A stretch of 64,000 nucleotides of DNA, taken from Thermotomaculum hydrothermale (lineage in GTDB: Bacteria; Acidobacteriota; Holophagae; Thermotomaculales; Thermotomaculaceae). The number at the start of each line of letters is the position of its first letter. The first letter of the stretch is position 1. A program made the translations under genes and the position numbers. The notes under the pieces were generated by a model. It was not told the DNA's origin. It saw nothing but the letters and a program-made list of their open reading frames with translations, and searched no databases. Positions 1 to 64,000 of this stretch are shown here, piece after piece. The DNA lies in assembly GCF_016592575.1 (NCBI RefSeq), contig NZ_AP017470.1, positions 2,118,501-2,182,500 on the forward strand, read 5' to 3'.

Positions 1-893
1 AAATTTTTAAAAAATCAAATGGAACATTTTCTGTCAAAATTCAGGGCAAAGAAAAAATTGCATACTACAGCAAACTGGAAGATCTAAACTGGATTGTTTT
101 AACGATAATGGACAAAAATGAAATTCTTTTTTTAATTTTAAAGAAGATTCTAATTGCTATTGTAATTGCTATATTTATTTCATTAATAATTGGCTGGTGG
201 CTTGCAAATGTTTTATCCAAGAAATTTCTAAAACCAATTTTTATGTTAAAAGGCAGGGTAGATGCTATTGTTAAAGGGTGTGAGATTTGTTGTTCAGATT
301 ATAATTATCCTGAAAATGAAATAGGGGAAATTGCATTATCAATAGAAAAGTTAACAGAAAATGAATTGTTTAAAAAAAATGTTGAATTACAATCGGTAAA
401 CAAAGAACTTGAGATAATGTCAATAACAGATTCTTTAACCTGTTTGTTTAATAGAAGGAAACTATATGAAAAGCTTATTGACGAATTTAACCGTGCTAAA
501 AGGTATAACACAAATTTTTCAGTAATTTTATTTGATATAGATGATTTTAAAAAGATAAACGATACCTATGGACATCTTAAAGGGGACGATGTTTTAAGAG
601 AAATTGCTAATATTGTTTTAAAATCAATCAGGAAAACTGATGTTGCAGCAAGATGGGGAGGAGAAGAATTCTTAATTGTTTGTCCTGAAACTACATTAGA
701 ACAGGCTAAGATGATAGCGGAAAAGCTTCGCAGAGAAATTGAATGTTATGATTTTTCAATACCTCAGAAGGTAACAATTAGCGCTGGTGTTTTTCAATAT
801 TCAGGTGAAAAAAGTATTAACGATTTGCTCAACAAATTAGACCAAAAACTATATCAGGCAAAGAAAAGTGGAAAAAATAAAGTTGTCTTTTGA
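1..893 (+). CDS. Membrane diguanylate cyclase (Cache-HAMP-GGDEF), 5' end outside window
   Basis: The reading frame is open from base 3, well upstream of the first ATG at 108, so that ATG is internal and the gene is truncated by the window edge. The upstream residues look like the end of a periplasmic Cache-type sensor domain (a short strand ending in LNWIVLTIMDKNE). One hydrophobic helix (about bases 126-215) follows, then a short HAMP-like linker and a C-terminal GGDEF domain. The active-site motif is GGEEF, preceded at five residues by RKTD, which matches the RxxD inhibitory site. By family knowledge it makes cyclic di-GMP from two GTP at the inner membrane in response to an external signal, with product inhibition. 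The ligand cannot be told. Confidence is high for the GGDEF part and moderate for the Cache call. Confidence 0.9.
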   Translation, partial: IFKKSNGTFSVKIQGKEKIAYYSKLEDLNWIVLTIMDKNEILFLILKKILIAIVIAIFISLIIGWWLANVLSKKFLKPIFMLKGRVDAIVKGCEICCSDYNYPENEIGEIALSIEKLTENELFKKNVELQSVNKELEIMSITDSLTCLFNRRKLYEKLIDEFNRAKRYNTNFSVILFDIDDFKKINDTYGHLKGDDVLREIANIVLKSIRKTDVAARWGGEEFLIVCPETTLEQAKMIAEKLRREIECYDFSIPQKVTISAGVFQYSGEKSINDLLNKLDQKLYQAKKSGKNKVVF

Positions 894-1052
894 AACAATC
901 TAAAATTTTTTAATTTCTCTTGGCTAAAAAAGTAAAATTAGCAAAAAAAGTTTTTCTTATTTTATTTAATAAAATTTCTTTAAAAAACAAATATCTCTTT
1001 TGTTTGGTGTAAATAAAAAATTAAAAAAATGTGACATATCTCAAATTTTTTC

Positions 1053-1081
1053 TTGTCAAAAAAGTTTTCATATTTTAAAAT
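1053..1081 (+). promoter_or_regulatory. Sigma-70-like promoter of the lipase operon
   Basis: TTGTCA at 1053-1058 and TAAAAT at 1076-1081 are separated by exactly 17 bases; each box has five of six consensus positions. Transcription would start near 1088, about 45 bases before the lipase ATG at 1134, which is preceded by a GGGAGG ribosome-binding site. The rest of the 894-1133 gap is AT-rich and shows no clear gene. Confidence 0.6.
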
Positions 1082-1133
1082 TTAACTTATCAACCAAAGA
1101 AGGTTTTTTTGAAAATTTAGTGGGAGGGCATTT

Positions 1134-1970
1134 ATGCGTGCGAAAAGATTGCTTTTTCTTATCTTTGTCTTTGGTCTATTTGTTATTAACCTTCAAGCAA
1201 AAACTGGAATTGCCTTTGTACATGGCAAAGGAGATGCTGATTTAGCCAATGCTTCTGTTGCCTGGGATTACTGGACAACCGACATGTTGAGGGCTGCAAG
1301 CCATGACTTTTCAATTCCTCTGTGTGTTTGCCATTACAATGGTGAGGACTATATGTGGGTTGCTGCCGATCAGGTGGCAGGGCAATTGTACGATTTTATT
1401 ACCCAGAATGGAATTGATGACCTTGTAATAGAGACACACTCCTTTGGAGGAGTTGTTATTAGGTGGATTTTTTCAAACCCTGATTGGGATTCCAGATATC
1501 CTACAATTATTAATGCCACAAGGTGGGTTAATGCAATTGCTGCACCTCAAAAGGGAAGTGAAGCCGCAGATTTTGCAGGAGACCTTGAAGGCTCATGGTT
1601 AACAGGCTGGCTTGTTGATTTATTAAATGAAAACACAAATTCCACCCACAATTGTAGAACAGACTGGATGGCTTATTATAATCAGTATTGGCTTAAAGGC
1701 ACTGAAGGTAGACCTGCCCTTCCAAAACCATGGTACTGGATTTCAGGGTATGGTTTATGGAATGATTATTGGACTAAATTCCATTATCAGGATATTGGTC
1801 TTGCCACACTGTCAGGTGTTGTTGGTATGCCTGGCGAAGATGACGGTATGGTTTCAGAGTATTCTGCGGAAGCTGTAGGTTACCAGTGGTTCAGGACAGA
1901 GGCAAACCATCACCACAACAGAAGAAACGACTATAAAAAAATCGGCGATGCCCTTGCAACCGATTTCTAA
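1134..1970 (+). CDS. Secreted lipase/esterase-like alpha/beta hydrolase
   Basis: A 278-aa protein with an N-terminal signal peptide (hydrophobic residues 6-20, likely cleavage after the LQA at 20-22). The nucleophile-elbow motif THSFGG places the catalytic serine at residue 103. The acid may be Asp236 or Asp237 (GEDDG), and the histidine lies in the NHHHN cluster at 259-261. A strand-1 motif FVHGKG at 28-33 fits the oxyanion region of lipases. Family knowledge says such proteins hydrolyse ester bonds of lipids outside the cytoplasm; the substrate is unknown. It is followed after only 15 bases by an exported Ig-like protein, so the two are likely cotranscribed and may act together. The start has a good GGGAGG ribosome-binding site. 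Confidence 0.75.
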   Translation: MRAKRLLFLIFVFGLFVINLQAKTGIAFVHGKGDADLANASVAWDYWTTDMLRAASHDFSIPLCVCHYNGEDYMWVAADQVAGQLYDFITQNGIDDLVIETHSFGGVVIRWIFSNPDWDSRYPTIINATRWVNAIAAPQKGSEAADFAGDLEGSWLTGWLVDLLNENTNSTHNCRTDWMAYYNQYWLKGTEGRPALPKPWYWISGYGLWNDYWTKFHYQDIGLATLSGVVGMPGEDDGMVSEYSAEAVGYQWFRTEANHHHNRRNDYKKIGDALATDF

Positions 1971-1985
1971 TTTGCGGAGGAAGAT

Positions 1986-3134
1986 ATGAAATTTATGAAA
2001 ATATTAGCAATTGTTTTGTTTTGCAGTTTTCTGGGATTTTCTCTTGAATCAGGTGTTTTAAATGGCAAAATGCCTGTGGTTAAAGGTAAAGCCCCAGTTC
2101 ATACCACAAAGTATTTTGTTGTTCACGGTGATATTGTCAACGGCAAGGTTGTTGTAAATGCGCCTATTTCATCTAAAAACCCCATAATTGTTCTTTTAGG
2201 CGAAAAGGCAGATTCAGTTTATATGGATTCTGTCTATAAATTAATGGCAAGGGGATTCCATACCCCAGAACTTGAAAACATGGAAGTTCCGGGTATGGGT
2301 ACAAGGGTTGATGGAAAGAATCTAACCACTGGATATCATACCTTTGTTTTTAATGTTAAAAGTGCAAAGAGAAGTGCTGTGGATGTTGTTATCAGTGAAC
2401 CAGATAGTCCTATTGCATTGAAAGTAGTTGCCGAACCTCTCTCTGTAAGGGTTGGTGATACTGTTACAATTAAAGCCGATTTGGGAGATAATGTTTCCTC
2501 TATTAAAACAATGGTAAAGGCTGTTATAAAAGGTGGAGAAATTGTTTATTTGAAAGATGACGGTGAATATCCTGACGAGGTTAAAGGTGATGGAATTTTC
2601 ACTGCAAGCATAATTGCCGATACAGATGAACCTTTTAAGCCTGAAATGGTAAAAGTTGAAGCAATTGGTGTTACAAAAGATGGCACTCCCTTTATGAGAG
2701 ACGCAACTGCTTCTTTTATGGTAACAAATCCTACCACTTTTATTGATGGTGGAGTAGTAGAACAGGGTGGTTCAATTGTTGTTCCCCTTGCTGCAGCTCA
2801 GGGTAAATACAGGGTTGAAATTATTTTTGGCAACGAAGACAGAGCCCTTGCATATGTCAGGGATGATGTTGAGTTAAACGGCAATAGCAAAAATGTTGTT
2901 CTTCCAAGGCCTGTTGAGGCTTTTGCAGCAAACAGGGCTATTGTAAGGGTATTGAATATGGAGACTTTAGGGGTTGAGGCTGAAGAAGAGATTTTTGTTC
3001 ATCAGTTTAAAGATTTTGACGAAGATAGATTTCTTTTAAAACAGAAAAGAATGCAAAAGCCTATCCTTCCCAAATCAAAAATAGATGCTGCTAAAAAGTA
3101 TGGAGATAATCCATCAAATTCAGAAATAAAGTAA
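1986..3134 (+). CDS. Exported protein with Ig-like (choice-of-anchor X / DUF4785-like) domain
   Basis: A 382-aa protein with a signal peptide (residues 1-20). The middle contains a beta-rich stretch with the pattern DDGEYPDEVKGDGIFTASI, typical of the Ig-like 'choice-of-anchor X' domain also seen in DUF4785 proteins. A second beta-rich domain follows and the tail is basic. No catalytic motif is visible. It lies 15 bases after the lipase-like gene, with its own GCGGAGG ribosome-binding site, and the pair ends at a strong hairpin terminator. A role in folding, anchoring or assisting the secreted hydrolase is inference from position only. The family name is a best guess from the motif. Confidence 0.5.
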   Translation: MKFMKILAIVLFCSFLGFSLESGVLNGKMPVVKGKAPVHTTKYFVVHGDIVNGKVVVNAPISSKNPIIVLLGEKADSVYMDSVYKLMARGFHTPELENMEVPGMGTRVDGKNLTTGYHTFVFNVKSAKRSAVDVVISEPDSPIALKVVAEPLSVRVGDTVTIKADLGDNVSSIKTMVKAVIKGGEIVYLKDDGEYPDEVKGDGIFTASIIADTDEPFKPEMVKVEAIGVTKDGTPFMRDATASFMVTNPTTFIDGGVVEQGGSIVVPLAAAQGKYRVEIIFGNEDRALAYVRDDVELNGNSKNVVLPRPVEAFAANRAIVRVLNMETLGVEAEEEIFVHQFKDFDEDRFLLKQKRMQKPILPKSKIDAAKKYGDNPSNSEIK

Positions 3135-3143
3135 AACTTTTGT

Positions 3144-3178
3144 AAAAAAAAAGCGGGGAATTTTCCCCGCTTTTTTTG
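3144..3178. terminator. Bidirectional intrinsic terminator
   Basis: A stem of GCGGGG pairing with CCCCGC and a short AT loop is flanked by an A run on one side and a T run on the other, so it can end transcription from both sides. It lies between the convergent lipase operon and fabI. Confidence 0.85.
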
Positions 3179-3196
3179 TGTCTAATTATAGACTTA

Positions 3197-3964
3197 TTAC
3201 ATTCCTAAAATATTGTAACCACTGTCAACATAAACTATTTCCCCTGTAATTCCCCTTGCTGCATCTGAAAGTAGAAAAACAGCTGTGTTTCCCACATCTT
3301 CAATGGTTACATTTCTGTGCAAGGGAGACCTTTCCTCAATTACATGGAGAATATCTCTGAATCCTGCAACACCTGCCGCTGCAAGGGTTTTAATAGGTCC
3401 TGCTGAAATTGCATTTATCCTTATTCCCCTCTCTCCTAAATCAACGGCAAGGTACCTTACTGAGCACTCCAAAGCCGCCTTTGCAACACCCATTATATTG
3501 TAATTTTTTATTACCTTTGTTGAGCCGTGATAGGTCATTGTAACAATGCTTCCACCCTCGTTCATTAGAGGTGAAAATTCTCTTGCCAGTGCAATCAAAG
3601 AGTAGGCGCTTATATCCAATGCTGTTTTAAACCCTTCCCTTGTTGTTTCAATAAACTTGTTCTTTAATTCATCCTGAGGGGCAAAGGCAACAGAATGCAC
3701 AAGGTAATCAAATTTGCCCCACTCTTTACTTACCTTTTCAGCCACTGCTTTTATATCATCATCTTTTGTTACATCGCATTGAACACAAAATTTTCCTTCC
3801 AATTCCTCTGAAATTGGGATAACTCTTTTTTTCAATGCCTCTCCTGCATAGGTAAAAGCAAGCTCACAACCTGCTTTTTTCAATTGCGATGCAATTCCGT
3901 AGGCTATACTTCTCTTGTTTGCAACACCAAAAATAAGTGCTTTTTTCCCTTTTAAATCAATCAT
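3197..3964 (-). CDS. fabI: Enoyl-[acyl-carrier-protein] reductase (NADH), FabI
   Basis: Short-chain dehydrogenase of 255 aa that reduces enoyl-ACP in the last step of each fatty-acid elongation cycle. FabI signs are the nucleotide-binding start [14 protein letters not shown], the SVAFAP motif, the catalytic tyrosine and lysine spaced Y-x6-K (YNIMGVAK), and the tail DSGYNILGM. The first in-frame ATG is at 3976, but a GGAGGAG ribosome-binding site lies between it and the ATG at 3964. The second ATG, giving MIDLKGKK, is therefore the better start. The gene stands alone, divergent from hemE and convergent with the lipase operon. Other fatty-acid genes (fabD, fabG) lie 52 kb away in this window. 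Confidence 0.95.
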
Positions 3965-4004
3965 TCTCTCCTCCATCCCCTTACTTTATGCTTTAAACAA
4001 CGGT

Positions 4005-4013
4005 ATTTTAGCA
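4005..4013 (-). promoter_or_regulatory. Extended -10 promoter of fabI
   Basis: On the minus strand TG-C-TAAAAT forms an extended -10 element about 40 bases upstream of the fabI start. No convincing -35 was found. The same TGCTAAAAT sequence precedes gmhB. Confidence 0.45.
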
Positions 4014-4103
4014 CAAAAAAACATCTCCCTCTAATTATTACTTTAAGTTAATGTTTTCTTTTTATGTTATTATTATTGTTGATTAAAAAAATAAGGAGTT
4101 GCT

Positions 4104-5147
4104 ATGAATAAGGAGAAAAAGCTTTTAAATACACTTAAAGGGAAGAAATATGATATTCCCCCTGTTTGGATGATGAGACAGGCTGGAAGATACCTTCCTC
4201 AATACAGAAAGGTAAGGGAAAAGTTCGACTTTATGACAATGTGTAAGACACCTGAAGTTGCCACAGAGGTAACATTGCAGCCTGTTGATGAATTTAATAT
4301 GGACGGGGCTATACTTTTCTCAGACATTCTTGTCGTTCCAGAAGCAATGGGAATGAAGTTGGAGTTTGTTGAAGGCAAAGGCCCTGTTTTTGAATCTCCA
4401 ATAAGAACAAGAGAGGATATTGAAAAATTAAGCACAGATGGGATTGAAGAAAAACTATCCTATGTTTTTGAGGCTTTAAAACTTATTAAAATGTCTTTAA
4501 ACGAAGATAAAACATTAATTGGCTTTGCAGGGGCACCTATAACCCTTGCCGCTTACATGGTTGAGGGGGCATCTTCAAGGAATTACATTTACCTTAAATC
4601 TCTAATGTACAACGACACAAGAAGCTTCAACCTTATGATGGATAAGCTTGTTAATGCCCTTGAAATTTACTATAAAAATCAGGTTAAAAGCGGTGCTGAG
4701 GTTTTAATGCTTTTTGACACCTTTGCAGGTATTTTCTCTCCGTTTGACTATGAGAGGTATATTTTCCCATTTGTTAAAAAACTTGTAGAGAAAATGAAAA
4801 AGAATACCCCTGAAACCCCTGTTATTTACTTTCCGAAAGGGGGAGCAAACTTTTACAATTTATTGAAACAATTGAAAATTGATGGAGTTTCTGTTGACTG
4901 GACAATTTCATTGATAGATGCAGATAAAAAATTAGATTCAAAGTTTACCCTTCAGGGAAACCTTGACCCTGTTATTCTATTTGCAGATTACCAGATTATT
5001 GAAAGAGAAACAAAAAGAGTATTAAGTGAAGGGAGACAGTTAGAAAAAGGGCATATCTTTAACCTTGGACACGGCATTCTTCCAAAAACCCCTGTTGATT
5101 CTGTTAAAAAAATGCTTGAGGTAATCCGTGCAGGTAATATTGGTTGA
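4104..5147 (+). CDS. hemE: Uroporphyrinogen decarboxylase
   Basis: A 347-aa protein of full family length. It has the signature PVWMMRQAGRYLPQYR near the N-terminus, the conserved aspartate region FSDILV, GFAGAPITLAAYM, and the C-terminal FNLGHGILP. It removes four carboxyl groups from uroporphyrinogen III to give coproporphyrinogen III in heme synthesis, in the cytoplasm. An AAGGAG ribosome-binding site precedes the ATG. It leads a tightly overlapping run of genes and overlaps hemH by 20 bases. Heme demand fits the ten-heme cytochrome further along the window. Confidence 0.96.
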   Translation: MNKEKKLLNTLKGKKYDIPPVWMMRQAGRYLPQYRKVREKFDFMTMCKTPEVATEVTLQPVDEFNMDGAILFSDILVVPEAMGMKLEFVEGKGPVFESPIRTREDIEKLSTDGIEEKLSYVFEALKLIKMSLNEDKTLIGFAGAPITLAAYMVEGASSRNYIYLKSLMYNDTRSFNLMMDKLVNALEIYYKNQVKSGAEVLMLFDTFAGIFSPFDYERYIFPFVKKLVEKMKKNTPETPVIYFPKGGANFYNLLKQLKIDGVSVDWTISLIDADKKLDSKFTLQGNLDPVILFADYQIIERETKRVLSEGRQLEKGHIFNLGHGILPKTPVDSVKKMLEVIRAGNIG

Positions 5148-6036
5148 TTACGGGGGAGTTGAAAATAAAGAGCAAAGTTTTGTTTTTCTAAAAAATATGT
5201 TTTCTGATAAAAGAATCTTACCTGTCCCCTTTTTTATAAGGCCATTTGTTGCTAAGTTTATAGCATTAAAGAGAAAAGATGAATTGGTAAAGAATTACGA
5301 AAAAATAGGTTATTCACCTTTGAAAAAAACTGTGAAAAAAATTGTGGAAAACTTGAATTTAAAGCAAAAAAATTTTACATTTTCCTTTTCTTTTTTGTAT
5401 CTGCCTCCGTATCTTACTGATTTATCAGCATTTTTGGAAGATGCGGTTATATTCCCCCTCTTTCCACACTTTTCCACAACCACCTGGGGAAGCGTGCTTG
5501 ATAGGGTTAAAAACCAGAAGGACAAAAAGATTGTGTTACCATATTACAACAATGAAGAGTTTATATCCTTAATTGAAAAAAGAATAAAAAAGGCAATACA
5601 AAAATCAGGGAAGGAAAAGACGGCAATAATGTTTACAGCCCATTCAATCCCTGAGTTCTTAACAAAGAAAGACCCATACATTGACCAGGTAAAAGAGCAG
5701 GTTGATAAATTAAAACAAAGGTTTGATATCCCTGTGTTTTTAGGCTTTCAATCAAGGCTTGGGCCTGTTAAGTGGGTATCCCCTTTTATTGAAGATGTTA
5801 TTCAGGAGATTTCTAAACAGAGTTTTGAAAATGTTGTTGTTTTTCCCTTGAGTTTTGTTATAGACAACTCTGAAACACTGTATGAATTAGATATTTACTT
5901 AAAAAATCTTGCAGAAGAGAAGGGGATTAAAAACTTTTTAAGAGTGCCTCTCTTTAATGATGATAAAGATTTTTTAACTTTTCTGTTAAACTATGTTGAA
6001 GAAAGTGTTAAAGGAGAAAAATGGTTAAAAAGATAG
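5128..6036 (+). CDS. hemH: Ferrochelatase
   Basis: A 302-aa protein that inserts Fe(II) into a porphyrin (protoporphyrin IX or coproporphyrin III). The catalytic histidine sits in the motif FTAHSIP, followed by the family pattern [13 protein letters not shown] and the acidic motif ETLYELDI. The usual N-terminal NLGTP motif is changed to DYGGV, and the N-terminal third is divergent. The start is GTG at 5128, inside the end of hemE. No protoporphyrinogen oxidase (hemG or hemY) is next to it, so which heme branch is used cannot be decided here. It overlaps dut by 16 bases. Confidence 0.88.
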
Positions 6037-6476
6037 ATGTTAAGGTTAAGGTTTTAAAACACGCTGAAGGGATAGACCTTCCAGCCTATCAGACAATTCA
6101 TTCTTCAGGAATGGACATAAGGGCTGCAGTTGAAAAGCAGGTTATTTTAAAAAAGGGTGAGGTTAAGGCAATTGAAACAGGGCTAATCTTTGCAATTCCG
6201 GAAGGCTTTGAGATTCAGATAAGGCCAAGAAGCGGACTTGCTTTAAAGCACGGTATTACCTGTTTAAACACCCCGGGCACAATTGACGCAGATTACAGGG
6301 GAGAGGTTAAGGTAATTTTAGCAAATTTAGGGAAGGAAGATTTTGTAATTGAAAGGGGAATGAGAATAGCACAGGCAGTGCTGTGCCCTGTTTTTCAGGC
6401 AAATTTAATTAAGGTTGATGACATTGATTCAACTGAAAGGGGAAGCGGTGGTTTCGGAAGCACAGGTGTTAAATAA
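6021..6476 (+). CDS. dut: dUTP diphosphatase
   Basis: A 151-aa trimeric-type dUTPase carrying all five motifs in order: SSGMDIRA (I), RPRSGLA (II), [13 protein letters not shown] (III), RGMRIAQAV (IV) and the C-terminal [10 protein letters not shown] (V). It hydrolyses dUTP to dUMP and pyrophosphate, keeping uracil out of DNA and feeding dTMP synthesis. It is nested in the hemE-hemH-dut-rsmI chain with overlaps on both sides, so it is probably translationally coupled. Confidence 0.96.
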
Positions 6477-7161
6477 ATTAAAATCAGGACTTTACCTTGT
6501 TTCAGTCCCTATGGGCAACCCTGAAGACATTACATTAAGGGGATTGAGAATTCTTAAAAAGGCAGATGTTGTCTATGGGGAAGAGAGAAAGGCGGCTTAC
6601 AGGCTTATCCGTTCGCTAGGGATAAAAAGAAGCGACCTTGAATTTTTAAACGAGCATAATGAGGAGCAAAAGGTTGAGGAAATAAAGAAGGCTGTAATAG
6701 ATGGAAAATCTGTTGCATACTTTTCAGATGCAGGTGCCCCTGTTTTTTCAGACCCTGGTTTAAAACTTGTAAAGGCTTTCAGGGAATGGAATTTGCCGGT
6801 AACCTTTATCCCAGGTGCGTCATCTTTAATGAGCGGAATTGCTTTAAGCGGGTTTAATATGAACGAGTTTTACTTTGCAGGCTTTCTTCCGCGGAAAAAT
6901 GAAGAAAGAAAGAAAAAGTTAGAAGAGTTGAAAAAATTAAAAGTGCCAATTTTTATTATGGAAACCCCATACAGGCTTCAGCAATTGCTAAAGGCTATAA
7001 AGAATACCTTTGGAAAGGATAAAAGGATTTCCATTTTGTTTAATTTAACCTGTCAAGACGAAGAGGTTATTATTGATACTGTGGGAAATATCTTAAAGAT
7101 TGTTGGGGAAGAGAAAAACAGAAAACCCTTTGTCCTTGTAATTGAGGGGAGGAATGTATGA
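6448..7161 (+). CDS. rsmI: 16S rRNA (cytidine(1402)-2'-O)-methyltransferase
   Basis: Tetrapyrrole-methylase-fold protein with the RsmI motifs [18 protein letters not shown] at the N-terminus, [14 protein letters not shown] and [16 protein letters not shown], and FAGFLPRK. It 2'-O-methylates C1402 of 16S rRNA using S-adenosylmethionine. ATG codons at 6415 and 6418 exist, but an AGGGGA ribosome-binding site just ahead of GTG 6448 and the usual family N-terminus favour the GTG, giving 237 aa. That is short for the family (usually about 270-290), and the C-terminal domain seems reduced. It overlaps dut at its start and the cysteine desulfurase by ATGA at its end. Confidence 0.9.
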
Positions 7162-8288
7162 TTTACCTTGATTCAACAGCAACAACAGTTGTTTTAAAAG
7201 AGGTTGCAGACGAGGTTTATAAATATTTAACAAAAGATTACGGCAATCCATCCTCTTCACATAAGTTGGGGATAGAGGCAAACAAGCTTGTGGAAAAGGC
7301 AAGAGAGGTTTTGCTTAAAAGCTTGAAACTTGAAAACACCCACCTTTGTGTCTTTACTTCTGGTGGTTCAGAGGGAAACACCCAGGTTTTAAAGGGAGTT
7401 GCAAAGCTTTTTCCAGATAAAAGCATAGTAATTGGCGGTATTGAACACAATTCAATAAGAACTGCTGCAACAGATTTGCTTATAGAGGGGAAAAATATTA
7501 AAACTATTGAAGTTGAGAAAGACGGAAAGATTGACATAGAAAAACTCTTGAATTTAATTGACAAAGACACAAAACTTGTGTCAATTATGAAGGTAAACAA
7601 TGAAACAGGAATAATATTCAACATTGAGGAAATAGCAAAGAAGGTTAAGGAGAAAAACCCGTCCTGCCTTTTCCATACAGATTTTGTTCAGGGATTTATG
7701 AAAATAAAGGCTGATTTAAAACACATTGACTTTGTAACAATTTCAGCCCACAAGATATTTGCCCCCAAAGGTGTTGGTGCGCTTTTTGTTAAAAAGGGGA
7801 TAAACCTTCCATCTTTGATTGCAGGAAGCCAGGAATACGGTTTAAGGGGAGGCACCCACAATGTTGCGGGAATTGCAGGATTGAAAAAATCTGTTGAAAT
7901 TTTAAAGGATAAAGTGGATGAAAACTTTGAAAAAACACTGAATTTAAGAAAAGCTTTTAAAGACACCCTTGCAAACAATTTAGAGGATTTTGAAATATTT
8001 GAACCTGTTGATTTTTCTCCCTATATTTTAGGCTTATTTGCAAAGGGGATAGAGTCTGAAGTTATTGTAAGAATGCTTTCAGAAAAGGGAGTATTTATTT
8101 CAGCAGGTTCAGCATGCTCTGCAAAGGATAAGGTAAAATCAAAGACAATTCTTGCCTTAGGCTTAAACCCTGACGAGTATTTAAGAATATCCCTAAACCC
8201 TGTTGTAAACTCTGAGGAGGATGTAAAAACAGGGGCAAAGACAATAGCCGACACAATAAAAGAGTACAGAGAGTTGTTTATAAGTTAA
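7158..8288 (+). CDS. Cysteine desulfurase (NifS/IscS class)
   Basis: A 376-aa PLP enzyme of aminotransferase class V. The N-terminus YLDSTATT is typical, the PLP lysine is Lys199 in ISAHKIFAPKG, and the active-site cysteine is Cys320 in GSACSAKD. It takes sulfur from cysteine as a persulfide for Fe-S clusters and for thiolated tRNA; thiI, which needs such sulfur, lies 5 kb downstream. It starts by a 4-base overlap with rsmI. Its last eight codons (KEYRELFI) lie in a 23-bp sequence that is repeated after hicBA, so the gene's 3' end looks like an insertion site. No iscU or iscR is adjacent, so the exact subgroup is not fixed. Confidence 0.92.
   Translation: MIYLDSTATTVVLKEVADEVYKYLTKDYGNPSSSHKLGIEANKLVEKAREVLLKSLKLENTHLCVFTSGGSEGNTQVLKGVAKLFPDKSIVIGGIEHNSIRTAATDLLIEGKNIKTIEVEKDGKIDIEKLLNLIDKDTKLVSIMKVNNETGIIFNIEEIAKKVKEKNPSCLFHTDFVQGFMKIKADLKHIDFVTISAHKIFAPKGVGALFVKKGINLPSLIAGSQEYGLRGGTHNVAGIAGLKKSVEILKDKVDENFEKTLNLRKAFKDTLANNLEDFEIFEPVDFSPYILGLFAKGIESEVIVRMLSEKGVFISAGSACSAKDKVKSKTILALGLNPDEYLRISLNPVVNSEEDVKTGAKTIADTIKEYRELFIS
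8258..8280 (+). repeat. Direct repeat, left copy (desulfurase 3' end)
   Basis: A 23-bp sequence, identical to bases 8849-8871 except at one position (22 of 23). Here it encodes the KEYRELF tail of the cysteine desulfurase. The two copies bracket hicBA with a period of 591 bp. Confidence 0.85.
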
Positions 8289-8322
8289 TTTTTCGTTATA
8301 TTTAAAACAATAGTAACTTTTT

Positions 8323-8351
8323 TTGACTTTGTTTTTCCTTTTCGTTAAATT
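8323..8351 (+). promoter_or_regulatory. Promoter of hicBA
   Basis: TTGACT at 8323-8328 and TAAATT at 8346-8351 are spaced by 17 bases, directly ahead of a GGAAGGAG ribosome-binding site and the hicB ATG at 8369. A short direct repeat TTTTCGTTA occurs at 8290-8298 and 8339-8347, overlapping the promoter, and could be a binding half-site for HicB, which represses its own operon in known systems (inference). Confidence 0.5.
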
Positions 8352-8368
8352 ATAGGAAGGAGTAAGGT

Positions 8369-8590
8369 ATGAAAAAGCTTCATTTTCCTATTATAGTTGA
8401 AATTGATGAGGACGGTTATTACATAGTAAGTTGCCCAGTTTTTAGTGGGTGTCATTCCTATGGAAAAACGATTGAGGAGGCTCTTGAAAACATTAAAGAA
8501 GCGATTGAATTGTGTATTGAAGAAGAAAAAACGGAAAATGTAAACAAATTCGTAGGTTTCAGAGAGTTAGAAATAGAGGTTAATGCCTAA
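8369..8590 (+). CDS. hicB: HicB-family antitoxin
   Basis: A 73-aa protein with the HicB fold pattern: FPIIVEIDEDGYYIVSCPVFSGCHSYGKTIEEALENIKEAIELCIEE. This is the partial RNase-H-like fold that binds and blocks HicA. No separate DNA-binding domain is obvious, though the last 15 residues could contribute. It precedes and overlaps hicA by 8 bases, so the antitoxin is made first, opposite to the E. coli hicAB order. The module is bracketed by 23-bp direct repeats of the upstream gene's tail, which suggests that it arrived as a unit. Confidence 0.88.
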   Translation: MKKLHFPIIVEIDEDGYYIVSCPVFSGCHSYGKTIEEALENIKEAIELCIEEEKTENVNKFVGFRELEIEVNA

Positions 8591-8834
8591 GTTACCAGCC
8601 ATTGAGGGTGATGAATTTGTAAAATTCCTGCAAAAAATTGGTTTTGAAATTATTAGAACAAAAGGCTCTCATGTGAGATTAAAATCAAAAGATGGAAAAT
8701 ACACCACTGTCCCTGTTCACAAAAACAAAATTTTACCTAAAGGACTGCTAAGAAAAATTATAAGAGAGGATTTACAGATTGAACTAAATGAATTTTTAAG
8801 GCTGTATTCAGATTTTAAAAAAGGCAAGAAATAA
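8583..8834 (+). CDS. hicA: HicA-family mRNA interferase toxin
   Basis: An 83-aa protein with the double-stranded-RNA-binding-like HicA fold. The N-terminus LPAIEGDEFVKFLQKIGFEIIRTKGSH carries the catalytic histidine at residue 30 in the GSHVRLK motif, followed by the VPVHKNKILPKGLLRKIIRE segment. The family cleaves mRNA and stops growth until neutralised by HicB. All key residues are present, so the toxin looks intact. It overlaps hicB by 8 bases; the right-hand direct repeat lies just after its stop codon. Confidence 0.9.
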   Translation: MPKLPAIEGDEFVKFLQKIGFEIIRTKGSHVRLKSKDGKYTTVPVHKNKILPKGLLRKIIREDLQIELNEFLRLYSDFKKGKK

Positions 8835-8848
8835 TTGCTTATTTAACA

Positions 8849-8871
8849 AAAAGAGTACCGAGAGTTGTTTA
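8849..8871 (+). repeat. Direct repeat, right copy (relic of desulfurase 3' end)
   Basis: Second copy of the 8258-8280 sequence. In the matching frame it still reads KEYRELF-N-stop, and the single mismatch (AGA versus CGA) is synonymous for arginine. It lies outside any present gene, 15 bases before the convergent trmO. Confidence 0.85.
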
Positions 8872-8885
8872 ATTAAAACAATTTT

Positions 8886-9374
8886 TTAATTTTTTTCAAA
8901 CCTGCCGTCGTCTTTTGTGTGAGGGAGTTTTTTTACATTTTTTTCAAGCCAGCCGATTGATTTAACCTCTCTTAAATCAAATTCAGGAACAAAAGGTTTT
9001 ATGTCAAGTAATGGGGTGCCGTCAATTATGTCAACATCCTCTATCTCTAAAATATTCCCCTTTACCTTGTTTAATTTAACAACAGATAGCCCTATCCCGT
9101 TAGGCCTTTTGGGCGCCCTTGTGGCAAAGACTCCGTGAAAATTATTGTCCATATAAGGTTTTACCAGAAGAGAGTATCCCTTTGAAAGGTGAAAGTAAAA
9201 AATTAAGATAATATGGGAGAAGCCTTCAATGTCCTTCAATCCTTCTGTATAATCTTCAAACACTTCAACCGTGCCCTTTACACCTCTTGCCGCTTTGCCC
9301 TGAATGGGTGTTCCCTTCATTTCTTTAAATGGTGAGTGAATTATTCCAATTGGCCTGAATTTAATCTCTTCCAT
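8886..9374 (-). CDS. trmO: tRNA (adenine(37)-N6)-methyltransferase, TrmO/TsaA family
   Basis: A 162-aa protein of the TsaA/YaeB (UPF0066) family. It has the N-terminal FRPIGIIHSPF, the S-adenosylmethionine-binding motif FATRAPKRPNGIGLSVVKL, and GTPLLDIKPFVPEFD. E. coli TrmO N6-methylates t6A37 of some tRNAs. This copy is short and lacks the C-terminal extension of the E. coli enzyme, as in many single-domain homologues. The start has a GGGGGATAAG ribosome-binding site. It is a single minus-strand gene, convergent with hicBA. Confidence 0.88.
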   Translation of the reverse strand: MEEIKFRPIGIIHSPFKEMKGTPIQGKAARGVKGTVEVFEDYTEGLKDIEGFSHIILIFYFHLSKGYSLLVKPYMDNNFHGVFATRAPKRPNGIGLSVVKLNKVKGNILEIEDVDIIDGTPLLDIKPFVPEFDLREVKSIGWLEKNVKKLPHTKDDGRFEKN

Positions 9375-9506
9375 CTTATCCCCCTATAAAATTCTATCAT
9401 AGGATTAAACCTGATGCTGTTATTAAAAATTCTTCAAAAAATAGGAATTTATCCCCCCTTTTTTATTTTGCGGTAAAATATACCTATAAAAAAAGGAGGG
9501 GATATT

Positions 9507-10478
9507 ATGAGAAGGTTTTTAATTGCTTTTCTAATTTTAATATTTGCTGGTGTTGTTTTCGCTGCATCGTCAAACACAAACAACTGCGATGGGCTTGATA
9601 AAAAGAGGTTTAGAATTGACCAGGAGAATATAATTGACATTGTTAAACCGTCAAACATCTATATAAGGGTTTCAGATTTAATTGACAGGGTTGAGATAAA
9701 GCCTTCAAAAGACAAAACAATGGATGTAAAGGTTGATATAAGGCTTCGTTTAAAGACAAATATAAACAACTTTACAGTTGATGTGAAAAAAAAGGGAGAC
9801 AATATAATTGTTGAAACAAACGAGTATCCAAAGGAGTTGAGGTTAAAATATTGCGATAAAACGGGGAAGTCTGTAATTTATATAACCCTGCCTCAAAAAA
9901 ACGTAAACAATATTGAATTTAAAGGCCTTAATACTCAGTTAAATGCAAATGGGGTTGTTGCTAAAAAGTTTAAGGTTAAATCAAAGTTTAAAGAGGTAAT
10001 TCTTTCAGACTGCAAATTAAATAACCTTGCAATTAAAATTTACAATGCAAACATTTCTCTAAACAATGTATCAGCAGACAAATTTGCTATTTACGGTGGT
10101 TTTGGAAATGTGTATTTGAAAGAAACAAACTTTGGTTCTGTTTATGTTACCCTGCTTTCTGGGAATATTGAAAGCTTTGGGAAAATTTCCCTTAAAAGCG
10201 GTGAAATTTCAACCACATTTGGAGACATTGTTCTTGACTTAAATAAGTTAGCAAACCTTTACTTTAAAACAACCTCAGGCGATATAAATTTAGGTTTAAC
10301 CAACCCAGAAAAAACAAGTTTTAAAGCAAAAACAGTCTTCGGGGATTACATCTTTAATTTCAAGCATTCCGAAAACTTCAAGCCAGAGGGCAAAGAATTT
10401 AATTTCGGAAATGACTCAATGCCAAAAGTAAAGATAGACACAAACTCAGGGGATATTGAGATAAGAAAGATAAAATAA
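9507..10478 (+). CDS. Exported DUF4097-like beta-helical protein
   Basis: A 323-aa protein with a clear signal peptide (residues 1-19, ending FAASS). The rest is a long series of short beta strands with recurring SG-I and TTFGDI / TTSGDI / TVFGDY / TNSGDI patterns near the C-terminus, typical of DUF4097 (putative adhesin) right-handed beta-helices. No enzyme motif is seen. An AAAGGAGGGG ribosome-binding site precedes the ATG. Location is periplasm or cell surface; the function of this family is not established. It stands alone between divergent trmO and the convergent tandem pair. Confidence 0.65.
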   Translation: MRRFLIAFLILIFAGVVFAASSNTNNCDGLDKKRFRIDQENIIDIVKPSNIYIRVSDLIDRVEIKPSKDKTMDVKVDIRLRLKTNINNFTVDVKKKGDNIIVETNEYPKELRLKYCDKTGKSVIYITLPQKNVNNIEFKGLNTQLNANGVVAKKFKVKSKFKEVILSDCKLNNLAIKIYNANISLNNVSADKFAIYGGFGNVYLKETNFGSVYVTLLSGNIESFGKISLKSGEISTTFGDIVLDLNKLANLYFKTTSGDINLGLTNPEKTSFKAKTVFGDYIFNFKHSENFKPEGKEFNFGNDSMPKVKIDTNSGDIEIRKIK

Positions 10479-10503
10479 AAAGGGGGGAATTTTCCCCCTT
10501 AAA
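10479..10503 (-). terminator. Intrinsic terminator of the tandem paralogue pair
   Basis: A GGGGGGAATTTTCCCCCC-like stem overlaps the stop codon of the minus-strand gene. On the minus strand it is followed by a T-rich run, so it ends that transcript. In the plus direction a U tract is missing, so termination of the DUF4097 gene there is weaker. Confidence 0.7.
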
Positions 10504-11056
10504 ACATTTTGCCGATTGAAAATTCAAGTGTGTTTACCTTAATATCTCTTGTTAAATTAGTATCTCCTGTTCCTCTAAGTGAAATAACCCAGTTGTTTGT
10601 TGTAATATATTTAATTTCACCGTCCAGATCAAACTTAGTTGTTGAAAGATAAAAATTTCCTTCTTTCTCAATCCTCCATCTTGAAAATGAAAAACCAATG
10701 GTAGTTTGAATCCCTTTTCTTTCTTTCTTGTTAAAGCAAAAAAGCCAGCCTATGATGAGTTTTAAATGTATAACCCTTGAAGTTTTCCAGTCTTTAAAGT
10801 TACTTTTTCCTGTTCCCCATTCATTATACTCAAAAGTAATGTCAAGTGGAGCATTTTCAAAATAATAGTTTTGCCAATTTACCGCAATTCCTTTCCCTGT
10901 TCTATCGTTAACAATTTGTCTTAAGTCTCTGTTTGGTAAAACAAAGTTATAGTTTATTGTAAAGTAATTATTCTTCTCAATTGTTTGTGCTTGCAGGGGA
11001 AAAATAATAACCGCACTGAGAAATAGAATTAAAATAAATTTTAAATATTTTTTCAA
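10499..11056 (-). CDS. Secreted protein of unknown function, tandem paralogue B
   Basis: A 185-aa protein with a signal peptide ending FPLQAQ (residue 24). The mature part is rich in aromatic residues and alternating hydrophobic strands, such as FTINYNFVLP, DITFEYNEWG and IGFSFSRWRIE. This fits a small outer-membrane beta-barrel or a porin-like fold; that is inference. It is about 66% identical (123 of 185 positions, counted by hand, no gaps) to the gene 12 bases upstream. The start is TTG at 11056 with an AAGGGGGTG ribosome-binding site. I do not recognise the family. Confidence 0.65.
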   Translation of the reverse strand: MKKYLKFILILFLSAVIIFPLQAQTIEKNNYFTINYNFVLPNRDLRQIVNDRTGKGIAVNWQNYYFENAPLDITFEYNEWGTGKSNFKDWKTSRVIHLKLIIGWLFCFNKKERKGIQTTIGFSFSRWRIEKEGNFYLSTTKFDLDGEIKYITTNNWVISLRGTGDTNLTRDIKVNTLEFSIGKMF

Positions 11057-11068
11057 ATCTTCACCCCC

Positions 11069-11626
11069 TTAGAATCTTTTCCCAATTGAAATTATGCTTG
11101 TGTTTAGTTTAATGTCTTTTGACAGGTGCACTATACCTGTTCCTCTTGCTGAAAAAATCCAGTTGTTTTTAGTTATGTAACCTACTTCAATATCTGGACA
11201 AAACTTCGTTGTTGAAAGATAAAAGTTTCCGTCTTTTTCAATTCTCCACCTGTTAAAAGAAAAGCCAAGTACACTATATAACCCTCTTCTTTTTTCTTCG
11301 TGAATGAAGGAAAGCCACCCTATAAAAAATTTTGAATATACAACCCTTGAAGTGTTCCAGTCTTTAAATCTGCTTTTCCCTGTTCCCCATTCATTGTATT
11401 CAAAACTAATATCAAGGGGAAAATTCTTAAAATGATAGTTCTGCCAGTCAATCGAAATTCCTTGCCCCATTCTTTCATTTACCACTCTTCTTAAATCATA
11501 GTATGGAAATATAAAATTATAGTTAATTATAAAGTAATTATTCTTCTCAATTGTTTGTGCTTGCAAAGGGAGAATAATAACCGCACTGAGAAATAGAATT
11601 GAAAAGAATTTTAAAAATTTTTTCAA
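11069..11626 (-). CDS. Secreted protein of unknown function, tandem paralogue A
   Basis: First gene of a two-gene tandem duplication, 185 aa, same length as its neighbour without gaps. The signal peptide is MKKFLKFFSILFLSAVIILP then LQAQ. Best conserved between the copies are the signal peptide, the blocks FEYNEWGTGKS-FKDW and GFSF-RWRIEK, and GNFYLSTTKF. Least conserved is the middle stretch around residues 101-120, so that part may be a variable loop. It also starts with TTG (11626), with an AAGGGGGTGAAG ribosome-binding site. No homologue is recognised; a small barrel or lipid-binding shell is a guess. Confidence 0.65.
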   Translation of the reverse strand: MKKFLKFFSILFLSAVIILPLQAQTIEKNNYFIINYNFIFPYYDLRRVVNERMGQGISIDWQNYHFKNFPLDISFEYNEWGTGKSRFKDWNTSRVVYSKFFIGWLSFIHEEKRRGLYSVLGFSFNRWRIEKDGNFYLSTTKFCPDIEVGYITKNNWIFSARGTGIVHLSKDIKLNTSIISIGKRF

Positions 11627-11782
11627 TTCTTCACCCCCTTACTTTTTTTATTATTTTATACATTGATTTTTATTTTGTAAATTTAATTTTATTTTCAACT
11701 GTAATATTTATCTATAAGTTACTAAATTTTCTGTTTCTGATTTTTTACTTTAAAAAAACCATAACTTTGAATTTTTTAATAT

Positions 11783-13204
11783 TTAATTCTCCGGTAAATC
11801 GCAGGTAAGCTTGTTTATACCGTTAAAGGCTGCAATTCTGTAAATCTCAGCCCAGGTTGGGTAGTTGAAAACTGTGTTTAAGAAATAATCTATCTTTGCC
11901 CCCATTTCAAGTGCAACCTGCCCGATGTGAACAATCTCTGCCGCTTGGTCACCTATTACATGCACCCCTAAAATTTCCCATGTTTCCCTGTTGAAAAGAA
12001 TTTTTAGCATTCCGTTTCTTCTGCCCTTTATTATTGCCTTTGAAACATCGTGATAGTAACCTATCCCCTTTTCATAAGGTATGTTTTCTTTTATTAATTC
12101 ATCTTCTGTTTTTCCCACGCTTGCAATTTCAGGAATTGTGTAAATTGCAAATGGGAATAGGTGTGGATTGTGCGAGTGAATTGGCAATCCCATTAAAGCC
12201 CTTGCCGCAACCCTTCCCTGTTCGTAACTTGTTGAGGCTAAAGATGGATACCCTATTACATCACCGCAGGCAAAAATGTTGGGATTATCTGTTTGATAGT
12301 GTTCGTTAGTAAGAATATATCCCCTTTGGTCTGTCTTTACCCCTGTTTTTTCAAGGTTTAAATTTTTGGTTGAGGGAACTCTCCCCTGCGCAAAAAGTAC
12401 GCAGTCTGCTTCAATTTTATCTTCCTTTGTTGTAACAACATAAGCCTTTCCCTCTTTAACCCCAATCTCTTTGTAATTCCTGTTAAAGTAAAGGTTAATA
12501 TTCATTGACATCATAATGTCTAAAAGGTATCTGTTAATTTCATTGTCAATATAAGGGAAAATAGTGTTTTTCCTGTCAACTATGGAAACATTAACCCCCA
12601 ATGCTGAAAACATTAATGCGTACTCCATTCCAATAACCCCTGCTCCAACAACAATCATTGACTCAGGAAGCTTTTCTCTTTTGTTTTTAGGGGAAAATAT
12701 AAAGTCAGAATCGTAAACAAATTCCCAGTCAAAGGGGACATCTAAAGGCCTTCTCGGTTCTGTGCCTGTTGCAACAACAAATTTGTCTGCCTTAATTGTG
12801 TATGTTGTATTTCTCTCTGAATTAAAAATCTCAACAGTATTTTTGTCAACAAATCTTGCTTCTCCGTAAAGCACATCTATATTCTTGCTTCTAAACCTTG
12901 CCTCTAAAACATCCTGTTCGCAATTGATTATTGCCCCAACCTTTTTGTAAAGGTTTTCTAATGTTAATTCTTTAGGTTCAGGTTTTTTCTTTTGAAGGTA
13001 AAAGGAAAGGCCAAACCCTGTAATATCAAGTATAACCTCTCTTAAAGTCTTGCTTGGAATTGTTCCAACATGAAGGGAAACCCCGCCAACCTTCCTCTCC
13101 CTCTTGTCAACGACAAGTGTTTTAAAGCCATTTGTACCGCATTCTATAGCGCACCTTTCCCCCGATGGCCCGCTTCCAATTATACAAACATGGTATTTTT
13201 GCAT
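11783..13204 (-). CDS. sthA: Soluble pyridine nucleotide transhydrogenase (Si-specific)
   Basis: A 473-aa flavoprotein of the class I pyridine-nucleotide-disulfide oxidoreductase fold. It has an FAD GxGxxG (IIGSGPSGE), an NAD(P) GxGxxG (VVGAGVIGMEYA), the FAD-contact IFACGDVIGYPSLAS, and a C-terminal dimer domain. The motif GGVSLHVGTIPSKTLREV is the SthA signature. Both cysteines of the redox disulfide of related lipoamide dehydrogenases are replaced (Ser and Val), so hydride transfer between NADPH and NAD+ is the likely reaction rather than disulfide reduction. It would balance NADPH/NADH in the cytoplasm. It is divergent from thiI and monocistronic. Confidence 0.88.
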   Translation of the reverse strand: MQKYHVCIIGSGPSGERCAIECGTNGFKTLVVDKRERKVGGVSLHVGTIPSKTLREVILDITGFGLSFYLQKKKPEPKELTLENLYKKVGAIINCEQDVLEARFRSKNIDVLYGEARFVDKNTVEIFNSERNTTYTIKADKFVVATGTEPRRPLDVPFDWEFVYDSDFIFSPKNKREKLPESMIVVGAGVIGMEYALMFSALGVNVSIVDRKNTIFPYIDNEINRYLLDIMMSMNINLYFNRNYKEIGVKEGKAYVVTTKEDKIEADCVLFAQGRVPSTKNLNLEKTGVKTDQRGYILTNEHYQTDNPNIFACGDVIGYPSLASTSYEQGRVAARALMGLPIHSHNPHLFPFAIYTIPEIASVGKTEDELIKENIPYEKGIGYYHDVSKAIIKGRRNGMLKILFNRETWEILGVHVIGDQAAEIVHIGQVALEMGAKIDYFLNTVFNYPTWAEIYRIAAFNGINKLTCDLPEN

Positions 13205-13288
13205 TTCCTCTCCCGCTCATTTCTTTTCTGATATTTTACAAAAAAATAAAGATTTAGCAATGCTTTAATTTTTAAAACCATGTAATTT

Positions 13289-13297
13289 TGATATAAT
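13289..13297 (+). promoter_or_regulatory. Extended -10 promoter of the thiI operon
   Basis: TG-A-TATAAT is a perfect extended -10 element, with a predicted start near 13304 and a GGAGAGAAGGAAGG ribosome-binding region before the thiI ATG at 13331. Confidence 0.6.
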
Positions 13298-13330
13298 CTT
13301 ACGGAAAATGGGGAGAGAAGGAAGGTTGAG

Positions 13331-14500
13331 ATGAACTATGTGTTTATTGTGAGATACGGTGAGATTTTTATTAAAGGGAAGAATAAGAGGCTGTTTGAAA
13401 ACAGGCTTATTGGAAATATAAAAAAGGCTTTGCATAGAAAAGAAATCCCTTACAAAATGAAGACAATGAGGGGCAGAATATTTGTTGAGGGGGAGAGTCT
13501 TGAGATTTTAGATATTTTGCAAAATACTCCGGGAATTGTCTCTGTTTCAGCAGGAAAGAAATGTAATACTGATATTGAAGAGATTGGAAAAACAGCGCTT
13601 GAACTTTTTTCCCTTCTTGATAAAAAGCCTGAAAGTTTCAAGGTGGAGACAAAGAGGGTTGATAAATCCTATCCAATGACATCAATTGATATTAGCAAAA
13701 GGGTTGCTGAATTTGTCTTGAAAAACGGGATTGGGATAGCGGTTGATGTGCACAACCCGAAATTGAAAATAGGCATTGAGTTAAGGAAAGAGGGAGCCTA
13801 TGTCTTTTGCATAACTAAAAAAGGTATAGGCGGCCTTCCTGTTGGTGTTTCTGGCAAGGTTGTTACAATGCTTTCGGGGGGGATTGATTCTCCTGTTGCC
13901 TCATTTTTAATGCAAAAGAGAGGGTGTGAGATTTTCCCTGTTTATTTTCACGGATTTCCCTTTACCTCTGATATGGTGAAGGAGAAGATTATTAAGTTAA
14001 CTGAAAAACTAACTCGTTTTCAGCCAGAAATTACGCTTTCAATTGTAAACTTTACTCCTGTTTTAAAGGAGTTGAAGAAGAAGTCGCCGGATAAACTTAT
14101 AATAATTTTAATGAGAAGGTTTATGGTAAGGGTTGCTGAGAAATTGACAGAAAAATACAATTGTAAAGCAATTGTTACAGGGGATAATTTAGGCCAGGTT
14201 GCAAGCCAGACCCTTGACAATTTGCAGTGCATAACAGATGCTTCAAACAACCTTATTTTAAGGCCTCTTTTAGGGTTTGATAAACAGGAGATAATTTCCA
14301 TTGCAAGGAGAATTGATACTTACAACATCTCAATTGAGCCCTATGAGGATTGCTGCTCTCTCTTTGTTCCAAAATTCCCTGAGATTTACGGGAAATTAAA
14401 TGAGGTAAGAGAGGCTGAACAGCCATTTGATATAGATGATTTGGTAAACAAATCAATTGAATTAACCGAGGTTTTGAAAATAGGAGGCAAGAATGGATAA
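13331..14500 (+). CDS. thiI: tRNA 4-thiouridine synthase ThiI
   Basis: A 389-aa protein with an N-terminal ferredoxin-like and THUMP region (about 1-165) and a PP-loop AMP-forming domain. The ATP motif is SGGIDSPVASFLM, followed by VTGDNLGQVASQTLDN and the C-terminal cysteine pair EDCCSLFVPK. It activates U8 of tRNA for sulfur insertion. There is no C-terminal rhodanese domain, as in many non-enteric bacteria, so sulfur must be delivered otherwise; the cysteine desulfurase at 7158 is a candidate donor. It overlaps the DUF493 gene by 8 bases. Confidence 0.94.
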   Translation: MNYVFIVRYGEIFIKGKNKRLFENRLIGNIKKALHRKEIPYKMKTMRGRIFVEGESLEILDILQNTPGIVSVSAGKKCNTDIEEIGKTALELFSLLDKKPESFKVETKRVDKSYPMTSIDISKRVAEFVLKNGIGIAVDVHNPKLKIGIELRKEGAYVFCITKKGIGGLPVGVSGKVVTMLSGGIDSPVASFLMQKRGCEIFPVYFHGFPFTSDMVKEKIIKLTEKLTRFQPEITLSIVNFTPVLKELKKKSPDKLIIILMRRFMVRVAEKLTEKYNCKAIVTGDNLGQVASQTLDNLQCITDASNNLILRPLLGFDKQEIISIARRIDTYNISIEPYEDCCSLFVPKFPEIYGKLNEVREAEQPFDIDDLVNKSIELTEVLKIGGKNG

Positions 14501-14837
14501 TAAAGGAAACGGAAAGGATAAAGCCTTTCAACAAAATTACTGCATTTTAACAGGCAAGAAACAGAGCCTTGACGATTTAATAGACTTTCCCTGCGATTAT
14601 ACTTTTAAAATAATGGGCAAGGCTGATATTTTGATAATTGAAGAGGTTGTAAAAGAGATGGAGAAGATTATTGAAAGAGAGATAAACAGAAGCCTTATTT
14701 CTTTGAAGGAATCAAGCGGCGGAAAGTATAACTCATACACAGTAAGGGTTTTCTTGAAAGAGGCAGATGAGTTAAAGAGAATTTACGAGTATTTAAAAAC
14801 CCTTAAAGACCAGAGCACAATAGCATATTATCTGTAA
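14493..14837 (+). CDS. DUF493 (YbeD-like) small protein
   Basis: A 114-aa protein. The core LDDLIDFPCDYTFKIMGKA followed by a long helix and the SSGGKYNSYTVRVFLKEADELKRIYEYLK stretch matches the ACT-like fold of DUF493/YbeD, a widespread family without an established biochemical role. It overlaps thiI by 8 bases and lies 14 bases before leuC, so it belongs to this operon. A regulatory or ligand-binding role is only an inference from the fold. Confidence 0.75.
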   Translation: MDNKGNGKDKAFQQNYCILTGKKQSLDDLIDFPCDYTFKIMGKADILIIEEVVKEMEKIIEREINRSLISLKESSGGKYNSYTVRVFLKEADELKRIYEYLKTLKDQSTIAYYL

Positions 14838-14851
14838 ATCTGGAGGATAAA

Positions 14852-16114
14852 ATGGGTAAAACCTTTGCGGAAAAAATACTTGCAAAAAAGGCAGGGAAAG
14901 AAAGTGTTGTTCCTGGAGAAATTGTTGTTGTAAAGCCTGATTATGTTATGAGCCACGACAATTCTGCGGCAATTTACGGCAAATTTAAATCAATCGGGGC
15001 AGAGAGGGTGTTTAATCCAGACCAGGTTTTGATTATTTTAGACCACTGCGTTCCTGCTGCAAATGAAAAGTATGCCACAAACCACAAAACTGTAAGGGAA
15101 TTTGTTGAAACTTACGGTGTAAAAAACTTTTACGACATTAACACAGGGGTCTGTCACCAGGTTGTAATTGAAAAGGGGTATGCAAGGCCTGGAAGGCTAA
15201 TTGTTGGAAGCGACTCCCACACTGTTTCTTACGGTGCATTAGGTGCGTTTTCCTGCGGAATTGGAAGAAGCGAGGCTGCTGCTATCTGGGCAACCGGGGA
15301 GATATGGCTGAAAGTACCCTATACAATAAAGGTTGATTTTAAAGGAAAATTGAAAGAGGGCACAACAGCAAAGGATGTGATGCTTTACTTAATTGGCAAA
15401 ATCGGGGCAGACGGTGCTTTGTACAAGTCTGTTGAATTTTCAGGAGAGGGAGTGAAAGAGTTTTCAATTGCAGACAGGATTGTTTTTTCAAATATGTCTG
15501 TTGAAATGGGTGCAAAAAACGGATATTTTGCCCCTGATGAAAAAACCTATGAATACCTAAAATCAAGGGGAATTTCAGAAAGTGATTATGAGGTAATACT
15601 TCCAGATGAAGACGCTGAATACCAGGAGATAATTGAGATTGATTTATCTAAGGTTGAACCGCAGGTTGCAAAGCCACACACAGTTGACAATGTCTCACCA
15701 GTAAAGGATGTAAAAGGCACAAAGATTCATCAGGCTTTAATAGGAACCTGCACAAACGGAAGGATTGAGGATATAAGAGCTGCTGTTAAAGTGCTTGAGG
15801 GAAGAAGGGTTAATCCAAAAGTGAGGCTTCTTGTTTTTCCTGCATCAATGGAAGTTTACATGCAGGCTTTGAAAGAGGGGCTTTTTGAAAAGATAATTGA
15901 GGCTGGCGGAATTGTTATGAACCCTGGCTGCGGCCCCTGTTTAGGTGCCCACGAAGGGGTGCTTGCACCGGGAGAGGTTTGCATTTCAACTGCAAATAGA
16001 AACTTTAAGGGAAGAATGGGTTGCAAAGAGGCTTTTATTTACCTTGCCTCACCAGAAACAGTTGCCGCTTCGGCAATTAAAGGGGAAATCTGCACAGTGG
16101 AGGATTTAAAATGA
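14852..16114 (+). CDS. leuC: 3-isopropylmalate dehydratase-type large subunit
   Basis: A 420-aa aconitase-superfamily subunit of the short, bacterial/archaeal HacA/LeuC type. It has DHCVP, GSDSHTVSYGALGAFSCGIGRSE, and the [4Fe-4S] cysteines in GTCTNGR and NPGCGPCLG. It is expected to isomerise 2-isopropylmalate to 3-isopropylmalate in leucine synthesis. Because no leuA or leuB is adjacent, homoaconitase or a methylmalate isomerase is possible. It overlaps leuD by ATGA, as expected for a two-subunit enzyme. Confidence 0.88.
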   Translation: MGKTFAEKILAKKAGKESVVPGEIVVVKPDYVMSHDNSAAIYGKFKSIGAERVFNPDQVLIILDHCVPAANEKYATNHKTVREFVETYGVKNFYDINTGVCHQVVIEKGYARPGRLIVGSDSHTVSYGALGAFSCGIGRSEAAAIWATGEIWLKVPYTIKVDFKGKLKEGTTAKDVMLYLIGKIGADGALYKSVEFSGEGVKEFSIADRIVFSNMSVEMGAKNGYFAPDEKTYEYLKSRGISESDYEVILPDEDAEYQEIIEIDLSKVEPQVAKPHTVDNVSPVKDVKGTKIHQALIGTCTNGRIEDIRAAVKVLEGRRVNPKVRLLVFPASMEVYMQALKEGLFEKIIEAGGIVMNPGCGPCLGAHEGVLAPGEVCISTANRNFKGRMGCKEAFIYLASPETVAASAIKGEICTVEDLK

Positions 16115-16593
16115 AGATTTTTAAGTACGGCGATGATGTAAATACAGATGTAATCTTTCCGGGAAAATACACCTATACAATTACAGACCCTTACGAAATG
16201 GCAAAGCATGCTTTAGAGGATTTAGACCCTGATTTTGCCAAGACTGTTGAAAAAGGGGATATTATTGTTGCAGGAAAAAACTTTGGCTGTGGTTCTTCAA
16301 GGGAGCAGGCTGCAACCTGTATAAAATACGCAGGGGTTGATGTTATTGTTGCAAAGTCTTTTTCAAGGATTTTTTATAGAAATTGCATAAATTCAGGCCT
16401 TCTTGCAATAGAGTGTCCTGATGTTGTTGATAAAATTACAAAGGATTCAAAGATTGAGATAAATAGGGAAGAGAATAAACTTATTGTTGACGGGGTTGAA
16501 TACTCCTATCCCCCAATTCCTGTTGAGGTGAGGGATATAATTGATGCAGGGGGTTTAATTCCCTATTTGCAACAAAAATTCAAGAAGGATTAA
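16111..16593 (+). CDS. leuD: 3-isopropylmalate dehydratase-type small subunit
   Basis: A 160-aa small (swivelling) subunit with [17 protein letters not shown] at the N-terminus, which holds the substrate-recognition loop, and the motif [12 protein letters not shown]. It partners the large subunit immediately upstream (4-base overlap). The loop sequence between strand 1 and helix 1 decides the substrate in this superfamily; YTYTI here does not let me separate isopropylmalate from other substrates with certainty. The last base of its stop overlaps the recO start codon. Confidence 0.88.
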
Positions 16594-17210
16594 TGTCGGT
16601 AAAGATTGAAAAGGCTTACATTCTGAAATCGTTTGTGATTAACGAATCTGACAGGGTGATTTCTGTTTTAAACGAAAAGGGAGAGAAAATCTCCCTTGTT
16701 GCAAAGGGGGGAAACAGGCTTAAATCAAGGTTTCAGGGAAAGTTAGAGCCATTTTCTTTTGTTAAAGTTGAGTATTTTGACAGGGGAAAAGGGGGGCTAA
16801 ATTCTTTAAACAATGTTGAATTGCTTGAAAATCTGCAAAAGTGGATTAAAGGCGATATGAAAAAGTTTTTTGCCCTCTCTTTTTTAAACGAGGTAACGGA
16901 CAGGTTTGTATACGAAAAAGAGAGAAATTCAAAGATTTTCAGGCTAATAAAGCATGTAATTGATTCGCTTAAAGATGGGGTGGATTTGAAGTTAGCAATT
17001 TCTTACTTTTCCATCTGGATGTTGAAACTATCAGGTGTATTGAGTGAATTTAATGAAGAAATTCAATGTTTAAATGAAATTCTTGCAAAGCCTCTTGATA
17101 AACTTGATTGCAAAGAACCTCAAACTATCTTCAATTTTGGTTTAGATTTAATTTCAAAAAATTCAGACAAACCACTTTCATCAGCCGATATGTTGAAGAA
17201 TTTAATTTAA
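16593..17210 (+). CDS. recO: DNA repair protein RecO
   Basis: A 205-aa protein with the N-terminal OB fold (AYILKSFVINESDRVISVLNEKGEKISLVAKGG, then LEPFSFVKVEYF) and an all-helical C-terminal half. RecO anneals single strands and with RecR loads RecA on SSB-coated gaps. It is short: typical RecO is about 240 aa, and the CxxC zinc-binding knob of many homologues is absent. The start codon overlaps the leuD stop by one base. It converges with, and overlaps by 9 bases, the winged-helix gene on the other strand. Confidence 0.82.
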   Translation: MSVKIEKAYILKSFVINESDRVISVLNEKGEKISLVAKGGNRLKSRFQGKLEPFSFVKVEYFDRGKGGLNSLNNVELLENLQKWIKGDMKKFFALSFLNEVTDRFVYEKERNSKIFRLIKHVIDSLKDGVDLKLAISYFSIWMLKLSGVLSEFNEEIQCLNEILAKPLDKLDCKEPQTIFNFGLDLISKNSDKPLSSADMLKNLI

Positions 17211-18209
17211 CAATTTATCAATTGATTTAAGGATTGTTTTATAGATTTCTCTTTGTGTGAAATGGGGTGTTTTTTCAGGAAGGTAAAGGCTTAAATTGGA
17301 TTCTTCTATCTCTTTTAAAAACTCATTAAATGCTTTTTTTAGTGAATATTCAAGACTTATACCGCTTTTTTCTTTACTTTTGAACAAAAAGTCTAAAATA
17401 ATATCGTATGCATAAAAGATTTTTGCAATGTTGAGGTAATCAGGCAGAGGCTCTGTAATATTTAAAAATCTAAGCCAATTTTTTTTGTCAATTTTATAAT
17501 TAATTGCTCTCCCTTTTTTAGTTGGAAAAATAAAGTTCCCTTTTTCTAACTCTTTAAGAATTTCGTAAACTGATTTTTGAAGGAAAAAGATTTCATTTGA
17601 AATTGAATTGCTGTTCCCTTCGTTTGAAAGAAGCAGATAACTTATTATTTCGCTTCTGATATTTACTCCTAAAAGGTGTCTTAGTTTAAGGTTTAAAAAA
17701 TAACTATTTGTGCCACAATCAAAAATTATGTCATTTTTTAAAGAAATTTTCCCTCTTAAATAATTGTGTTTCAAAAATGTTTCTTCATTTTCTCCAAATT
17801 GTGGATATGGTTTTAAATCTTTGTCCCAAAATAAAACCTCTCTTTTATTGTTCTTAAATTTTGTTAAACCCTTCCATTTTGGTTGTTTTTGGTTTTCTGA
17901 TAAAAAATCAGCAACTGCACTTAAAACAGATAACGACGAAAATGCTTTTTTTTGAGAGATGTTTTTTAATCTTTGAATGTTCACAATATTTCCTTGATAA
18001 TACAACCAGTTAATAACTTCATCAAATTCACGGGGGTAAAGCCTGAAGAAAGATAGTGAGAGAAGTAGCAATCCTTCAATGTCAATTATAAAGTTTGGTT
18101 TTGATTTTATGTTTTGAAAAGGAATACCTAATATTTTCCATTGAGATGTTAAGAGGATATAAAGTTTTTCAAAAAATTTGTTTCTAAATTCTATCAGCGA
18201 TTTTTCCAT
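17202..18209 (-). CDS. Winged-helix protein, candidate partner of the nucleotidyltransferase gene
   Basis: A 335-aa protein of no family I can name. A winged-helix DNA-binding region is clear at about residues 178-250: RSEIISYLLL, then SISNEIFFLQKSVYEILKELEKGNFIFPTKKGRAINYKIDKKNWLRFL, with a wing and a recognition helix. The N-terminal part is helical with a YYQG-containing segment, and the C-terminus is helical. Its start lies inside the end of the nucleotidyltransferase-like gene (26-base overlap), so the two are translationally coupled. That order resembles AbiE/MNT-type toxin-antitoxin modules, in which the winged-helix protein represses the operon. Function is inference. Confidence 0.6.
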   Translation of the reverse strand: MEKSLIEFRNKFFEKLYILLTSQWKILGIPFQNIKSKPNFIIDIEGLLLLSLSFFRLYPREFDEVINWLYYQGNIVNIQRLKNISQKKAFSSLSVLSAVADFLSENQKQPKWKGLTKFKNNKREVLFWDKDLKPYPQFGENEETFLKHNYLRGKISLKNDIIFDCGTNSYFLNLKLRHLLGVNIRSEIISYLLLSNEGNSNSISNEIFFLQKSVYEILKELEKGNFIFPTKKGRAINYKIDKKNWLRFLNITEPLPDYLNIAKIFYAYDIILDFLFKSKEKSGISLEYSLKKAFNEFLKEIEESNLSLYLPEKTPHFTQREIYKTILKSIDKLLN

Positions 18210-18770
18210 ATCCTATTTTCCTTAAAAAATCTTTTAGTATGTTTTTAAATTCTGGTGAAGGGTCCTGTTTAATACACCAGAGGGATGCTTGAAATAGTTC
18301 TTCTTCAGAAGGTTTTAACTCCATCAAATCCTGGTAATGCTTCCCCGGTCCCTGGTCTATTGTTGCATACAATTTAAAGAATATCTGGTCTTTTTTATCT
18401 AAAAAATAAACGATTAAATTTTCTCCATAGCTTCTTTTAATTAAGCGGTCTTCAATACCTTCAGGAAGAATCCCTGAATTTAATGAGAAAGCCTGGTCAT
18501 TTATCCAGTTTTCAGGAAGGCCTAATGTTTGGGAAACTTCATTAATTAAATCGGTAAAAAATTCAGGCAATGGTTTAAGTTTTAAAGATGAACCTTCTCC
18601 TGATATACATCCTAAAACATCGATATCTTGTGTAACTGTTCTCTTTTTTATTAGTCCTGTAACTATTAAAGATGAACCACCGCAAACTATTAAAGATAAT
18701 TTTTTGTTTTTTTAGCAAGTAAATTGTTTAATAGCAAAAACAAATCTTCAATTTTTTCTCTGTTTAGCAT
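18184..18770 (-). pseudogene. DUF6036-like nucleotidyltransferase, frameshifted near its N-terminus
   Basis: Two frames join into one protein. ATG 18770 starts MLNREKIEDLFLLLNNLLAKK. At the T7 run 18707-18713 (A7 on the coding strand) the frame must shift by one base to read LSLIVCGGSSLIVTGL, then RTVTQDIDVLG, and on into the 387-base open frame ending at 18184. The GG-S and D-x-D motifs are the nucleotidyltransferase active site. The C-terminal QGPGKHYQDLMELKPSEEELFQASLWC matches the DUF6036 family found in toxin-antitoxin-like pairs. With eight A the gene would be intact at 195 aa. It may be a decayed gene, a slippage-controlled gene or a sequence error. Confidence 0.7.
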
Positions 18771-18779
18771 TAAGCTACC

Positions 18780-18808
18780 TTTATACCACTTATTATTAGT
18801 AGTATAAA
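18780..18808. promoter_or_regulatory. Palindromic operator overlapping the promoter
   Basis: Inverted arms at 18780-18790 (TTTATACCACT) and 18798-18808 (AGTAGTATAAA) match at 10 of 11 positions around a 7-base spacer. The right arm covers the -10 box of the minus-strand promoter. This is the usual place for an autorepressor site in toxin-antitoxin operons; the winged-helix protein encoded downstream is the natural candidate (inference). Confidence 0.6.
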
Positions 18809-18829
18809 AGTATAAATGGGGTTTGTCAA
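18801..18829 (-). promoter_or_regulatory. Strong sigma-70 promoter of the nucleotidyltransferase pair
   Basis: On the minus strand TTGACA (18824-18829, perfect) and TATACT (18801-18806, five of six) are separated by exactly 17 bases. The predicted start is near 18794, about 24 bases before the ATG at 18770. It is among the best promoter matches I found in the window. Confidence 0.75.
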
Positions 18830-18857
18830 TAGTTATTTTTTTGAATTATTTGCAACT

Positions 18858-21029
18858 TTAAAACAGCCAGCTGAGTTTTGCAAATGCCACCTTATCGTTG
18901 TTGTATCCTATAAAATCATTGTCAATGGTATTCATTGTTAAGGTTGAGTTTGTAATTCCTGCGTAAATCTTTCTATACGCGTCTTTTTGCCAGGTGATTA
19001 AAAGATAAAAGTAGTGGTAAGGCATTTTGAATTGATAATCTCTGTATTTAGGAAGCACAGACTGGTACATTGTTTTTAGGCTTAGCCTGTCTGTGAAAAA
19101 GTATTCACCGTTAAACTGTAATGCCCTCTGTTTTCTTATAAAAGCTCCTGTCTGTTTGTCGTTGAAAGTGTAAAAGGATAATGATAGTCTAAATTGGAAT
19201 GATGAAAAATCCGAAGAAATACCTACATGGTATGATTTTTGGTCTGCAAGTTGAGGATTGTTTCCGTAGAGAATGGATGTCCCTCTGCCAATATTAAACC
19301 ATGGCTGGAATTTATCGTGTTCTCCCCAGTAAATACCGATGTTTTTGAAGTTTACAGGATAGATTGTCCCTTTGTATTCTTCATTTTCTGTGTAAGCGTT
19401 TGAAAAAATTTGTATTCTCCCCGTTAAGCGAATAAAACACCATAGCGATGTTGAATTTGAGTAAAACTTTGAATTATTGTAGTAGTATTGCATATCATAG
19501 TATCCGCCTAATGAAAATCCTTTTATCAATCCTTTGTCTGTTTCCGGAGAATAGTTAAAATTCTGTCCCATTCCAAAAGACCTAATGTTATTTGTTGTTA
19601 TAAATCCCATATCATTAAAATAATCAGGGGACAAAAAACTATAATTGATGTTTGAACGAAAATACCTATTCCATTTGTATGAAATACTGAATGAACCTGC
19701 TGCTCCGTGTTTTGTAGAACTTTCTTCCTTTAAAGAAGTTGCAACTGCCTGGTAAGACAGATTCCATTTTTTTATCTGATTTGCCCCGTCTATTGAAATA
19801 GCCTGGTTAAAGTAAGAGCCGAAGTTTCTTAAAATATAAAATCCGCCTATATAGTTTCCTGGAGAAAAGTTATATGTACCCCTTAATACATTCCAGTAAA
19901 CATCCTTTGAATTGCCGATTAAATCAAATCTTTCTGCAGGCACATCCTTTTCCATTGCCGAAAGGACGGCAAGGCTTGTGTGTTTGTTTTTGGTTGTAAA
20001 TTTCAGGCCGTACTCAGGTTTTACAATGTTTCTTGTATAGACAAGGTTAATTGGCGATGAAAAAGATTCCATTCCGTCCATGAAAAAAGGCCTTTTTTCT
20101 TTAAAGTAAACAGGATACCTATTGTTTATTTCCTGATAGACATCGTCCGCTTCAATTTGAGAGAAATCGGGGTGGATTGTGAATTTTGCAACAGTGTTCT
20201 CCGAAAAATCGTACTCGCCTGTTAGTCCTATTGTCATTTTTTCAAAGGAATGAGTTTCTTTTTTGTTCCACATATTTTTATTTTTTGAATAAGAAGCCAC
20301 AACTTCAGGGATAAGTTTTAATTTCTTTTTTTCTCCGATTTCTTGTATATGGTCTAAATTCAAAATCATTTCCCCGTCTGTTATGTCGTTTGCATCCCTA
20401 TTGTAAGGAAGGGTACTTATTGTTTCGTGAAATTTCCTTGGAATATGCCTTTGAGCGTCAAAGTACCATTTTGCATTGCCGTTTTTATCAGCCTTTAAGT
20501 TGATGCTTGAAAAGGGTATTATAACCTCAACGCTCCAGCCTTTATCAAAAAAGTGAGTTTTGTGTTCAAACACAATGTCTATGTCCTGGCTTCCTCCGTT
20601 GACATAATCAGATAAATCATCACTGACGTCGTTCATAGCAGAAATTGCAAAGTCATAATACTGTTTTCCGTCTCCAAAAGTGTTAATACAAATATCTATT
20701 GAATCAATATCGCCCCATACATTGTCCCTTCTTCTTCTAATCCTTTTTATATTTTCAGGATGTGTGTCGTAGCATATAAAAGCGATAATTAACTCTTTAC
20801 CGTTGTGAAACATAAACATTTCTGTTTTTTGAGAGGGTTTTATATTATCCCCTGGACGAGTCTGGACAAATTTATCCCAGTGAAATGCTTTTTTATAAAT
20901 ATCTTCATTTACAATGCCGTCAAGTTTTATTTTTCCGTCTGGGATGTATGGTATGTTTACGCTTATTATTTTTGAATATGATAGAGAATAAAATAAAAAA
21001 AGCAATCCAATAGCCAACAACCTTTTCAC
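18858..21029 (-). CDS. DUF5916 outer-membrane beta-barrel with N-terminal CBM9-like domain
   Basis: A 723-aa exported protein. The signal peptide ends near residue 20 (LSYSK). Residues about 30-210 form a carbohydrate-binding family 9-like sandwich (KIKLDGIVNEDIYKKAFHW, then DNVWGDIDSIDICINTFGDG). The remainder is a beta-barrel with repeated aromatic strands and the DUF5916 stretch EADDVYQEINNRYPVYFKEKRPFFMDG, ending in a terminal strand with a final aromatic (KLSWLF). Such proteins sit in the outer membrane; the ligand is unknown. TTG 21032 and GTG 21029 compete; GTG has the better 6-base spacing from AGGAGG. It is a single gene. Confidence 0.78.
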   Translation of the reverse strand: MKRLLAIGLLFLFYSLSYSKIISVNIPYIPDGKIKLDGIVNEDIYKKAFHWDKFVQTRPGDNIKPSQKTEMFMFHNGKELIIAFICYDTHPENIKRIRRRRDNVWGDIDSIDICINTFGDGKQYYDFAISAMNDVSDDLSDYVNGGSQDIDIVFEHKTHFFDKGWSVEVIIPFSSINLKADKNGNAKWYFDAQRHIPRKFHETISTLPYNRDANDITDGEMILNLDHIQEIGEKKKLKLIPEVVASYSKNKNMWNKKETHSFEKMTIGLTGEYDFSENTVAKFTIHPDFSQIEADDVYQEINNRYPVYFKEKRPFFMDGMESFSSPINLVYTRNIVKPEYGLKFTTKNKHTSLAVLSAMEKDVPAERFDLIGNSKDVYWNVLRGTYNFSPGNYIGGFYILRNFGSYFNQAISIDGANQIKKWNLSYQAVATSLKEESSTKHGAAGSFSISYKWNRYFRSNINYSFLSPDYFNDMGFITTNNIRSFGMGQNFNYSPETDKGLIKGFSLGGYYDMQYYYNNSKFYSNSTSLWCFIRLTGRIQIFSNAYTENEEYKGTIYPVNFKNIGIYWGEHDKFQPWFNIGRGTSILYGNNPQLADQKSYHVGISSDFSSFQFRLSLSFYTFNDKQTGAFIRKQRALQFNGEYFFTDRLSLKTMYQSVLPKYRDYQFKMPYHYFYLLITWQKDAYRKIYAGITNSTLTMNTIDNDFIGYNNDKVAFAKLSWLF

Positions 21030-21157
21030 CAAAAACCTCCTTTTTAAACAAGTTGAGGTATGTTTTTTAATTAAAATTTGTCTGAAAAGTTTTTTATTGT
21101 GTTGTGTTGGTTAACATACCGAAAATTATTATAAAAAAAGGAAAGTATTTTTGCAAT

Positions 21158-21182
21158 AAAAAAGGGGGCAAATTGCCCCTAT
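21158..21182 (-). terminator. Intrinsic terminator after the Cys/Met lyase operon
   Basis: A GGGGCAATTTGCCCC hairpin on the minus strand, followed by a T6 run, lies 22 bases past the stop codon of the lyase gene. Confidence 0.8.
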
Positions 21183-21203
21183 AGATTAACAGTGTATAAA
21201 AAA

Positions 21204-22370
21204 TTAACTCATTGCCTGGTCTAAATCGGCAATTAAATCTTCAACATTTTCAATGCCAACGGATAACCTGACAAGCCCGTCTGTAATTCCAGCCTGTTCT
21301 CTCAACTCTTTAGGCATTCCTGCGTGCGTCATTGAGGCTGGGTGCTGGATTAGTGTTTCAACTCCCCCTAAAGACACTGCAAGTGTGCAGACCTTAACAG
21401 AGTTCATCATCTTTTTGCCTGCCTCTAATCCGCCCTTTAATTCAAATGAAATCATTGCAGAGTAGCCCTTCATCTGTTTTTTTGCGACCTCATGTTGTGG
21501 GTGGGATTCAAGCCCCGGGTAAAATACCCTTTCAACCTTTGGGTGATTTTCAAGGAATTTCGCAATTTTCATTGCATTCTGGCAATGCCTTTCCATTCTC
21601 AATGCTAAAGTCTTTATTCCCCTTAAGATTAAAAATGCTTCAATTGGTGAGATTATTCCCCCTAAATGCTTGTGGGTAGAGTATAGTGCCTTGTAATCCT
21701 CTTCAGTTTTTGGAATTACGCAGCCTGCAACAACATCTGCATGCCCGTTTAAAAACTTCGTCATTGAGTGCAGTACAATGTCTGCCCCTAAAGTTAATGG
21801 CTGTTGCAAAATTGGAGATGAGAAAGTATTGTCAACAACAAACTTTGCTCCAATCTCTTTTGCTATCTTTGATACCTCTTCAATGTCTGTTACAACAAGG
21901 GTGGGGTTTGCCGGTGTTTCAACATAAATCATCTTTGTATTTGGTTTAACTGCCTTTTTTATTTCCTCTATGCTTGAGGTATCAACAAAGGTTGTCTCAA
22001 TGCCAAAGTTTGAGAATACATTTTTAAGCAAGGTTGATGTTGGCCCGTAAACAGATTCAGATGAGATTACATGGTCTCCGCTTTTTAAAAATGTTGAAAA
22101 GATAAGGGTTTCTGCTGCCATTCCGCTTGATGTAATTAGCCCCTTGTAACCATGCTCAAGTGTTGCAACAGCCTTTTCCAATGCTTCAATTGTTGGATTT
22201 CCTATCCTTGTGTATATGTAGCCTTGCCCTTTTCCTGCAAACAGTTCTGCACCGTGGTCTGCATTGTGAAACTTAAATGTTGAGGTTTGATAGATTGGTA
22301 CATTAACCGCTAAATGCTCATTGTTGTCCATTGTAATGTGGATACATTCTGTTTCAATTTTGTGTTTCAT
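21204..22370 (-). CDS. Cys/Met-metabolism PLP enzyme (methionine gamma-lyase / cystathionine gamma-lyase / synthase type)
   Basis: A 388-aa PLP enzyme. It has the fold-type I features YTRIGNPTIEALE, SSGMAAETLIF, the PLP lysine in LHSMTKFLNGHADVVAG, and the tail GLVRLSVGIENVEDLIADL. The family makes or breaks gamma-carbon bonds of sulfur amino acids. Methionine gamma-lyases often carry a cysteine after the conserved tyrosine-glycine pair; here it reads SVYGPTSTLL with proline, so lyase specificity is uncertain and cystathionine gamma-lyase or synthase is equally possible. It is the last gene of an operon with DUF134 and Mrp/NifX, 21 bases after the latter, which hints at sulfide or Fe-S supply. 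Confidence 0.85.
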   Translation of the reverse strand: MKHKIETECIHITMDNNEHLAVNVPIYQTSTFKFHNADHGAELFAGKGQGYIYTRIGNPTIEALEKAVATLEHGYKGLITSSGMAAETLIFSTFLKSGDHVISSESVYGPTSTLLKNVFSNFGIETTFVDTSSIEEIKKAVKPNTKMIYVETPANPTLVVTDIEEVSKIAKEIGAKFVVDNTFSSPILQQPLTLGADIVLHSMTKFLNGHADVVAGCVIPKTEEDYKALYSTHKHLGGIISPIEAFLILRGIKTLALRMERHCQNAMKIAKFLENHPKVERVFYPGLESHPQHEVAKKQMKGYSAMISFELKGGLEAGKKMMNSVKVCTLAVSLGGVETLIQHPASMTHAGMPKELREQAGITDGLVRLSVGIENVEDLIADLDQAMS

Positions 22371-22391
22371 ACCTACTCCTTAAATCTATTT

Positions 22392-23603
22392 TTAATGGTC
22401 ACACATATTTTCCTGTGTTTGAAGGCTGCCATTTAGATAGTCTGTAACTATTTTTTCAATGTTGTCTCCGGTAACACCTTTAATTACAACAACCTTGTTG
22501 TTGTTTAAAATTGTTTCAGCCTTGGGCCCAATTCCCCCTGTAAGTAAAACATCTGCCTCGTTGTCAGCAAGCCATTGAGGGATTACATTTGGCTCATGTG
22601 GCGGTGGGGTTTTGTCTTCCCTTGATACAACAACCTTTTTCTCCCTGTCGGCAGTTACAAATGCAAATTTTGGGGCATGCCCGAAGTGTGCGGACGGTTT
22701 GTCGTTTTCATCAAGGGGTATTGCTATCTTAATTATTCTTTTATCTAATTTCAAATCTCTTGCCTTTGTCTCTTCAATAATTCCTTCAATAACCGGTTTC
22801 AGCATTTCAAGTTCTTTTACAGCCTTGTGGAGTTCTCCCTTATCAGCCTTTTCTATTAACGAATGGGATAACGGCAGACTGGCAAGCAATTTTAGGTTAA
22901 AATCTTCTGCAATTTTTTCCCCGCCTCTTCCCGGGAATATCTTTATCTCTTTCCCACATTCAGGGCATTTCAGCTTTGCCATATTCTCAATAATTCCGGT
23001 AATTTTTACTCCCATTTTTTCGCAGAAGGTAACTGATTTTTCCACATCAATTACTGATACATTTTGTGGAGTGGTAACTAAAATTGCCTGAGCGTCTTTC
23101 ATTAATTGAAAAATTGTCAAAGGCTCGTCTCCTGTTCCTGGAGGGCAGTCAACAATTAGATAATCAAGGTTTTCCCATTCAACATCGTAAATAAACTGTT
23201 CAATCAAGCCTATTTTTAAAGGGCCTCTCCATATTAAAGCGTCTTTCTGGGATTGAAGTAAAAATCCGATTGAAATGAGTTTTAAATTTGGCAAAACCTT
23301 TAAAGGAACAAGCTTTTCAGCAGGGGATAGCCCCGGCCTTGCATTTGTTAAGCCAAAGAGGTTTGGAATTGTTGGGCCGTGTACATCAACATCCATTAAT
23401 CCAACCTGATATCCTTCCATTGCAAGGGATACTGCAATGCCTGCTGCAACGGTGGATTTACCAACCCCGCCTTTTCCAGACAAAACAACAACCTTGTTTT
23501 TTATCTTTGATAATGTTTCCTGTATTTGAGCATCCTTTATCATTCTTTCAAAATCCTGGTTCTGGTTTGCTCCGCACGAACCTGTTGAACAACTATTTGC
23601 CAT
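22392..23603 (-). CDS. Mrp/NBP35-type Fe-S carrier ATPase fused to a NifX-like domain
   Basis: A 403-aa protein. After a cysteine-containing N-terminus (CSTGSCG) comes the ParA/Mrp ATPase domain with the deviant Walker A GKGGVGKST, the VDVHGPTIPNLFG motif, and the cluster-binding pair CPECG. The C-terminal 120 residues form a NifX/NafY-like domain (AHFGHAPKFAFV, HEPNVIPQWLADN) ending in the usual NMCDH tail. Mrp proteins bind and hand on [4Fe-4S] clusters. An upstream in-frame ATG at 23708 exists, but a perfect AAAGGAGG before ATG 23603 marks the true start, just inside the end of the DUF134 gene. Confidence 0.88.
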   Translation of the reverse strand: MANSCSTGSCGANQNQDFERMIKDAQIQETLSKIKNKVVVLSGKGGVGKSTVAAGIAVSLAMEGYQVGLMDVDVHGPTIPNLFGLTNARPGLSPAEKLVPLKVLPNLKLISIGFLLQSQKDALIWRGPLKIGLIEQFIYDVEWENLDYLIVDCPPGTGDEPLTIFQLMKDAQAILVTTPQNVSVIDVEKSVTFCEKMGVKITGIIENMAKLKCPECGKEIKIFPGRGGEKIAEDFNLKLLASLPLSHSLIEKADKGELHKAVKELEMLKPVIEGIIEETKARDLKLDKRIIKIAIPLDENDKPSAHFGHAPKFAFVTADREKKVVVSREDKTPPPHEPNVIPQWLADNEADVLLTGGIGPKAETILNNNKVVVIKGVTGDNIEKIVTDYLNGSLQTQENMCDH

Positions 23604-23973
23604 TGTTTCCTCCTTTATTTTTGCAATTATGCTTTTTTGTTGCTGGAATTTCTTTATTGCAATCTTTGCATCTCTGTCTTTCCTCAAAGGCCACATTTCC
23701 CCCTTCAACAGTTATGGCTTTTCCTTCAACAATTGCTGTTGCAATTTTGTTTCTTGCTTTATCAATAAGCCTTGTAAAGGTAGGCCTTGATATTTTCATT
23801 AACTCTGCAGCCTCTGCATGGTCAAGCCCCTCGTAATCGCATAGCCTTATTGCCTCAAACTCGTCAAGGGTAAGGGTTATATTTTCTATCATTCTAAAAG
23901 GCATTCCCACAGGCTTGAATATCTTAACTTCAGGTTTTTTCCCTATAACCCTTAATTTTCTTGGCCTGACCAT
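23593..23973 (-). CDS. DUF134 family helix-turn-helix protein
   Basis: A 126-aa protein. The DUF134 pattern is plain: RPRKLRVI, then TLDEFEAIRLCDYEGLDHAEAAELMKISRPTFTRLIDKARNKIATAIVEGKA, a sigma-70 region 4-like helix-turn-helix. A C-terminal cysteine/histidine segment (CKDCN, KKHNCKN) may bind metal. DUF134 genes are commonly found next to Mrp/NifX-type genes, and that holds here: it overlaps the Mrp gene by 11 bases. It may regulate this operon (inference). GAGGAGAG precedes the ATG. Confidence 0.85.
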   Translation of the reverse strand: MVRPRKLRVIGKKPEVKIFKPVGMPFRMIENITLTLDEFEAIRLCDYEGLDHAEAAELMKISRPTFTRLIDKARNKIATAIVEGKAITVEGGNVAFEERQRCKDCNKEIPATKKHNCKNKGGNNGK

Positions 23974-24034
23974 TCTCTCCTCATAAAGAACATTTGTTCA
24001 TAACTAATATAGCAGAATATTTTTAATTTTAAAG

Positions 24035-25108
24035 CTATTCGTACTCCATTATCTCAATTTCTCCATTTAATGCTTTTATACTTCCCTCTGCAAGGGCTAA
24101 CAATTCGTCTTCCCCAGGGAATACAACAATCTTTGCTAAGGACTCAACCCTTTCCTTTATCCAGGAGACAAGCATTTCAGAGTGTGCAAGCCCCCCTGTT
24201 ATTATAATTGCATCTGTTTCGCAACTTAAAGCAACATGGTATGCACCAATCTCTTTTGCAACCTGATAGGCCATTGCCCTGTAAACTGTTTCTGCTTTTT
24301 TATCCCCCTGTTTTATCATTTCTTCTATTTTTATTGCGTCGCTTGTTTTTAAATATGCAACAAGCCCCCCTTTTCCAACTGCTTTTCTTTTCATTGTTTC
24401 AGGCTCATACTTACCTGAGTAGCAAAGTTCAATAAGTTTTAAGGTTGGAACTCCCCCGCTTCTCTCAGGGGAAAATGGACCGTCCCCAGATAAACCGTCG
24501 TTAACATCAATAACCCTGCCCTTTCTATGGGCGCCAATAGTAATCCCGCCTCCTAAATGGGCTACAACAAGGTTTAATTCATTGTATTTTTTGCCGATAG
24601 AATCTGCATACCTCCTTGCAACAGCCTTTTGGTTTAATGCGTGAAACACTGATTTTCTTGGATTTTCAGGCATTCCAGAGTAACGGGCTTCCTCTATCAT
24701 TTCATCAACAACAGGCGGGTCAACAATAAATGCTGGTTTATCCCCCGCTTCCTTTGCCAATTCATCTGCTAAAATTGCCCCTAAATTTGATGCATGCTCT
24801 CCAAATTTTGCGTATTTTAAATGCCTTTTCATTAATGTGTTAACCCTGTAAACCCCGCCGGGGATTGGTTTTAACAGCCCACCCCTCCCTGCAAATGCAT
24901 CAATCTCTTTTAATTCAATTCCGTTTGTGTTTAAAAAATCCATTATTGCCTTTTTCCTGAATGGGAATTGCTCGTAAACAGAGTTAAATTGTAATAATTC
25001 ATTGCTGTCGTGTTTTAGGTTTTCAACCTTAATCGGGTTTGAACCTTCAAACAATCCTACCTTTGTTGAGGTTGAGCCAGGGTTTATTGTTAATATTTTG
25101 TATGTCAT
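24035..25108 (-). CDS. buk: Butyrate kinase
   Basis: A 357-aa acetokinase-family protein. It has the N-terminal phosphate-binding LTINPGSTSTKVGLF, the motif VVAHLGGGITIGAHRKGRVIDVNDGLSGDGPFSPERSGG, and TDAIIITGGLAHS. It converts butyryl phosphate and ADP to butyrate and ATP. It lies 9 bases after ptb, forming the usual energy-conserving pair. Branched-chain substrates such as isobutyrate are accepted by some relatives, so the in vivo acid is not certain. The operon also carries ftcD upstream, linking it with amino-acid breakdown. Confidence 0.93.
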   Translation of the reverse strand: MTYKILTINPGSTSTKVGLFEGSNPIKVENLKHDSNELLQFNSVYEQFPFRKKAIMDFLNTNGIELKEIDAFAGRGGLLKPIPGGVYRVNTLMKRHLKYAKFGEHASNLGAILADELAKEAGDKPAFIVDPPVVDEMIEEARYSGMPENPRKSVFHALNQKAVARRYADSIGKKYNELNLVVAHLGGGITIGAHRKGRVIDVNDGLSGDGPFSPERSGGVPTLKLIELCYSGKYEPETMKRKAVGKGGLVAYLKTSDAIKIEEMIKQGDKKAETVYRAMAYQVAKEIGAYHVALSCETDAIIITGGLAHSEMLVSWIKERVESLAKIVVFPGEDELLALAEGSIKALNGEIEIMEYE

Positions 25109-25117
25109 TTTTTTCCT

Positions 25118-26011
25118 CTATGAGTTTACCACTGCAAAAACTATTGAATACAACTTTGTCTCAGCGCTATCCGCTCTTGAGGTTAGTACAACCGGTGCCT
25201 TTGCCCCTGCAATCAATGCGGCTGCTTTTGCCTTTACAAAGTAGGTTAATGATTTGTAAAGTGCATTTCCACTCATAATTTCAGGGCAGATAATTATATC
25301 AGCATCCCCTGCAACCTCTGATTTAATTCCTTTGTGTTCGGCAGCCTCTTTTGAGATTATGTTGTCAAGGGCAAGTGGGCCGTCTGCAACTATATCTCCC
25401 AATTGTCCCCTTTTTGCCATCATTGTTAGCATTGCTGCGTCTTCTGAAGCCTGAACCCCTGGTTTTACCTTTTCGTTATGAGTTAAAAAAGCTACTTTAG
25501 GTTTTTCTTCCACTATGTTTTTCATAAAATTAACAGCATTTTTTGTTATGTGAATCTTCTGGTTTATATCAGGAGCTATGTTCATTGCCGCATCTGTTAT
25601 AAGAAGAAGTTTATGGTAGGTGGGTATTTCAAACAGTGCAATATGGGAGAGGATTGAATCTGTTCTCAACCCCCACTCTTTGTTTAAAATTGCTTTTAAA
25701 AATGTATCAGTTGGAATAAGCCCCTTCATTACCACATCTGCCATTTTCTTGGAAACAAGGGAAATCCCGTTTTTTGCAGATTCTTCAGGTGAATGTGTAT
25801 TGAGTATTTCCACCTGTGAAACAGGAATATCTAATTCTTTAAGGGATTTTTCTATTTTTTCCTTCTCTCCAACTAAAATAGGCTCTATTATTTCCAATCC
25901 CAAAGCCTCTTTTATTGCTTCAAGTACAGGGAGATCATGGCCTTCAACAACGACTATCTTCTTTTTTTGCGCACCTTTAGCCTTTTCTATCAGGTTTGAA
26001 AGCTTTTTCAT
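25118..26011 (-). CDS. ptb: Phosphate butyryltransferase
   Basis: A 297-aa protein of the phosphate acetyl/butyryltransferase family. It shows the long conserved C-terminal stretch VADGPLALDNIISKEAAEHKGIKSEVAGDADIIICPEIMSGNALYKSLTYF and TSRADSAETKLYSI. It exchanges CoA for phosphate on butyryl-CoA. It sits 19 bases after ftcD with an AAGGAG ribosome-binding site and 9 bases before buk. The length is that of Ptb (about 300) and not of the longer acetate enzyme Pta. Confidence 0.93.
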   Translation of the reverse strand: MKKLSNLIEKAKGAQKKKIVVVEGHDLPVLEAIKEALGLEIIEPILVGEKEKIEKSLKELDIPVSQVEILNTHSPEESAKNGISLVSKKMADVVMKGLIPTDTFLKAILNKEWGLRTDSILSHIALFEIPTYHKLLLITDAAMNIAPDINQKIHITKNAVNFMKNIVEEKPKVAFLTHNEKVKPGVQASEDAAMLTMMAKRGQLGDIVADGPLALDNIISKEAAEHKGIKSEVAGDADIIICPEIMSGNALYKSLTYFVKAKAAALIAGAKAPVVLTSRADSAETKLYSIVFAVVNS

Positions 26012-26030
26012 TTTAACTCCTTATAAAACC

Positions 26031-27872
26031 TTATTTTTCCAATTGCTTAATCTTTTCTTCAACAACCTTTCTCAATTTTTCAACTAAATTCTGTCCGTTG
26101 TTGAGTAATGAATCGCACTTCTTTTTCATTTCATTTACAAATTCTTTGTCTTCTATTCCAGGGAGGTTTATAAGCACATTTAATATAGCCCCTCTAAGCC
26201 CTGCATAGGCAACCTCTCCTCCAACCCCTGCGTCAGTTACAGAGTTTATGTTTCCATTTTCTGCAACCTTGATTGCAACTTCAATTGCCTTTAATGAGTT
26301 TTCTGCGGTTTTTAAGGGAACGGAGATTGCCTTCTTCAACCCTTCAAGCATTGCCTTTTCCCTTGCTTTTTTCTCTTCCTCTGTGTTTTTAGGCATCTTT
26401 AATGCAACAAAGTATTCGTTAAATGCGTCGGTATCGTCGTCTATTCCCCTAACCAGTTCATCTTTAATCTTCTGTGCCTCTTCCCCTATTTCAGCCATTA
26501 AATCTTTTACCTTTAAGTACTTTTTCTTTGAGATGGTTAACCCTGCAACCATTGAGGATAATGCCGCTCCGAGTGCAGATGCTAAGGCAGAAACAGAACC
26601 GCCTCCAGGGGCAGGGGTTGCCCTTGAAACCTCGTCTATTAAATCTTTAACACTCATATTTATAAGTTTTCTGTCGTCAAGTGATGGATAGCCTAAAACC
26701 TTTTCCTTAATATCAAATTTAGAAACATCGTTTAGCCCCATTGAGTAAACTGCTGTTTTTAAAACATCGTCCAATGGAACACCTGCTGATTTACCCTGTT
26801 TTTTTAGATAGTAAACGCCAGCCTGATACAGTGCTTCAAAAGGAATAAGGCCAACAACCTCGCTTCCGGTAACGGTTAAGCCCCTCTCTGCGGCAAGCTT
26901 TCTTACCTCTTCAAGAACAATGTGAGGGGGGGTTACCTTGTAATTTGTCAGGTTTATTGATATTTGCGCCCTTTTGTATTCGTCAACATACCAGCCGATT
27001 GCCTTGCAGAATTTAAATTTTCCAGCCTTAATTGAAGGCTTGCCAACAAGGTTTGTATAATCTATTCCATGCTCTTTATAGATTGCCTTTAAATCGTAAT
27101 TGTGCTCTTTTTCGCAGTGTTCAAACAATTCTTCCTGTGTCTTTGCGACAAAATCGCAGTTTCCGCAATAGAATTCTCCCTCTTTGTGTTTAACTATATT
27201 TCCATAGGTATAAAAGGGTTTAATATTACCTGTCCTCTTAGGCCTTCCCTTTTCCCTTATTTCAAGTGCAATATCTGTTGCATAGAGTTTTTCCCTTGTG
27301 TTTAAGGTTATGTTATATGCAATTAAAAATTCTCTAACGCCAATAACTGTTGCCCCTGATTTAGGGTTAAATTCCGCAGGGCCGTAATCTGGTTTCCACT
27401 CTGGGTCTTTTAGTTTTTCAGCAAGCCCTTCGTATTCACCCTTTCTTATGTTTGCAAGGTTTTTCCTCTCTGGCTTTTGGGCTGCGTATTCGTAAAGGTA
27501 AACAGGGATTTTTAACTCCTCTCCAACCCTCTTTGCAAGTTTATGGGCAAGTTCAACACACTCTTCAACAGTTATATTGTTAACAGGGACAAAAGGACAA
27601 ACATCTGTTGCCCCCATTCTCGGGTGCTCTCCGTGATGTTTTGACATATCAATCAATTCGGAGGCTTTCTTTATTCCCCTGAAAGCACCTTCAACCACAG
27701 CATCAGGCTCTCCAATAAAGGTTACAACAGTTCTGTTTGTGTCGTATCCCGGGTCAACATCAAGAACTTCAACCCCCTCTGCAGACTTAATTGCATCAAC
27801 TATTGCATTTATAACCTTTTTGTTTCTTCCTTCGGAAAAATTTGGGACACATTCAACCAATTTTTTTGCCAT
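26031..27872 (-). CDS. ftcD: Bifunctional glutamate formimidoyltransferase / formimino-THF cyclodeaminase with a C2H2-like insert
   Basis: A 613-aa fusion. Residues 1-210 and about 288-395 are the formiminotransferase (VECVPNFSEGRN, HHGEHPRMGATDVCPFVPV, AIGWYVDEYKRAQISINLTNY). Residues about 406-613 are the cyclodeaminase (LIDEVSRATPAPGGGSVSALASALGAAL). It moves the formimino group of formimino-glutamate, a histidine product, to tetrahydrofolate and releases ammonia and glutamate. Between the two transferase halves lies an unusual insert of about 75 residues with a C-x2-C-x12-H-x4-H pattern (Cys236, Cys239, His252, His257), like a single C2H2 zinc finger. GGAGGAG precedes the ATG. It is first in an operon with ptb-buk. 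Confidence 0.9.
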   Translation of the reverse strand: MAKKLVECVPNFSEGRNKKVINAIVDAIKSAEGVEVLDVDPGYDTNRTVVTFIGEPDAVVEGAFRGIKKASELIDMSKHHGEHPRMGATDVCPFVPVNNITVEECVELAHKLAKRVGEELKIPVYLYEYAAQKPERKNLANIRKGEYEGLAEKLKDPEWKPDYGPAEFNPKSGATVIGVREFLIAYNITLNTREKLYATDIALEIREKGRPKRTGNIKPFYTYGNIVKHKEGEFYCGNCDFVAKTQEELFEHCEKEHNYDLKAIYKEHGIDYTNLVGKPSIKAGKFKFCKAIGWYVDEYKRAQISINLTNYKVTPPHIVLEEVRKLAAERGLTVTGSEVVGLIPFEALYQAGVYYLKKQGKSAGVPLDDVLKTAVYSMGLNDVSKFDIKEKVLGYPSLDDRKLINMSVKDLIDEVSRATPAPGGGSVSALASALGAALSSMVAGLTISKKKYLKVKDLMAEIGEEAQKIKDELVRGIDDDTDAFNEYFVALKMPKNTEEEKKAREKAMLEGLKKAISVPLKTAENSLKAIEVAIKVAENGNINSVTDAGVGGEVAYAGLRGAILNVLINLPGIEDKEFVNEMKKKCDSLLNNGQNLVEKLRKVVEEKIKQLEK

Positions 27873-28010
27873 TTATCTCCTCCGAAATATTTTTCTATAA
27901 AACCATTTCAGGGACAATAATCCCGTCGGTATAAACATAGCAAATAATCAATTTTTTGTCACCTTTTGGCAGGGAAAAGTCTAAAAATAGCCTGTTTTTT
28001 TGCGGAAAAA

Positions 28011-28601
28011 TTAAACCTCTTTGACCTCTATTACCTTATCAGGGTTTTCAAGCACTGTTTTAACAATTTCAAGCCATTGATTCTGGTAATTTTCAAACTC
28101 TTTGTCGGAAGGGGAGATTGAAAGCATTTTGCCCAAAACATTTCCGGGGGATACGAGTTTTTGAGGAAAGTAAAAAACATCCACAGATTTATTATTATCA
28201 ATTCTTGTAAACCTTGCGAAAGATTGAATTCCTGTATTGAAAAACATTAGGTTTGTCCTTGAAAATTTGCCGTTAAGCCCTTTAAACCCCTGATTAGAGG
28301 TTGCCCCTGTAATGTGGGTAATGACAGACGCAATAACCCCCTGAGTTCCCTCATCAATTGCCTGAGGAAGTTCAACCTTAATCTTTCCCCTTTCAGGCAA
28401 TCCATTCTTATACAATGCCTTTAATCCGTAAACTGTTGCAAGGTATGCTCCGGCAACTGTTACGCAGCCGTGCCCTGTTGCCTTCACAATGTCTGTAAAT
28501 CCGTATTCAATGATGCCATCTTTAAAACTTCCTAAAAATTCAGCAAGCGGGTCGTAAAGCGTAATTTTCTCAACTCTATCAAAAAATTCCGGGTATTCCA
28601 T
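28011..28601 (-). CDS. FmdE-like domain protein
   Basis: A 196-aa protein. The stretch VKATGHGCVTVAGAYLATVYGLKALYKNG, then GKIKVELPQAIDEGTQGVIASVITHITGATSNQGFKGLNGKF, resembles FmdE-type proteins, whose conserved histidine/cysteine near the N-terminus (here GHGC) and a helix after it bind metal in structures of relatives. The role of free-standing FmdE proteins is not established. It is a single gene with a -10 TATAAT (28651-28656, minus) and an AAGGAAG ribosome-binding site. The 138-base gap downstream shows nothing clear. Family assignment is moderate. Confidence 0.5.
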   Translation of the reverse strand: MEYPEFFDRVEKITLYDPLAEFLGSFKDGIIEYGFTDIVKATGHGCVTVAGAYLATVYGLKALYKNGLPERGKIKVELPQAIDEGTQGVIASVITHITGATSNQGFKGLNGKFSRTNLMFFNTGIQSFARFTRIDNNKSVDVFYFPQKLVSPGNVLGKMLSISPSDKEFENYQNQWLEIVKTVLENPDKVIEVKEV

Positions 28602-28650
28602 AAATCACTTCCTTTTAATATAATCGATTAAATTAAATTTAATCATTCTA

Positions 28651-28656
28651 ATTATA
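28651..28656 (-). promoter_or_regulatory. -10 box of the FmdE-like gene
   Basis: A perfect TATAAT on the minus strand lies 50 bases upstream of the start at 28601. No good -35 is visible at 16-18 bases, so this is tentative. Confidence 0.35.
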
Positions 28657-28757
28657 ACTTTTTTTTAAAGATTAAACTTGAGATAGGTCAAGAAAGTAAA
28701 AATGTTGAGGCAAGTTTCTTATTTTTAGAGAAAAATTTTTGGTATAAACAGAAATTT

Positions 28758-31067
28758 TTACTCTCTTTTGATTTTTATGATTGTTTTGGCGAGGGAAGAG
28801 GAGGAGTCAACGGCGACTATTTTTAATCTGTCGGTTTTGGGGGTTATGAAGATTTTTTCTTCTGATTTTGTCTGGCCTATGAATTTGTCGTTAACAAACC
28901 AGTAAATTGTGCCGTCTTTTGTTGAGGTTGTTGCCTGGAGGGGTATTGTTTTTGAAAAGTTTACTCCCTTTGGTATTACTATGGTTGTGTCAGGGGTGGG
29001 GGATACAATTCTAACACTTCCCTTTGGAGATGAAATCCCGCAATTTTTCGGATATTGTGGCATAAATCCCCTGTGCATTATGAGAGAGACTAATGGGGGA
29101 AATACGAGTATTGTTTTTTCTTCCAACTCCCCTTCTTTGTAACTTTTTTCAGGGCAGGCAAGCTTTCCTGTTTTCTTTTCAAGGAGTACTTTTTTGTGAA
29201 ATTTGCAAAGATAGTATGGGTTTACTCCTTTTACAGTTAGTACTCTTTTTGTTTCAGGGCAGTTCCCGTTTGGCCTGAAGCCTGAAAATTTGCATACTTC
29301 AACCTCTTCAGTGTCTGCAATTCCCTTCCATTCCCAGTTAAGTTTTTCATTTGTTTTGTCTATTGCTTTTATTATGTCAAACATTACAGGGGATGCGAGG
29401 TTTGAACCAACAATTCCGCTTGCCCCCTTTCCGTCAAAGTTTCCAACCCATACCCCAACTGTGTACCTGTTTTTAAAGCCTAAACTCCAGGCATCCCTTC
29501 TTCCCCATGATGTGCCTGTTTTCCAGTAAATATCACCTTCAGGGAATACGAAGTTTTTTAATTCAGGTGCATCAGGCCTTCCCCTCTTTTTTAAAGCCTT
29601 TAAGGTTAGATAGCATGCCCCATACCTTAAAAGTGGTTTTCCTTTTTTAGCTTTTTCATCTTTTAGTATGCTCCAGGGTATAAATATTCCCCTCCTTGCA
29701 AGGGCTGAGTACAGGTTTGTAAGGTCTATTAGCCTTGTTTCCATTCCCCCTGTTATTATGGCAAGGCCGTATTGGTCTTTGTCTAACAGCCCCTTTACAC
29801 CACCTTTATATAGAAGGTTTACGAATTCTTCGTAACCTGTTCTCCTTAATAGAATTGCAAACGGCATGTTTAAAGAGAATGAAAGGGCATCTTCAGCCTT
29901 TATTAATCCGTGCCATTTGCCTGAAAAGTTTTTTGGGGAAAAGCCGTTGAGGTTGTATGGTGCGTCTTCAATTAAACTTTCAGTGGTAATTACTCCCTTT
30001 TGCAGTGCAAGTGCGTATAAAAATGGCTTTAGTGCTGAACCGGGGGAGCGGTATGCTGTAAATCCAATTACCTGGCCGGAGTTTTTTTTGTCAAAGTAGT
30101 TTAATGAACCGATTGCAGCAACAACTTTTGAGTTTCTGTTGTCAATTACAATTACGCTTGAGTTTGTTGCACCGTTTAAAAGAAAGTGGTATTTATAGGT
30201 TTTCAGTATTCTTTCACACTTTTTTTGAATGTTAAAGTCTATGCTTAAAACAATCTCTTTTTTTTCAGGATAGAGTTTTTTTGCATAGTCGCATATATGG
30301 GGTGCAAAGAATGGGAATTTTCTCTTTTTTTCAGGGGCAGGTATTTCAAAAGCCTTTTTGTATTCTTTTTTGGTTATCAGTTTGTGTTTAAGCATTCTTT
30401 TTAATACCTTGTCCCTTGCGTCTTTTCTCTGCTTTCTCCCCGGCATTCTTAAACTGGGAGATTGGGGAAGGCTGACTAAAAATGCAATTTCTCCAGGCAA
30501 AAGTTTTTCAGGGAGTTTGCCAAAGTAACTTAATGATGCTGCCCCCACTCCCTCAATGTTTCCCCCGTAAGGTGCAAGGTTTAGGTATAGTTCAAGTGTT
30601 TTTTTCTTTCCAAGCCTTAAGGTAAATTGAATTGCCCTGAAAATTTCAATTAGTTTTGAAGGTATTGTCCTCGGTTTTGGTTCTGCAATCCTTGCAAGTT
30701 GCATTGGTATTGTTGATGCACCGGATATGATTTTCCTGTTTTTTAAGTCAATGTATGCCGCTTTTAAAATTGATACAGGGTTAAATCCAGGGTGGTAATA
30801 GTAAAACCTGTCTTCGTAAACTATTGTTGTTTTTATTAAAAGAGGGTCAATTTTATCCAATGGGACGAATATCCTTCTCATTCCGTCTTTTGAGAGGTAC
30901 ACTCTCAACACTTTGCCGTTTCTGTCTTTAATTACTGTTGAATATTGAGGCGCAGTAATCTTTTCAGGCAGAGGAATAAGGTAAATTAGTGCAAAAAAAA
31001 GAACAAGGGGATATAAAAATCCCCTTAAAATTCTTGATTTTAAAACTTTTTTAAGTTTAAAAGCCAT
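28758..31067 (-). CDS. pbpC: Penicillin-binding protein 1C
   Basis: A 769-aa class A PBP. An N-terminal membrane helix (about 13-30) is followed by the family 51 transglycosylase (EDRFYYYHPGFNPVSILKA, ATIPMQLAR, LELYLNLAPYGGNIEGVGAAS). The transpeptidase has SALKPF as SxxK, SLNMPF as SxN and TGTSWG as KTG. A BiPBP_C domain with a cysteine-containing CxFSG linker is at the C-terminus. It polymerises and cross-links peptidoglycan in the periplasm. It overlaps the alpha-2-macroglobulin gene by 11 bases. This pairing is conserved in many Gram-negative bacteria and is thought to link wall repair with protease trapping. Confidence 0.94.
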   Translation of the reverse strand: MAFKLKKVLKSRILRGFLYPLVLFFALIYLIPLPEKITAPQYSTVIKDRNGKVLRVYLSKDGMRRIFVPLDKIDPLLIKTTIVYEDRFYYYHPGFNPVSILKAAYIDLKNRKIISGASTIPMQLARIAEPKPRTIPSKLIEIFRAIQFTLRLGKKKTLELYLNLAPYGGNIEGVGAASLSYFGKLPEKLLPGEIAFLVSLPQSPSLRMPGRKQRKDARDKVLKRMLKHKLITKKEYKKAFEIPAPEKKRKFPFFAPHICDYAKKLYPEKKEIVLSIDFNIQKKCERILKTYKYHFLLNGATNSSVIVIDNRNSKVVAAIGSLNYFDKKNSGQVIGFTAYRSPGSALKPFLYALALQKGVITTESLIEDAPYNLNGFSPKNFSGKWHGLIKAEDALSFSLNMPFAILLRRTGYEEFVNLLYKGGVKGLLDKDQYGLAIITGGMETRLIDLTNLYSALARRGIFIPWSILKDEKAKKGKPLLRYGACYLTLKALKKRGRPDAPELKNFVFPEGDIYWKTGTSWGRRDAWSLGFKNRYTVGVWVGNFDGKGASGIVGSNLASPVMFDIIKAIDKTNEKLNWEWKGIADTEEVEVCKFSGFRPNGNCPETKRVLTVKGVNPYYLCKFHKKVLLEKKTGKLACPEKSYKEGELEEKTILVFPPLVSLIMHRGFMPQYPKNCGISSPKGSVRIVSPTPDTTIVIPKGVNFSKTIPLQATTSTKDGTIYWFVNDKFIGQTKSEEKIFITPKTDRLKIVAVDSSSSLAKTIIKIKRE

Positions 31068-34000
31068 TTGCCTTTTTTACAATAACCTTTTGAGGTTTGC
31101 TCTTTCCGTTAACGAAAGGCTTGTACATTACACTTGCAGACGCTGGGGCAAGGTAAAATTCTCCCGGTGTTACCGCTCTAACTATAAGGTAAAGGGTTTG
31201 TGAGTTTTTTTCAATTGAAGAGAATACAATAATCTTTTCGTCCCTTATATCAATGTAATCAGGGCTAAATTCTGAGTAAGCCCATTCAGGAAGGTTTGCT
31301 GAGGTTAGCCTTGGGTTTTCAGGCTCCAATCCACCTGCAAGGGGTATTTCAATTGCGCAGTTTGGATAGTATTTGCTGCTGGTAAATGTTACTTTCAATA
31401 TGCCAAGGTCTCCCTGTTTTAAACTGTTGATTTTATTCCCTGTTTTGTAATCTAAAAGTTCTTCGCTTATTGTAACTCCGTTTGAGACAGCATTTTGCTT
31501 GATGTTTTTCCTGTATCCATTGTGCACAATTTCAACATAGAATGGGGTTTTGTTGCAGGAAACAACGATATCATTTTTATCAGGCAGATTGTATGCCCTG
31601 AATTTGTAAATCCCCTTTTCAAATTTGCCCTTTATGCTCTTCCCGTCTATTTTAAGCACTGCGTTAAAGGATATGTTTTCAACATTTTTCTCAACAAAGT
31701 TTCCAATTGCAAACATTGACCAGGCAATTTCCTGTGTTGTGTAATAGTAAAGCATTTCCCTCTTTGACAGGTCTTCTGCAAGGTTTTGTATTAACTTTGC
31801 AATTACATTTTTGTCGTAATTAATCTCTTCCCCAACATAGATTCTTACTGCCTCTCCTTTAAGGGGGGTGTAAAAGTCGTCATATAGCCTCTCTTTTTGG
31901 TCAGGCTGTAAATATAAGTCTTTTTGATAAAGGAGGTTTGCAAAATCACTGTTGCCGCAATTGTAAAAGGTTGCCGCATACCACATTGTGGTTGGGAAAT
32001 CTAATTTTTCGTTTGTTACAATGTTTTCTAATTGCTGGAGTAAGGACGGGTTTTTCTGCAACCTTCCGGTTTTTGAAAGGACATAATAGCCTAACGGCGG
32101 TATTGAATCAAGGCTTTGAATGTAATTTAATGCAGCGTCTATTGAGGATTGAGGCACTGAAAAGCCAGAGTTTTTTGCTTCAAGTAAAACAAGGGTTGCG
32201 TAAGCGGTTGCCCATCTTTCAGGTTCTGAACCCCCTGGCCAGTATGAGAATCCACCTGAAAATGTTTGCATTGAAAGGATTTGTCCTATTCCGTTTTGCA
32301 CATACTCCCTGTACTTTTCAAGGGTGATTTTTTCGTCAATAAACGGCAGAAGTTTTTTCAGTTTTATCATTGCAAATGTTTTTGTTGACACCTGCTCAAT
32401 GCAGCCGTAAGGATATCCTAAAAGCATTTTTGTCATGTACAATTTGCTTAATCCTGGGATTGTTGAAACATAGATTTCTCCCTCATAGCCCAATCCAACA
32501 TAGTTTTCAAAGTATGGTTTTATATTCTGTTTGTTTGTGTTAACAGTTAGGGTTTTTGTTTCAACTGTTTTTGCAGTTGCAGGGAATAGGGGTATTTTGA
32601 AGTCTTCTGAGTACTGCTTTTTATTTTCTGCAAATACAGATATTGATATTTTAAAACTGCCTAACTTTTCTCCCGCAATTAGCGGTATAAAGATTGTCTT
32701 TTTCCCCTGCGGAGAGAGGGTAAATTCTTTGCTGAATTCAGGGATGTTGGCATTTGTTATCTTTGCCTTTAACTTTCCCTTAATAATGCTGTCTTTTGTG
32801 TTTATAAGGGTTACAGGGATTTGGAATTTATCCCCCTGTGTTAAGAACCTTGGAATTGTGGGGGTTGCAATTATGTCTGATTTTACAGTAACATACTTTG
32901 ATATTCCCCCTAACTTTTCCTTTGAAACAGCGGCAACCATAACCCTTAATTTTCCATTGTACTGTGGGATTTTTACTTTGTACTTCAGGTTTCCGTTGCT
33001 GTCTGATTTAAGTTTTCCACTCCATATTGACACAATCTTTGTAAATTGCGGCTGTGCAAAGCCCTTCTTTTGAGGTGCACCTTCGCCACCGCCTGTTGCA
33101 AGGTATTTTTTTATTAGCCAGCCGAAACCGTCTGCACTGTCAAGGCCTAATGCAATAGGCCTCATTACCCCATCAAATGGATTTGGGGATTTAAAGTTTG
33201 TAATTTGAAGCACACCCTCATCAACGATGGCAATTGTTGCTTCAAATTGAGCGTCTCCCTTTAAGTTAATTGTCATGTAATTTCCAGGTTTAAGTGTTTT
33301 AGGCGTATCTATTTTTAAGTCTAATTTAAATTTTTTCGGAGTAATCTTTACCCTTTTTACCCCATAAGCCCTTTCAACAAGGTAATTGTCTCCTGTATGA
33401 ACAAGCAATGCGCTGACATAAACGCAGGGGTAACCTTCTGGGATTTTAAATTCATAGGTTGATACCTTGCCCTTTGCCTCTTGCCATTTGTATTCAATTA
33501 TATTGTCTGCTTCAACTGTCCAGAGTATTTTTCCCTCAAATGGAATGGCTGTTTTTATAGTGGCTTTCTCACCGTAATCGTATTGTTTTTTGTCAGGCTG
33601 AATAATAAGTGTTTCAGGGGTTTCAGCCTGTTCATTTCCCCACCATCCCCAGCCGCTTACAAATAACTGGGCAAAGTTTTCACTTCCCCTCACCTCAATT
33701 ACAATGTCGTCGTAAGATGTTTGAGGGGTATAGGTTATTTCAAATTTACCGTTTTTTGCTGTTAATTCTTTCTCTTTTGTTAGAGGGATTAATGTTGAGT
33801 TTTTTCTCCATGAGAATGAATCATAATAGTAATAACTGTAATTGTATGCAACCCTGTAAATTGTATATTTGAGTTTTTCGTCTTTTGTTAGGGTTTTACC
33901 GTTTTTTGAAACAATAACACCTTTAATTTTTAGAGGCACTCCAGAGGTTACCTTTGATGCGGTGCAGTTTAACCCAATGTAATAGTTTTTCGGATAGACA

Positions 34001-36390
34001 ACTTTATTGAAAACCTTTTTTGTTACCCTTCCGCTTCCTGCTTCGCTAACCTCTAAATAGGCTTTAATGTTTACAGGGTTGTGAAAATCAGGTAAAGGTT
34101 TAATTTGTACTTTGATATTTGCCTTACCGTTTTTGTCAACCTTTATAGGAGATATGGTTTTATTAACCTTTGATTTTTGGTAATAGTATGGCAGAGGTCC
34201 AAATGAATAATTCCGGTACCCTTCCGGGGAAAATGGTATTTCTTCAATGGAAATTTCCCCCTTTAAGGTTTCTCCGCTTGCAGGTGCACCAAAGAGGTAA
34301 AATGCTTCTGTCTCAATTGTAAAAGGTTGTTTAAGGTTTATCTTTTCAGGGAATTTTGCCTTTATGGTCATTCTTTCAGGGGCAAAAGCCTCTATAAATG
34401 CAAAGGCAGAGTAAACCTCTTTGTCTGCAACAAAAAGGCTAAATCTGTATTTCCCTGTTGAAAAGGATGGGGAGGTTTTAAACTCAAACTCGCTAAACCC
34501 GTTTTCATCTGTAACAGAGTTTAATTCTTTAACCTTCTTTCCCTCAGGGTTTGTTATTACAACTTTAACAGGTATTGAGAGGGGGTTATAGGTTTTATTT
34601 TTTCTTATGATTACTCCAAAGTGTACCTTTTCCCCCGGCCTGTACAAATCCCTTTCAAAGTAAAGGTATCCGATGTAATCCCTTAAAGATGTATCCCCTT
34701 TAATATCAAAGTTTGAAGTGGGAAGCATTGAGTCCCCTAATTTCAAGTAATTCCAATCATTTTCCGTTTGTGCCGTAATAAGGTAACTTGATTTATCTCC
34801 TCCAACATTTATTGATGCAAATCCTTTTGAATCTGTAACTGCTCTTCCCTTTTCAATGTTTGCATTGTCAAATACTATGATTTTTGCGTTTTTAACTGGA
34901 GATGCATCATTGGAGTTTACAACAAACACATTTACATACTTTTCGTTCCACTTTGCAATAATTGTTATGTTTGAGATTGTGAATTTTGTTTTATCCCTGT
35001 AATACCTGTCTGTTTCATTTGAATAGGATTTTGCCTTTAAAACATAGATTCCCTTTTCAACCTTGGGAATGAATTTTTTTAAGTCTATGAAGTATAGCCC
35101 GCTTGAGTTTACCGGGATTTTAATTTTGTAATCTGATTTAATTAACTTTCCAAAATAATCAACATCCCAGTAAGATGCACCTGTGTAAGAGTACCATGTT
35201 GTTATATTTTTAGGTGGGATAAGGTAAAGATCGCATTTAACCTCTTTAAGCCTTTTAGCAACGAGGGGGAATTTCCATGCTCCCTTTGTACCAAAATACC
35301 TTCCCTTGTATAAAAACATCAATTTTGGTTTGTGGTTGGGGATTGAGACAGTTGTCCTATAATCATTTTTTAAAGTTTCTCCGTTTGTCCCGGTTAACCC
35401 TGAAAAAAGTATAACTGTGTAATTTTCCCCCGGCTTAAACTTTCCTGTAATGCTTAAATTTCCCTTTGTAGGATATGCGGAAAATTCAATTTCAGGGGAT
35501 ATGGTAATTAAGTTTTTAATAAACTCCTTTTTTAAGGTTACAGGCTTGTTTTTTAAGGTTACCAATCTAAAATTAATTGAATACATATCTCCAAGGTCGT
35601 TAACCCTTACCTTCTTTATAAAGATGGGGAGAGAGGGGAATCCTGCGGAAAATTTTATAGTGTAATCTCTTGATGTTTTAAAACCATCAAGGGATTTAAT
35701 TCCCTGTTTAAATAAAATAGTGTATACTCCTGCTTTCTTGATATTAAAAGTTAAAATCAAAGTATCCTTGTTTGTTTCTCCATATTTGGTAAGGTAATTA
35801 ACGGAATAAATTTCACAATTAGTACCGTTTTTGTCTCTTATTTTAATAAAGTTTTGGATATCTGAAATGTTTACAGAAAAGTTAAACCTTACCTTTATCT
35901 TTCCCTTCCCATTTTTAGCACTTAAAGCGGTTACTGAAAGAGGTTTTAAAGCCGGTGTTTTAAAAGAGAATTTTTGAGATTTAAACTTAAGATTCAACTT
36001 TCTTTTTAAGGGGATTTTTTTTACAAAAACTGTGTACTCTGTGTCTGGAGAGGGTTTTGAAAGTAATTTTAAATAGAATGTGTTTGAGTTAAGCCATTTT
36101 CCTTCTGTTTTTAAAGAGGGTTTTATCTCTATGAAATTACTAATCTCTCTTTTGTCTATAATTACACCAGAGGTTCCAAATATAGGCTCTGAAAAGTAAA
36201 TTGTTAGATTTTCAGGGAAGTAATCTAAATCTCCATAAGGCTCAAGTTTGGCTTTCACATTTATTGCTTTGCTTTTTAAATTTTTAGGTTTTTTATAAGT
36301 TTGTGGTTTTTTCCTTTCCGGTAATAAGATTTTTACCCCTGCTATAATAACCACAATTAAAACAATCCAGATAAAAAGTTTTTTCTTCAT
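31057..36390 (-). CDS. Bacterial alpha-2-macroglobulin, membrane-anchored
   Basis: A 1777-aa protein of the YfhM type. It carries MG/macroglobulin beta domains, the A2M signature region (RPGEKVHFGVIIRKN in the N-half; FAQPQFTKIVSIWSGKLKSDSNGNLKYKVKIP near residue 1100), and an intact thioester motif YGCIEQ near residue 1329. The alpha-alpha toroid and receptor-like domain follow. It traps proteases by covalent thioester attachment. The N-terminus is a single hydrophobic helix (residues 5-23) with no lipobox cysteine, so it is probably tethered to the inner membrane rather than a lipoprotein as in E. coli. It is upstream of and overlapping pbpC. Confidence 0.92.
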   Translation of the reverse strand: MKKKLFIWIVLIVVIIAGVKILLPERKKPQTYKKPKNLKSKAINVKAKLEPYGDLDYFPENLTIYFSEPIFGTSGVIIDKREISNFIEIKPSLKTEGKWLNSNTFYLKLLSKPSPDTEYTVFVKKIPLKRKLNLKFKSQKFSFKTPALKPLSVTALSAKNGKGKIKVRFNFSVNISDIQNFIKIRDKNGTNCEIYSVNYLTKYGETNKDTLILTFNIKKAGVYTILFKQGIKSLDGFKTSRDYTIKFSAGFPSLPIFIKKVRVNDLGDMYSINFRLVTLKNKPVTLKKEFIKNLITISPEIEFSAYPTKGNLSITGKFKPGENYTVILFSGLTGTNGETLKNDYRTTVSIPNHKPKLMFLYKGRYFGTKGAWKFPLVAKRLKEVKCDLYLIPPKNITTWYSYTGASYWDVDYFGKLIKSDYKIKIPVNSSGLYFIDLKKFIPKVEKGIYVLKAKSYSNETDRYYRDKTKFTISNITIIAKWNEKYVNVFVVNSNDASPVKNAKIIVFDNANIEKGRAVTDSKGFASINVGGDKSSYLITAQTENDWNYLKLGDSMLPTSNFDIKGDTSLRDYIGYLYFERDLYRPGEKVHFGVIIRKNKTYNPLSIPVKVVITNPEGKKVKELNSVTDENGFSEFEFKTSPSFSTGKYRFSLFVADKEVYSAFAFIEAFAPERMTIKAKFPEKINLKQPFTIETEAFYLFGAPASGETLKGEISIEEIPFSPEGYRNYSFGPLPYYYQKSKVNKTISPIKVDKNGKANIKVQIKPLPDFHNPVNIKAYLEVSEAGSGRVTKKVFNKVVYPKNYYIGLNCTASKVTSGVPLKIKGVIVSKNGKTLTKDEKLKYTIYRVAYNYSYYYYDSFSWRKNSTLIPLTKEKELTAKNGKFEITYTPQTSYDDIVIEVRGSENFAQLFVSGWGWWGNEQAETPETLIIQPDKKQYDYGEKATIKTAIPFEGKILWTVEADNIIEYKWQEAKGKVSTYEFKIPEGYPCVYVSALLVHTGDNYLVERAYGVKRVKITPKKFKLDLKIDTPKTLKPGNYMTINLKGDAQFEATIAIVDEGVLQITNFKSPNPFDGVMRPIALGLDSADGFGWLIKKYLATGGGEGAPQKKGFAQPQFTKIVSIWSGKLKSDSNGNLKYKVKIPQYNGKLRVMVAAVSKEKLGGISKYVTVKSDIIATPTIPRFLTQGDKFQIPVTLINTKDSIIKGKLKAKITNANIPEFSKEFTLSPQGKKTIFIPLIAGEKLGSFKISISVFAENKKQYSEDFKIPLFPATAKTVETKTLTVNTNKQNIKPYFENYVGLGYEGEIYVSTIPGLSKLYMTKMLLGYPYGCIEQVSTKTFAMIKLKKLLPFIDEKITLEKYREYVQNGIGQILSMQTFSGGFSYWPGGSEPERWATAYATLVLLEAKNSGFSVPQSSIDAALNYIQSLDSIPPLGYYVLSKTGRLQKNPSLLQQLENIVTNEKLDFPTTMWYAATFYNCGNSDFANLLYQKDLYLQPDQKERLYDDFYTPLKGEAVRIYVGEEINYDKNVIAKLIQNLAEDLSKREMLYYYTTQEIAWSMFAIGNFVEKNVENISFNAVLKIDGKSIKGKFEKGIYKFRAYNLPDKNDIVVSCNKTPFYVEIVHNGYRKNIKQNAVSNGVTISEELLDYKTGNKINSLKQGDLGILKVTFTSSKYYPNCAIEIPLAGGLEPENPRLTSANLPEWAYSEFSPDYIDIRDEKIIVFSSIEKNSQTLYLIVRAVTPGEFYLAPASASVMYKPFVNGKSKPQKVIVKKANGF

Positions 36391-36500
36391 TAAAAACCCC
36401 CGAAAATTTATGTTAATTAAATTATATCCTAATGAATATAAGATTTTTTAAGTTTTTTCTATTTGTTTAGACGAAAGGAAATAGATTTTTTTGGATAAAA

Positions 36501-36525
36501 AATAAGGGGGCAAGTTAGCCCCCTT
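36501..36525 (-). terminator. Intrinsic terminator of the cytochrome/porin operon
   Basis: An AAGGGGGC/GCCCCCTT stem with a 6-base loop, followed on the minus strand by a T-rich tract, lies 15 bases past the porin stop codon. Confidence 0.8.
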
Positions 36526-36539
36526 CGTTAGGTAGGGTT

Positions 36540-38720
36540 CTACGGTCGAATGGAGAGGCCTAAAATAGCATAGTAATTTGTTCCCTCTAAATCCTGTATA
36601 TAGATTATCGGGTTCCTGAAATGGACATATCCAACGGTAGCGGTAAAGTAAAGGTTTTTGTCAAGCAGGTAATCAAAATCAAGTTTGCATTGAAACTCCC
36701 TGTTGTCATGGTTTGAATACTCGTTGAAATCACTTAAATCTACATAAACCGCACCTTCACCGTTTGCGTAACCCTTAAAGTCTGAAGTGTCAAAATTGCC
36801 TTTCCCTATAACATAGTATGCGCTTGCATATATGTTTAGTCTGTTAGTGGCCTCAACAAAATAATTTATTCCTATTGAGTGAACCTGTTCGTCGTAGGGC
36901 TCCTTGACATTTAATGACCCGTGGTGGTAAACAAGCTCTCCGGTGTGGAGTTTACCGTCAAAGAGGGAAAGAAAAGTCCTTGTGCTTGAATCAAAGTAGT
37001 TGTAATACAAGCCTGCCTGCCAAGAATTTGCCGAATATGAAATGTTTAAGGTTCCTGAAAATGTGTCATTTGCCCAGTGAGTATCGTCGTTTGAGCTGCC
37101 TGTAAAGTCTATAATTGTTGAGATATTCCAATTGTTTGTGGGATTGTATATTACCCTTACCTCTCCAGTGTTACTTGAATCAGGTTCACTTGTGAGTGGA
37201 GAACGGGTTGTTTTAAAAAAGTTTGAATAAATTTCATGAAGGTATTCTTCTCCGGCTTGTTTTTCCAGTCCTCCGTAAGGGTTTTCAAATGGGTTGTCAA
37301 TTGATTCTCCAATATACTTTAATTGCACTCTTAACTTTTTGTTAAACCTTGTGTTAAAGCTTACTATAAATTTATTTACTGTAGTCTCATCGTTTAAAAA
37401 GTGGTCTCTGTCAATCCATTTCCCTTCCCAGCCGACTCTTAGCCTTGACCTTGAAGTCAATTTATATTCAAAATCAAGGGTTCCTTTATCCTCAGTTCTG
37501 CTTAATGCCGAGTAATAGAATTTGTCAGGGTAATAATACGGGTCATTCTCGGTTATGTACTTAGACAGGGCTTCAATTTGAGCAAAGTATATATCGTCGT
37601 TGTCAATGTTTCTGTGGTTGTATTTAGCCTGAAAGGTGAGTTTTTCAGTTAGGTAGGTTGAAAGGTTTGCTCCGGCTGAGGTGTTTTCTATCTCAGCATT
37701 ATTATGCTCGTTGGTGTTTGAAGAGTATAGCCCGTAAAAACTTAATTTTGTATACCTGCCAATCCTTGAAACAATCCTCAATTCGTGGAGTTGTTTGTGT
37801 GTGTTTGGTATTAAATTAAAGGGCAGAGTCTCGTCTTTGTAAGTTCTTTTGTCAGAAAATGAGGGGGGTAAATTTGTAATCCATGTGTCAAAGTAATTTG
37901 GGTCAGGATTTGTTGTTGGGCCTTCGTAGAAGTTTAAGGGGGCATTTGCTCTATTTTCAAAGTCTCTGTATGTAAATTTGTAACTTATAGTTGTATGTTT
38001 CATCTTGTATTCTAACTTTGCGGTATAGTCTTGAGTTACCTCATTTATTCTCTGGCTGTGGCTTGAAACATGACAGGTCAAACACATGTTAAATGAAATT
38101 GCCTGCTTATATCCGCTTTTCTCTTCAACCCTGAATCCAGCCTCTCCTGACAATCCTTTAACCTTATTTGAGGAAAACTTGAATAATGCTTCCGATACGC
38201 TTCTATCAATTGAGTACTGGGCGTTTGCATCGTAATCGGTGGTAAATACCTTTCTTGCCGGAGGAAGCCCTTGCACCTCGCGTACATTTTTTACAGGGTC
38301 ATGGTCAAGAGTATGGGGGAGTTTGTTGTATTTAAATTTTGCCTTTATTTTTCCCTTGTAATCGATTGCCCCTTTCAAATTCTGTTCATGGGAATTATCG
38401 TATTCCCCTGTTAATTTAAGGTAAATCCCGTTTCCAAGTCCTATAAGTCCGAATGCTACTCCAGGCTGAACATTGTCCTTTACATCGGTGTATTCGCCAA
38501 CCATATTTGGAGAGTCTTCAAGATACGAAAACTTGGTAAAAATCTTTGCTTCTTTTACTTTAATTTTTATTTTGTCCTTTTTATTTACTGTTGTTTCACT
38601 ATTTGTTTCTTCTTTTTTGCTTCCCTTCTCTTTTATAGGGTTTGCAAATGCAAAGTTAATGAATACAATCATCACTATCATTAAGCAGGTTTTAAATATT
38701 TTTTTTCTTTCTTTAATCAT
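36540..38720 (-). CDS. MtrB-like outer-membrane barrel carrying one c-type heme motif
   Basis: A 726-aa protein with a signal peptide (hydrophobic about 10-26, FAFANP). A charged KE-rich linker is followed by a large barrel of alternating strands with long acidic turns, ending in YYAILGLSIRP. Residues 213-217 read CLTCH, a c-type heme-binding motif, followed by HVSSHSQR; this is the only CxxCH in the barrel. It lies 22 bases after the decaheme cytochrome gene. That order and size match MtrA-MtrB or porin-cytochrome complexes, in which the barrel sheathes the cytochrome and lets electrons cross the outer membrane. Known MtrB/PioB proteins have a CxxC pair instead, so the heme motif is unusual. 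Confidence 0.68.
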   Translation of the reverse strand: MIKERKKIFKTCLMIVMIVFINFAFANPIKEKGSKKEETNSETTVNKKDKIKIKVKEAKIFTKFSYLEDSPNMVGEYTDVKDNVQPGVAFGLIGLGNGIYLKLTGEYDNSHEQNLKGAIDYKGKIKAKFKYNKLPHTLDHDPVKNVREVQGLPPARKVFTTDYDANAQYSIDRSVSEALFKFSSNKVKGLSGEAGFRVEEKSGYKQAISFNMCLTCHVSSHSQRINEVTQDYTAKLEYKMKHTTISYKFTYRDFENRANAPLNFYEGPTTNPDPNYFDTWITNLPPSFSDKRTYKDETLPFNLIPNTHKQLHELRIVSRIGRYTKLSFYGLYSSNTNEHNNAEIENTSAGANLSTYLTEKLTFQAKYNHRNIDNDDIYFAQIEALSKYITENDPYYYPDKFYYSALSRTEDKGTLDFEYKLTSRSRLRVGWEGKWIDRDHFLNDETTVNKFIVSFNTRFNKKLRVQLKYIGESIDNPFENPYGGLEKQAGEEYLHEIYSNFFKTTRSPLTSEPDSSNTGEVRVIYNPTNNWNISTIIDFTGSSNDDTHWANDTFSGTLNISYSANSWQAGLYYNYFDSSTRTFLSLFDGKLHTGELVYHHGSLNVKEPYDEQVHSIGINYFVEATNRLNIYASAYYVIGKGNFDTSDFKGYANGEGAVYVDLSDFNEYSNHDNREFQCKLDFDYLLDKNLYFTATVGYVHFRNPIIYIQDLEGTNYYAILGLSIRP

Positions 38721-38742
38721 GCTTACCTCCCTTTCCCGTAAA

Positions 38743-39630
38743 TCAACGGGTTAAGGCTGAGCCGCCGTTGGTTTTAAGGGTTGATGGGAAATCTGTTCCG
38801 TGTATTGCCGGGTGGCAATGTGTGCATGCAGACGACGCTATTCCTCTTACATCCAGGTGTTCTCTTATCTGGAAGTGTACATGATGGCATTGGAGACATA
38901 AAAAGGGTTCTGTTTTCTTTAAAAGGTTGTTTACAAGGGTGCCGTGGGGGTCGTGGCATATAGTGCAGTCTTCAACAACAGGTGCGTGTTCGTAAGTAAA
39001 AGGCCCCTGTTTGTCTGCATGGCACTTAAAGCATAGGTCGTTTTTTCTCTCGCTTGTTTTAAGGTTGTACTCCTCTCCACCGTGAGGATTGTGGCAATCA
39101 AGACAACTCATTTTGTTTTCTTTTACAGGGTGGTGAGAGGGAAGGTTAAACTTTGCTTTAATGTCCATGTGACATGAGTAGCATAGTTTGTCGCCTTCTT
39201 TTTTTAAGCCGTAATTGCCTCTTTTTGTGTGAATTTTGTGGCATGCTGTGCAAGAAACCCCGTTTTTAAAGTGCTCAGTATGAGGCCAGTCTGCAAAGTC
39301 AGTGTCTAAATGGCATTTTAAGCAAATTGAAGATACTTTTTCAGGGCTTAATTTTCTAAAAGAGTAGATATCCTTTACTTCATTTGTTTCAATGTGTATT
39401 GACCCCGGGCCGTGACAGGATTCGCAGCTTGCAAACTCTTTTGAATTGGTATTTGTTAACATGCCATGGGCAGTAAATTTAAATGAATCATAAATTTCCT
39501 CATGACAATCCGCACAGGCTTCAGAGCCTACATATTGAGGCATATCTTTTTCTTGTGCCTTCAATGTTAGGGATGAAGCCGCAAAAAATACCATGAAGGC
39601 AAGTAGGATAGGTAACCACCTAACTTTCAT
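38743..39630 (-). CDS. Decaheme c-type cytochrome, MtrA/DmsE-like
   Basis: A 295-aa exported protein with a signal peptide (to about residue 25) and exactly ten CxxCH motifs, at residues 39, 69, 103, 127, 150, 176, 200, 222, 245 and 269. Distal histidines are plentiful (HTEHF, HHPV, EHAP). Size, heme count and spacing are those of the MtrA/DmsE/PioA family: periplasmic heme wires that plug into an outer-membrane barrel. The next gene is such a barrel. No outer-surface MtrC/OmcA-type or inner-membrane quinol-oxidising partner is adjacent. The tail after heme 10 is short. Confidence 0.86.
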   Translation of the reverse strand: MKVRWLPILLAFMVFFAASSLTLKAQEKDMPQYVGSEACADCHEEIYDSFKFTAHGMLTNTNSKEFASCESCHGPGSIHIETNEVKDIYSFRKLSPEKVSSICLKCHLDTDFADWPHTEHFKNGVSCTACHKIHTKRGNYGLKKEGDKLCYSCHMDIKAKFNLPSHHPVKENKMSCLDCHNPHGGEEYNLKTSERKNDLCFKCHADKQGPFTYEHAPVVEDCTICHDPHGTLVNNLLKKTEPFLCLQCHHVHFQIREHLDVRGIASSACTHCHPAIHGTDFPSTLKTNGGSALTR

Positions 39631-39750
39631 TATGACCTCCTGAAATAACTTAAATTAATCTAAAAATCCTTCCTCTTGTTTTGAAAAATAAGAAAAAAAT
39701 CATAAACTATTGCGCACTTTTCCTCCATTTGTCAAGTATATTCATTATAT

Positions 39751-39779
39751 ATTATTTTGATATTTGGCAAATTTGTCAA
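39751..39779 (-). promoter_or_regulatory. Promoter and nearby palindrome of the cytochrome operon
   Basis: On the minus strand TTGACA (39774-39779) and AATAAT (39751-39756) are 17 bases apart, giving a long leader of about 110 bases before the cytochrome ATG. The -35 lies in a near-palindrome at 39764-39779 (TTGGCAAATTTGTCAA, 14 of 16 symmetric). The 9-mer ATTTG(T/G)CAA occurs three times (39727, 39762, 39771), so a regulator may bind here (inference). The rest of the 39631-39923 gap is AT-rich without a gene. Confidence 0.5.
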
Positions 39780-39905
39780 TAAATAAATGAATAAAATCAC
39801 AAAAATTTTTGCTTAGAATGTATGGAATTATTTAGAAAAATATTTTTTTTTAGATCTGGCAAATCAGGGATAAAGTATTGTGCCATATAAAATAGTTTAA
39901 ACTTA

Positions 39906-39914
39906 TGCTAAAAT
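39906..39914 (+). promoter_or_regulatory. Extended -10 promoter of the heptose operon, nearly leaderless
   Basis: TG-C-TAAAAT ends only 9 bases before the gmhB ATG at 39924. Transcription from it would start at about 39921, leaving almost no leader, and no Shine-Dalgarno sequence is present before the ATG. Confidence 0.5.
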
Positions 39915-39923
39915 GCTTTTGTT

Positions 39924-40496
39924 ATGAATAAGGCGATTTTTATGGATAGAGACGGGACATTATCCCATGAGGTTGGGTATGTAAACCATATTTCAAGGTT
40001 TAGGTTGTACTCTTTTACCCCTGAAGCAATCAGGCTAATAAACAAGTCAGAATACCTTGCAATTTGTGTTACAAATCAGGCAGGGGTTGCAAGGGGATAC
40101 TTTGAAGAAAGCCTTGTAAAAGAGGTGCATAGAAAGATGCAGGAAGATTTGAAGAAAGAGGGTGCATACCTTGACGATATATTTTACTGCCCTCACCACC
40201 CAACAGCGAACGGTAATCCTGAATTTACAATTGACTGTAATTGTAGAAAGCCAAAACCGGGAATGTTGCTTGAGGCTGCAGAAAAGTATAATATAGATTT
40301 AACAAAGTCTTTTGTAATTGGGGATAAAATAAGTGATGTCAAGCTTGCAAAAAATGTTGGCGCAAAGGGAATAATGGTTTTAACAGGTTACGGCAGGGGA
40401 GAGTATGAATACCAGAGGAAAGACTGGGATATTGAGCCTGATTATATTGCTGAGAATGTATTAGAGGCGGTTAAATGGATAACTCAAAATTTTTAA
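39924..40496 (+). CDS. gmhB: D-glycero-beta-D-manno-heptose 1,7-bisphosphate 7-phosphatase
   Basis: A 190-aa HAD phosphatase. The nucleophile motif is FMDRDGTL, motif II VTNQAG, the zinc loop is CPHHP ... DCNCRKPKPG, and the acidic motif is VIGDKISDVKLA. These together mark GmhB, which removes the 7-phosphate in ADP-heptose synthesis for the LPS core. No ribosome-binding site precedes the ATG, and a -10 box lies just upstream, so the mRNA may be leaderless. It overlaps hldA by 22 bases. Confidence 0.92.
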   Translation: MNKAIFMDRDGTLSHEVGYVNHISRFRLYSFTPEAIRLINKSEYLAICVTNQAGVARGYFEESLVKEVHRKMQEDLKKEGAYLDDIFYCPHHPTANGNPEFTIDCNCRKPKPGMLLEAAEKYNIDLTKSFVIGDKISDVKLAKNVGAKGIMVLTGYGRGEYEYQRKDWDIEPDYIAENVLEAVKWITQNF

Positions 40497-41497
40497 ATGC
40501 AATAGATAACTTCAAAAACATCAAACTGTTGGTTATTGGGGATATTGTTTTAGACGAGTTTCAATACACAGAAATCAAGAGGATTTCAAGGGAAGCACCT
40601 GTTTTTATTTGCTCTTACCTTTACTCTGAATACTATCCCGGTTGCGGGGGAAACACTGTTTTAAATGTTAAAAGTTTAGGGGGAAACCCTTACCCTGTAT
40701 CCGTAGTCGGGCTTGATTCTGACGGTAAACAAATAAAAACAACATTTGAAAAGTTAAAAATAAACACTTCCTTTATAAAATTTTCAAGAAAGGTCTCCAC
40801 AAATAAAAAAACAAGGATTCTTGCAGGGGGGGTTCACAGGGCTAAACAGCACATGTTAAGGGTTGATTATGAAAATACAATGCCTTCAATTTCTTTTAAT
40901 GATAAACTTCGGAGTTTAATAAAACAGTGTGATGGAATAATAATCAGCGATTACGGGTACAACACAATTTCTTTAAGAACCGCAAACTCAATTATTAAAT
41001 TCGCAAAAAATTCAGGAAAGCCTGTTTTTGTTGATTCAAGGCACAGGCTTAATGGCTTTAAAAACGCAGATTTTATAACCCCCAACGAAGAAGAGGCGGG
41101 AGACTTAATAGGGGAAAAGATTGCTGAAAACGGGGAAAGGCTTATTGCTCAATTGAGAAAACTTTTGAAATTAACCTCAGCAAAGGGAATTTTGCTAACA
41201 AGGGGAAGCAAGGGTATGGTTGTTTATGAAAGAGATAAAGACTATTACAGTACAATAGGGATTTACGGAAGCGATGAGCCTGTTGATGTTTCAGGGGCAG
41301 GGGATAGCGTAATTTCAGCATTTGCACTTTCCTTTTGTTCAGGGTTGAATTCTGAGGATAGTGCTATTGTCTCAACTGTGGCAGGCGGCATTTCTGTTAT
41401 GCACAAAGGTACCTATTCTGTTAAAAATAGTGAATTAAGAGAGGCTTTTTTAAATGACAAAGGTTTACCCGAGAGAAAGATTGTCAGAAATAATTGA
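40475..41497 (+). CDS. hldA: D-glycero-beta-D-manno-heptose-7-phosphate kinase
   Basis: A 340-aa PfkB/ribokinase-family protein corresponding to the N-terminal half of HldE (RfaE domain I). It has VIGDIVLDEFQYTEIKRISREAPV, the conserved YYPGCGGNTVLNVKSLGG substrate loop, and the anion-hole/catalytic DVSGAGDSVISAF. It phosphorylates heptose 7-phosphate at C1. In E. coli the next adenylyltransferase step is fused; here it is the separate overlapping gene hldC (44-base overlap). Confidence 0.92.
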   Translation: MDNSKFLNAIDNFKNIKLLVIGDIVLDEFQYTEIKRISREAPVFICSYLYSEYYPGCGGNTVLNVKSLGGNPYPVSVVGLDSDGKQIKTTFEKLKINTSFIKFSRKVSTNKKTRILAGGVHRAKQHMLRVDYENTMPSISFNDKLRSLIKQCDGIIISDYGYNTISLRTANSIIKFAKNSGKPVFVDSRHRLNGFKNADFITPNEEEAGDLIGEKIAENGERLIAQLRKLLKLTSAKGILLTRGSKGMVVYERDKDYYSTIGIYGSDEPVDVSGAGDSVISAFALSFCSGLNSEDSAIVSTVAGGISVMHKGTYSVKNSELREAFLNDKGLPERKIVRNN

Positions 41498-41930
41498 TAA
41501 ACTGAAAGAAGAGGGAAAAACAATAGGCTTTGCCAACGGGTGTTTTGACTTACTCCATGTTGGGCATATAAGGTATTTGAAAGATGCAAAATCAAACTGT
41601 GATATTTTGGTGGTTGCTTTAAATACAGATGAAAGTGTTAGAAGGCTTAAAGGAGAGGGAAGGCCAAGAACCCCGTTGAATGAGAGGCTTGAGATAATGG
41701 AGGCAATTGAATTTGTTGATTATTTAACATTCTTTGGCGAAGATACAGTTGAAGAGACATTGAGAATATTAAAGCCTCACATTCAGTTTAAAGGCACAGA
41801 TTACACTGTTGATACAGTGCCTGAAAAAAAGGTTATGGAAGAGTTAGGCGGAAGGGTGATGATTGTGGGAGACCCGAAAGACCATTCAACAACTGAAATT
41901 TTAGAAAGGATTAAAAATGAAAAAGGATAA
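41454..41930 (+). CDS. hldC: D-glycero-beta-D-manno-heptose 1-phosphate adenylyltransferase
   Basis: A 158-aa cytidylyltransferase-like protein equal to RfaE domain II. The HxGH nucleotide motif is in FANGCFDLLHVGHIRYLKDAK, followed by VVALNTDESVRRLKGEGRP and the C-terminal HSTTEILERI. It transfers AMP to heptose 1-phosphate, giving ADP-heptose. It overlaps hldA by 44 bases and mqnB by 14. An equivalent epimerase (hldD) is not in this window. Confidence 0.92.
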   Translation: MTKVYPRERLSEIIDKLKEEGKTIGFANGCFDLLHVGHIRYLKDAKSNCDILVVALNTDESVRRLKGEGRPRTPLNERLEIMEAIEFVDYLTFFGEDTVEETLRILKPHIQFKGTDYTVDTVPEKKVMEELGGRVMIVGDPKDHSTTEILERIKNEKG

Positions 41931-42633
41931 ATTAATTGTTGTTGCAACCCCGCTGGAAGCAGAGTTTGTTGTTCAGGGGTTTAAGTGCGATTTTGAAAAG
42001 GTAAAGGTTGCTTCAGGAGTTGCTTTTTTCCCGAAATCAGATGAGAAACACGCTGTATTGACAACAGGGATAGGAAAAACAAACAGCGCAATTGTTTTAA
42101 CCCACTTTTTCAACAATTTTTTTATCCCTGAAGAGGTGATAAACACGGGTATTTGTGGGGCATATCCCGGGGAAGGGATATCTATAGGCCATATTGCGGT
42201 TGCCGAAAGCGAGATTTATGGAGACGAGGGTGTTGAGGCAGACAGGTTTTATACCCTTGAAGACATAGCATTCCCATCTTTAATTAAGAAAGATGAAACA
42301 TATTTTAATGAGTTTAAAATCCCTCATTCAAAATCGGTAAGGCTTAAACTTTTAAAAAAGACGAAACTTTCTGTTTATGGTGGAAAGTTTATTACTGTTT
42401 CAACAACAACCTCAAACCCTGAATTGGAGATAAAGAGAAAGGAATTATTTAACCCCCTCTGTGAATCAATGGAAGGGGCTGCTGTTTGTCATACCTGCTA
42501 TGCCTTTGATGTAAAGTTTACAGAGATTAGAGGTGTTTCAAACTTTGTTGGTTCTTATGCTAAAGAGGGCTGGCAGATTGAAAGGGCTATGCAACTGACA
42601 GCAGGCTCTGTGTATGCCTATATAGAAGAATAA
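41917..42633 (+). CDS. mqnB: Futalosine hydrolase
   Basis: A 238-aa nucleoside-phosphorylase-fold protein. The N-terminus IVVATPLEAEFV, the glycine-rich TTGIGKTNSAIVL, NTGICGAYP, and the C-terminal ESMEGAAVCHTCYAFDVKFTEIRGVSNFVG match MqnB. It releases hypoxanthine from futalosine in the alternative menaquinone pathway. Menaquinone would fit as electron donor to the cytochrome operon on the other side of this gene block. It overlaps hldC by 14 bases although the two pathways are unrelated. Other mqn genes are not here. MTA/SAH nucleosidase is the alternative, judged less likely. Confidence 0.85.
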   Translation: MKKDKLIVVATPLEAEFVVQGFKCDFEKVKVASGVAFFPKSDEKHAVLTTGIGKTNSAIVLTHFFNNFFIPEEVINTGICGAYPGEGISIGHIAVAESEIYGDEGVEADRFYTLEDIAFPSLIKKDETYFNEFKIPHSKSVRLKLLKKTKLSVYGGKFITVSTTTSNPELEIKRKELFNPLCESMEGAAVCHTCYAFDVKFTEIRGVSNFVGSYAKEGWQIERAMQLTAGSVYAYIEE

Positions 42634-42716
42634 TTTTTCAAATTTTGTTTAGATTTCTTTATCTTGTAATTTACTAAATTTTTTACCTCTCCTTATTAAA
42701 TTTTTTATAAAACAAT

Positions 42717-42744
42717 GAAAACAATACTATGAAAACAACACTAT
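42717..42744 (+). repeat. Two tandem 14-bp units in the leader of the giant gene
   Basis: GAAAACAATACTAT at 42717-42730 is followed directly by GAAAACAACACTAT, one mismatch. It lies in the 252-base AT-rich gap between mqnB and the giant gene, which has no other clear feature. A GGAG ribosome-binding site lies just before the ATG at 42886. Confidence 0.45.
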
Positions 42745-42885
42745 TTTTTTTGTTGCAGCCCTTCTGTTTTTAGCATATTATTTTAAGAGGTTTTTCTCAT
42801 AAAAAATTAGGTGCTATTAAAATGGAAAAAGTTTTCACAAAAGGAAAAAAACAAGTTAAGAATAAATAGAAAAAGGAGTTTATAA

Positions 42886-45800
42886 ATGAAAAAAGTCACT
42901 TTTCTGTTCTTTCTTTTTTTAAGCCTTAATGTTTTTGCGGCTGTCAGTGTTTCTTTTACCCAGCAGGCAACAAGTTTGTCAGAAGGGGAAGAGGGTACCT
43001 GGGAAGTAACAGTTCAAAATCCTGATTCGTCAGATGTTGTTACAGACATAGTCGTCACAGTACCAGACGATTTTACCGTTACCGATACCGGCGGTGGGAC
43101 ATTGAATTCAGGTCCTCCGCAGACAATAACCTGGAGTTCAGTTACAGTTCCTGCAGGTGGCAGTTACTCTGTGAGTTACAAAGCAAGGCCAAACTGTGGG
43201 TGCTCAAACGGTGAGGTTATGCAGGCTGATGCAGGGGGTTCAACTGCATACTCTTCACAGATAGAAGTAAAGTATTCCTTTCTTGTTGTGGGAATTTCGC
43301 CGGAGACACAGGATGCATATGTGGGAGATACAGTTAGTTGGACAATTACAATTGAAAATACAGGAACTGGAGATATTGTAAACGGTGTCAATGTAACTGA
43401 TACATTAGGTTCAGGCTTTACATTTCAATCAATTACAGGCCCAAATGCTCCATCTGATGTTTCAAACCCATGGAATACAGGTCCAATAGCAGCAGGTGAC
43501 TCTGTTCAATATACATTAACGGCAACAGTAACAGGTTGTGACCCTGACACTTTAACCAATGTTGTTTTGGGCGAGTTTACCGACGGGACAAATATCTGTC
43601 AGTCAAAGAGTGTTACAGCAGGTGTTAAAATCCTTGTAAGAAAACCTGATGTTAGCATTAATGTTGGCGGAGCAACAACACTGTCATACTGTGACCCAAC
43701 TCAGAATCAGGTAACAATTACAATTGACAATACTAATGGAGAAGGGCCTGCTAAAAATTTTAAACTTCAAATGACTGGGCTTGTTTCAGATTGGCAGGTT
43801 TCAAATGTAAGTGGTGCAACCTTTGATTCAAATACAGATACCTTTACTGTTGGGGATATTGCAGCAGGGGATAGCGTTTCTTTTAGTTTTTATTTAGGTC
43901 CTGATGGCACACAATGCGGTTCAAATATAACAATGAGCGATAGTATTTTGTATAAGCCAGACTATGAGGATGAGTGTGGAAACCAGTATACACCACCCTA
44001 TGCTGGGCCTGTTACATACACTGTTGACCAGGGAACAAGGCCGCACTTTGAGGTATCAAAGTCTGGTCCTCGCTATGCAGATAGGGGAGAGACGGGATTA
44101 CAGTATACTTTAACAGTTAAATTTGTCGCTCCTTCAGACTATGGCTCTGTAACAATTGACATTACTGATGATTACCCTGATAGCGCTCAAACAGGGTTAA
44201 CTGACGGCTTTGTTGTAACAGACCCTGCCGGTGGTTCTGATGATGGGGATAAAATAGTATGGAGTGATGTTACATTTAATCCAGGGGATACCTGGACAAA
44301 AACAATAACAATGACTGCCCCAACCGACAAATGCGCACCTGGGCACGATTACACAAATATTTTGTCAATAAGTGCAGTAAACCTTACAGATTGTCTGGGA
44401 TGCCCTTATACTGTTACAGGAGAGGCTTCTCAAAATACCTATATTAACCAGCCTGATGACCCAGCTATTTCTGATTCATCAAAAACAGTAACCTATATTG
44501 ATTCTCCTACCGGCGTTGATGCGGCTCAGGTTTGTACAAATATCCAATACACAACATGCTATACATTTTCAAGCAATACTTCTCCTTCAAACTGGCAGGG
44601 GATAATCTTTAGTGACGACATGCCTCACCAGAGTTATGTATCTGTTGATTCTGTAAAGGTAAACGGTACAGAGTACTCAAACTATACAGTAACAAATACT
44701 TCACCTTTACAAATTGACTTAAGCGGCCTTGACAGTGAGGGTGCTCCTGCCCCAAATACGGGCGCAACACTCTGTCTTACCTTTACATTACATGCTGACG
44801 AACCAGCCTGCGGTTTTATTGATTTTTCTGGGTTGTATATTCCAAGTCAATCTTCAGGTTGCTCTGATGATGACGATTATGACCAGGGAGTTATTGTTAA
44901 TATTAGCGAAAATAATCTTGCTTTAGATCTTTCCAACTCTCCAAAAATTGTTGATACATGCGATATTCAGCAGTATAGAATTGACCTTGTTGGTGGGGGG
45001 GGATGTTCAGGTGATGTATGGGATTTATACGATTTAATTTTAAATGTAAACACAAACAATCACTATACCCTTGTTTTAGGTGACTCAAACTATCCTGTTG
45101 AATTTCACAATGTGGTTGATACATTGGGAAATACAATTAATTCATTTGACCCAACTGACAACGGTGACGGAACATATACCTGGAATTTAGGTGATATTAA
45201 GCATAATGTTAATGGGAACACACCATACATAACCTTTTATATGAAAAGGGATTGTGATGCAACTCCAGGCACGGAAGGCTGGAGCGCAAGTGCACAGTAC
45301 AACAATAGGTGTGATAATGACAGCGGCAGCAGAAATAAGTCAGCTTCTGCAAATGCAAATATTTACCTTTTAAATAAAGCAAACCTTGTATTAAAGATGT
45401 CTGCTGCTAAATACACCACTTACACCCCGTATCCTGAATTTATTGTTCAAATTATCAATTCAGGGGCAGGTAAGGCGAACGATACTGAATACAAAATAGA
45501 TTTTGGTTCAGGCTTAACATACTGGGATTACAGTGTTGATACTGGACAAACACCTGTTGTTACAGGCAATCAGGGGGATAGCACTGTAACCTTCCACTGG
45601 GACACATTGTCCCCAAACGAAGAGGTAAGGATTAAGGTTAGAGCCCATGTTGTTGGTTGTGACAACTTAACATTAGACGGGACATTAACCTGGTGCGACA
45701 CAGTATGTCAGACTGTAACAGCCCATTCAGAGGTATTGTTGCCTTTGAGTGATCTGGCAATTACTCAGCATACAGGAGAACCGATTGATTCTTGTGGCTA

Positions 45801-48800
45801 TAAACAATCAAGTTTTACCATTTTGGCAAAGAATACTGGTGATACAGATGTTTTTAATGTCCATGTTTTAGAAGAATTGCCGGACGGAATAGGATATGTT
45901 GCAAATAGTGCTTCATATACAATTACTTCATCTTACGGTAATTCAAGCGGTTCATTAGAGCCAACAGTTAATGGGCAGACCCTTGATTGGGATTTTTCAT
46001 CCCTGTTAGGGACAAATCCAGACGGAGATAAGGCACTTGAACCTGGTGGTACCATTGAGATTACATTTAGTGTTGAAATGATTGATTGTACAAATTTCCA
46101 GAATTCAACAAAGCAGGCAAGGGCAAGTGCAGAATATGATAAACTTTGTCAGGCAAGCTCAGGAACTCCTGATTCCCTTTCTCCTTTGTTTATAATTACT
46201 GTTAATCCAACAAACCCTCATGTAAGAGTTGTAAAAGAGGCAAGGAATATTACAAAAGGCACAGATTGGGTTACAGGAGAGGTTGATGCTGATAGTGGGG
46301 ATACTGTTGAGTGGAGAATAACCTATACAAGTGATGGGGATTATGTTGCGATAAACACTGTTATTAGCGATACCTTGCCATCAAATGTAACCCTTGTTTC
46401 AGGCTCATTTTCTTCAACTTGTTCCACATGTAATGAAACAGATTACTTTGGAAGCGGGTGTTCAATTGGGGATATGAATATAGGTGACTCATGTACAGTT
46501 ACCTATCAGACAACTGTTGACACCTGCACCTCAAGCCCAACAACAAATACAGCAAAGGCTGAGTACGGGTGTGATTGTTACAGGGTTTCTAACACAGATA
46601 GTGTAGATTTAAGAACAACACCGGAATTGCCTAACAATCAGGTTGAAGTAACTCACTCAGGTTTTACCACCTGTGGCGGCCAGATTACCATAACCATTAC
46701 TAACAACGGTGGTACAGCATACAATGACGGAATTACTGAAACTTTGCCTCCAGGTTATGTTTACGATTCTTCAGGCGGTTGCAATATAAGTTTTTCAAAT
46801 ACTCCACCAGGGGTAACCCATGGCAGTGGTATACCAAACTGCACAGGATTAACAGATGGGGCTTCAACTTTAACCTGGGATTCTACAAATGTTGATTTTA
46901 TTGCCCCTGGAGAGACATTAACCATAACATTTTATGTAAAAACAGATGGCACCTATTGTGATACAACATCTTCAAATGATAGTAATAACCCTGATGTTTC
47001 AATTCCTAACCTTACAAATTCGGTTAGTTTTGATTACCATGATTCATGCAGCAATAACTATAGTTCATCAGGCTCAGATACAATTAATCCTACTCAACCA
47101 GATATAGATATCTCTATAACTCCTGATAAGCAGATTGTTGCAGAGGGGGGAACTGCCAACTGGACTATTACCTTAACCAATAATGGAGATGCACCAGCGT
47201 ACAATATAACCTTAACAGATACTCTTGGAGACGGTTTTTCAAATATTACTGATGACCAGTCAGGAACCTGGAGTGGCAACACAGGAACCTGGACAATTTC
47301 AGGGCCAATTGCTCCAGGTGATACATGGGTTGTTCATGTAAGTGCAACGGTAAATTCAGGCTCACTTTTAAACCATGCAGTTGTTGAGGGGATGTGTAAA
47401 GACCAGGGAGGGAGCGATACCTGTTCCTATACCCACGACGAGGCAGATGCTTACACTGCAGGATTTGAATTAACAAAGACAGTTGATAAAGCAACGGCAA
47501 ACATTGGTGAAGAGTTAACCTATAACATTGTTGCAAGGTTTTTAAATACAGATACCTTTAAATCTGTAACAATAACAGATACCCTTCCACCAAATACAGA
47601 TTATGTCTCAGCAACCCAGAATGGTGGGGATTTCCCATTAGCTCTAACTATAAATGGACAGGTTCTAACCTTTAACCTTGGCGATTTTCAGGGGTTGAAA
47701 GAGTTTAATTACAATATTAAGGTAAGAATTAAAAATGTGTCTGACAATGCAAGTGGAACTATTTTAACAAACAATGTGCAGGCTGATTTTGGTATTGATT
47801 TTGACGGTGACGACAACGCAGATGCATCTTTTTCTCAGAACGATTCTGCACAAACGACATTAACGGAGCCAAACCTCTCCATTACAAAATCAATAAATCC
47901 CCACACAAACCTTCAGTCAGGTGATAGTGTCACAGTTACCCTGAATGTGACAAATAATGGAGACGGCCCTGCATATAGAATATCTGTAACAGATTTGTTA
48001 AACGATACAAACGGAGATGGCTTTGTTGATGCAAATGACACAGTTGTTTACGATTGTTCGACAATAGCAGAGGGAACAACCCCCGCCGGTTACACCTTTA
48101 GCGTAAACGGTTCATCCCCTGCCTGTGAGGTTACTTACACCTCAGATGGGCCTATTAACCCGGGAGATACTGTAACATTTACTTTTACTGTTAAGATAAG
48201 TCAGGATGCAATAACAGGTTCAACCTATACGAATACTGCAAGGGTAAGCGGCTGGTCATTGGCATCTTCTGATAGTGAATCAGGAAATACTTCGTATGAC
48301 AGGGAAACAAACGGGGCTGGAAGTTACAATATTAGTCTTTCCCGTGGTTCTGTTCAGAGTAAAAACTTGATTTCAACCTCTGAGGACTCAACAGATTCAG
48401 GGGATGCAAATATTAACAGCAATCCACCTGTTGCTGTTGGAGAGGTTGTAGAGGTTGAAATTACTTATTCAATCCCGCAGGGTGTAACAAATAATGTCAG
48501 GTTGTATGACAGGTTGCAGAATGCTATTTCAAATATATCGTGGGGCACCTATGTCCCAGGAAGTGCAGAACTTGCGAGAACTTCAACAGCATTAAGTTGT
48601 ACTGACAACCCTGGGGATATAAACAATGCACCTGTAAATACATTTGTTAATGTTGACTCTAATATCTCCACAAACTCTAATTCAAATTACTATTTTATAT
48701 ACCTTGATTTAGGGGATGTTACAAATTCAGACAATGATTCAAATACAAGTGAGAGGTATATTTTCAGGCTAAAGGTGGTTGTAAACAACAACACTTCAAC

Positions 48801-51800
48801 AAATGCTGGAACTTTGCTGTATGACCAGGGCAGGTTGAGATATCAGGATGCAGATGGTTCAAATCATTATGTGCGTACTTCAAATGTTGTAATGCATGTG
48901 GCAGAGCCAACTCCAACTATAACCAAAACGGCAAATCCATCAGTTGCGTCTGGTGGAGATACAATAACCTTCACTTTGCAGATTTGTAACACAGCCTCAG
49001 GTTCAAATGCAGCAAGTGCTTTTGACTGGGTAATAAATGACCCGCTTCCATCTGAATACGAGAATCCACAGGTTACAAATGTTGACACAGGAAGCACAGG
49101 GGCAAATGTAAGTGCAAGTTTTACCGGTAATACATTGAATGCATCAATAGACCAGCTTGACCCAGGTGAGTGCATTACAATAACCTATACCGCACAGTTA
49201 AAATCTGATGTTCAGTATGGGCAGGTTGTAACCAACACTGCAACATTTCAGACAACAAGTTTGCCAGGAGACCATGGTACTGGTAATGCAACACCGGGAA
49301 ATCCGGGAGAGGAAACAGGAGAGAGAACAGGAAGCGGAAACGGAGTAAACGATTTATACGGACAATCTTCTGCAATTGTAACAATAAACAGGCCATCATT
49401 GGCAAAGGATATTGTAAATTACAAGTCATACTATGCTATTGAAGAAAAACCGCAGTTTAGAATTACAATCAGTGTGCCGGAAGGCTCTTCCAATAATTTT
49501 GTTGTAACAGACCAGTTACCTTCAGGTTTGACCTTTGTATCAGGCAGTTTGAATGTAACATTGTCTTCTGGAATAACAAGTTCAAATTCACCGGATGAAA
49601 GCAATGCAAACTTCTTTAGTTACGATACAAACAATAATGTTTTAACCTTTGATTTTGGCACATTAACGGCTCAAAATGCAGGGGATATTACAATTGATTA
49701 TACAGTAAATGTTGATAATGTGCTTTCAAATCAGGATGGTGTAATTCTTCAAAATACAGCTACATTAACCTTTGATGACCCGAATAATGCAGGAAATACA
49801 ATAACTGTTGGGCCTGTAAACAATGCTCACAGTGTAAGGGTTGGAGAACCTAACCTTGAGATTTCAAAAACAATTACTCAAGGTGCAGTTGGTTCTGAAG
49901 CAGGGGATACTGTTTCCTGGCAGATAGATATTGCAAACAATGGGCACACAACAGCATATCAGGTTGATTGGAGAGATGTGCTTCCTGATGGGTTGTACAA
50001 TATTTCCAATGCCCATGTAAGCGTTTCTGGGGGCAATGTTTACCTTAATGGAACAACAACCACAGTTTCAGACTCTAATTTGCAGATAACAACAACTAAC
50101 AACAACAACGACACAATTTCTATTGAACCGGTTGAAATTGCCCCGGATGCAACCTTAACCATTACCTTTGACAGCGTGCTTATGGATAGTGTTGTGTTTG
50201 GAGAAACACTAACCAATGAAACAAGTGCAAATTACACAAGCCTTGTAAATGGTGGTAGGGACAATTCAACAAATCCAGGAAGTGTTGATGACGATGACGA
50301 TAGCGATTTAAACAACTATGAGGAGAGCGCAAATCAGAGTTTAACGGTGGCCTCAGACATTGCAATTGACAAGCGTGTTGATAAAACTCAGGTTACAATT
50401 GGTGATACTGTAATTTACACCATAAAGGTTGATGTAATTGAAGGTGTAACACCCAATGTAAGTGTTCACGATATACTGCCATCAGGATTAACCTATGTAA
50501 ACCACTCAATATCTCAAGGCCATATTGGAATGAACTTTACCAATGCAAATTACAATACAAGGCTTGGTACAGGGCAGGAAGTTTACTTTGATTTTGGAGA
50601 TGTTGAGAACCCTGCAAACAATTCAAGCACAGATGATTACTTTGAGATTGAAATTGTTGCAAGGGTTGATAATGTTGATGCAAACCAGGATGGAGTGGTA
50701 TTGAAGAACGGAGAGCAGTTAGAGGGTTCTGAAGTTTATGTTGAATATGGTGAGGATACAAACAACCTTTCAAGGCTTGATTACGATTACGATGCAACAC
50801 AATCTGGAATTCAGGGAATACCTGTAACAATTGTTGAGCCTGAATTAACAATAACCAAAACGGCAGACAATACAGAGCCACCATTAGGTTCTATAATTAC
50901 CTTCACAATTACTGTGTCTCACACATCAAACAGCCATAGCGATGCTTACGATGTTGAAGTAACAGATGTATTGCCAAACGGATTAACATTTGTTGATTGC
51001 AGTTTACCTTCTGGAAGTTACAGTGTGAATGGTCAGAACCTAACCTTTACAAAATCAAGTTTAACTATTGGTGCCCCTGACAATGGTCAATGGCAATTTA
51101 CTTACAGGGCAAAACTAAATGGAGATGTTGCGGTAAATACTGTATTAACAAACGATGCAACAGTAACCTATAAGTCAATAACAGGTGCAACAGGGGCAAG
51201 CGATAGCGGAAGAACGGGAGACGATTGCGGGAATGCAAATGCACTTAACGATTACTGTGCAAATACAAATGAAAGTGTTACTGCAACAGCATACACCTTT
51301 ATTGATGCGCAAAAGACGGTTGATTTGGTAAACGATGCGGATGGCGATGGAACATATACCCCTGGAGATACAATTGAATATACAGTAACCCTTAAAAATA
51401 ACGATGGAGATTTAACAGGGGTTCAATTTGTTGATGATTTACCGTCTGAAATAACCTATGTTGCTGGAAGTTTAACAACAACTCAAGGTTCAGTAGATGA
51501 TTCAGGTGCACCTCATCTTGTTGTAAATGTTGGGGATATGGCTTCAAATGCAACGGTAACTCTTACATTCAGAGCCACCATAAATCAGGGTGTAGCAAAC
51601 GGGACAACAATTTCTAACCAGGGGTATGTTGAATCAGACCAGACAGTTCGTGAATATACCGATGAAGACGGGATAGATTCAAACGGTGACCAGCCAACTG
51701 ATGTGGTTATTGGCGGTCAGGATAAGGAATACTCATTGTATGTCTGGAAGTTTGTGGAATTGTTAAGCGACAACGACAGTTCAGACAGTATTACAGCCGG

Positions 51801-54800
51801 GGATACAATGAGGTATTACTTTGTATTCTATAATGAAGGCAACAAACCTTTAACAGGAGTTACTCTCTCAGATGTGATACCTACAGGTTTAACCCCTGTT
51901 GGTGGAAGTGAGTATGTATCAAGCGGAAATATATCCCTTTCAGGCAACAATATCAGCGTATCTGGAATGAGTATTGCCGTTGATGATTATGAGTATGCAA
52001 GCGTGGATGTTACAATTAACAACCCGCTTTATGACAGTGACGGAGACCCGAGTACTGAAACATTTGTAAATCAGGGAACAGCAGATTCCAATGAAACAGA
52101 CTCTGTATTAACAGATGGAAACGGTGATTCAACTGACGGTTATCAGCCAACCTCTTTCACTGCAACAGATGGAAGCCCGGCACAACCTAACATTGATGTT
52201 GAAAAGAGGTGGAGTTTATTGGTTGACAACGACAGTGACGGAATTGTTGACCCGGGAGATACAATAAGGTACACCATCTATGTATACAACAATGGTGCAG
52301 TGGATGCGGAAAATGTAAGGTTAAGCGATAATATTCCTTCAAATACAACACTTGTTTCAGGCAGTGTTACCACTTCACACGGTGTGGTTGTAACCGAAAA
52401 CCCTGTTGATGTAAACATAGGAACAGTATCTGCAAGCAGTGTTGAGATTGTTACTTTTGATGTGGTGATTGATTCTAATGTTGCAGATGGAACTGTAATT
52501 CAGAATCAGGCAAGTGTAAGCGGAGACAACTTTAATACTGAACAAAGTGATGATAATGGCAATGACGATGACGGTATTAACCCAACATTAACCCCTGTCT
52601 CAACTGGCACATCAGGTGGAAATTATCCTTACAATTTTGAAAAAACTTTGTATGGAACCTCCTTAGCCGATACCTCAGGGTTGAATGTTGCAATTGGAGA
52701 GGTTGCAACATTTAGAATGTCATTTAATCTCCCGTCAGGTACCGTTAATGAGGTTGCTATAGTTGATACCTTGCCTCAGGGGTTAAACTATGTTGCGGGA
52801 AGTGCAAGGCTTGCAAGGATATTTGACACAGGGTTAACTTCCTCAATGAATCCAGGGGATATTAACAATGCCCCAAGTGGAAGCTTTGTATCTCTAACAG
52901 ATGGAAATGACATTGAAATAAATGGTTCACAAATCAGGCTGTTCTTTGGCGATATAACAAACTCTGACAACGATGGAAATGCTGAGCAGTATATACTTGA
53001 AATTCAGGCTATTGTTGATAATGTAATGTCAAATCAGCAGGGAACTGTTTTAACAAACAGGGCGGTATTAACATACAAGGATGCACTTGGACAGCCTCAA
53101 TTATTGCCAGAGCAACGGGTCAGCCTGAATGTTGTTGAGCCTGATATTGTGGTTAATAAGGAAGCAATAAGCGGCGGTGTTGGAAGCACTCACGGTGACA
53201 CTGTAAGGTTCAGGATTACTGTTTCAAATTTAAGTGGAAGTGCTTACGCATACAATGTTAATTTAAGCGATGTAATTCCACACGAATTTTTAGGCGCACC
53301 GGATGGAAGCGGAAGCGGGGCAACAAAGATTACAAATATTGCACTTTCTACATCTGGTGGTGTTGTGGTAACTTCAACTGGCCAGCCTGTGACAAATAGT
53401 GATGTTGTAATACTCTCAACAGTTGAAAATGGAGACACAATAACTCTAAATCCGTTAACTTTACCGCCAAATTCAAGCTTTACAATTGATTTTGACACTG
53501 TGGTTCACAACGATGCAGACTTAGGCTCATATGTTACAAACACTGCAAATGTTGATTACACCTCGCTGCCAACCGGTGGAAGAGACGGAAGTGATGGAGA
53601 AGGCGGTTTAAACGATTATGTAGCATCATATTCCCTCTCAATTCAATTATGTGCTGATTTGTACATTACATCCACTGCTGAGAATGGTACAATTCAGCCT
53701 TCTTCAATCAGATGTTGTGACCCTGCCGGTACATATACAGTTTACTTTGAGCCTGACGATGGTTACCACCTTGCAGGAGTTTACATCGATGGAAAGCCAA
53801 GTTGCTTCTGTCCAAAGATGAGGAGTTTTACATTTGAAGGTGTTTCCACAGACCATACTGTTCACATAGTTTTTGTTAGAGATGAAAACCCTGTAATTAA
53901 CTCATTTACTGCAACTCCATTAAGTGGCATTGCCCCCTTGAAGGTAGATTTTAGTGTTGAGGCATACGACCCGGATGGTGCAAATTGCAGAGATATTAAA
54001 GAGTATAGATGGGATTTTAATAATGACGGAGTAATTGATTTGACAACAATTGAGCCTAATGCAAGCCATGTTTATGCCCTCGAAGGTGTTTACACAGCCG
54101 TTGTTTATGCTGTGGATGAGGAAAACGCAATTACAGAATCCTTCCCGATTACAATTAAGGTTACAAGACAAAACCCTGTTGGGTTAAACGGTGCACTTTT
54201 AGGCTCTCAGTCAACAATTAGCGGCTTTGATATATGGGCTGTAAACAACAATCCTTCAGCTGCTTCTGTTACAATTTCTCTGGTTGACATAAAGGGTAAA
54301 GCACTTGGTGAAAAAACAATTGAAATCCCGCCTTTTGGTAAGAGAAAGTTAAAGTATGATGGAGATTTGAACGAAGCTTCAAGATTGGTTGTAAATGCAA
54401 ATCAAAAACTTACTTACTATGTTGATAAAAAGGCTGATAAAGTAGAATCTACATCTTACCTTGGTTCGATAACTGGTGAGAGATTGATAATTCCTCATGC
54501 TGCTGAGGAAAAGGAATACTGGGATTCAAAAGCCTATATTGCTACTGCTGATAATGATATTTTGAAGTTAACTCTGTCAGATGAGAGTGTGGTTACTGAT
54601 AAAGATTACCTGCACATTGTTGATTTAAATAATTTAATTAAAGAAAATCAGGATGTTTCAACATGCTGGGGTTTAGTTGAGTTTGGTGACACCTCTCCTT
54701 TCAGCACATTGAAGCCGTTAAGCGGATTTATTTCTTTCAAGAAGAAGAATTGCGACGGTGCATTTGTTGAAATGCCGTCAAAAGGCTATTCTTCCTGCAT

Positions 54801-55437
54801 ACTGCCCCACATTCCTGTTGAGAAAGACTTGTTCTGGACAGGGTATGTAATTGACAACCTTGAGTATTCTAACCAGAATATAACCTTTACATTCTATAAT
54901 GCTGATGGCAATGTTGTTGGCACAAAAACAATTTCAGTTAATGCAAGAAGCAAAGTTAAGGGATTGTTTAGAGATGACTTTGCAGATGTTTACGGCAATG
55001 CTTCATGGGCTAAGGTTGAGGGAGAAGGGAAATTTGTATGTGCTGAAATTTTTGGAGTATTCCCGCAAAAGAATACAAAAATTGAAGGTGGTGCTATCTG
55101 CGGAATGCTGGTATCCTCAGATACAGTCATTGAAGGGATACTTCCTGTTGTAAATAGTGACGACGGACACTGGACAGGAATTGCTATTGCCAACCCGAAT
55201 GCAGAGCAGACAACGGTAAAAATCAGGTTGATTGACAAAGACGGAAATGTTACTGGAGAGAAATCTGTTGATATTAAAGGTTATGGTCAGTATAAAGTTG
55301 TTGTTGACGACTTGTTTAACAATCAGATTCCTGCAGGTGGCTATATTTACCTGATTTCTGATAAACCTGTTTCAGCCTGCGAGATTGAGGGTGATTACTC
55401 CTACACTGTAATGAAGGCACTTACAATATCAAGGTAA
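42886..55437 (+). CDS. Giant secreted repeat protein (DUF11 repeats, PKD, triplicated C-terminal module)
   Basis: One uninterrupted 4183-aa frame, 12.5 kb. A signal peptide (1-18, NVFA) leads into about twenty DUF11-type Ig-like repeats of 120-200 residues, each with a turn like ITDTLPSGLTYVSGS. Residues to about 1510 are rich in paired cysteines. From about 1850 to 3580 cysteines are rare and Asp/Asn-rich loops (DADGDGTYTPGD, DNDSDGIVDPGD) suggest calcium binding. Residues about 3589-3660 form an InlB-like repeat with six cysteines, 3667-3760 a PKD domain (YRWDFNNDGVIDLT), and 3766-4183 a module in three copies. No LPXTG, autotransporter or known sorting signal is seen. It probably lies on the cell surface as an adhesin or sheath (inference). 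Confidence 0.85.
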   Translation: MKKVTFLFFLFLSLNVFAAVSVSFTQQATSLSEGEEGTWEVTVQNPDSSDVVTDIVVTVPDDFTVTDTGGGTLNSGPPQTITWSSVTVPAGGSYSVSYKARPNCGCSNGEVMQADAGGSTAYSSQIEVKYSFLVVGISPETQDAYVGDTVSWTITIENTGTGDIVNGVNVTDTLGSGFTFQSITGPNAPSDVSNPWNTGPIAAGDSVQYTLTATVTGCDPDTLTNVVLGEFTDGTNICQSKSVTAGVKILVRKPDVSINVGGATTLSYCDPTQNQVTITIDNTNGEGPAKNFKLQMTGLVSDWQVSNVSGATFDSNTDTFTVGDIAAGDSVSFSFYLGPDGTQCGSNITMSDSILYKPDYEDECGNQYTPPYAGPVTYTVDQGTRPHFEVSKSGPRYADRGETGLQYTLTVKFVAPSDYGSVTIDITDDYPDSAQTGLTDGFVVTDPAGGSDDGDKIVWSDVTFNPGDTWTKTITMTAPTDKCAPGHDYTNILSISAVNLTDCLGCPYTVTGEASQNTYINQPDDPAISDSSKTVTYIDSPTGVDAAQVCTNIQYTTCYTFSSNTSPSNWQGIIFSDDMPHQSYVSVDSVKVNGTEYSNYTVTNTSPLQIDLSGLDSEGAPAPNTGATLCLTFTLHADEPACGFIDFSGLYIPSQSSGCSDDDDYDQGVIVNISENNLALDLSNSPKIVDTCDIQQYRIDLVGGGGCSGDVWDLYDLILNVNTNNHYTLVLGDSNYPVEFHNVVDTLGNTINSFDPTDNGDGTYTWNLGDIKHNVNGNTPYITFYMKRDCDATPGTEGWSASAQYNNRCDNDSGSRNKSASANANIYLLNKANLVLKMSAAKYTTYTPYPEFIVQIINSGAGKANDTEYKIDFGSGLTYWDYSVDTGQTPVVTGNQGDSTVTFHWDTLSPNEEVRIKVRAHVVGCDNLTLDGTLTWCDTVCQTVTAHSEVLLPLSDLAITQHTGEPIDSCGYKQSSFTILAKNTGDTDVFNVHVLEELPDGIGYVANSASYTITSSYGNSSGSLEPTVNGQTLDWDFSSLLGTNPDGDKALEPGGTIEITFSVEMIDCTNFQNSTKQARASAEYDKLCQASSGTPDSLSPLFIITVNPTNPHVRVVKEARNITKGTDWVTGEVDADSGDTVEWRITYTSDGDYVAINTVISDTLPSNVTLVSGSFSSTCSTCNETDYFGSGCSIGDMNIGDSCTVTYQTTVDTCTSSPTTNTAKAEYGCDCYRVSNTDSVDLRTTPELPNNQVEVTHSGFTTCGGQITITITNNGGTAYNDGITETLPPGYVYDSSGGCNISFSNTPPGVTHGSGIPNCTGLTDGASTLTWDSTNVDFIAPGETLTITFYVKTDGTYCDTTSSNDSNNPDVSIPNLTNSVSFDYHDSCSNNYSSSGSDTINPTQPDIDISITPDKQIVAEGGTANWTITLTNNGDAPAYNITLTDTLGDGFSNITDDQSGTWSGNTGTWTISGPIAPGDTWVVHVSATVNSGSLLNHAVVEGMCKDQGGSDTCSYTHDEADAYTAGFELTKTVDKATANIGEELTYNIVARFLNTDTFKSVTITDTLPPNTDYVSATQNGGDFPLALTINGQVLTFNLGDFQGLKEFNYNIKVRIKNVSDNASGTILTNNVQADFGIDFDGDDNADASFSQNDSAQTTLTEPNLSITKSINPHTNLQSGDSVTVTLNVTNNGDGPAYRISVTDLLNDTNGDGFVDANDTVVYDCSTIAEGTTPAGYTFSVNGSSPACEVTYTSDGPINPGDTVTFTFTVKISQDAITGSTYTNTARVSGWSLASSDSESGNTSYDRETNGAGSYNISLSRGSVQSKNLISTSEDSTDSGDANINSNPPVAVGEVVEVEITYSIPQGVTNNVRLYDRLQNAISNISWGTYVPGSAELARTSTALSCTDNPGDINNAPVNTFVNVDSNISTNSNSNYYFIYLDLGDVTNSDNDSNTSERYIFRLKVVVNNNTSTNAGTLLYDQGRLRYQDADGSNHYVRTSNVVMHVAEPTPTITKTANPSVASGGDTITFTLQICNTASGSNAASAFDWVINDPLPSEYENPQVTNVDTGSTGANVSASFTGNTLNASIDQLDPGECITITYTAQLKSDVQYGQVVTNTATFQTTSLPGDHGTGNATPGNPGEETGERTGSGNGVNDLYGQSSAIVTINRPSLAKDIVNYKSYYAIEEKPQFRITISVPEGSSNNFVVTDQLPSGLTFVSGSLNVTLSSGITSSNSPDESNANFFSYDTNNNVLTFDFGTLTAQNAGDITIDYTVNVDNVLSNQDGVILQNTATLTFDDPNNAGNTITVGPVNNAHSVRVGEPNLEISKTITQGAVGSEAGDTVSWQIDIANNGHTTAYQVDWRDVLPDGLYNISNAHVSVSGGNVYLNGTTTTVSDSNLQITTTNNNNDTISIEPVEIAPDATLTITFDSVLMDSVVFGETLTNETSANYTSLVNGGRDNSTNPGSVDDDDDSDLNNYEESANQSLTVASDIAIDKRVDKTQVTIGDTVIYTIKVDVIEGVTPNVSVHDILPSGLTYVNHSISQGHIGMNFTNANYNTRLGTGQEVYFDFGDVENPANNSSTDDYFEIEIVARVDNVDANQDGVVLKNGEQLEGSEVYVEYGEDTNNLSRLDYDYDATQSGIQGIPVTIVEPELTITKTADNTEPPLGSIITFTITVSHTSNSHSDAYDVEVTDVLPNGLTFVDCSLPSGSYSVNGQNLTFTKSSLTIGAPDNGQWQFTYRAKLNGDVAVNTVLTNDATVTYKSITGATGASDSGRTGDDCGNANALNDYCANTNESVTATAYTFIDAQKTVDLVNDADGDGTYTPGDTIEYTVTLKNNDGDLTGVQFVDDLPSEITYVAGSLTTTQGSVDDSGAPHLVVNVGDMASNATVTLTFRATINQGVANGTTISNQGYVESDQTVREYTDEDGIDSNGDQPTDVVIGGQDKEYSLYVWKFVELLSDNDSSDSITAGDTMRYYFVFYNEGNKPLTGVTLSDVIPTGLTPVGGSEYVSSGNISLSGNNISVSGMSIAVDDYEYASVDVTINNPLYDSDGDPSTETFVNQGTADSNETDSVLTDGNGDSTDGYQPTSFTATDGSPAQPNIDVEKRWSLLVDNDSDGIVDPGDTIRYTIYVYNNGAVDAENVRLSDNIPSNTTLVSGSVTTSHGVVVTENPVDVNIGTVSASSVEIVTFDVVIDSNVADGTVIQNQASVSGDNFNTEQSDDNGNDDDGINPTLTPVSTGTSGGNYPYNFEKTLYGTSLADTSGLNVAIGEVATFRMSFNLPSGTVNEVAIVDTLPQGLNYVAGSARLARIFDTGLTSSMNPGDINNAPSGSFVSLTDGNDIEINGSQIRLFFGDITNSDNDGNAEQYILEIQAIVDNVMSNQQGTVLTNRAVLTYKDALGQPQLLPEQRVSLNVVEPDIVVNKEAISGGVGSTHGDTVRFRITVSNLSGSAYAYNVNLSDVIPHEFLGAPDGSGSGATKITNIALSTSGGVVVTSTGQPVTNSDVVILSTVENGDTITLNPLTLPPNSSFTIDFDTVVHNDADLGSYVTNTANVDYTSLPTGGRDGSDGEGGLNDYVASYSLSIQLCADLYITSTAENGTIQPSSIRCCDPAGTYTVYFEPDDGYHLAGVYIDGKPSCFCPKMRSFTFEGVSTDHTVHIVFVRDENPVINSFTATPLSGIAPLKVDFSVEAYDPDGANCRDIKEYRWDFNNDGVIDLTTIEPNASHVYALEGVYTAVVYAVDEENAITESFPITIKVTRQNPVGLNGALLGSQSTISGFDIWAVNNNPSAASVTISLVDIKGKALGEKTIEIPPFGKRKLKYDGDLNEASRLVVNANQKLTYYVDKKADKVESTSYLGSITGERLIIPHAAEEKEYWDSKAYIATADNDILKLTLSDESVVTDKDYLHIVDLNNLIKENQDVSTCWGLVEFGDTSPFSTLKPLSGFISFKKKNCDGAFVEMPSKGYSSCILPHIPVEKDLFWTGYVIDNLEYSNQNITFTFYNADGNVVGTKTISVNARSKVKGLFRDDFADVYGNASWAKVEGEGKFVCAEIFGVFPQKNTKIEGGAICGMLVSSDTVIEGILPVVNSDDGHWTGIAIANPNAEQTTVKIRLIDKDGNVTGEKSVDIKGYGQYKVVVDDLFNNQIPAGGYIYLISDKPVSACEIEGDYSYTVMKALTISR

Positions 55438-55468
55438 TAAAAAAGGGGGCATTTAGCCCCCTTTTTCT
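55438..55468. terminator. Bidirectional intrinsic terminator
   Basis: An AGGGGGC/GCCCCCT stem with an ATTTA loop is flanked by A and T runs, between the convergent giant gene and fabG, 3 bases past the giant gene's stop. Confidence 0.85.
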
Positions 55469-55490
55469 ATTTAAAAAGATTTTGGAAAAT

Positions 55491-56219
55491 TTACATATAC
55501 ATACCACCTGAAACATTTAAAACAGTGCCTGTAATATATGATGCTAAATCAGATGCAAGGAATAAGACTGCGTTTGCAATGTCTTCCGGGGTGCCCGTTC
55601 TTTTTAATGGAATTGTTTCAAGCATTGCCTTTTTTGTTTCTTCGCTTAAATCCTTTGTCATATCTGTTTCAATAAATCCAGGAGCAATTGCGTTTACAGT
55701 TATGTTTCTTGACCCAATCTCCTTTGCAAGTGATTTTGTAAATCCAATAATCCCCGCCTTTGATGCAGCATAGTTAGACTGGCCTGGATTTCCCATTAGC
55801 CCAATTACAGAGGTGATGTTGATTATTCTTCCGCTTCTTTTTTTTAGCATTTTTCTTAACACCTGCTTTGTTACATAGAAAATTGACTTTAAATTTGTAT
55901 CAATTACGCTTTCAATCTCATTATCCTTCATCATCATTAAAATATTATCCCTTGTGATTCCAGCATTGTTTACAAGAATGTCAATGTCGTATTGTTTTTG
56001 AATTTCTTTGAAAACCTCTTTAACCTTTTCTCTGTCTGTTATATCAAGGGTAAAGTATGGGCTATTTCCCAATTTCGCTGCTAATTCCTTTAATCTTTCC
56101 TCATTCCTTGCAATCAGGATTACCTTTGCCCCCGCTTCAGAGAGTTTTTCTGCAATTGCTTTGCCTATTCCCCTTGAAGCGCCTGTTACAATTGCGGTTT
56201 TCCCTGTTAAATCAATCAT
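55491..56219 (-). CDS. fabG: 3-oxoacyl-[acyl-carrier-protein] reductase
   Basis: A 242-aa short-chain dehydrogenase. The Rossmann motif is TGASRGIGKAIAEKL, then NNAGITRDN, the catalytic Ser-Tyr-Lys is in ITSVIGLMGNPGQSNYAASKAG, and the tail GTVLNVSGGMYM fits FabG. It reduces 3-oxoacyl-ACP with NADPH. It follows fabD by 7 bases, so the two form a fatty-acid synthesis operon; acpP and fabF would be expected next but the operon ends at a terminator here. Confidence 0.92.
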   Translation of the reverse strand: MIDLTGKTAIVTGASRGIGKAIAEKLSEAGAKVILIARNEERLKELAAKLGNSPYFTLDITDREKVKEVFKEIQKQYDIDILVNNAGITRDNILMMMKDNEIESVIDTNLKSIFYVTKQVLRKMLKKRSGRIINITSVIGLMGNPGQSNYAASKAGIIGFTKSLAKEIGSRNITVNAIAPGFIETDMTKDLSEETKKAMLETIPLKRTGTPEDIANAVLFLASDLASYITGTVLNVSGGMYM

Positions 56220-56226
56220 ACCGACC

Positions 56227-57171
56227 TCACTCGTTGATAAATCTTAAAAATTTTTCAAGTGAAGACATATCTTCAATGTTTAGTATATTTACCCCTCTGT
56301 CAATCTTTCTAACAAGACCGCTTAATACCCTTCCTGCTCCAATTTCAACAAAGGTGTCAATACCGTCTTCTATCATATTTTCAATAAGTTGAGCCCATTT
56401 AACAGGGCTTGTTATCTGCTCCTTTAACCTTTCTTTTATTTCATCTGGGTTGTCAATTGAGGTGGCTGTTACATTTGAGTAAAACCTGTAAGCCGGTTTT
56501 TTAAATTCAACCTCATCTATGAAGGGTGCTAAGTTTTCCCTTGCCGGTTTCATCAGTTCACAGTGAAATGGGGCGCTTACCGGCAATTCAACAACCCTTC
56601 TTGCCCCTGCTTCCTTTAATGCTCCCATTGCCTTTTCAACTATATCTGCATGGCCTGCAATAACAATTTGAGCAGGTGAGTTTATGTTTGCAACAGATAA
56701 AACCTTTCCCTCTTCCTTAACGCTGTTTATAACCTCTTCAACCTTTTCAAAGGGAAGGTTTAATACCGCTGCCATTTTCCCCATTCCAACAGGCACTGCG
56801 TCCTGCATAAACTCTCCCCTCTTTCTAACTATTTTCACTGCATCTTTAAATGGGATAACTCCAGCACAGACGAGGGCTGAGTATTCTCCCAACGAGTGCC
56901 CTGCAACAGCCTCAGGCTCTATGTTGTTATCCTTTAAAATTTCCCAAATTGCAGTAGAAACTGTTAACAATGCTGGCTGGGTGTTATAGGTTAATTTTAA
57001 ATCCTCTTCAGGGCCGTGAAAGCAGAGTTTTGAAATTGGATAGTTTAAAGCCTTATCTGCTTCAAAGAATGTTTTTTCTGCCTGTTCAAAGTTTTCGCAG
57101 ATTTCAAGCCCCATTCCAGCATACTGTGAGCCCTGTCCCGGAAAAATAAAAGCGGTTTTTTCAAGTCTCAT
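56227..57171 (-). CDS. fabD: Malonyl-CoA:ACP transacylase
   Basis: A 314-aa acyltransferase. It has FIFPGQGSQYAGMG at the start, the nucleophile serine in VAGHSLGEYSALVCAG, the malonyl-directing arginine region VRKRGEFMQDAVP, the catalytic histidine in VSAPFHCELMKPA, and EIGAGRVLSGL. It loads malonyl groups on acyl carrier protein. The start has a strong GAGGAGG ribosome-binding site. It lies 18 bases after the malic enzyme, so all three genes may share a transcript and couple malate-derived reducing power to lipid synthesis (inference). Confidence 0.94.
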   Translation of the reverse strand: MRLEKTAFIFPGQGSQYAGMGLEICENFEQAEKTFFEADKALNYPISKLCFHGPEEDLKLTYNTQPALLTVSTAIWEILKDNNIEPEAVAGHSLGEYSALVCAGVIPFKDAVKIVRKRGEFMQDAVPVGMGKMAAVLNLPFEKVEEVINSVKEEGKVLSVANINSPAQIVIAGHADIVEKAMGALKEAGARRVVELPVSAPFHCELMKPARENLAPFIDEVEFKKPAYRFYSNVTATSIDNPDEIKERLKEQITSPVKWAQLIENMIEDGIDTFVEIGAGRVLSGLVRKIDRGVNILNIEDMSSLEKFLRFINE

Positions 57172-57189
57172 CGCTCCTCCTCTTAATCT

Positions 57190-58545
57190 TTAAAGTTCTT
57201 CTTCTATTTCCTCTTCAACAATAGATAAGTATTTTACCACACCGGTTTTTAAAGCAACCTCTTCAACAGCCTTTGCAACAGCCTGATGCACCTTTTTGTT
57301 TAAAATGTTTGGAACTAAATCCCCGTCCATTGTAAACTTTGCAATTGTTCTTGCTGCTGCAATCTTCATTGCATTGTTTATTGTTTTTGCCCTTGCATTC
57401 AATGCCCCTCTGAACAGTCCGGGAAAACCAAGGGCGTTGTTTATTGCTTTGCCGTCTGCTGCATACAAAGCCCCTGCGTTTAACGCATCTTCCGGGGTTA
57501 TTTCAGGGTCAGGGTTTGACAATGCTAAAATCACCTGTTTTGGTTTTACCATTTCCTTCTTTATCAATCCTGGAACCCCTGTTGTTGCAATAACTATCTT
57601 TGATTTTTCCATAACTGTTTTTAAGTCTGCAGGTTTTCCCCCTAATTTTTTAAACATCTTTAAAGCATTTTCATTTATATCTGCACCGTAAATTTCCTGA
57701 ACCCCGAAAGCTTTAAGGAGTTTTGAAATTCCCATTCCTGCAGCACCCAGGCCTATAATCCCTATTGATACCCTTTTAAGATTTATGTATGTGTACTGAG
57801 CAATGTTTAATAGTGCTGAAAGCACCACAACCGCAGTGCCGTGCTGATCATCGTGAACAACAGGTATGTCTAATTCTCTGTCAAGGGTGTCTTCAATTTC
57901 AAAGCATTCAGGGGCTTTTATATCTTCAAGTTTTATTGCACCAAAGGTTGGGGCTATGGCCTTTAAAGTCTGGATAATAACCTTTGGGTCTTTGCTGTTA
58001 ATGAGAATTGGAATTCCGTTTATTCCTGCTAACTCTCTGAACAACACAGCCTTTCCCTCCATAACGGGCATTCCTGCAACAGCCCCAATGTCTCCTAACC
58101 CTAAAATTGCCGTTCCGTTTGTTGCTATTGCAACATTGTTGTTTATGCTTGTAAATTTATATGCGTAATCTGGATTTTCTTGAATTAGTTTACATACTTG
58201 CGCAACACCTGGAGTGTAAACTATTGATAAATCGTCCATTGATTCAATCTCAACATTTGAGCAAACTTTAATTTTGCCGTTAATGTGGTATTCCTTTACA
58301 ACATCTTTAACTTCAATTAAGTCAACCCCTTCCATTTTCCTGATTGTGTCGGCAATTGTGTCAAATGTTTCCTCATCTTTAACATAAACATCCATTTCCC
58401 TGATTTTAAAATTTTTGCCTATGTGCACTGTTTTAATTTCACCAAACAGCGCACCAAATTCTCCAACCATTGTTGCAAATTTTCCTAAAAACCCTGGGTC
58501 TTCAAGGATTTTGACTTTAATTCTTTTTATTATTTTATTTCTCAT
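57190..58545 (-). CDS. Malic enzyme with N-terminal ACT-like domain
   Basis: A 451-aa protein. Residues 1-80 form an ACT-like regulatory domain (IKVKILEDPGFLGKFATMVGEFGALFGEIKTVHIG). The malic enzyme core follows: SIVYTPGVAQVCKLI, the catalytic lysine in MEGKAVLFRELAGING, the metal residues in LEDIKAPECFEIE and VHDDQHGTA, and the NAD(P) motif GLGAAGMGI. It oxidatively decarboxylates malate to pyruvate. ATG 58557 is in frame, but GGAGGGGG lies between it and ATG 58545, so the latter is the start. The ACT domain suggests allosteric control by an amino acid or similar ligand. Confidence 0.92.
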   Translation of the reverse strand: MRNKIIKRIKVKILEDPGFLGKFATMVGEFGALFGEIKTVHIGKNFKIREMDVYVKDEETFDTIADTIRKMEGVDLIEVKDVVKEYHINGKIKVCSNVEIESMDDLSIVYTPGVAQVCKLIQENPDYAYKFTSINNNVAIATNGTAILGLGDIGAVAGMPVMEGKAVLFRELAGINGIPILINSKDPKVIIQTLKAIAPTFGAIKLEDIKAPECFEIEDTLDRELDIPVVHDDQHGTAVVVLSALLNIAQYTYINLKRVSIGIIGLGAAGMGISKLLKAFGVQEIYGADINENALKMFKKLGGKPADLKTVMEKSKIVIATTGVPGLIKKEMVKPKQVILALSNPDPEITPEDALNAGALYAADGKAINNALGFPGLFRGALNARAKTINNAMKIAAARTIAKFTMDGDLVPNILNKKVHQAVAKAVEEVALKTGVVKYLSIVEEEIEEEL

Positions 58546-58619
58546 ATCCCCCTCCATAAAAAAAATACACCGCCATTGTACACCAAAGAAAAAATAAATA
58601 AAGTTTTGTAAAGATTTAT

Positions 58620-59444
58620 TTAAATAATAAGCATTGTTAAGTCAACAATTCCGGCAGAGTGGGTAATGTAGCCTGATGAGATATAATCAATATCAAAGTA
58701 TTTTAATTCTTTTATCCTTTCAATAGTTATTCCCCCAGACACCTCTATGAAAAAATTGTAATCATTTTTATAGGTGCATGCTTTTTCAATGTCTTTATTA
58801 TTCATATTATCAAGGAGAACTCCGTCTGCCCCTACCTTTAAAGCCTCTTCAAGTTGGGTTAAATCTTCCACCTCAACCTCAATCTTTATTAAGTGATGGT
58901 TGTTTTTCCTGCACATTTGAACAGCCTTTTCTATGCTTCCGGCAGCCTTTATGTGGTTTTCCTTTATTAAAATACCGTCAAATAGCCCGTACCTGTGGTT
59001 AAAACCTCCACCTGTTTTTACTGCGTATTTTTCAAGGTATCTCATTCCCGGGGTTGTTTTTCTTGTGTCAAGAAGTTTAATGTTTGTTCCCTTTAATTCT
59101 TCAACAAATTTATTTGTTGTGGTTGCAATCCCTGATAGCCTTTGAACGAAGTTTAAAAGAGTTCTTTCAAGTTTTAGAAGTTCTATTGTGTTGCCCTGTA
59201 GTGAATATATAATATCTCCATTTTTTGCACTCTCTCCGTCTTTTTTAAAAACGGTAAAGTCAATATTTTTGAAAAAATTCTTAATCTCTCTTAAAACAAT
59301 CTCTCCACAAACAATGCAATCCTGTTTTGCCTTTATAACCGCATTTGAAGTATGATTTTTTTCAAAAATACTCTCTGAAGTAATGTCTCCGTGCCCTATG
59401 TCTTCTTTTAGAGCTAAAGCAATAATCTCTTTTATCCCTTCCAT
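58620..59444 (-). CDS. nadC: Nicotinate-nucleotide pyrophosphorylase (carboxylating)
   Basis: A 274-aa protein of the quinolinate phosphoribosyltransferase family: ALKEDIGHGDITSESIF, LNFVQRLSGIATTTNKFVEEL, DTRKTTPGMRYLEKYAVKTGGGFNHRYGLFDGILIKENHI, and the C-terminal EVSGGITIERIKELKYFDIDYISSGYITHSA. It makes nicotinate mononucleotide from quinolinate in de novo NAD synthesis. AAGGAGAG precedes the ATG. No nadA or nadB is adjacent. It is separated from the malic enzyme by about 74 bases. Confidence 0.94.
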   Translation of the reverse strand: MEGIKEIIALALKEDIGHGDITSESIFEKNHTSNAVIKAKQDCIVCGEIVLREIKNFFKNIDFTVFKKDGESAKNGDIIYSLQGNTIELLKLERTLLNFVQRLSGIATTTNKFVEELKGTNIKLLDTRKTTPGMRYLEKYAVKTGGGFNHRYGLFDGILIKENHIKAAGSIEKAVQMCRKNNHHLIKIEVEVEDLTQLEEALKVGADGVLLDNMNNKDIEKACTYKNDYNFFIEVSGGITIERIKELKYFDIDYISSGYITHSAGIVDLTMLII

Positions 59445-59516
59445 AACACTCTCCTTAAACGCCTTTATTATAAACTTTTTTGTTGAATATTAACAGTTTT
59501 GGGGTTATTATTTTTT

Positions 59517-59522
59517 TATAAT
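59517..59522 (+). promoter_or_regulatory. -10 box of the exported TPR gene
   Basis: A perfect TATAAT, predicted start near 59529, followed by a GGAGAGGG ribosome-binding site and ATG 59546. No good -35 is present. Confidence 0.4.
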
Positions 59523-59545
59523 CAACAACTTATGGAGAGGGTGTT

Positions 59546-59773
59546 ATGAGGAAAATACTGGTGTTAATCCTGTTTGTTTTTTTGTTTTTTCCTTTGGGCT
59601 TAAAAGGGGATATTGCAGGAAATAAGGTTGAGGGTAATAAGATTGACAAAAAATTATTAAACACTCCTTCAAAAGTAATTTTATTTGATAAAAAAATTGA
59701 TATAGTAAAGCCTCTTTTGACACCAAAAAAAATCAGACAAAACTCAGGAAGAGTTGATTTCAAAAGGAGTTGA
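59546..59773 (+). CDS. N-terminal (signal peptide) part of an exported TPR protein
   Basis: A 75-aa open frame starting with a strong ribosome-binding site. The first 22 residues are a typical signal peptide (RKILVLILFVFLFFPLGLKG), followed by a hydrophilic linker. At the A8 run 59725-59732 the frame runs into unrelated residues (IRQNSG..) and stops at 59773. The next frame over opens at the same A run and encodes the TPR part. With seven A the two would read as one exported protein of about 395 aa. Confidence 0.6.
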   Translation: MRKILVLILFVFLFFPLGLKGDIAGNKVEGNKIDKKLLNTPSKVILFDKKIDIVKPLLTPKKIRQNSGRVDFKRS

Positions 59774-60749
59774 ATACCACGATAAAGGGATGTACAGAGA
59801 GGCTCTGGACATGTACAAAAAGGTGTTGAAACTTAACCCTGACAATGTAACAGCGTTGTCGGAGACGGCTTTTACCTATTTTGCAATGGGGGATTATGAA
59901 AAAAGCCTTGAATACGCTTTAAAAGCGGCAAGGTATAAAACAAATGTGCTCGGGCATATTTACACAGAGATAGGAAATGCCTTTGACGCTTTGAACAAAC
60001 CCTATTATGCTCTTGCATATTACAGGGAAGCAATAAAGAAACAGCCTGATTACTTTTTAGGCTATTACAATGCGGGCATTACTTTGGAAAGGTTAGGTTA
60101 TAGGGATAAAGCAAAAGAGTGTTATAAAAAGGCTTTAACTTTAAACCCAAATCATTCCTCAAGCACTTTAATGCTTGGAAATTATTACTATCAAAACGGT
60201 TGCAGTATCTCCGCCCTTCTCTTGTTTTACAGGTTTTTAATCCTTGAGCCTGACACTCAAAGAAGCGAGGCTGTTTTTGAAGCAATTAATGATATTTTAG
60301 GTGGAATGGTGGAAGAAAAAAAGAAGGATGTTCTTTCAGTTAAACTTAAAGAGACAGGGGGAGATTGCGGAGGAGATTTTTCCTCGGTTTTTATGAGTTT
60401 TGGGATTATAAGAATGTTCAGTTTTGCAGACAGAAAAACAAAAAAAGGCAAAAGTGAAAGCGAGATTGAAAGAATAAGTTTTGAGATGGAAAGCCTTTTT
60501 TCTATTCTTGAAAACAATAAAAAAAAGAAAGAAGGTTTTGTTTGGGAGTTTTATGCACCCTACTATGCTGAATTAAAAAAGAGAGGGTATGTTATGCCTC
60601 TGGTAATGCAGGTTTTTTATAGAAAGTATCAGGCGGCGGCTAAAAAGTGGTTTAAGGACGAGAAAAACGCCAAACTTTACGATGAATTTATTAAGTGGAG
60701 TGTTGAAGGGTATAAATTCCTGAAGTTGAAAATTAAATGGGAATTTTAG
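59754..60749 (+). CDS. Tetratricopeptide-repeat protein (probably the body of the preceding frame)
   Basis: The frame is open from just after a TGA at 59718; the annotated TTG at 59754 is weak and lacks a proper ribosome-binding site. It shows at least four TPR units in residues about 1-140 (YREALDMYKKVLKLNPDN, YEKSLEYALKAARYKTN, YYALAYYREAIKKQPDY, DKAKECYKKALTLNPNH), then a helical region of unknown fold. TPRs mediate protein contacts. The preceding frame supplies a signal peptide if the A8 run is read with a shift, so it would be periplasmic. It converges with the DUF6765 gene, overlapping by 4 bases. Confidence 0.7.
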   Translation: MISKGVEYHDKGMYREALDMYKKVLKLNPDNVTALSETAFTYFAMGDYEKSLEYALKAARYKTNVLGHIYTEIGNAFDALNKPYYALAYYREAIKKQPDYFLGYYNAGITLERLGYRDKAKECYKKALTLNPNHSSSTLMLGNYYYQNGCSISALLLFYRFLILEPDTQRSEAVFEAINDILGGMVEEKKKDVLSVKLKETGGDCGGDFSSVFMSFGIIRMFSFADRKTKKGKSESEIERISFEMESLFSILENNKKKKEGFVWEFYAPYYAELKKRGYVMPLVMQVFYRKYQAAAKKWFKDEKNAKLYDEFIKWSVEGYKFLKLKIKWEF

Positions 60750-61744
60750 AATGTTTCAGGGTCTAATTCTATCTTTTTAAAGACAGGCTCTAAGATTTCA
60801 AGTGCTGTTTGCTGATGCTCTTTTACCGCTTGCTGAAATTTATACCAGTGTGAGTTGAAGAAGTTTTCCCTGTTTTCGCAAAAAAAAGTGGTTACAGGTA
60901 TTGTTGATGGGATTTCAGTTTCAATTGAGGGGGTCTTTAAAGCCTTACTTATCCACTCATTTTTTGAGTATTCAGGCATTTGCCCGTATTGAAAGTATAG
61001 TTTCATTCTTTTTTTCTTGTAATAATCCCCGTGTCTGAATTCTTTGTAATAGCATTTTTTGAGGGTTTCAATGGTTTCTTTTTTTGCCTTTTCCTTTAAA
61101 TTTCCTTTTAAGTTTTTGTTTTTAAAATTCCACAGGTAATCAAAGATTTTTTCTACTGCATTTAAAAACCTTTCTGTATTGTGCACTTCTTCGTTTTTAG
61201 AGATAAGCCTTTTGTCTTTCCATACTTTACCAGGAATGTCGGGATTTGTTTTTGCATCTGCATGTCCGATATTTGGCAGCATTCTCTCAATTACCCCCTT
61301 CATTCCGTTAAAGCAATCGTAGTATCCAACAAAGTTTTGATGTGCAAATGAGTCTGCGTATGTATGAAGGGCTATTCCAATTCTGTAAAGGTTTTTGGTT
61401 TCTAATGCTTTTTCAAGCAGTGTTTTTACATTTTTACTGTTGGGGGTTGTGTTTAAAAGGTGAAGTTTTCCGTCTTTTCTCATTGTTGAATTGTTGTCAT
61501 AATCTCCCGGGAAAAAGTGAAAGCAGGGGTAAATCCTCATCAACTCTTTTTTAGGCTTTAAAATATCCATTGTCTGGCTTATATAGTTTTTGTATTCTTC
61601 ACCTTCTTTGATGTTTACTCTGCATTTTTCGCAATTATCGTCTGTGTACTGAGATGAGTATGCGAGTATATAGGAAGAATCTTCGTCAAAGCCTGCCTTT
61701 CTTGCAATAATGTAAACAGAATAGTAATGAAACTCAATGTTCAT
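60746..61744 (-). CDS. DUF6765-like protein (phospholipase-C-like helical fold)
   Basis: A 332-aa protein. The N-terminus MNIEFHYYSVYIIARKAGFDEDSSYILAYSSQYTDDN and the later ALHTYADSFAHQNFVGYY recall the DUF6765 family, whose His/Asp motifs resemble those of zinc-dependent phospholipase C/S1-P1 nucleases. No signal peptide is present, so it is cytoplasmic here. It starts one base after the dehydratase-activator gene, its ribosome-binding site (AAGGGGGATA) lying within that gene, so it shares the operon. The link with CoA chemistry is unexplained. Confidence 0.6.
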   Translation of the reverse strand: MNIEFHYYSVYIIARKAGFDEDSSYILAYSSQYTDDNCEKCRVNIKEGEEYKNYISQTMDILKPKKELMRIYPCFHFFPGDYDNNSTMRKDGKLHLLNTTPNSKNVKTLLEKALETKNLYRIGIALHTYADSFAHQNFVGYYDCFNGMKGVIERMLPNIGHADAKTNPDIPGKVWKDKRLISKNEEVHNTERFLNAVEKIFDYLWNFKNKNLKGNLKEKAKKETIETLKKCYYKEFRHGDYYKKKRMKLYFQYGQMPEYSKNEWISKALKTPSIETEIPSTIPVTTFFCENRENFFNSHWYKFQQAVKEHQQTALEILEPVFKKIELDPETF

Positions 61745-61745
61745 A

Positions 61746-62534
61746 CTATATCCCCCTTGAATTTTTTATGTATTTTTCAAAGGCAATAATTGCTGCACCG
61801 TATGCCCCCATTAGTTGAGGGTATTTTGGGAGAAAAATCTTGTAACCTGTTTCCTCTTCAAGCATTTTTTTTATAGCCTCGTTTTTTGCAACTCCCCCTG
61901 ATAGCATTATTGGTGGGGTAAAGGCAACAGAGTTAATCATTCCAACTATCCTGGTAACAAGGCTTCTGTGCAGTCCCTTTAAAATAGCATCTATCTCTTC
62001 TCCATAGGCAAGGAGGGAGATTATCTCTGATTCAGCAAAAACTGTGCATGTTGAGGAAATCTTCAATTCTTTTTTCGCATTGAGGGCTATTTTCCCTATC
62101 TCCTCAACAGAGATTTCCATCTTTCCTGCGGTATGCTCTAAAAATCTGCCTGTTCCTGCTGAGCATTTGTCGTTCATTGTAAAGTCAAGAACCCTTCCCT
62201 TTTTGTCAATAACAATCACCTTGCTGTCCTGCCCACCTATGTCAACGAGAGTGCCTCCAAATCCAAGAGCATTATATATTCCCTTTGCATGGCAGGTTAT
62301 TTCAGTCAGGTTTTCCTTTGCATCTTCCACCAATTTTCTCCCATAGCCTGTTGAAATAATCGGGATGTTTTCTTCCTTTAAATCGCTTTTTACCTTTTCA
62401 ATCAACTTCTTTACCTGCTCTTTTATTCTTGGTTTTGTGTTTTCAATGTGTTTGTTGATTATAATCTTTTGCTCATTAATAACCACCAATTTTACAGTGG
62501 TTGAACCAACATCAATTCCTATTGCTTTATCCAT
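61746..62534 (-). CDS. hgdC: 2-hydroxyacyl-CoA dehydratase activator (BadF/HgdC-type ATPase)
   Basis: A 262-aa ASKHA ATPase with [16 protein letters not shown] (phosphate-1), the ADP-binding [15 protein letters not shown], and the two cysteines that bind the bridging [4Fe-4S] cluster: [12 protein letters not shown] and [10 protein letters not shown]. The homodimer drives an electron into the dehydratase using ATP. It overlaps the dehydratase subunit gene by 8 bases, as in hgd/bcr operons. A GGAG ribosome-binding site precedes the ATG. Confidence 0.9.
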
Positions 62535-63864
62535 TGCTAACTCCTAACATTTCAAAAAATGATTCTATTCTAATTACAGTTTGCTCCTCTGAATAGGCGT
62601 TTTCATCATTCTGGTCTGCCTCAAGCAGCATTGCCGGAATGCTAAATTCCTCTATAAGTTTGTTTCTCTGGTCCATCTGTCCCATTGAATAAGGTTTGCA
62701 TGAGCGGTCTGAGTGGAGAATAACTCCGTCAAGGTTAAATCTCTTAACCATATCTGCCATTGTTTTAAGCTTATGACCTGCTCCTCTGTTTAAAATTGGT
62801 GATAGGTAAACCCTTGCCATTACCTCAAATTCATCTTTGTTTAAATCCATTAACGGAGCAAGTTCTCCCCATGCATAGGTGTATGTTGATATAGGGATGT
62901 TTATCCCTTTTTCTGCAAGTTTTAATGCAAGTTCCCTCATTTTAAACCATATGGGAAGATTGTCCCATAAAAGCCTTCTCTTCTCCTTTTTTATTGCACC
63001 AATTCCTGAATTTACTCTAAATTTTACCTCTTTATACATTGTATTGTAAAAGTCAACAGTCTCCCTATCCCCTCTCATTTCAACAATGGGGGCCATAAAT
63101 ACAAATTGGTCAAAAACTGTTAATGGTGATGGCCTCTTTGCACAGAGGTTGAGTATTTCAAGCCATAGCTCGGTTGCATCTTTTGAAAACTTGATTACTT
63201 CTTTTAAATCCTTTTCTTTGAGGCTTTTACCTGCCGCCCTTTCAGCGATAGGGAGGAGTACATTTTTTAATTGCTTTTTTACATAGTCAACCTGGTGGGG
63301 TTCAATATCCCTGTAAACAAAAGGAGTGTCAATTATCACAAGGGGAATGTTTAGGTATTCCTGAAGCATTCTATACCAGTGCAAAACAGTCTGGCATATA
63401 TTTGAGCATGCGACAAGTAAATCAGGTTTTGGAAGTTTGCCTGCAGGGGTTTTCCCTGATAGCAAAGAGCCTATGTCTGTTCTAACATAGGAACATACAT
63501 TTTGTGAAAGCCCCTGTTTTTGTGCTGTTTTTATTAAATCCATCTGCACCCTTCTTGCACCGCATAATGCTGCGTGGTTTTCAGGGTAAATTAGAAAAAA
63601 TCCAAGAGCTTTGAGTATTTCAATAGGTGCTCCTGATGTTACCCATGCCACAGGCTTTACCCCTTCAATATACCTTCCTTTAAAGTAATGGGAAGAGACA
63701 AATTCTTTTGTGTATGCTGTAATTTTCAAAGGAGGATTTAATGGGGAATTTTCTCCTGTTATTTTTTCAATCTTTCTCTCCCCTATCTTTCGCTGTCTTT
63801 TTAGATATGGTTTTCCAATTAGATTTGTCATCAGGTAATATCTTATAAACTTCAACACATTCAT
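62527..63864 (-). CDS. 2-hydroxyacyl-CoA dehydratase family subunit (HgdB/BcrC-like)
   Basis: A 445-aa protein of the family that includes HgdA/B, FldB/C and BcrB/C. Cysteines that can bind the active-site [4Fe-4S] cluster are in [24 protein letters not shown] and [14 protein letters not shown]. The fold has the usual [17 protein letters not shown]-terminus. Such enzymes dehydrate (R)-2-hydroxyacyl-CoA by a ketyl-radical route, or reduce benzoyl-CoA in relatives; the substrate cannot be told from sequence. It starts by ATGA overlap with the preceding subunit gene and is followed by its activator. Confidence 0.85.
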
Positions 63865-64000
63865 TGTAATGTCTCCATAAAAACCTCTAACCTTGTTATT
63901 GCCTGCTGGGATAACTCTTGATTTATATCTGTGTCTATTAGAATTGACTTTATGCCATTTTCCCTTAATCTTTTTCTTATGTGTGGGATGTAAAAGTATT
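63861..64000 (-). CDS. C-terminal end of a second 2-hydroxyacyl-CoA dehydratase subunit (truncated by window)
   Basis: On the minus strand from the window edge a frame of 45 codons ends with a TGA at 63861-63863 that overlaps the next start (ATGA). It reads [17 protein letters not shown] and ends [15 protein letters not shown]. The pattern 'RLE-F-E' at the very end, after an 'ID-D' strand, is the usual C-terminus of HgdA/B-type subunits. The rest of the gene is outside the window. Confidence 0.65.

Follow-up and report, generated by a model that had tools for sequence, protein, structure and literature searches.

The window, by which we mean the whole stretch of 64,000 nucleotides of the Thermotomaculum hydrothermale genome analysed here, contains on its forward strand a gene for a cysteine desulfurase of the NifS/IscS type (nifS, 7158-8288, 376 aa; PF00266, E-value 2.5e-66), whose product ends in KEYRELFIS and which has orthologues in three congeners (G001, G003 and G004). 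It is followed on the same strand by a gene for a HicB-like antitoxin (8369-8590, 73 aa; PF15919, E-value 8.1e-12; PDB matches: 6g1c and 6g1n, both HicB, and 2yzt) and by an overlapping hicA toxin gene (8583-8834, 83 aa; PF07927, E-value 9.2e-19; PDB match: 1whz, E-value 8.9e-5), and on the opposite strand by a gene for a TrmO-like tRNA methyltransferase (trmO, 8886-9374; PF01980, E-value 1.6e-41). The 80-bp spacer between nifS and hicB holds a promoter-like TTGACT-17-TAAATT (8323-8351, forward strand), identified by pattern match and recovered in G001 by alignment; the same pattern has four sites in 8200-8950, with 2.3 expected. The adjacent hicA and hicB-like genes form a predicted type II toxin-antitoxin pair, which shares with the HicBA systems the combination of a HicA (PF07927) and a HicB-like (PF15919) protein and differs from them by its short HicB, which at 73 aa has no room for the C-terminal DNA-binding domain. 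The window's genome (G000) encodes a second, divergent hicBA (G000:C1:1238133-1238551; L078, 3134-3588) between an RHS-like ORF and apparent ATP synthase genes, around which (L065) no bracketing repeat was found. Another HicBA pair, from a different family (G262; L079, 398-803), includes a HicB 67% identical to that of the window and a HicA whose frame looks altered at the end.

The pair in the window is bracketed by a 23-bp direct repeat. The left copy (8258-8280, forward strand) belongs to the last codons of nifS, and the right copy (8849-8871, forward strand), located at a spacing of 591 bp in the 51-bp spacer between hicA and trmO, is identical to it in 22 of 23 bases. The left copy continues as I-S-stop, while the right copy is translated in frame as KEYRELF-N-stop (stop codon at 8874-8876), and the sole mismatch (AGA/CGA) is synonymous. 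Except for the I-S-stop continuation of the left copy, which is a correction, these features had been described in the earlier note together with the claim that only a promoter and hicBA lie between the copies, and direct comparison and translation bore them out: apart from the promoter-like site, the unit holds the HicB-like and HicA genes and no other ORF of at least 40 aa wholly between the copies, and neither its ORF list nor its Pfam scan revealed an integrase.

A scan of the whole single-contig genome (2,317,141 bp) found no further copy of the repeat with up to 3 mismatches. Similarity by chance could be suspected in such an AT-rich genome, the more so as the window also contains looser matches (18 of 20), for the most part farther apart; however, no equivalent repeat appeared in 100 shuffles of the window sequence, only about 0.0004 such pairs are expected in the window at a spacing of 250-1500 bp, and the genome-unique repeat brackets exactly one cassette, in frame. 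On the strength of the shuffles, the uniqueness and the expectation we rejected chance, which we regard as extremely improbable. The only other pairs of such quality in the window lie within a tandem duplication of a gene (570 bp, 10.5-11.6 kb), where two tandem ORFs of 185 aa, near copies of each other at a spacing of 570 bp, are found on the reverse strand (10499-11626).

Comparison with four congeners (G001, G002, G003 and G004) revealed both an empty and a filled site. In G003, which is another species, nifS is followed directly by trmO, with a single KEYRELF end and the two stops 8 nt apart; an empty site of this kind was what the earlier note had proposed to look for. G001 has the order nifS, hicBA, trmO as in the window, with alignable promoter DNA, and the right-hand repeat is absent there, the hicA stop being 2 nt from the trmO stop. 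The insertion had been said to be refuted if relatives all carried hicBA at this position with diverged flanks; G001 answers to this description, but G003 does not. G004 has an unrelated gene after nifS and no HicA match, and in G002 (an 83%-complete assembly) orthologues of nifS and trmO were not found.

The synonymous divergence (dS) of nifS amounts to 0.44 between G001 and G003, which are each other's closest, against ~1.3 to G000. Between G000 and G001, dS is 1.31 for nifS, 1.74 for hicB and 1.14 for hicA, all of these values being near saturation. Since the dS of hicB and hicA is similar to that of nifS, hicBA appears to be old, about as old as the split of G000 and G001. Most simply, hicBA would already have occupied the locus in the common ancestor, with a later loss in G003, or its presence and absence would have been exchanged by recombination. 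A recent mobile insertion inherited together with the repeat was rejected, because hicBA is about as divergent as nifS and G001 has no repeat. For a neutral noncoding relic as old as the split, the probability of at most one difference in 23 is ~4e-5 (at dS 1.3) to 1e-3 (at dS 0.9); since 22/23 identity is so improbable for such a relic, the right copy must be recent, or must have been coding until recently.

We read the right copy as the original 3' end of nifS in a displaced position. With 9 nt separating its stop from that of trmO, compared with 8 nt in G003 and 2 nt in G001, the right side of the locus resembles the empty allele and the left side the filled one, and the product would be explained by recombination of a filled and an empty allele, homologous on one side and non-homologous on the other. 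The two differing copies likewise fit two source alleles; the earlier note had suggested that the incoming copy came from a related desulfurase gene. Alternatively, the right copy could be a local accident, in which template switching recently copied the nifS tail into the interval from hicA to trmO, unconnected with the arrival of hicBA. This would agree with the presence of hicBA without a right copy in G001 and with the 22/23 identity, which implies a recent event, but it leaves aside the position of the in-frame stop, which is near the empty-site layout, and the recurrence of the layout around other hicAB pairs beyond controls (see below), and we consider such an accident quite unlikely.

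We surveyed loci with HicA or HicB matches in Acidobacteriota for direct repeats of at least 20 nt, with no more than 2 mismatches per 20, bracketing the match at 250-1500 bp. The two sets comprise 133 loci, 131 of them distinct (L050 and L144 are the same place, as are L058 and L163; all four are unbracketed); not all are verified complete pairs, and orthologous places in related species are included. In the first set, to which no filter for copy number or low complexity was applied, 9 of 53 loci were bracketed, the window counted in. In the second set, for which the criterion was fixed beforehand and the copy-number and low-complexity filters were added afterwards, 13 of 80 loci were bracketed compared with 76 of 2353 background positions (Fisher p 4e-6, with positions that overlap and are not independent). 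The copy filter (at least 3 copies) took L155, a genuine mqnE case, as well as L119 and L191 out of the 13/80 count, and with 1.5-kb flanks only, 16 of 80 loci were bracketed. None of 30 cold-shock gene controls was bracketed (p 0.02), these being largely from one genus and including one (L257) with a three-copy bracket that was filtered out. ParE loci were bracketed in 3 of 30 cases. One of these three (L285) lies between two copies of a 294-nt end of a DUF1501 gene, 285 of the nucleotides being identical, and another, a locus of a ParE-family toxin (L298), lies amid repeated relics resembling tRNA 3' ends, with no intact tRNA found.

A duplicated end of a neighbouring gene was recognised at 12 of the 131 distinct loci, L155 counted in. 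Six of the nine brackets of the first set coincide with gene ends, namely nifS, a class V aminotransferase 3' end (L084), a tRNA-Leu 3' end, nearly identical over 60-odd bases (L110), a xylose isomerase 5' end (L092), a FadB-like gene (L083) and a GroEL 3' end (L091); L045 (which adjoins a run of N), L097 and L105 were not demonstrated to be gene ends. Among ten annotated brackets of the second set, five correspond to gene ends: NuoG 5' (L126), 3' of a menaquinone biosynthesis decarboxylase of the UbiD type (L188), MqnE 3' (L153), a CAAX-protease-like gene (L189) and the 5' part of an acetyl-CoA hydrolase/transferase-like gene (L159). The rest of the 13 brackets comprises intergenic repeats (L118, L152), ambiguous cases (L148, L151, L167) and brackets left unannotated (L124, L136, L138). 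L188 has a third, more distant copy of its repeat, the pattern that serial displacement would leave. In seven pairs of copies, 26 of 42 mismatches fall at third codon positions (p 2e-4), and despite this bias at least 12 codons carry amino-acid changes. The layout does recur around other hicBA loci, where the earlier note had called for a search, and inspection of the ORF lists by eye revealed no integrase between the repeats.

The gene beside L153, in genus g48, is mqnE (aminofutalosine synthase; TIGR03700 above cut-off), and short matches confined to its C-terminal part were counted by eye in 22 of 41 genomes. From these 41 genomes 21 mqnE loci were picked after inspection of the matches, partly because matches were present; 16 of the 21 contain displaced C-terminal pieces of mqnE downstream, 34 pieces in total (78-254 nt), most of which extend to 25 nt or less from the stop. 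No fixed att core was found among the 34 displaced ends, whose left edges lie anywhere between 78 and 254 nt ahead of the stop. Judged by eye, the genes 3' of mqnE vary between g48 species even at loci where no displaced end was found (L224, L228, L231 and L235; genomes G408, G404, G293 and G183).

We scanned 58 of the 105 ORFs of the mqnE loci against Pfam and PADLOC. Among the matches listed, the ORFs between mqnE ends include Uma2 (6), TPR proteins (4), DUF4258 (3), DUF433 (2), PIN (2), HicB-like proteins (2) and DNA methylases of two families (2 each). Two of the 58 ORFs are Y1 (IS200-like) transposase genes, so mobile elements may have a role in the arrays; no integrase family was found among the best 25 of 57 and the best 25 of 141 families. 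Genes for HicB were recognised in seven mqnE loci, and in four species the start codon of hicA overlaps the stop of the preceding mqnE end, restored or displaced. Of the 34 displaced copies, 23 are nearest to the mqnE of another species, the foreign reference being the best of 20; a site test of own versus foreign source at p<0.05 assigned five copies to a foreign source and one to its own, which is suggestive only.

Among the 21 g48 mqnE genes the synonymous difference is ~0.40 over codons 1-280, decreases to 0.18, 0.16 and 0.27 in codons 281-340, and climbs again over the final 28 codons (0.43 and 0.62). Genus g46 (30 mqnE genes) exhibits no dip (0.49 in the last 88 codons vs 0.48 in the body), and no clear displaced ends were found there in the search of 41 genomes, nor any extra matches in the loci, with a query that is only ~50% identical and could miss some. 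A dip followed by a divergent tail is the pattern that homologous entry via the gene end predicts, with the tail arriving together with the cargo; a distance-correlation test for a decoupled tail gave a weak signal, to which we attach no weight.

A recombinase site under selection would equally give the dip in mqnE, so that the profile itself leaves room for an integrase. According to such an explanation hicBA would be a minimal site-specific integrative element, a miniature cis-mobilisable unit between attL and attR, served by an integrase acting in trans at the 3' end of nifS. The topology is indeed identical to that of an insertion at a gene 3' end, with a parallel at the 3' end of tRNA-Leu, and mqnE codons 281-340, conserved at the nucleotide level, could serve as the site. 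However, the hicBA unit has neither an integrase nor identical att cores of fixed extent, either of which would mark a CIME or another site-specific element, its copies differing at one base, and in G001 the insert is present without the right repeat. Because the displaced mqnE ends vary in their edges and lengths, and because ends of unrelated genes, both 5' and 3', are used, we disfavour this explanation and consider it unlikely.

We assign a similarly low probability to an insertion with long target duplication, as in restriction-modification systems, in which tens to hundreds of target bases are copied upon insertion and the copies drift apart. The sizes and the logic of the cargo match, as restriction-modification units have long, variable duplications of ~100 bp according to a review, and DNA-methylase genes are present in the mqnE loci. 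The locus in the window has a direct target repeat around a module that is single in the empty allele, albeit with an empty allele from another species (G003) and with 23 bp at the short end. On the other hand, drift of copies made on the spot fits less well with the preference of mismatches for third positions, with the five displaced ends that fit the gene of another species better, and with an mqnE 3' region homogenised across species.

The best explanation overall, which we consider somewhat more probable than not, is that hicBA is a toxin-antitoxin module of patchy distribution that has long resided 3' of nifS, at a site prone to exchange, that the repeat is a scar of later recombination between hicBA-bearing and hicBA-free alleles, and that the locus belongs to a recurring class. 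The incoming DNA would have consisted of a nifS 3' end with hicBA and would have entered by homologous pairing inside nifS; the incoming end would have completed nifS, so that the end already in place (KEYRELF-N-stop) came to lie, displaced, after hicA and before trmO. On the far side, the join could be illegitimate, if the DNA was linear, or could result from single-crossover integration of a small circle that carried the gene end and the cargo. The shared length at the nifS locus is just 23 bp, which is short for RecA pairing, and pairing would have to lie farther upstream in nifS, unless the remaining homology has decayed. The recurring class in Acidobacteriota would comprise toxin-antitoxin, DNA-methylase and similar modules between restored and displaced ends of neighbouring genes, sometimes in arrays. 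The two copies, the empty and filled sites, the divergence values, the recurrence beyond controls, the arrays and the dip in mqnE are observed; we infer that homologous recombination was the engine, which way the event ran and what topology the DNA had when it entered. We favour recombination through gene ends over site-specific integration.

The view of the earlier note, that a minimal toxin-antitoxin element inserted at the 3' end of a gene and restored it, gains from the empty site, from the appearance of the displaced end and from the recurrence of the layout. A recent, self-mobile element that works like an integrative element at a tRNA gene is not supported, given the filled G001 site without the right repeat, the nifS-like divergence, the variable mqnE edges and the pattern of homologous exchange. 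More tentatively, as a generalisation that is plausible but falls somewhat short of probable, we propose an integrase-free cassette system in Acidobacteriota, in which short defence and toxin-antitoxin modules travel with the final 80-250 bp of a core gene attached, come in through a homologous crossover inside that gene, complete it and displace older ends into integron-like arrays, the nifS-hicBA locus being a single-cassette case.

These observations bear on the transfer of chromosomal toxin-antitoxin pairs from genome to genome where no mobile element is involved. The same layout in related bacteria suggests that ordinary gene ends can give small defence modules a recombination route into genomes. 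If ends of core genes act as ready-made homology arms, a module can do without a recombinase, the gene at which it arrives stays intact, co-expression with that gene is possible, and the scar left behind can be dated; one could then count gains and losses of modules in sequence data and test them in laboratory bacteria that are naturally transformable. In titles and abstract openings (subscription work being mostly beyond reach) we found no account of toxin-antitoxin arrays at the ends of core genes.

Several known systems share part of this layout. CIMEs and other integrative elements at the 3' ends of tRNAs or other genes restore the gene end and leave a displaced copy on the far side, as seen here, whereas the unit in the window has no integrase and a cargo of only ~0.6 kb, and its mqnE parallels have no fixed left edge. 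Integron gene cassettes are inserted serially beside a fixed anchor; the arrays described here resemble them in the serial insertion at an anchor and in a cargo that lies mostly on the strand of the gene (by eye), and differ in that the recurring element is the 3' end of a host gene and no integrase was noticed.

Insertion of restriction-modification systems with long target duplication was reportedly described by Nobusato in 2000 and Furuta in 2010. According to further reports (PMC3874152, PMC3031569, PMC1643837), these systems duplicate long target stretches of variable size when they insert, around 100 bp in one review. This is the closest precedent, being likewise a small addictive module with no recombinase of its own and with long, variable direct target repeats, while the present cases differ by their toxin-antitoxin cargo, by a repeat that represents the restored end of the neighbouring gene, by frequent synonymous differences and by arrays of displaced ends. 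Repeats of at least 5 bp flank 10-18% of the small variable segments in three species, according to another study (PMC2884548).

In the T6SS immunity arrays of Vibrio cholerae, displaced effector ends have been explained by a mechanism that resembles homology-facilitated illegitimate recombination (PMC5361080). These arrays agree with our loci in the upstream homologous anchor, the inserted module, the old end pushed downstream and the serial arrangement, and differ in that their displaced ends come from the toxin gene itself, whereas those described here come from core metabolic genes or tRNAs. The layout at the nifS locus is compatible with a product of homology-facilitated illegitimate recombination, with one homologous and one non-homologous join, and the case in the window is a toxin-antitoxin variant of an already described type of event.

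Follow-up and report, generated by a model that had tools for sequence, protein, structure and literature searches.

The window, a 64-kb stretch of an acidobacterial genome, contains on its minus strand a gene for a decaheme c-type cytochrome and, directly downstream of it, a gene for an outer-membrane barrel of the MtrB/PioB type (Table 1). The cytochrome carries exactly ten CXXCH motifs, and no other multiheme ORF was found in the window. Its score against NF041028 ("GSU2203 family decaheme") is 385.1 bits and thus above the cut-off of 325. The barrel matches Pfam PF11854 (MtrB_PioB) with 54.1 bits (gathering cut-off 23, E = 1.4e-14) and stays narrowly under the curated cut-off of 350 bits of NCBIfam NF041027 ("GSU2204 family CXXCH-containing (seleno)protein", i.e. 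OmcL of Geobacter), with 335.6 bits in hmmscan and 337.1 bits in the genome search, the match covering positions 32-580 of 580 (E = 6e-100). Its CXXCH falls in the alignment column of the family motif, shared with 101 other barrels, and it adjoins a GSU2203-family decaheme, but it lacks the optional trait of the family, a selenocysteine (Sec) or Cys at DGU[AG]G. Further ORFs nearby are one of 1777 aa that lies 150 bp downstream of the barrel gene (31057-36390, minus strand), looks alpha-2-macroglobulin-like by eye and has no NCBIfam match, and one of 4183 aa (42886-55437, plus strand) with many repeats of a conserved surface domain, DUF11-like by eye.

Table 1 Features of the barrel/decaheme locus (positions in the window).
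Feature	Position	Strand	Basis
Decaheme c-type cytochrome, GSU2203/OmcK family, MtrA-like, ten CXXCH, 22 bp upstream of barrel	38743..39630	-	NF041028
MtrB/PioB-type outer-membrane barrel, 26 strands (predicted), GSU2204/OmcL family, Sec-less divergent copy, 726 aa	36540..38720	-	PF11854, NF041027, AF2, PDB fold match
CLTCH, putative heme-attachment motif, residues 213-217	38070..38084	-	translation; 102/102 conservation; hairpin 7/8 tip
Extended beta-hairpin, strands 7 and 8, residues 190-239, CXXCH at predicted extracellular tip	38004..38153	-	DSSP of AF2 models
Near-invariant His136, candidate for the sixth heme ligand or for another role at the extracellular rim	38313..38315	-	100/101 in family; end of strand 5
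FDGKLHTG, residues 587-594, strand 21/22 tip; family Sec position (DGU[AG]G), lost here	36939..36962	-	alignment

The first-pass annotation had singled out CLTCH as the sole motif of its kind in the 726 residues of the barrel, followed directly by VSSHSQR. The minus-strand translation bears out both statements, and the interval 38068-38090 given at that time brackets the motif. The mature chain contains three Cys, two of them inside CLTCH, and the number of CXXCH motifs expected from the composition of the barrel is 0.00035.

In order to assess the conservation of the motif, we aligned 102 barrels drawn from 297 same-phylum genomes and from 80 named loci, the latter retrieved via a decaheme alignment. 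A protein-only contig scan retrieved no relatives, either with the window barrel or with the barrel alignment as query; the window barrel missed them because its conserved stretches are too divergent, whereas the decaheme alignment succeeded. Since 72 of the barrels were fetched by the decaheme search and not by a motif search, the unanimity of CXXCH in the named loci is no selection effect. That the phylum is Acidobacteriota is indicated by two of its barrels, L007 and L017, which match the named Acidobacteria records L112 and L130 without a difference. The family barrels were found directly downstream of a GSU2203-type decaheme, and none of the 102 lacks either Cys or the His of CXXCH, at an identity of about 20% and with a freely varying XX pair. 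The following residue is V, I or L in 100 of the 102 barrels. Before the motif, 93 barrels have K or H and nine have M or Q, the window barrel being one of those with M. Other conserved sites are G203 (102/102), H136 (100/101), Q206 (100/102) and D141 (95/101). The conservation among homologues on which the earlier proposal of a barrel heme had been made to depend is therefore complete. Given the low expectation from composition and this invariance in otherwise divergent barrels, CLTCH is, on sequence grounds, not a chance occurrence and is a fixed trait of the family rather than a one-off.

The premise that MtrB/PioB barrels have no CXXCH does not hold, since NF041027, with GSU2204/OmcL, is a named CXXCH-bearing family; the motif in a barrel of this type is thus an already known trait, and the family is uncharacterised. 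In Geobacter sulfurreducens, GSU2204 carries the annotation 'cytochrome c family protein, putative'; it was up-regulated together with GSU2203 with hematite and magnetite (PMC4070692), and a 2026 review counts the GSU2204 family among the selenoproteins without a function (PMC13188914). The window pair resembles OmcKL of G. sulfurreducens (GSU2203/GSU2204) in having a decaheme and an MtrB/PioB-type barrel in the same order and a single CXXCH at the aligned position of the barrel. It differs from the family in its sub-threshold, Sec-less barrel and in a decaheme without the insertion between hemes 9 and 10 of most Sec members.

The window barrel sits on a long branch (1.71 changes per column). 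Its best identity, 27%, is to a barrel from a Desulfofervidaceae MAG (L081), which also has Met before CXXCH and no Sec and whose decaheme is the closest to that of the window (51% in the best segment); their grouping has no support in the tree, where the window barrel falls in no supported set comprising up to half of the rows. Through this MAG, whose sequences were those compared with the window, the pair can be likened to OmcKL of Candidatus Desulfofervidus (HotSeep-1, bacteria that partner methane-oxidising archaea; HS1_RS02760/02765), the expression of which in methane-oxidising partnerships was reported to be four-fold above that of the OetABI conduit (PMC10553843). A barrel of the window type was not found in eight other genomes of its family, seven of which have the Sec paralogue. 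The window barrel was probably acquired horizontally or is evolving fast. One could go further and regard it as a decaying, horizontally acquired paralogue in which the motif is a mere remnant. The long branch, the low identity, the loss of Sec, the score under the NF041027 cut-off and the absence from the same-genus and same-family genomes searched would fit, but the reading frame and the signal region are intact, the motif and H136 are kept, and the decaheme partner 22 bp upstream retains all ten CXXCH, which makes decay very improbable.

The structures of the window barrel and of a second barrel encoded in the same genome (see below) were predicted with AF2 from alignments of 23 and 58 rows, respectively, with Sec entered as Cys in the latter. 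The window model has a pLDDT of 78.6 and a pTM of 0.74, the paralogue model a pLDDT of 87.2 and a pTM of 0.82. Both have 26 strands, the number found in MtrB (PMC7198977), and for both the closest solved fold is MtrB (6r2q_B; TM 0.73-0.74 of the target). The window pair thereby resembles MtrAB of Shewanella (6R2Q), a 26-strand barrel around a decaheme, as its best structural match; the Shewanella system differs in having MtrC as a separate surface cytochrome, and the sequence similarity to MtrB is confined to the middle part. In both models long loops follow the odd strands and short loops the even ones, so that, by standard porin topology, the odd strands are expected to end outside. Three sites are accordingly all predicted to be extracellular: the CXXCH at the tip that strand 7 leads into, H136 where strand 5 ends, and the Sec site, which follows strand 21. 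In the AF2 models, hairpins 7/8 and 21/22 exceed the adjacent hairpins in length and, being 14 strands apart, lie approximately opposite each other. In the paralogue model, which is the better one, CXXCH forms a helical turn; confidence is low at the hairpin tips (pLDDT below 50 at residues 212-215 of the window model).

The main rival to a covalent heme is a structural or redox disulfide formed by the CXXC, with no heme attached and with the His kept for other reasons. CxxC barrels without heme are known in the MtrB group, and the N-terminal CxxC of Shewanella MtrB reportedly has been proposed to form such a disulfide. To our knowledge, MtrB itself has no CXXCH. The low-confidence position of the motif at a hairpin tip would suit a disulfide, and so would the failure to find an exclusive distal ligand. 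For the latter, the first-pass annotation had looked to the histidine in VSSHSQR, H221, which is ruled out by its lack of conservation, other barrels having Q, K, R, N, Y or E at this position. Apart from H217, the only near-invariant His of the family is H136. On the other hand, a disulfide leaves unexplained why a His immediately follows the second Cys in all 102 barrels; the predicted position on the extracellular hairpin 7/8 differs from that of the N-terminal CxxC of MtrB; and the barrel is always beside a ten-heme cytochrome, so that the heme-attachment machinery must be present. Altogether we consider a disulfide unlikely.

Further comparison was possible with 20 additional loci of the same phylum with weak profile matches, most of which have a recognisable barrel adjoining a decaheme (L161-L180). 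These PioAB-like conduits resemble the window pair in their composition and in mostly having no adjacent surface cytochrome, but they have no Sec, with no in-frame TGA in the matched barrel ORFs of the 20 loci read, and no CXXCH, with the exception of one barrel with CDNCH (L164). About half of the barrels without CXXCH have a His at the position of H136, which is therefore older than, or independent of, CXXCH; H136 is thus ruled out as a ligand unique to CXXCH barrels, and no second His is kept uniquely with the motif. The sister barrels also speak against the suggestion that the motif makes up for the lack of a surface cytochrome: since the two-gene conduits without CXXCH mostly lack an adjoining one as well, such conduits do not in general need an extra exit heme, and CXXCH as a strict substitute is rejected.

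Most family barrels seem to end near profile position 580, where the apparent stop is an in-frame TGA in DGU[AG]G, and about 140 further in-frame residues complete the barrel. Among the 102 barrels, 75 have Sec at this site, four have Cys, 15 have neither and eight lie on truncated contigs, leaving 94 that could be graded. The window barrel belongs to those with neither. Its own genome (2.32 Mb, one contig) encodes a second barrel copy, located at C1:1588252, that has CDSCH and an in-frame TGA and scores 388.3 bits against NF041027, above the cut-off of 350. A tRNA-Sec match of 76 bits is present in this genome as well. One Sec and one Sec-less copy in a single acidobacterial genome make a natural comparison pair. 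The second copy is part of another OmcKL-type pair (C1:1587829-1589919, minus strand; L001, L032) with the TGA in IMDGUGGAV and a decaheme upstream, and gene annotation would take the 563-aa ORF ending at this TGA for a truncated protein. Located 17 nt downstream of the TGA, a stem with a GGU loop is kept in three relatives, its fold z-scores not being significant.

On the tree, the difference between Sec and no Sec requires at least four changes, and all 15 barrels with neither Sec nor Cys keep CXXCH. Of 76 Sec/Cys barrels, 75 have K or H before the motif; of 13 without Sec/Cys, six have another residue there, a difference that comprises only two to four independent pairs. Other multiheme genes are nearby for six of eight Sec-less barrels vs five of 27 Sec barrels (Fisher p = 0.006), largely because of one clade. 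Genes for 12-16-heme and 14-heme cytochromes lie upstream of the Sec-less OmcL-type barrel/decaheme pair in L107, L119 and L131. The partner decahemes of the Sec type have the insertion between hemes 9 and 10; that of another Sec-less barrel (L029) is short, like that of the window.

These data bear on a different reading, in which CXXCH and the Sec hairpin together form a catalytic or metal site at the surface, e.g. for thiol or selenol chemistry on extracellular substrates, with the window copy keeping half of it. Sec occurs only in CXXCH barrels and not in the matched barrels of the CXXCH-less sisters, four barrels have Cys in its place, and both sites map to the extracellular side in the models. 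However, CXXCH is invariant in the 15 barrels without Sec or Cys across at least four changes on the tree, which argues for a role independent of Sec, and H217 would need a separate explanation; such a site therefore seems quite improbable to us.

One covalent heme best explains why C-X-X-C-H is strictly kept next to a decaheme, in a family that takes its name from this motif. We therefore favour, with a probability of roughly two in three, an OmcKL-type outer-membrane electron conduit whose barrel would carry one c-type heme at its outer mouth. The decaheme would be threaded through the MtrB-like barrel of 26 strands. Bound at the tip of the extended hairpin formed by strands 7 and 8, the barrel heme would pass electrons, as an eleventh step, between the decaheme's outermost heme and external acceptors or donors, a task that in Shewanella falls to a separate protein, MtrC. 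Having lost Sec, the window copy would work as a plain conduit. The motif, its strict conservation and its pairing with the decaheme are observed, the barrel fold and the extracellular position are predictions, and heme attachment, the ligands, the distance to heme 10, and electron transfer and its physiological direction are what we infer here. The eleventh heme as an exit step, as originally proposed, is consistent with the strict conservation of the motif and with its predicted place at the extracellular mouth, where an exit heme would be useful. The question addressed is how two-gene conduits without a separate surface cytochrome hand off electrons outside; if the barrel does carry the last heme, the sheath is part of the wire.

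The most interesting part may be that in most relatives the heme motif shares its predicted extracellular face with a Sec that has been catalogued without an assigned function. It is conceivable, if rather unlikely, that the heme and the Sec on the hairpin about opposite in the ring meet over the mouth of the decaheme, with Sec acting as a heme ligand or as a terminal catalytic residue; Sec-less copies such as that of the window would then be the electron-only version of a selenium-tuned port.

A search of the genome of the window yielded no OmcA/MtrC-family genes above the cut-off; several other multiheme clusters are present and could supply surface cytochromes. A possible third conduit (L078:3886-8435, minus strand; C1 ~1120885-1125434) consists of a 623-aa protein without CXXCH or family match, followed by a ten-heme DmsE-like cytochrome and a seven-heme protein. 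Another cluster (L079; C1:1362000-1381900) encodes multiheme proteins with 13, 11, 7, 5 and 4 CXXCH motifs, interleaved with motif-less proteins.
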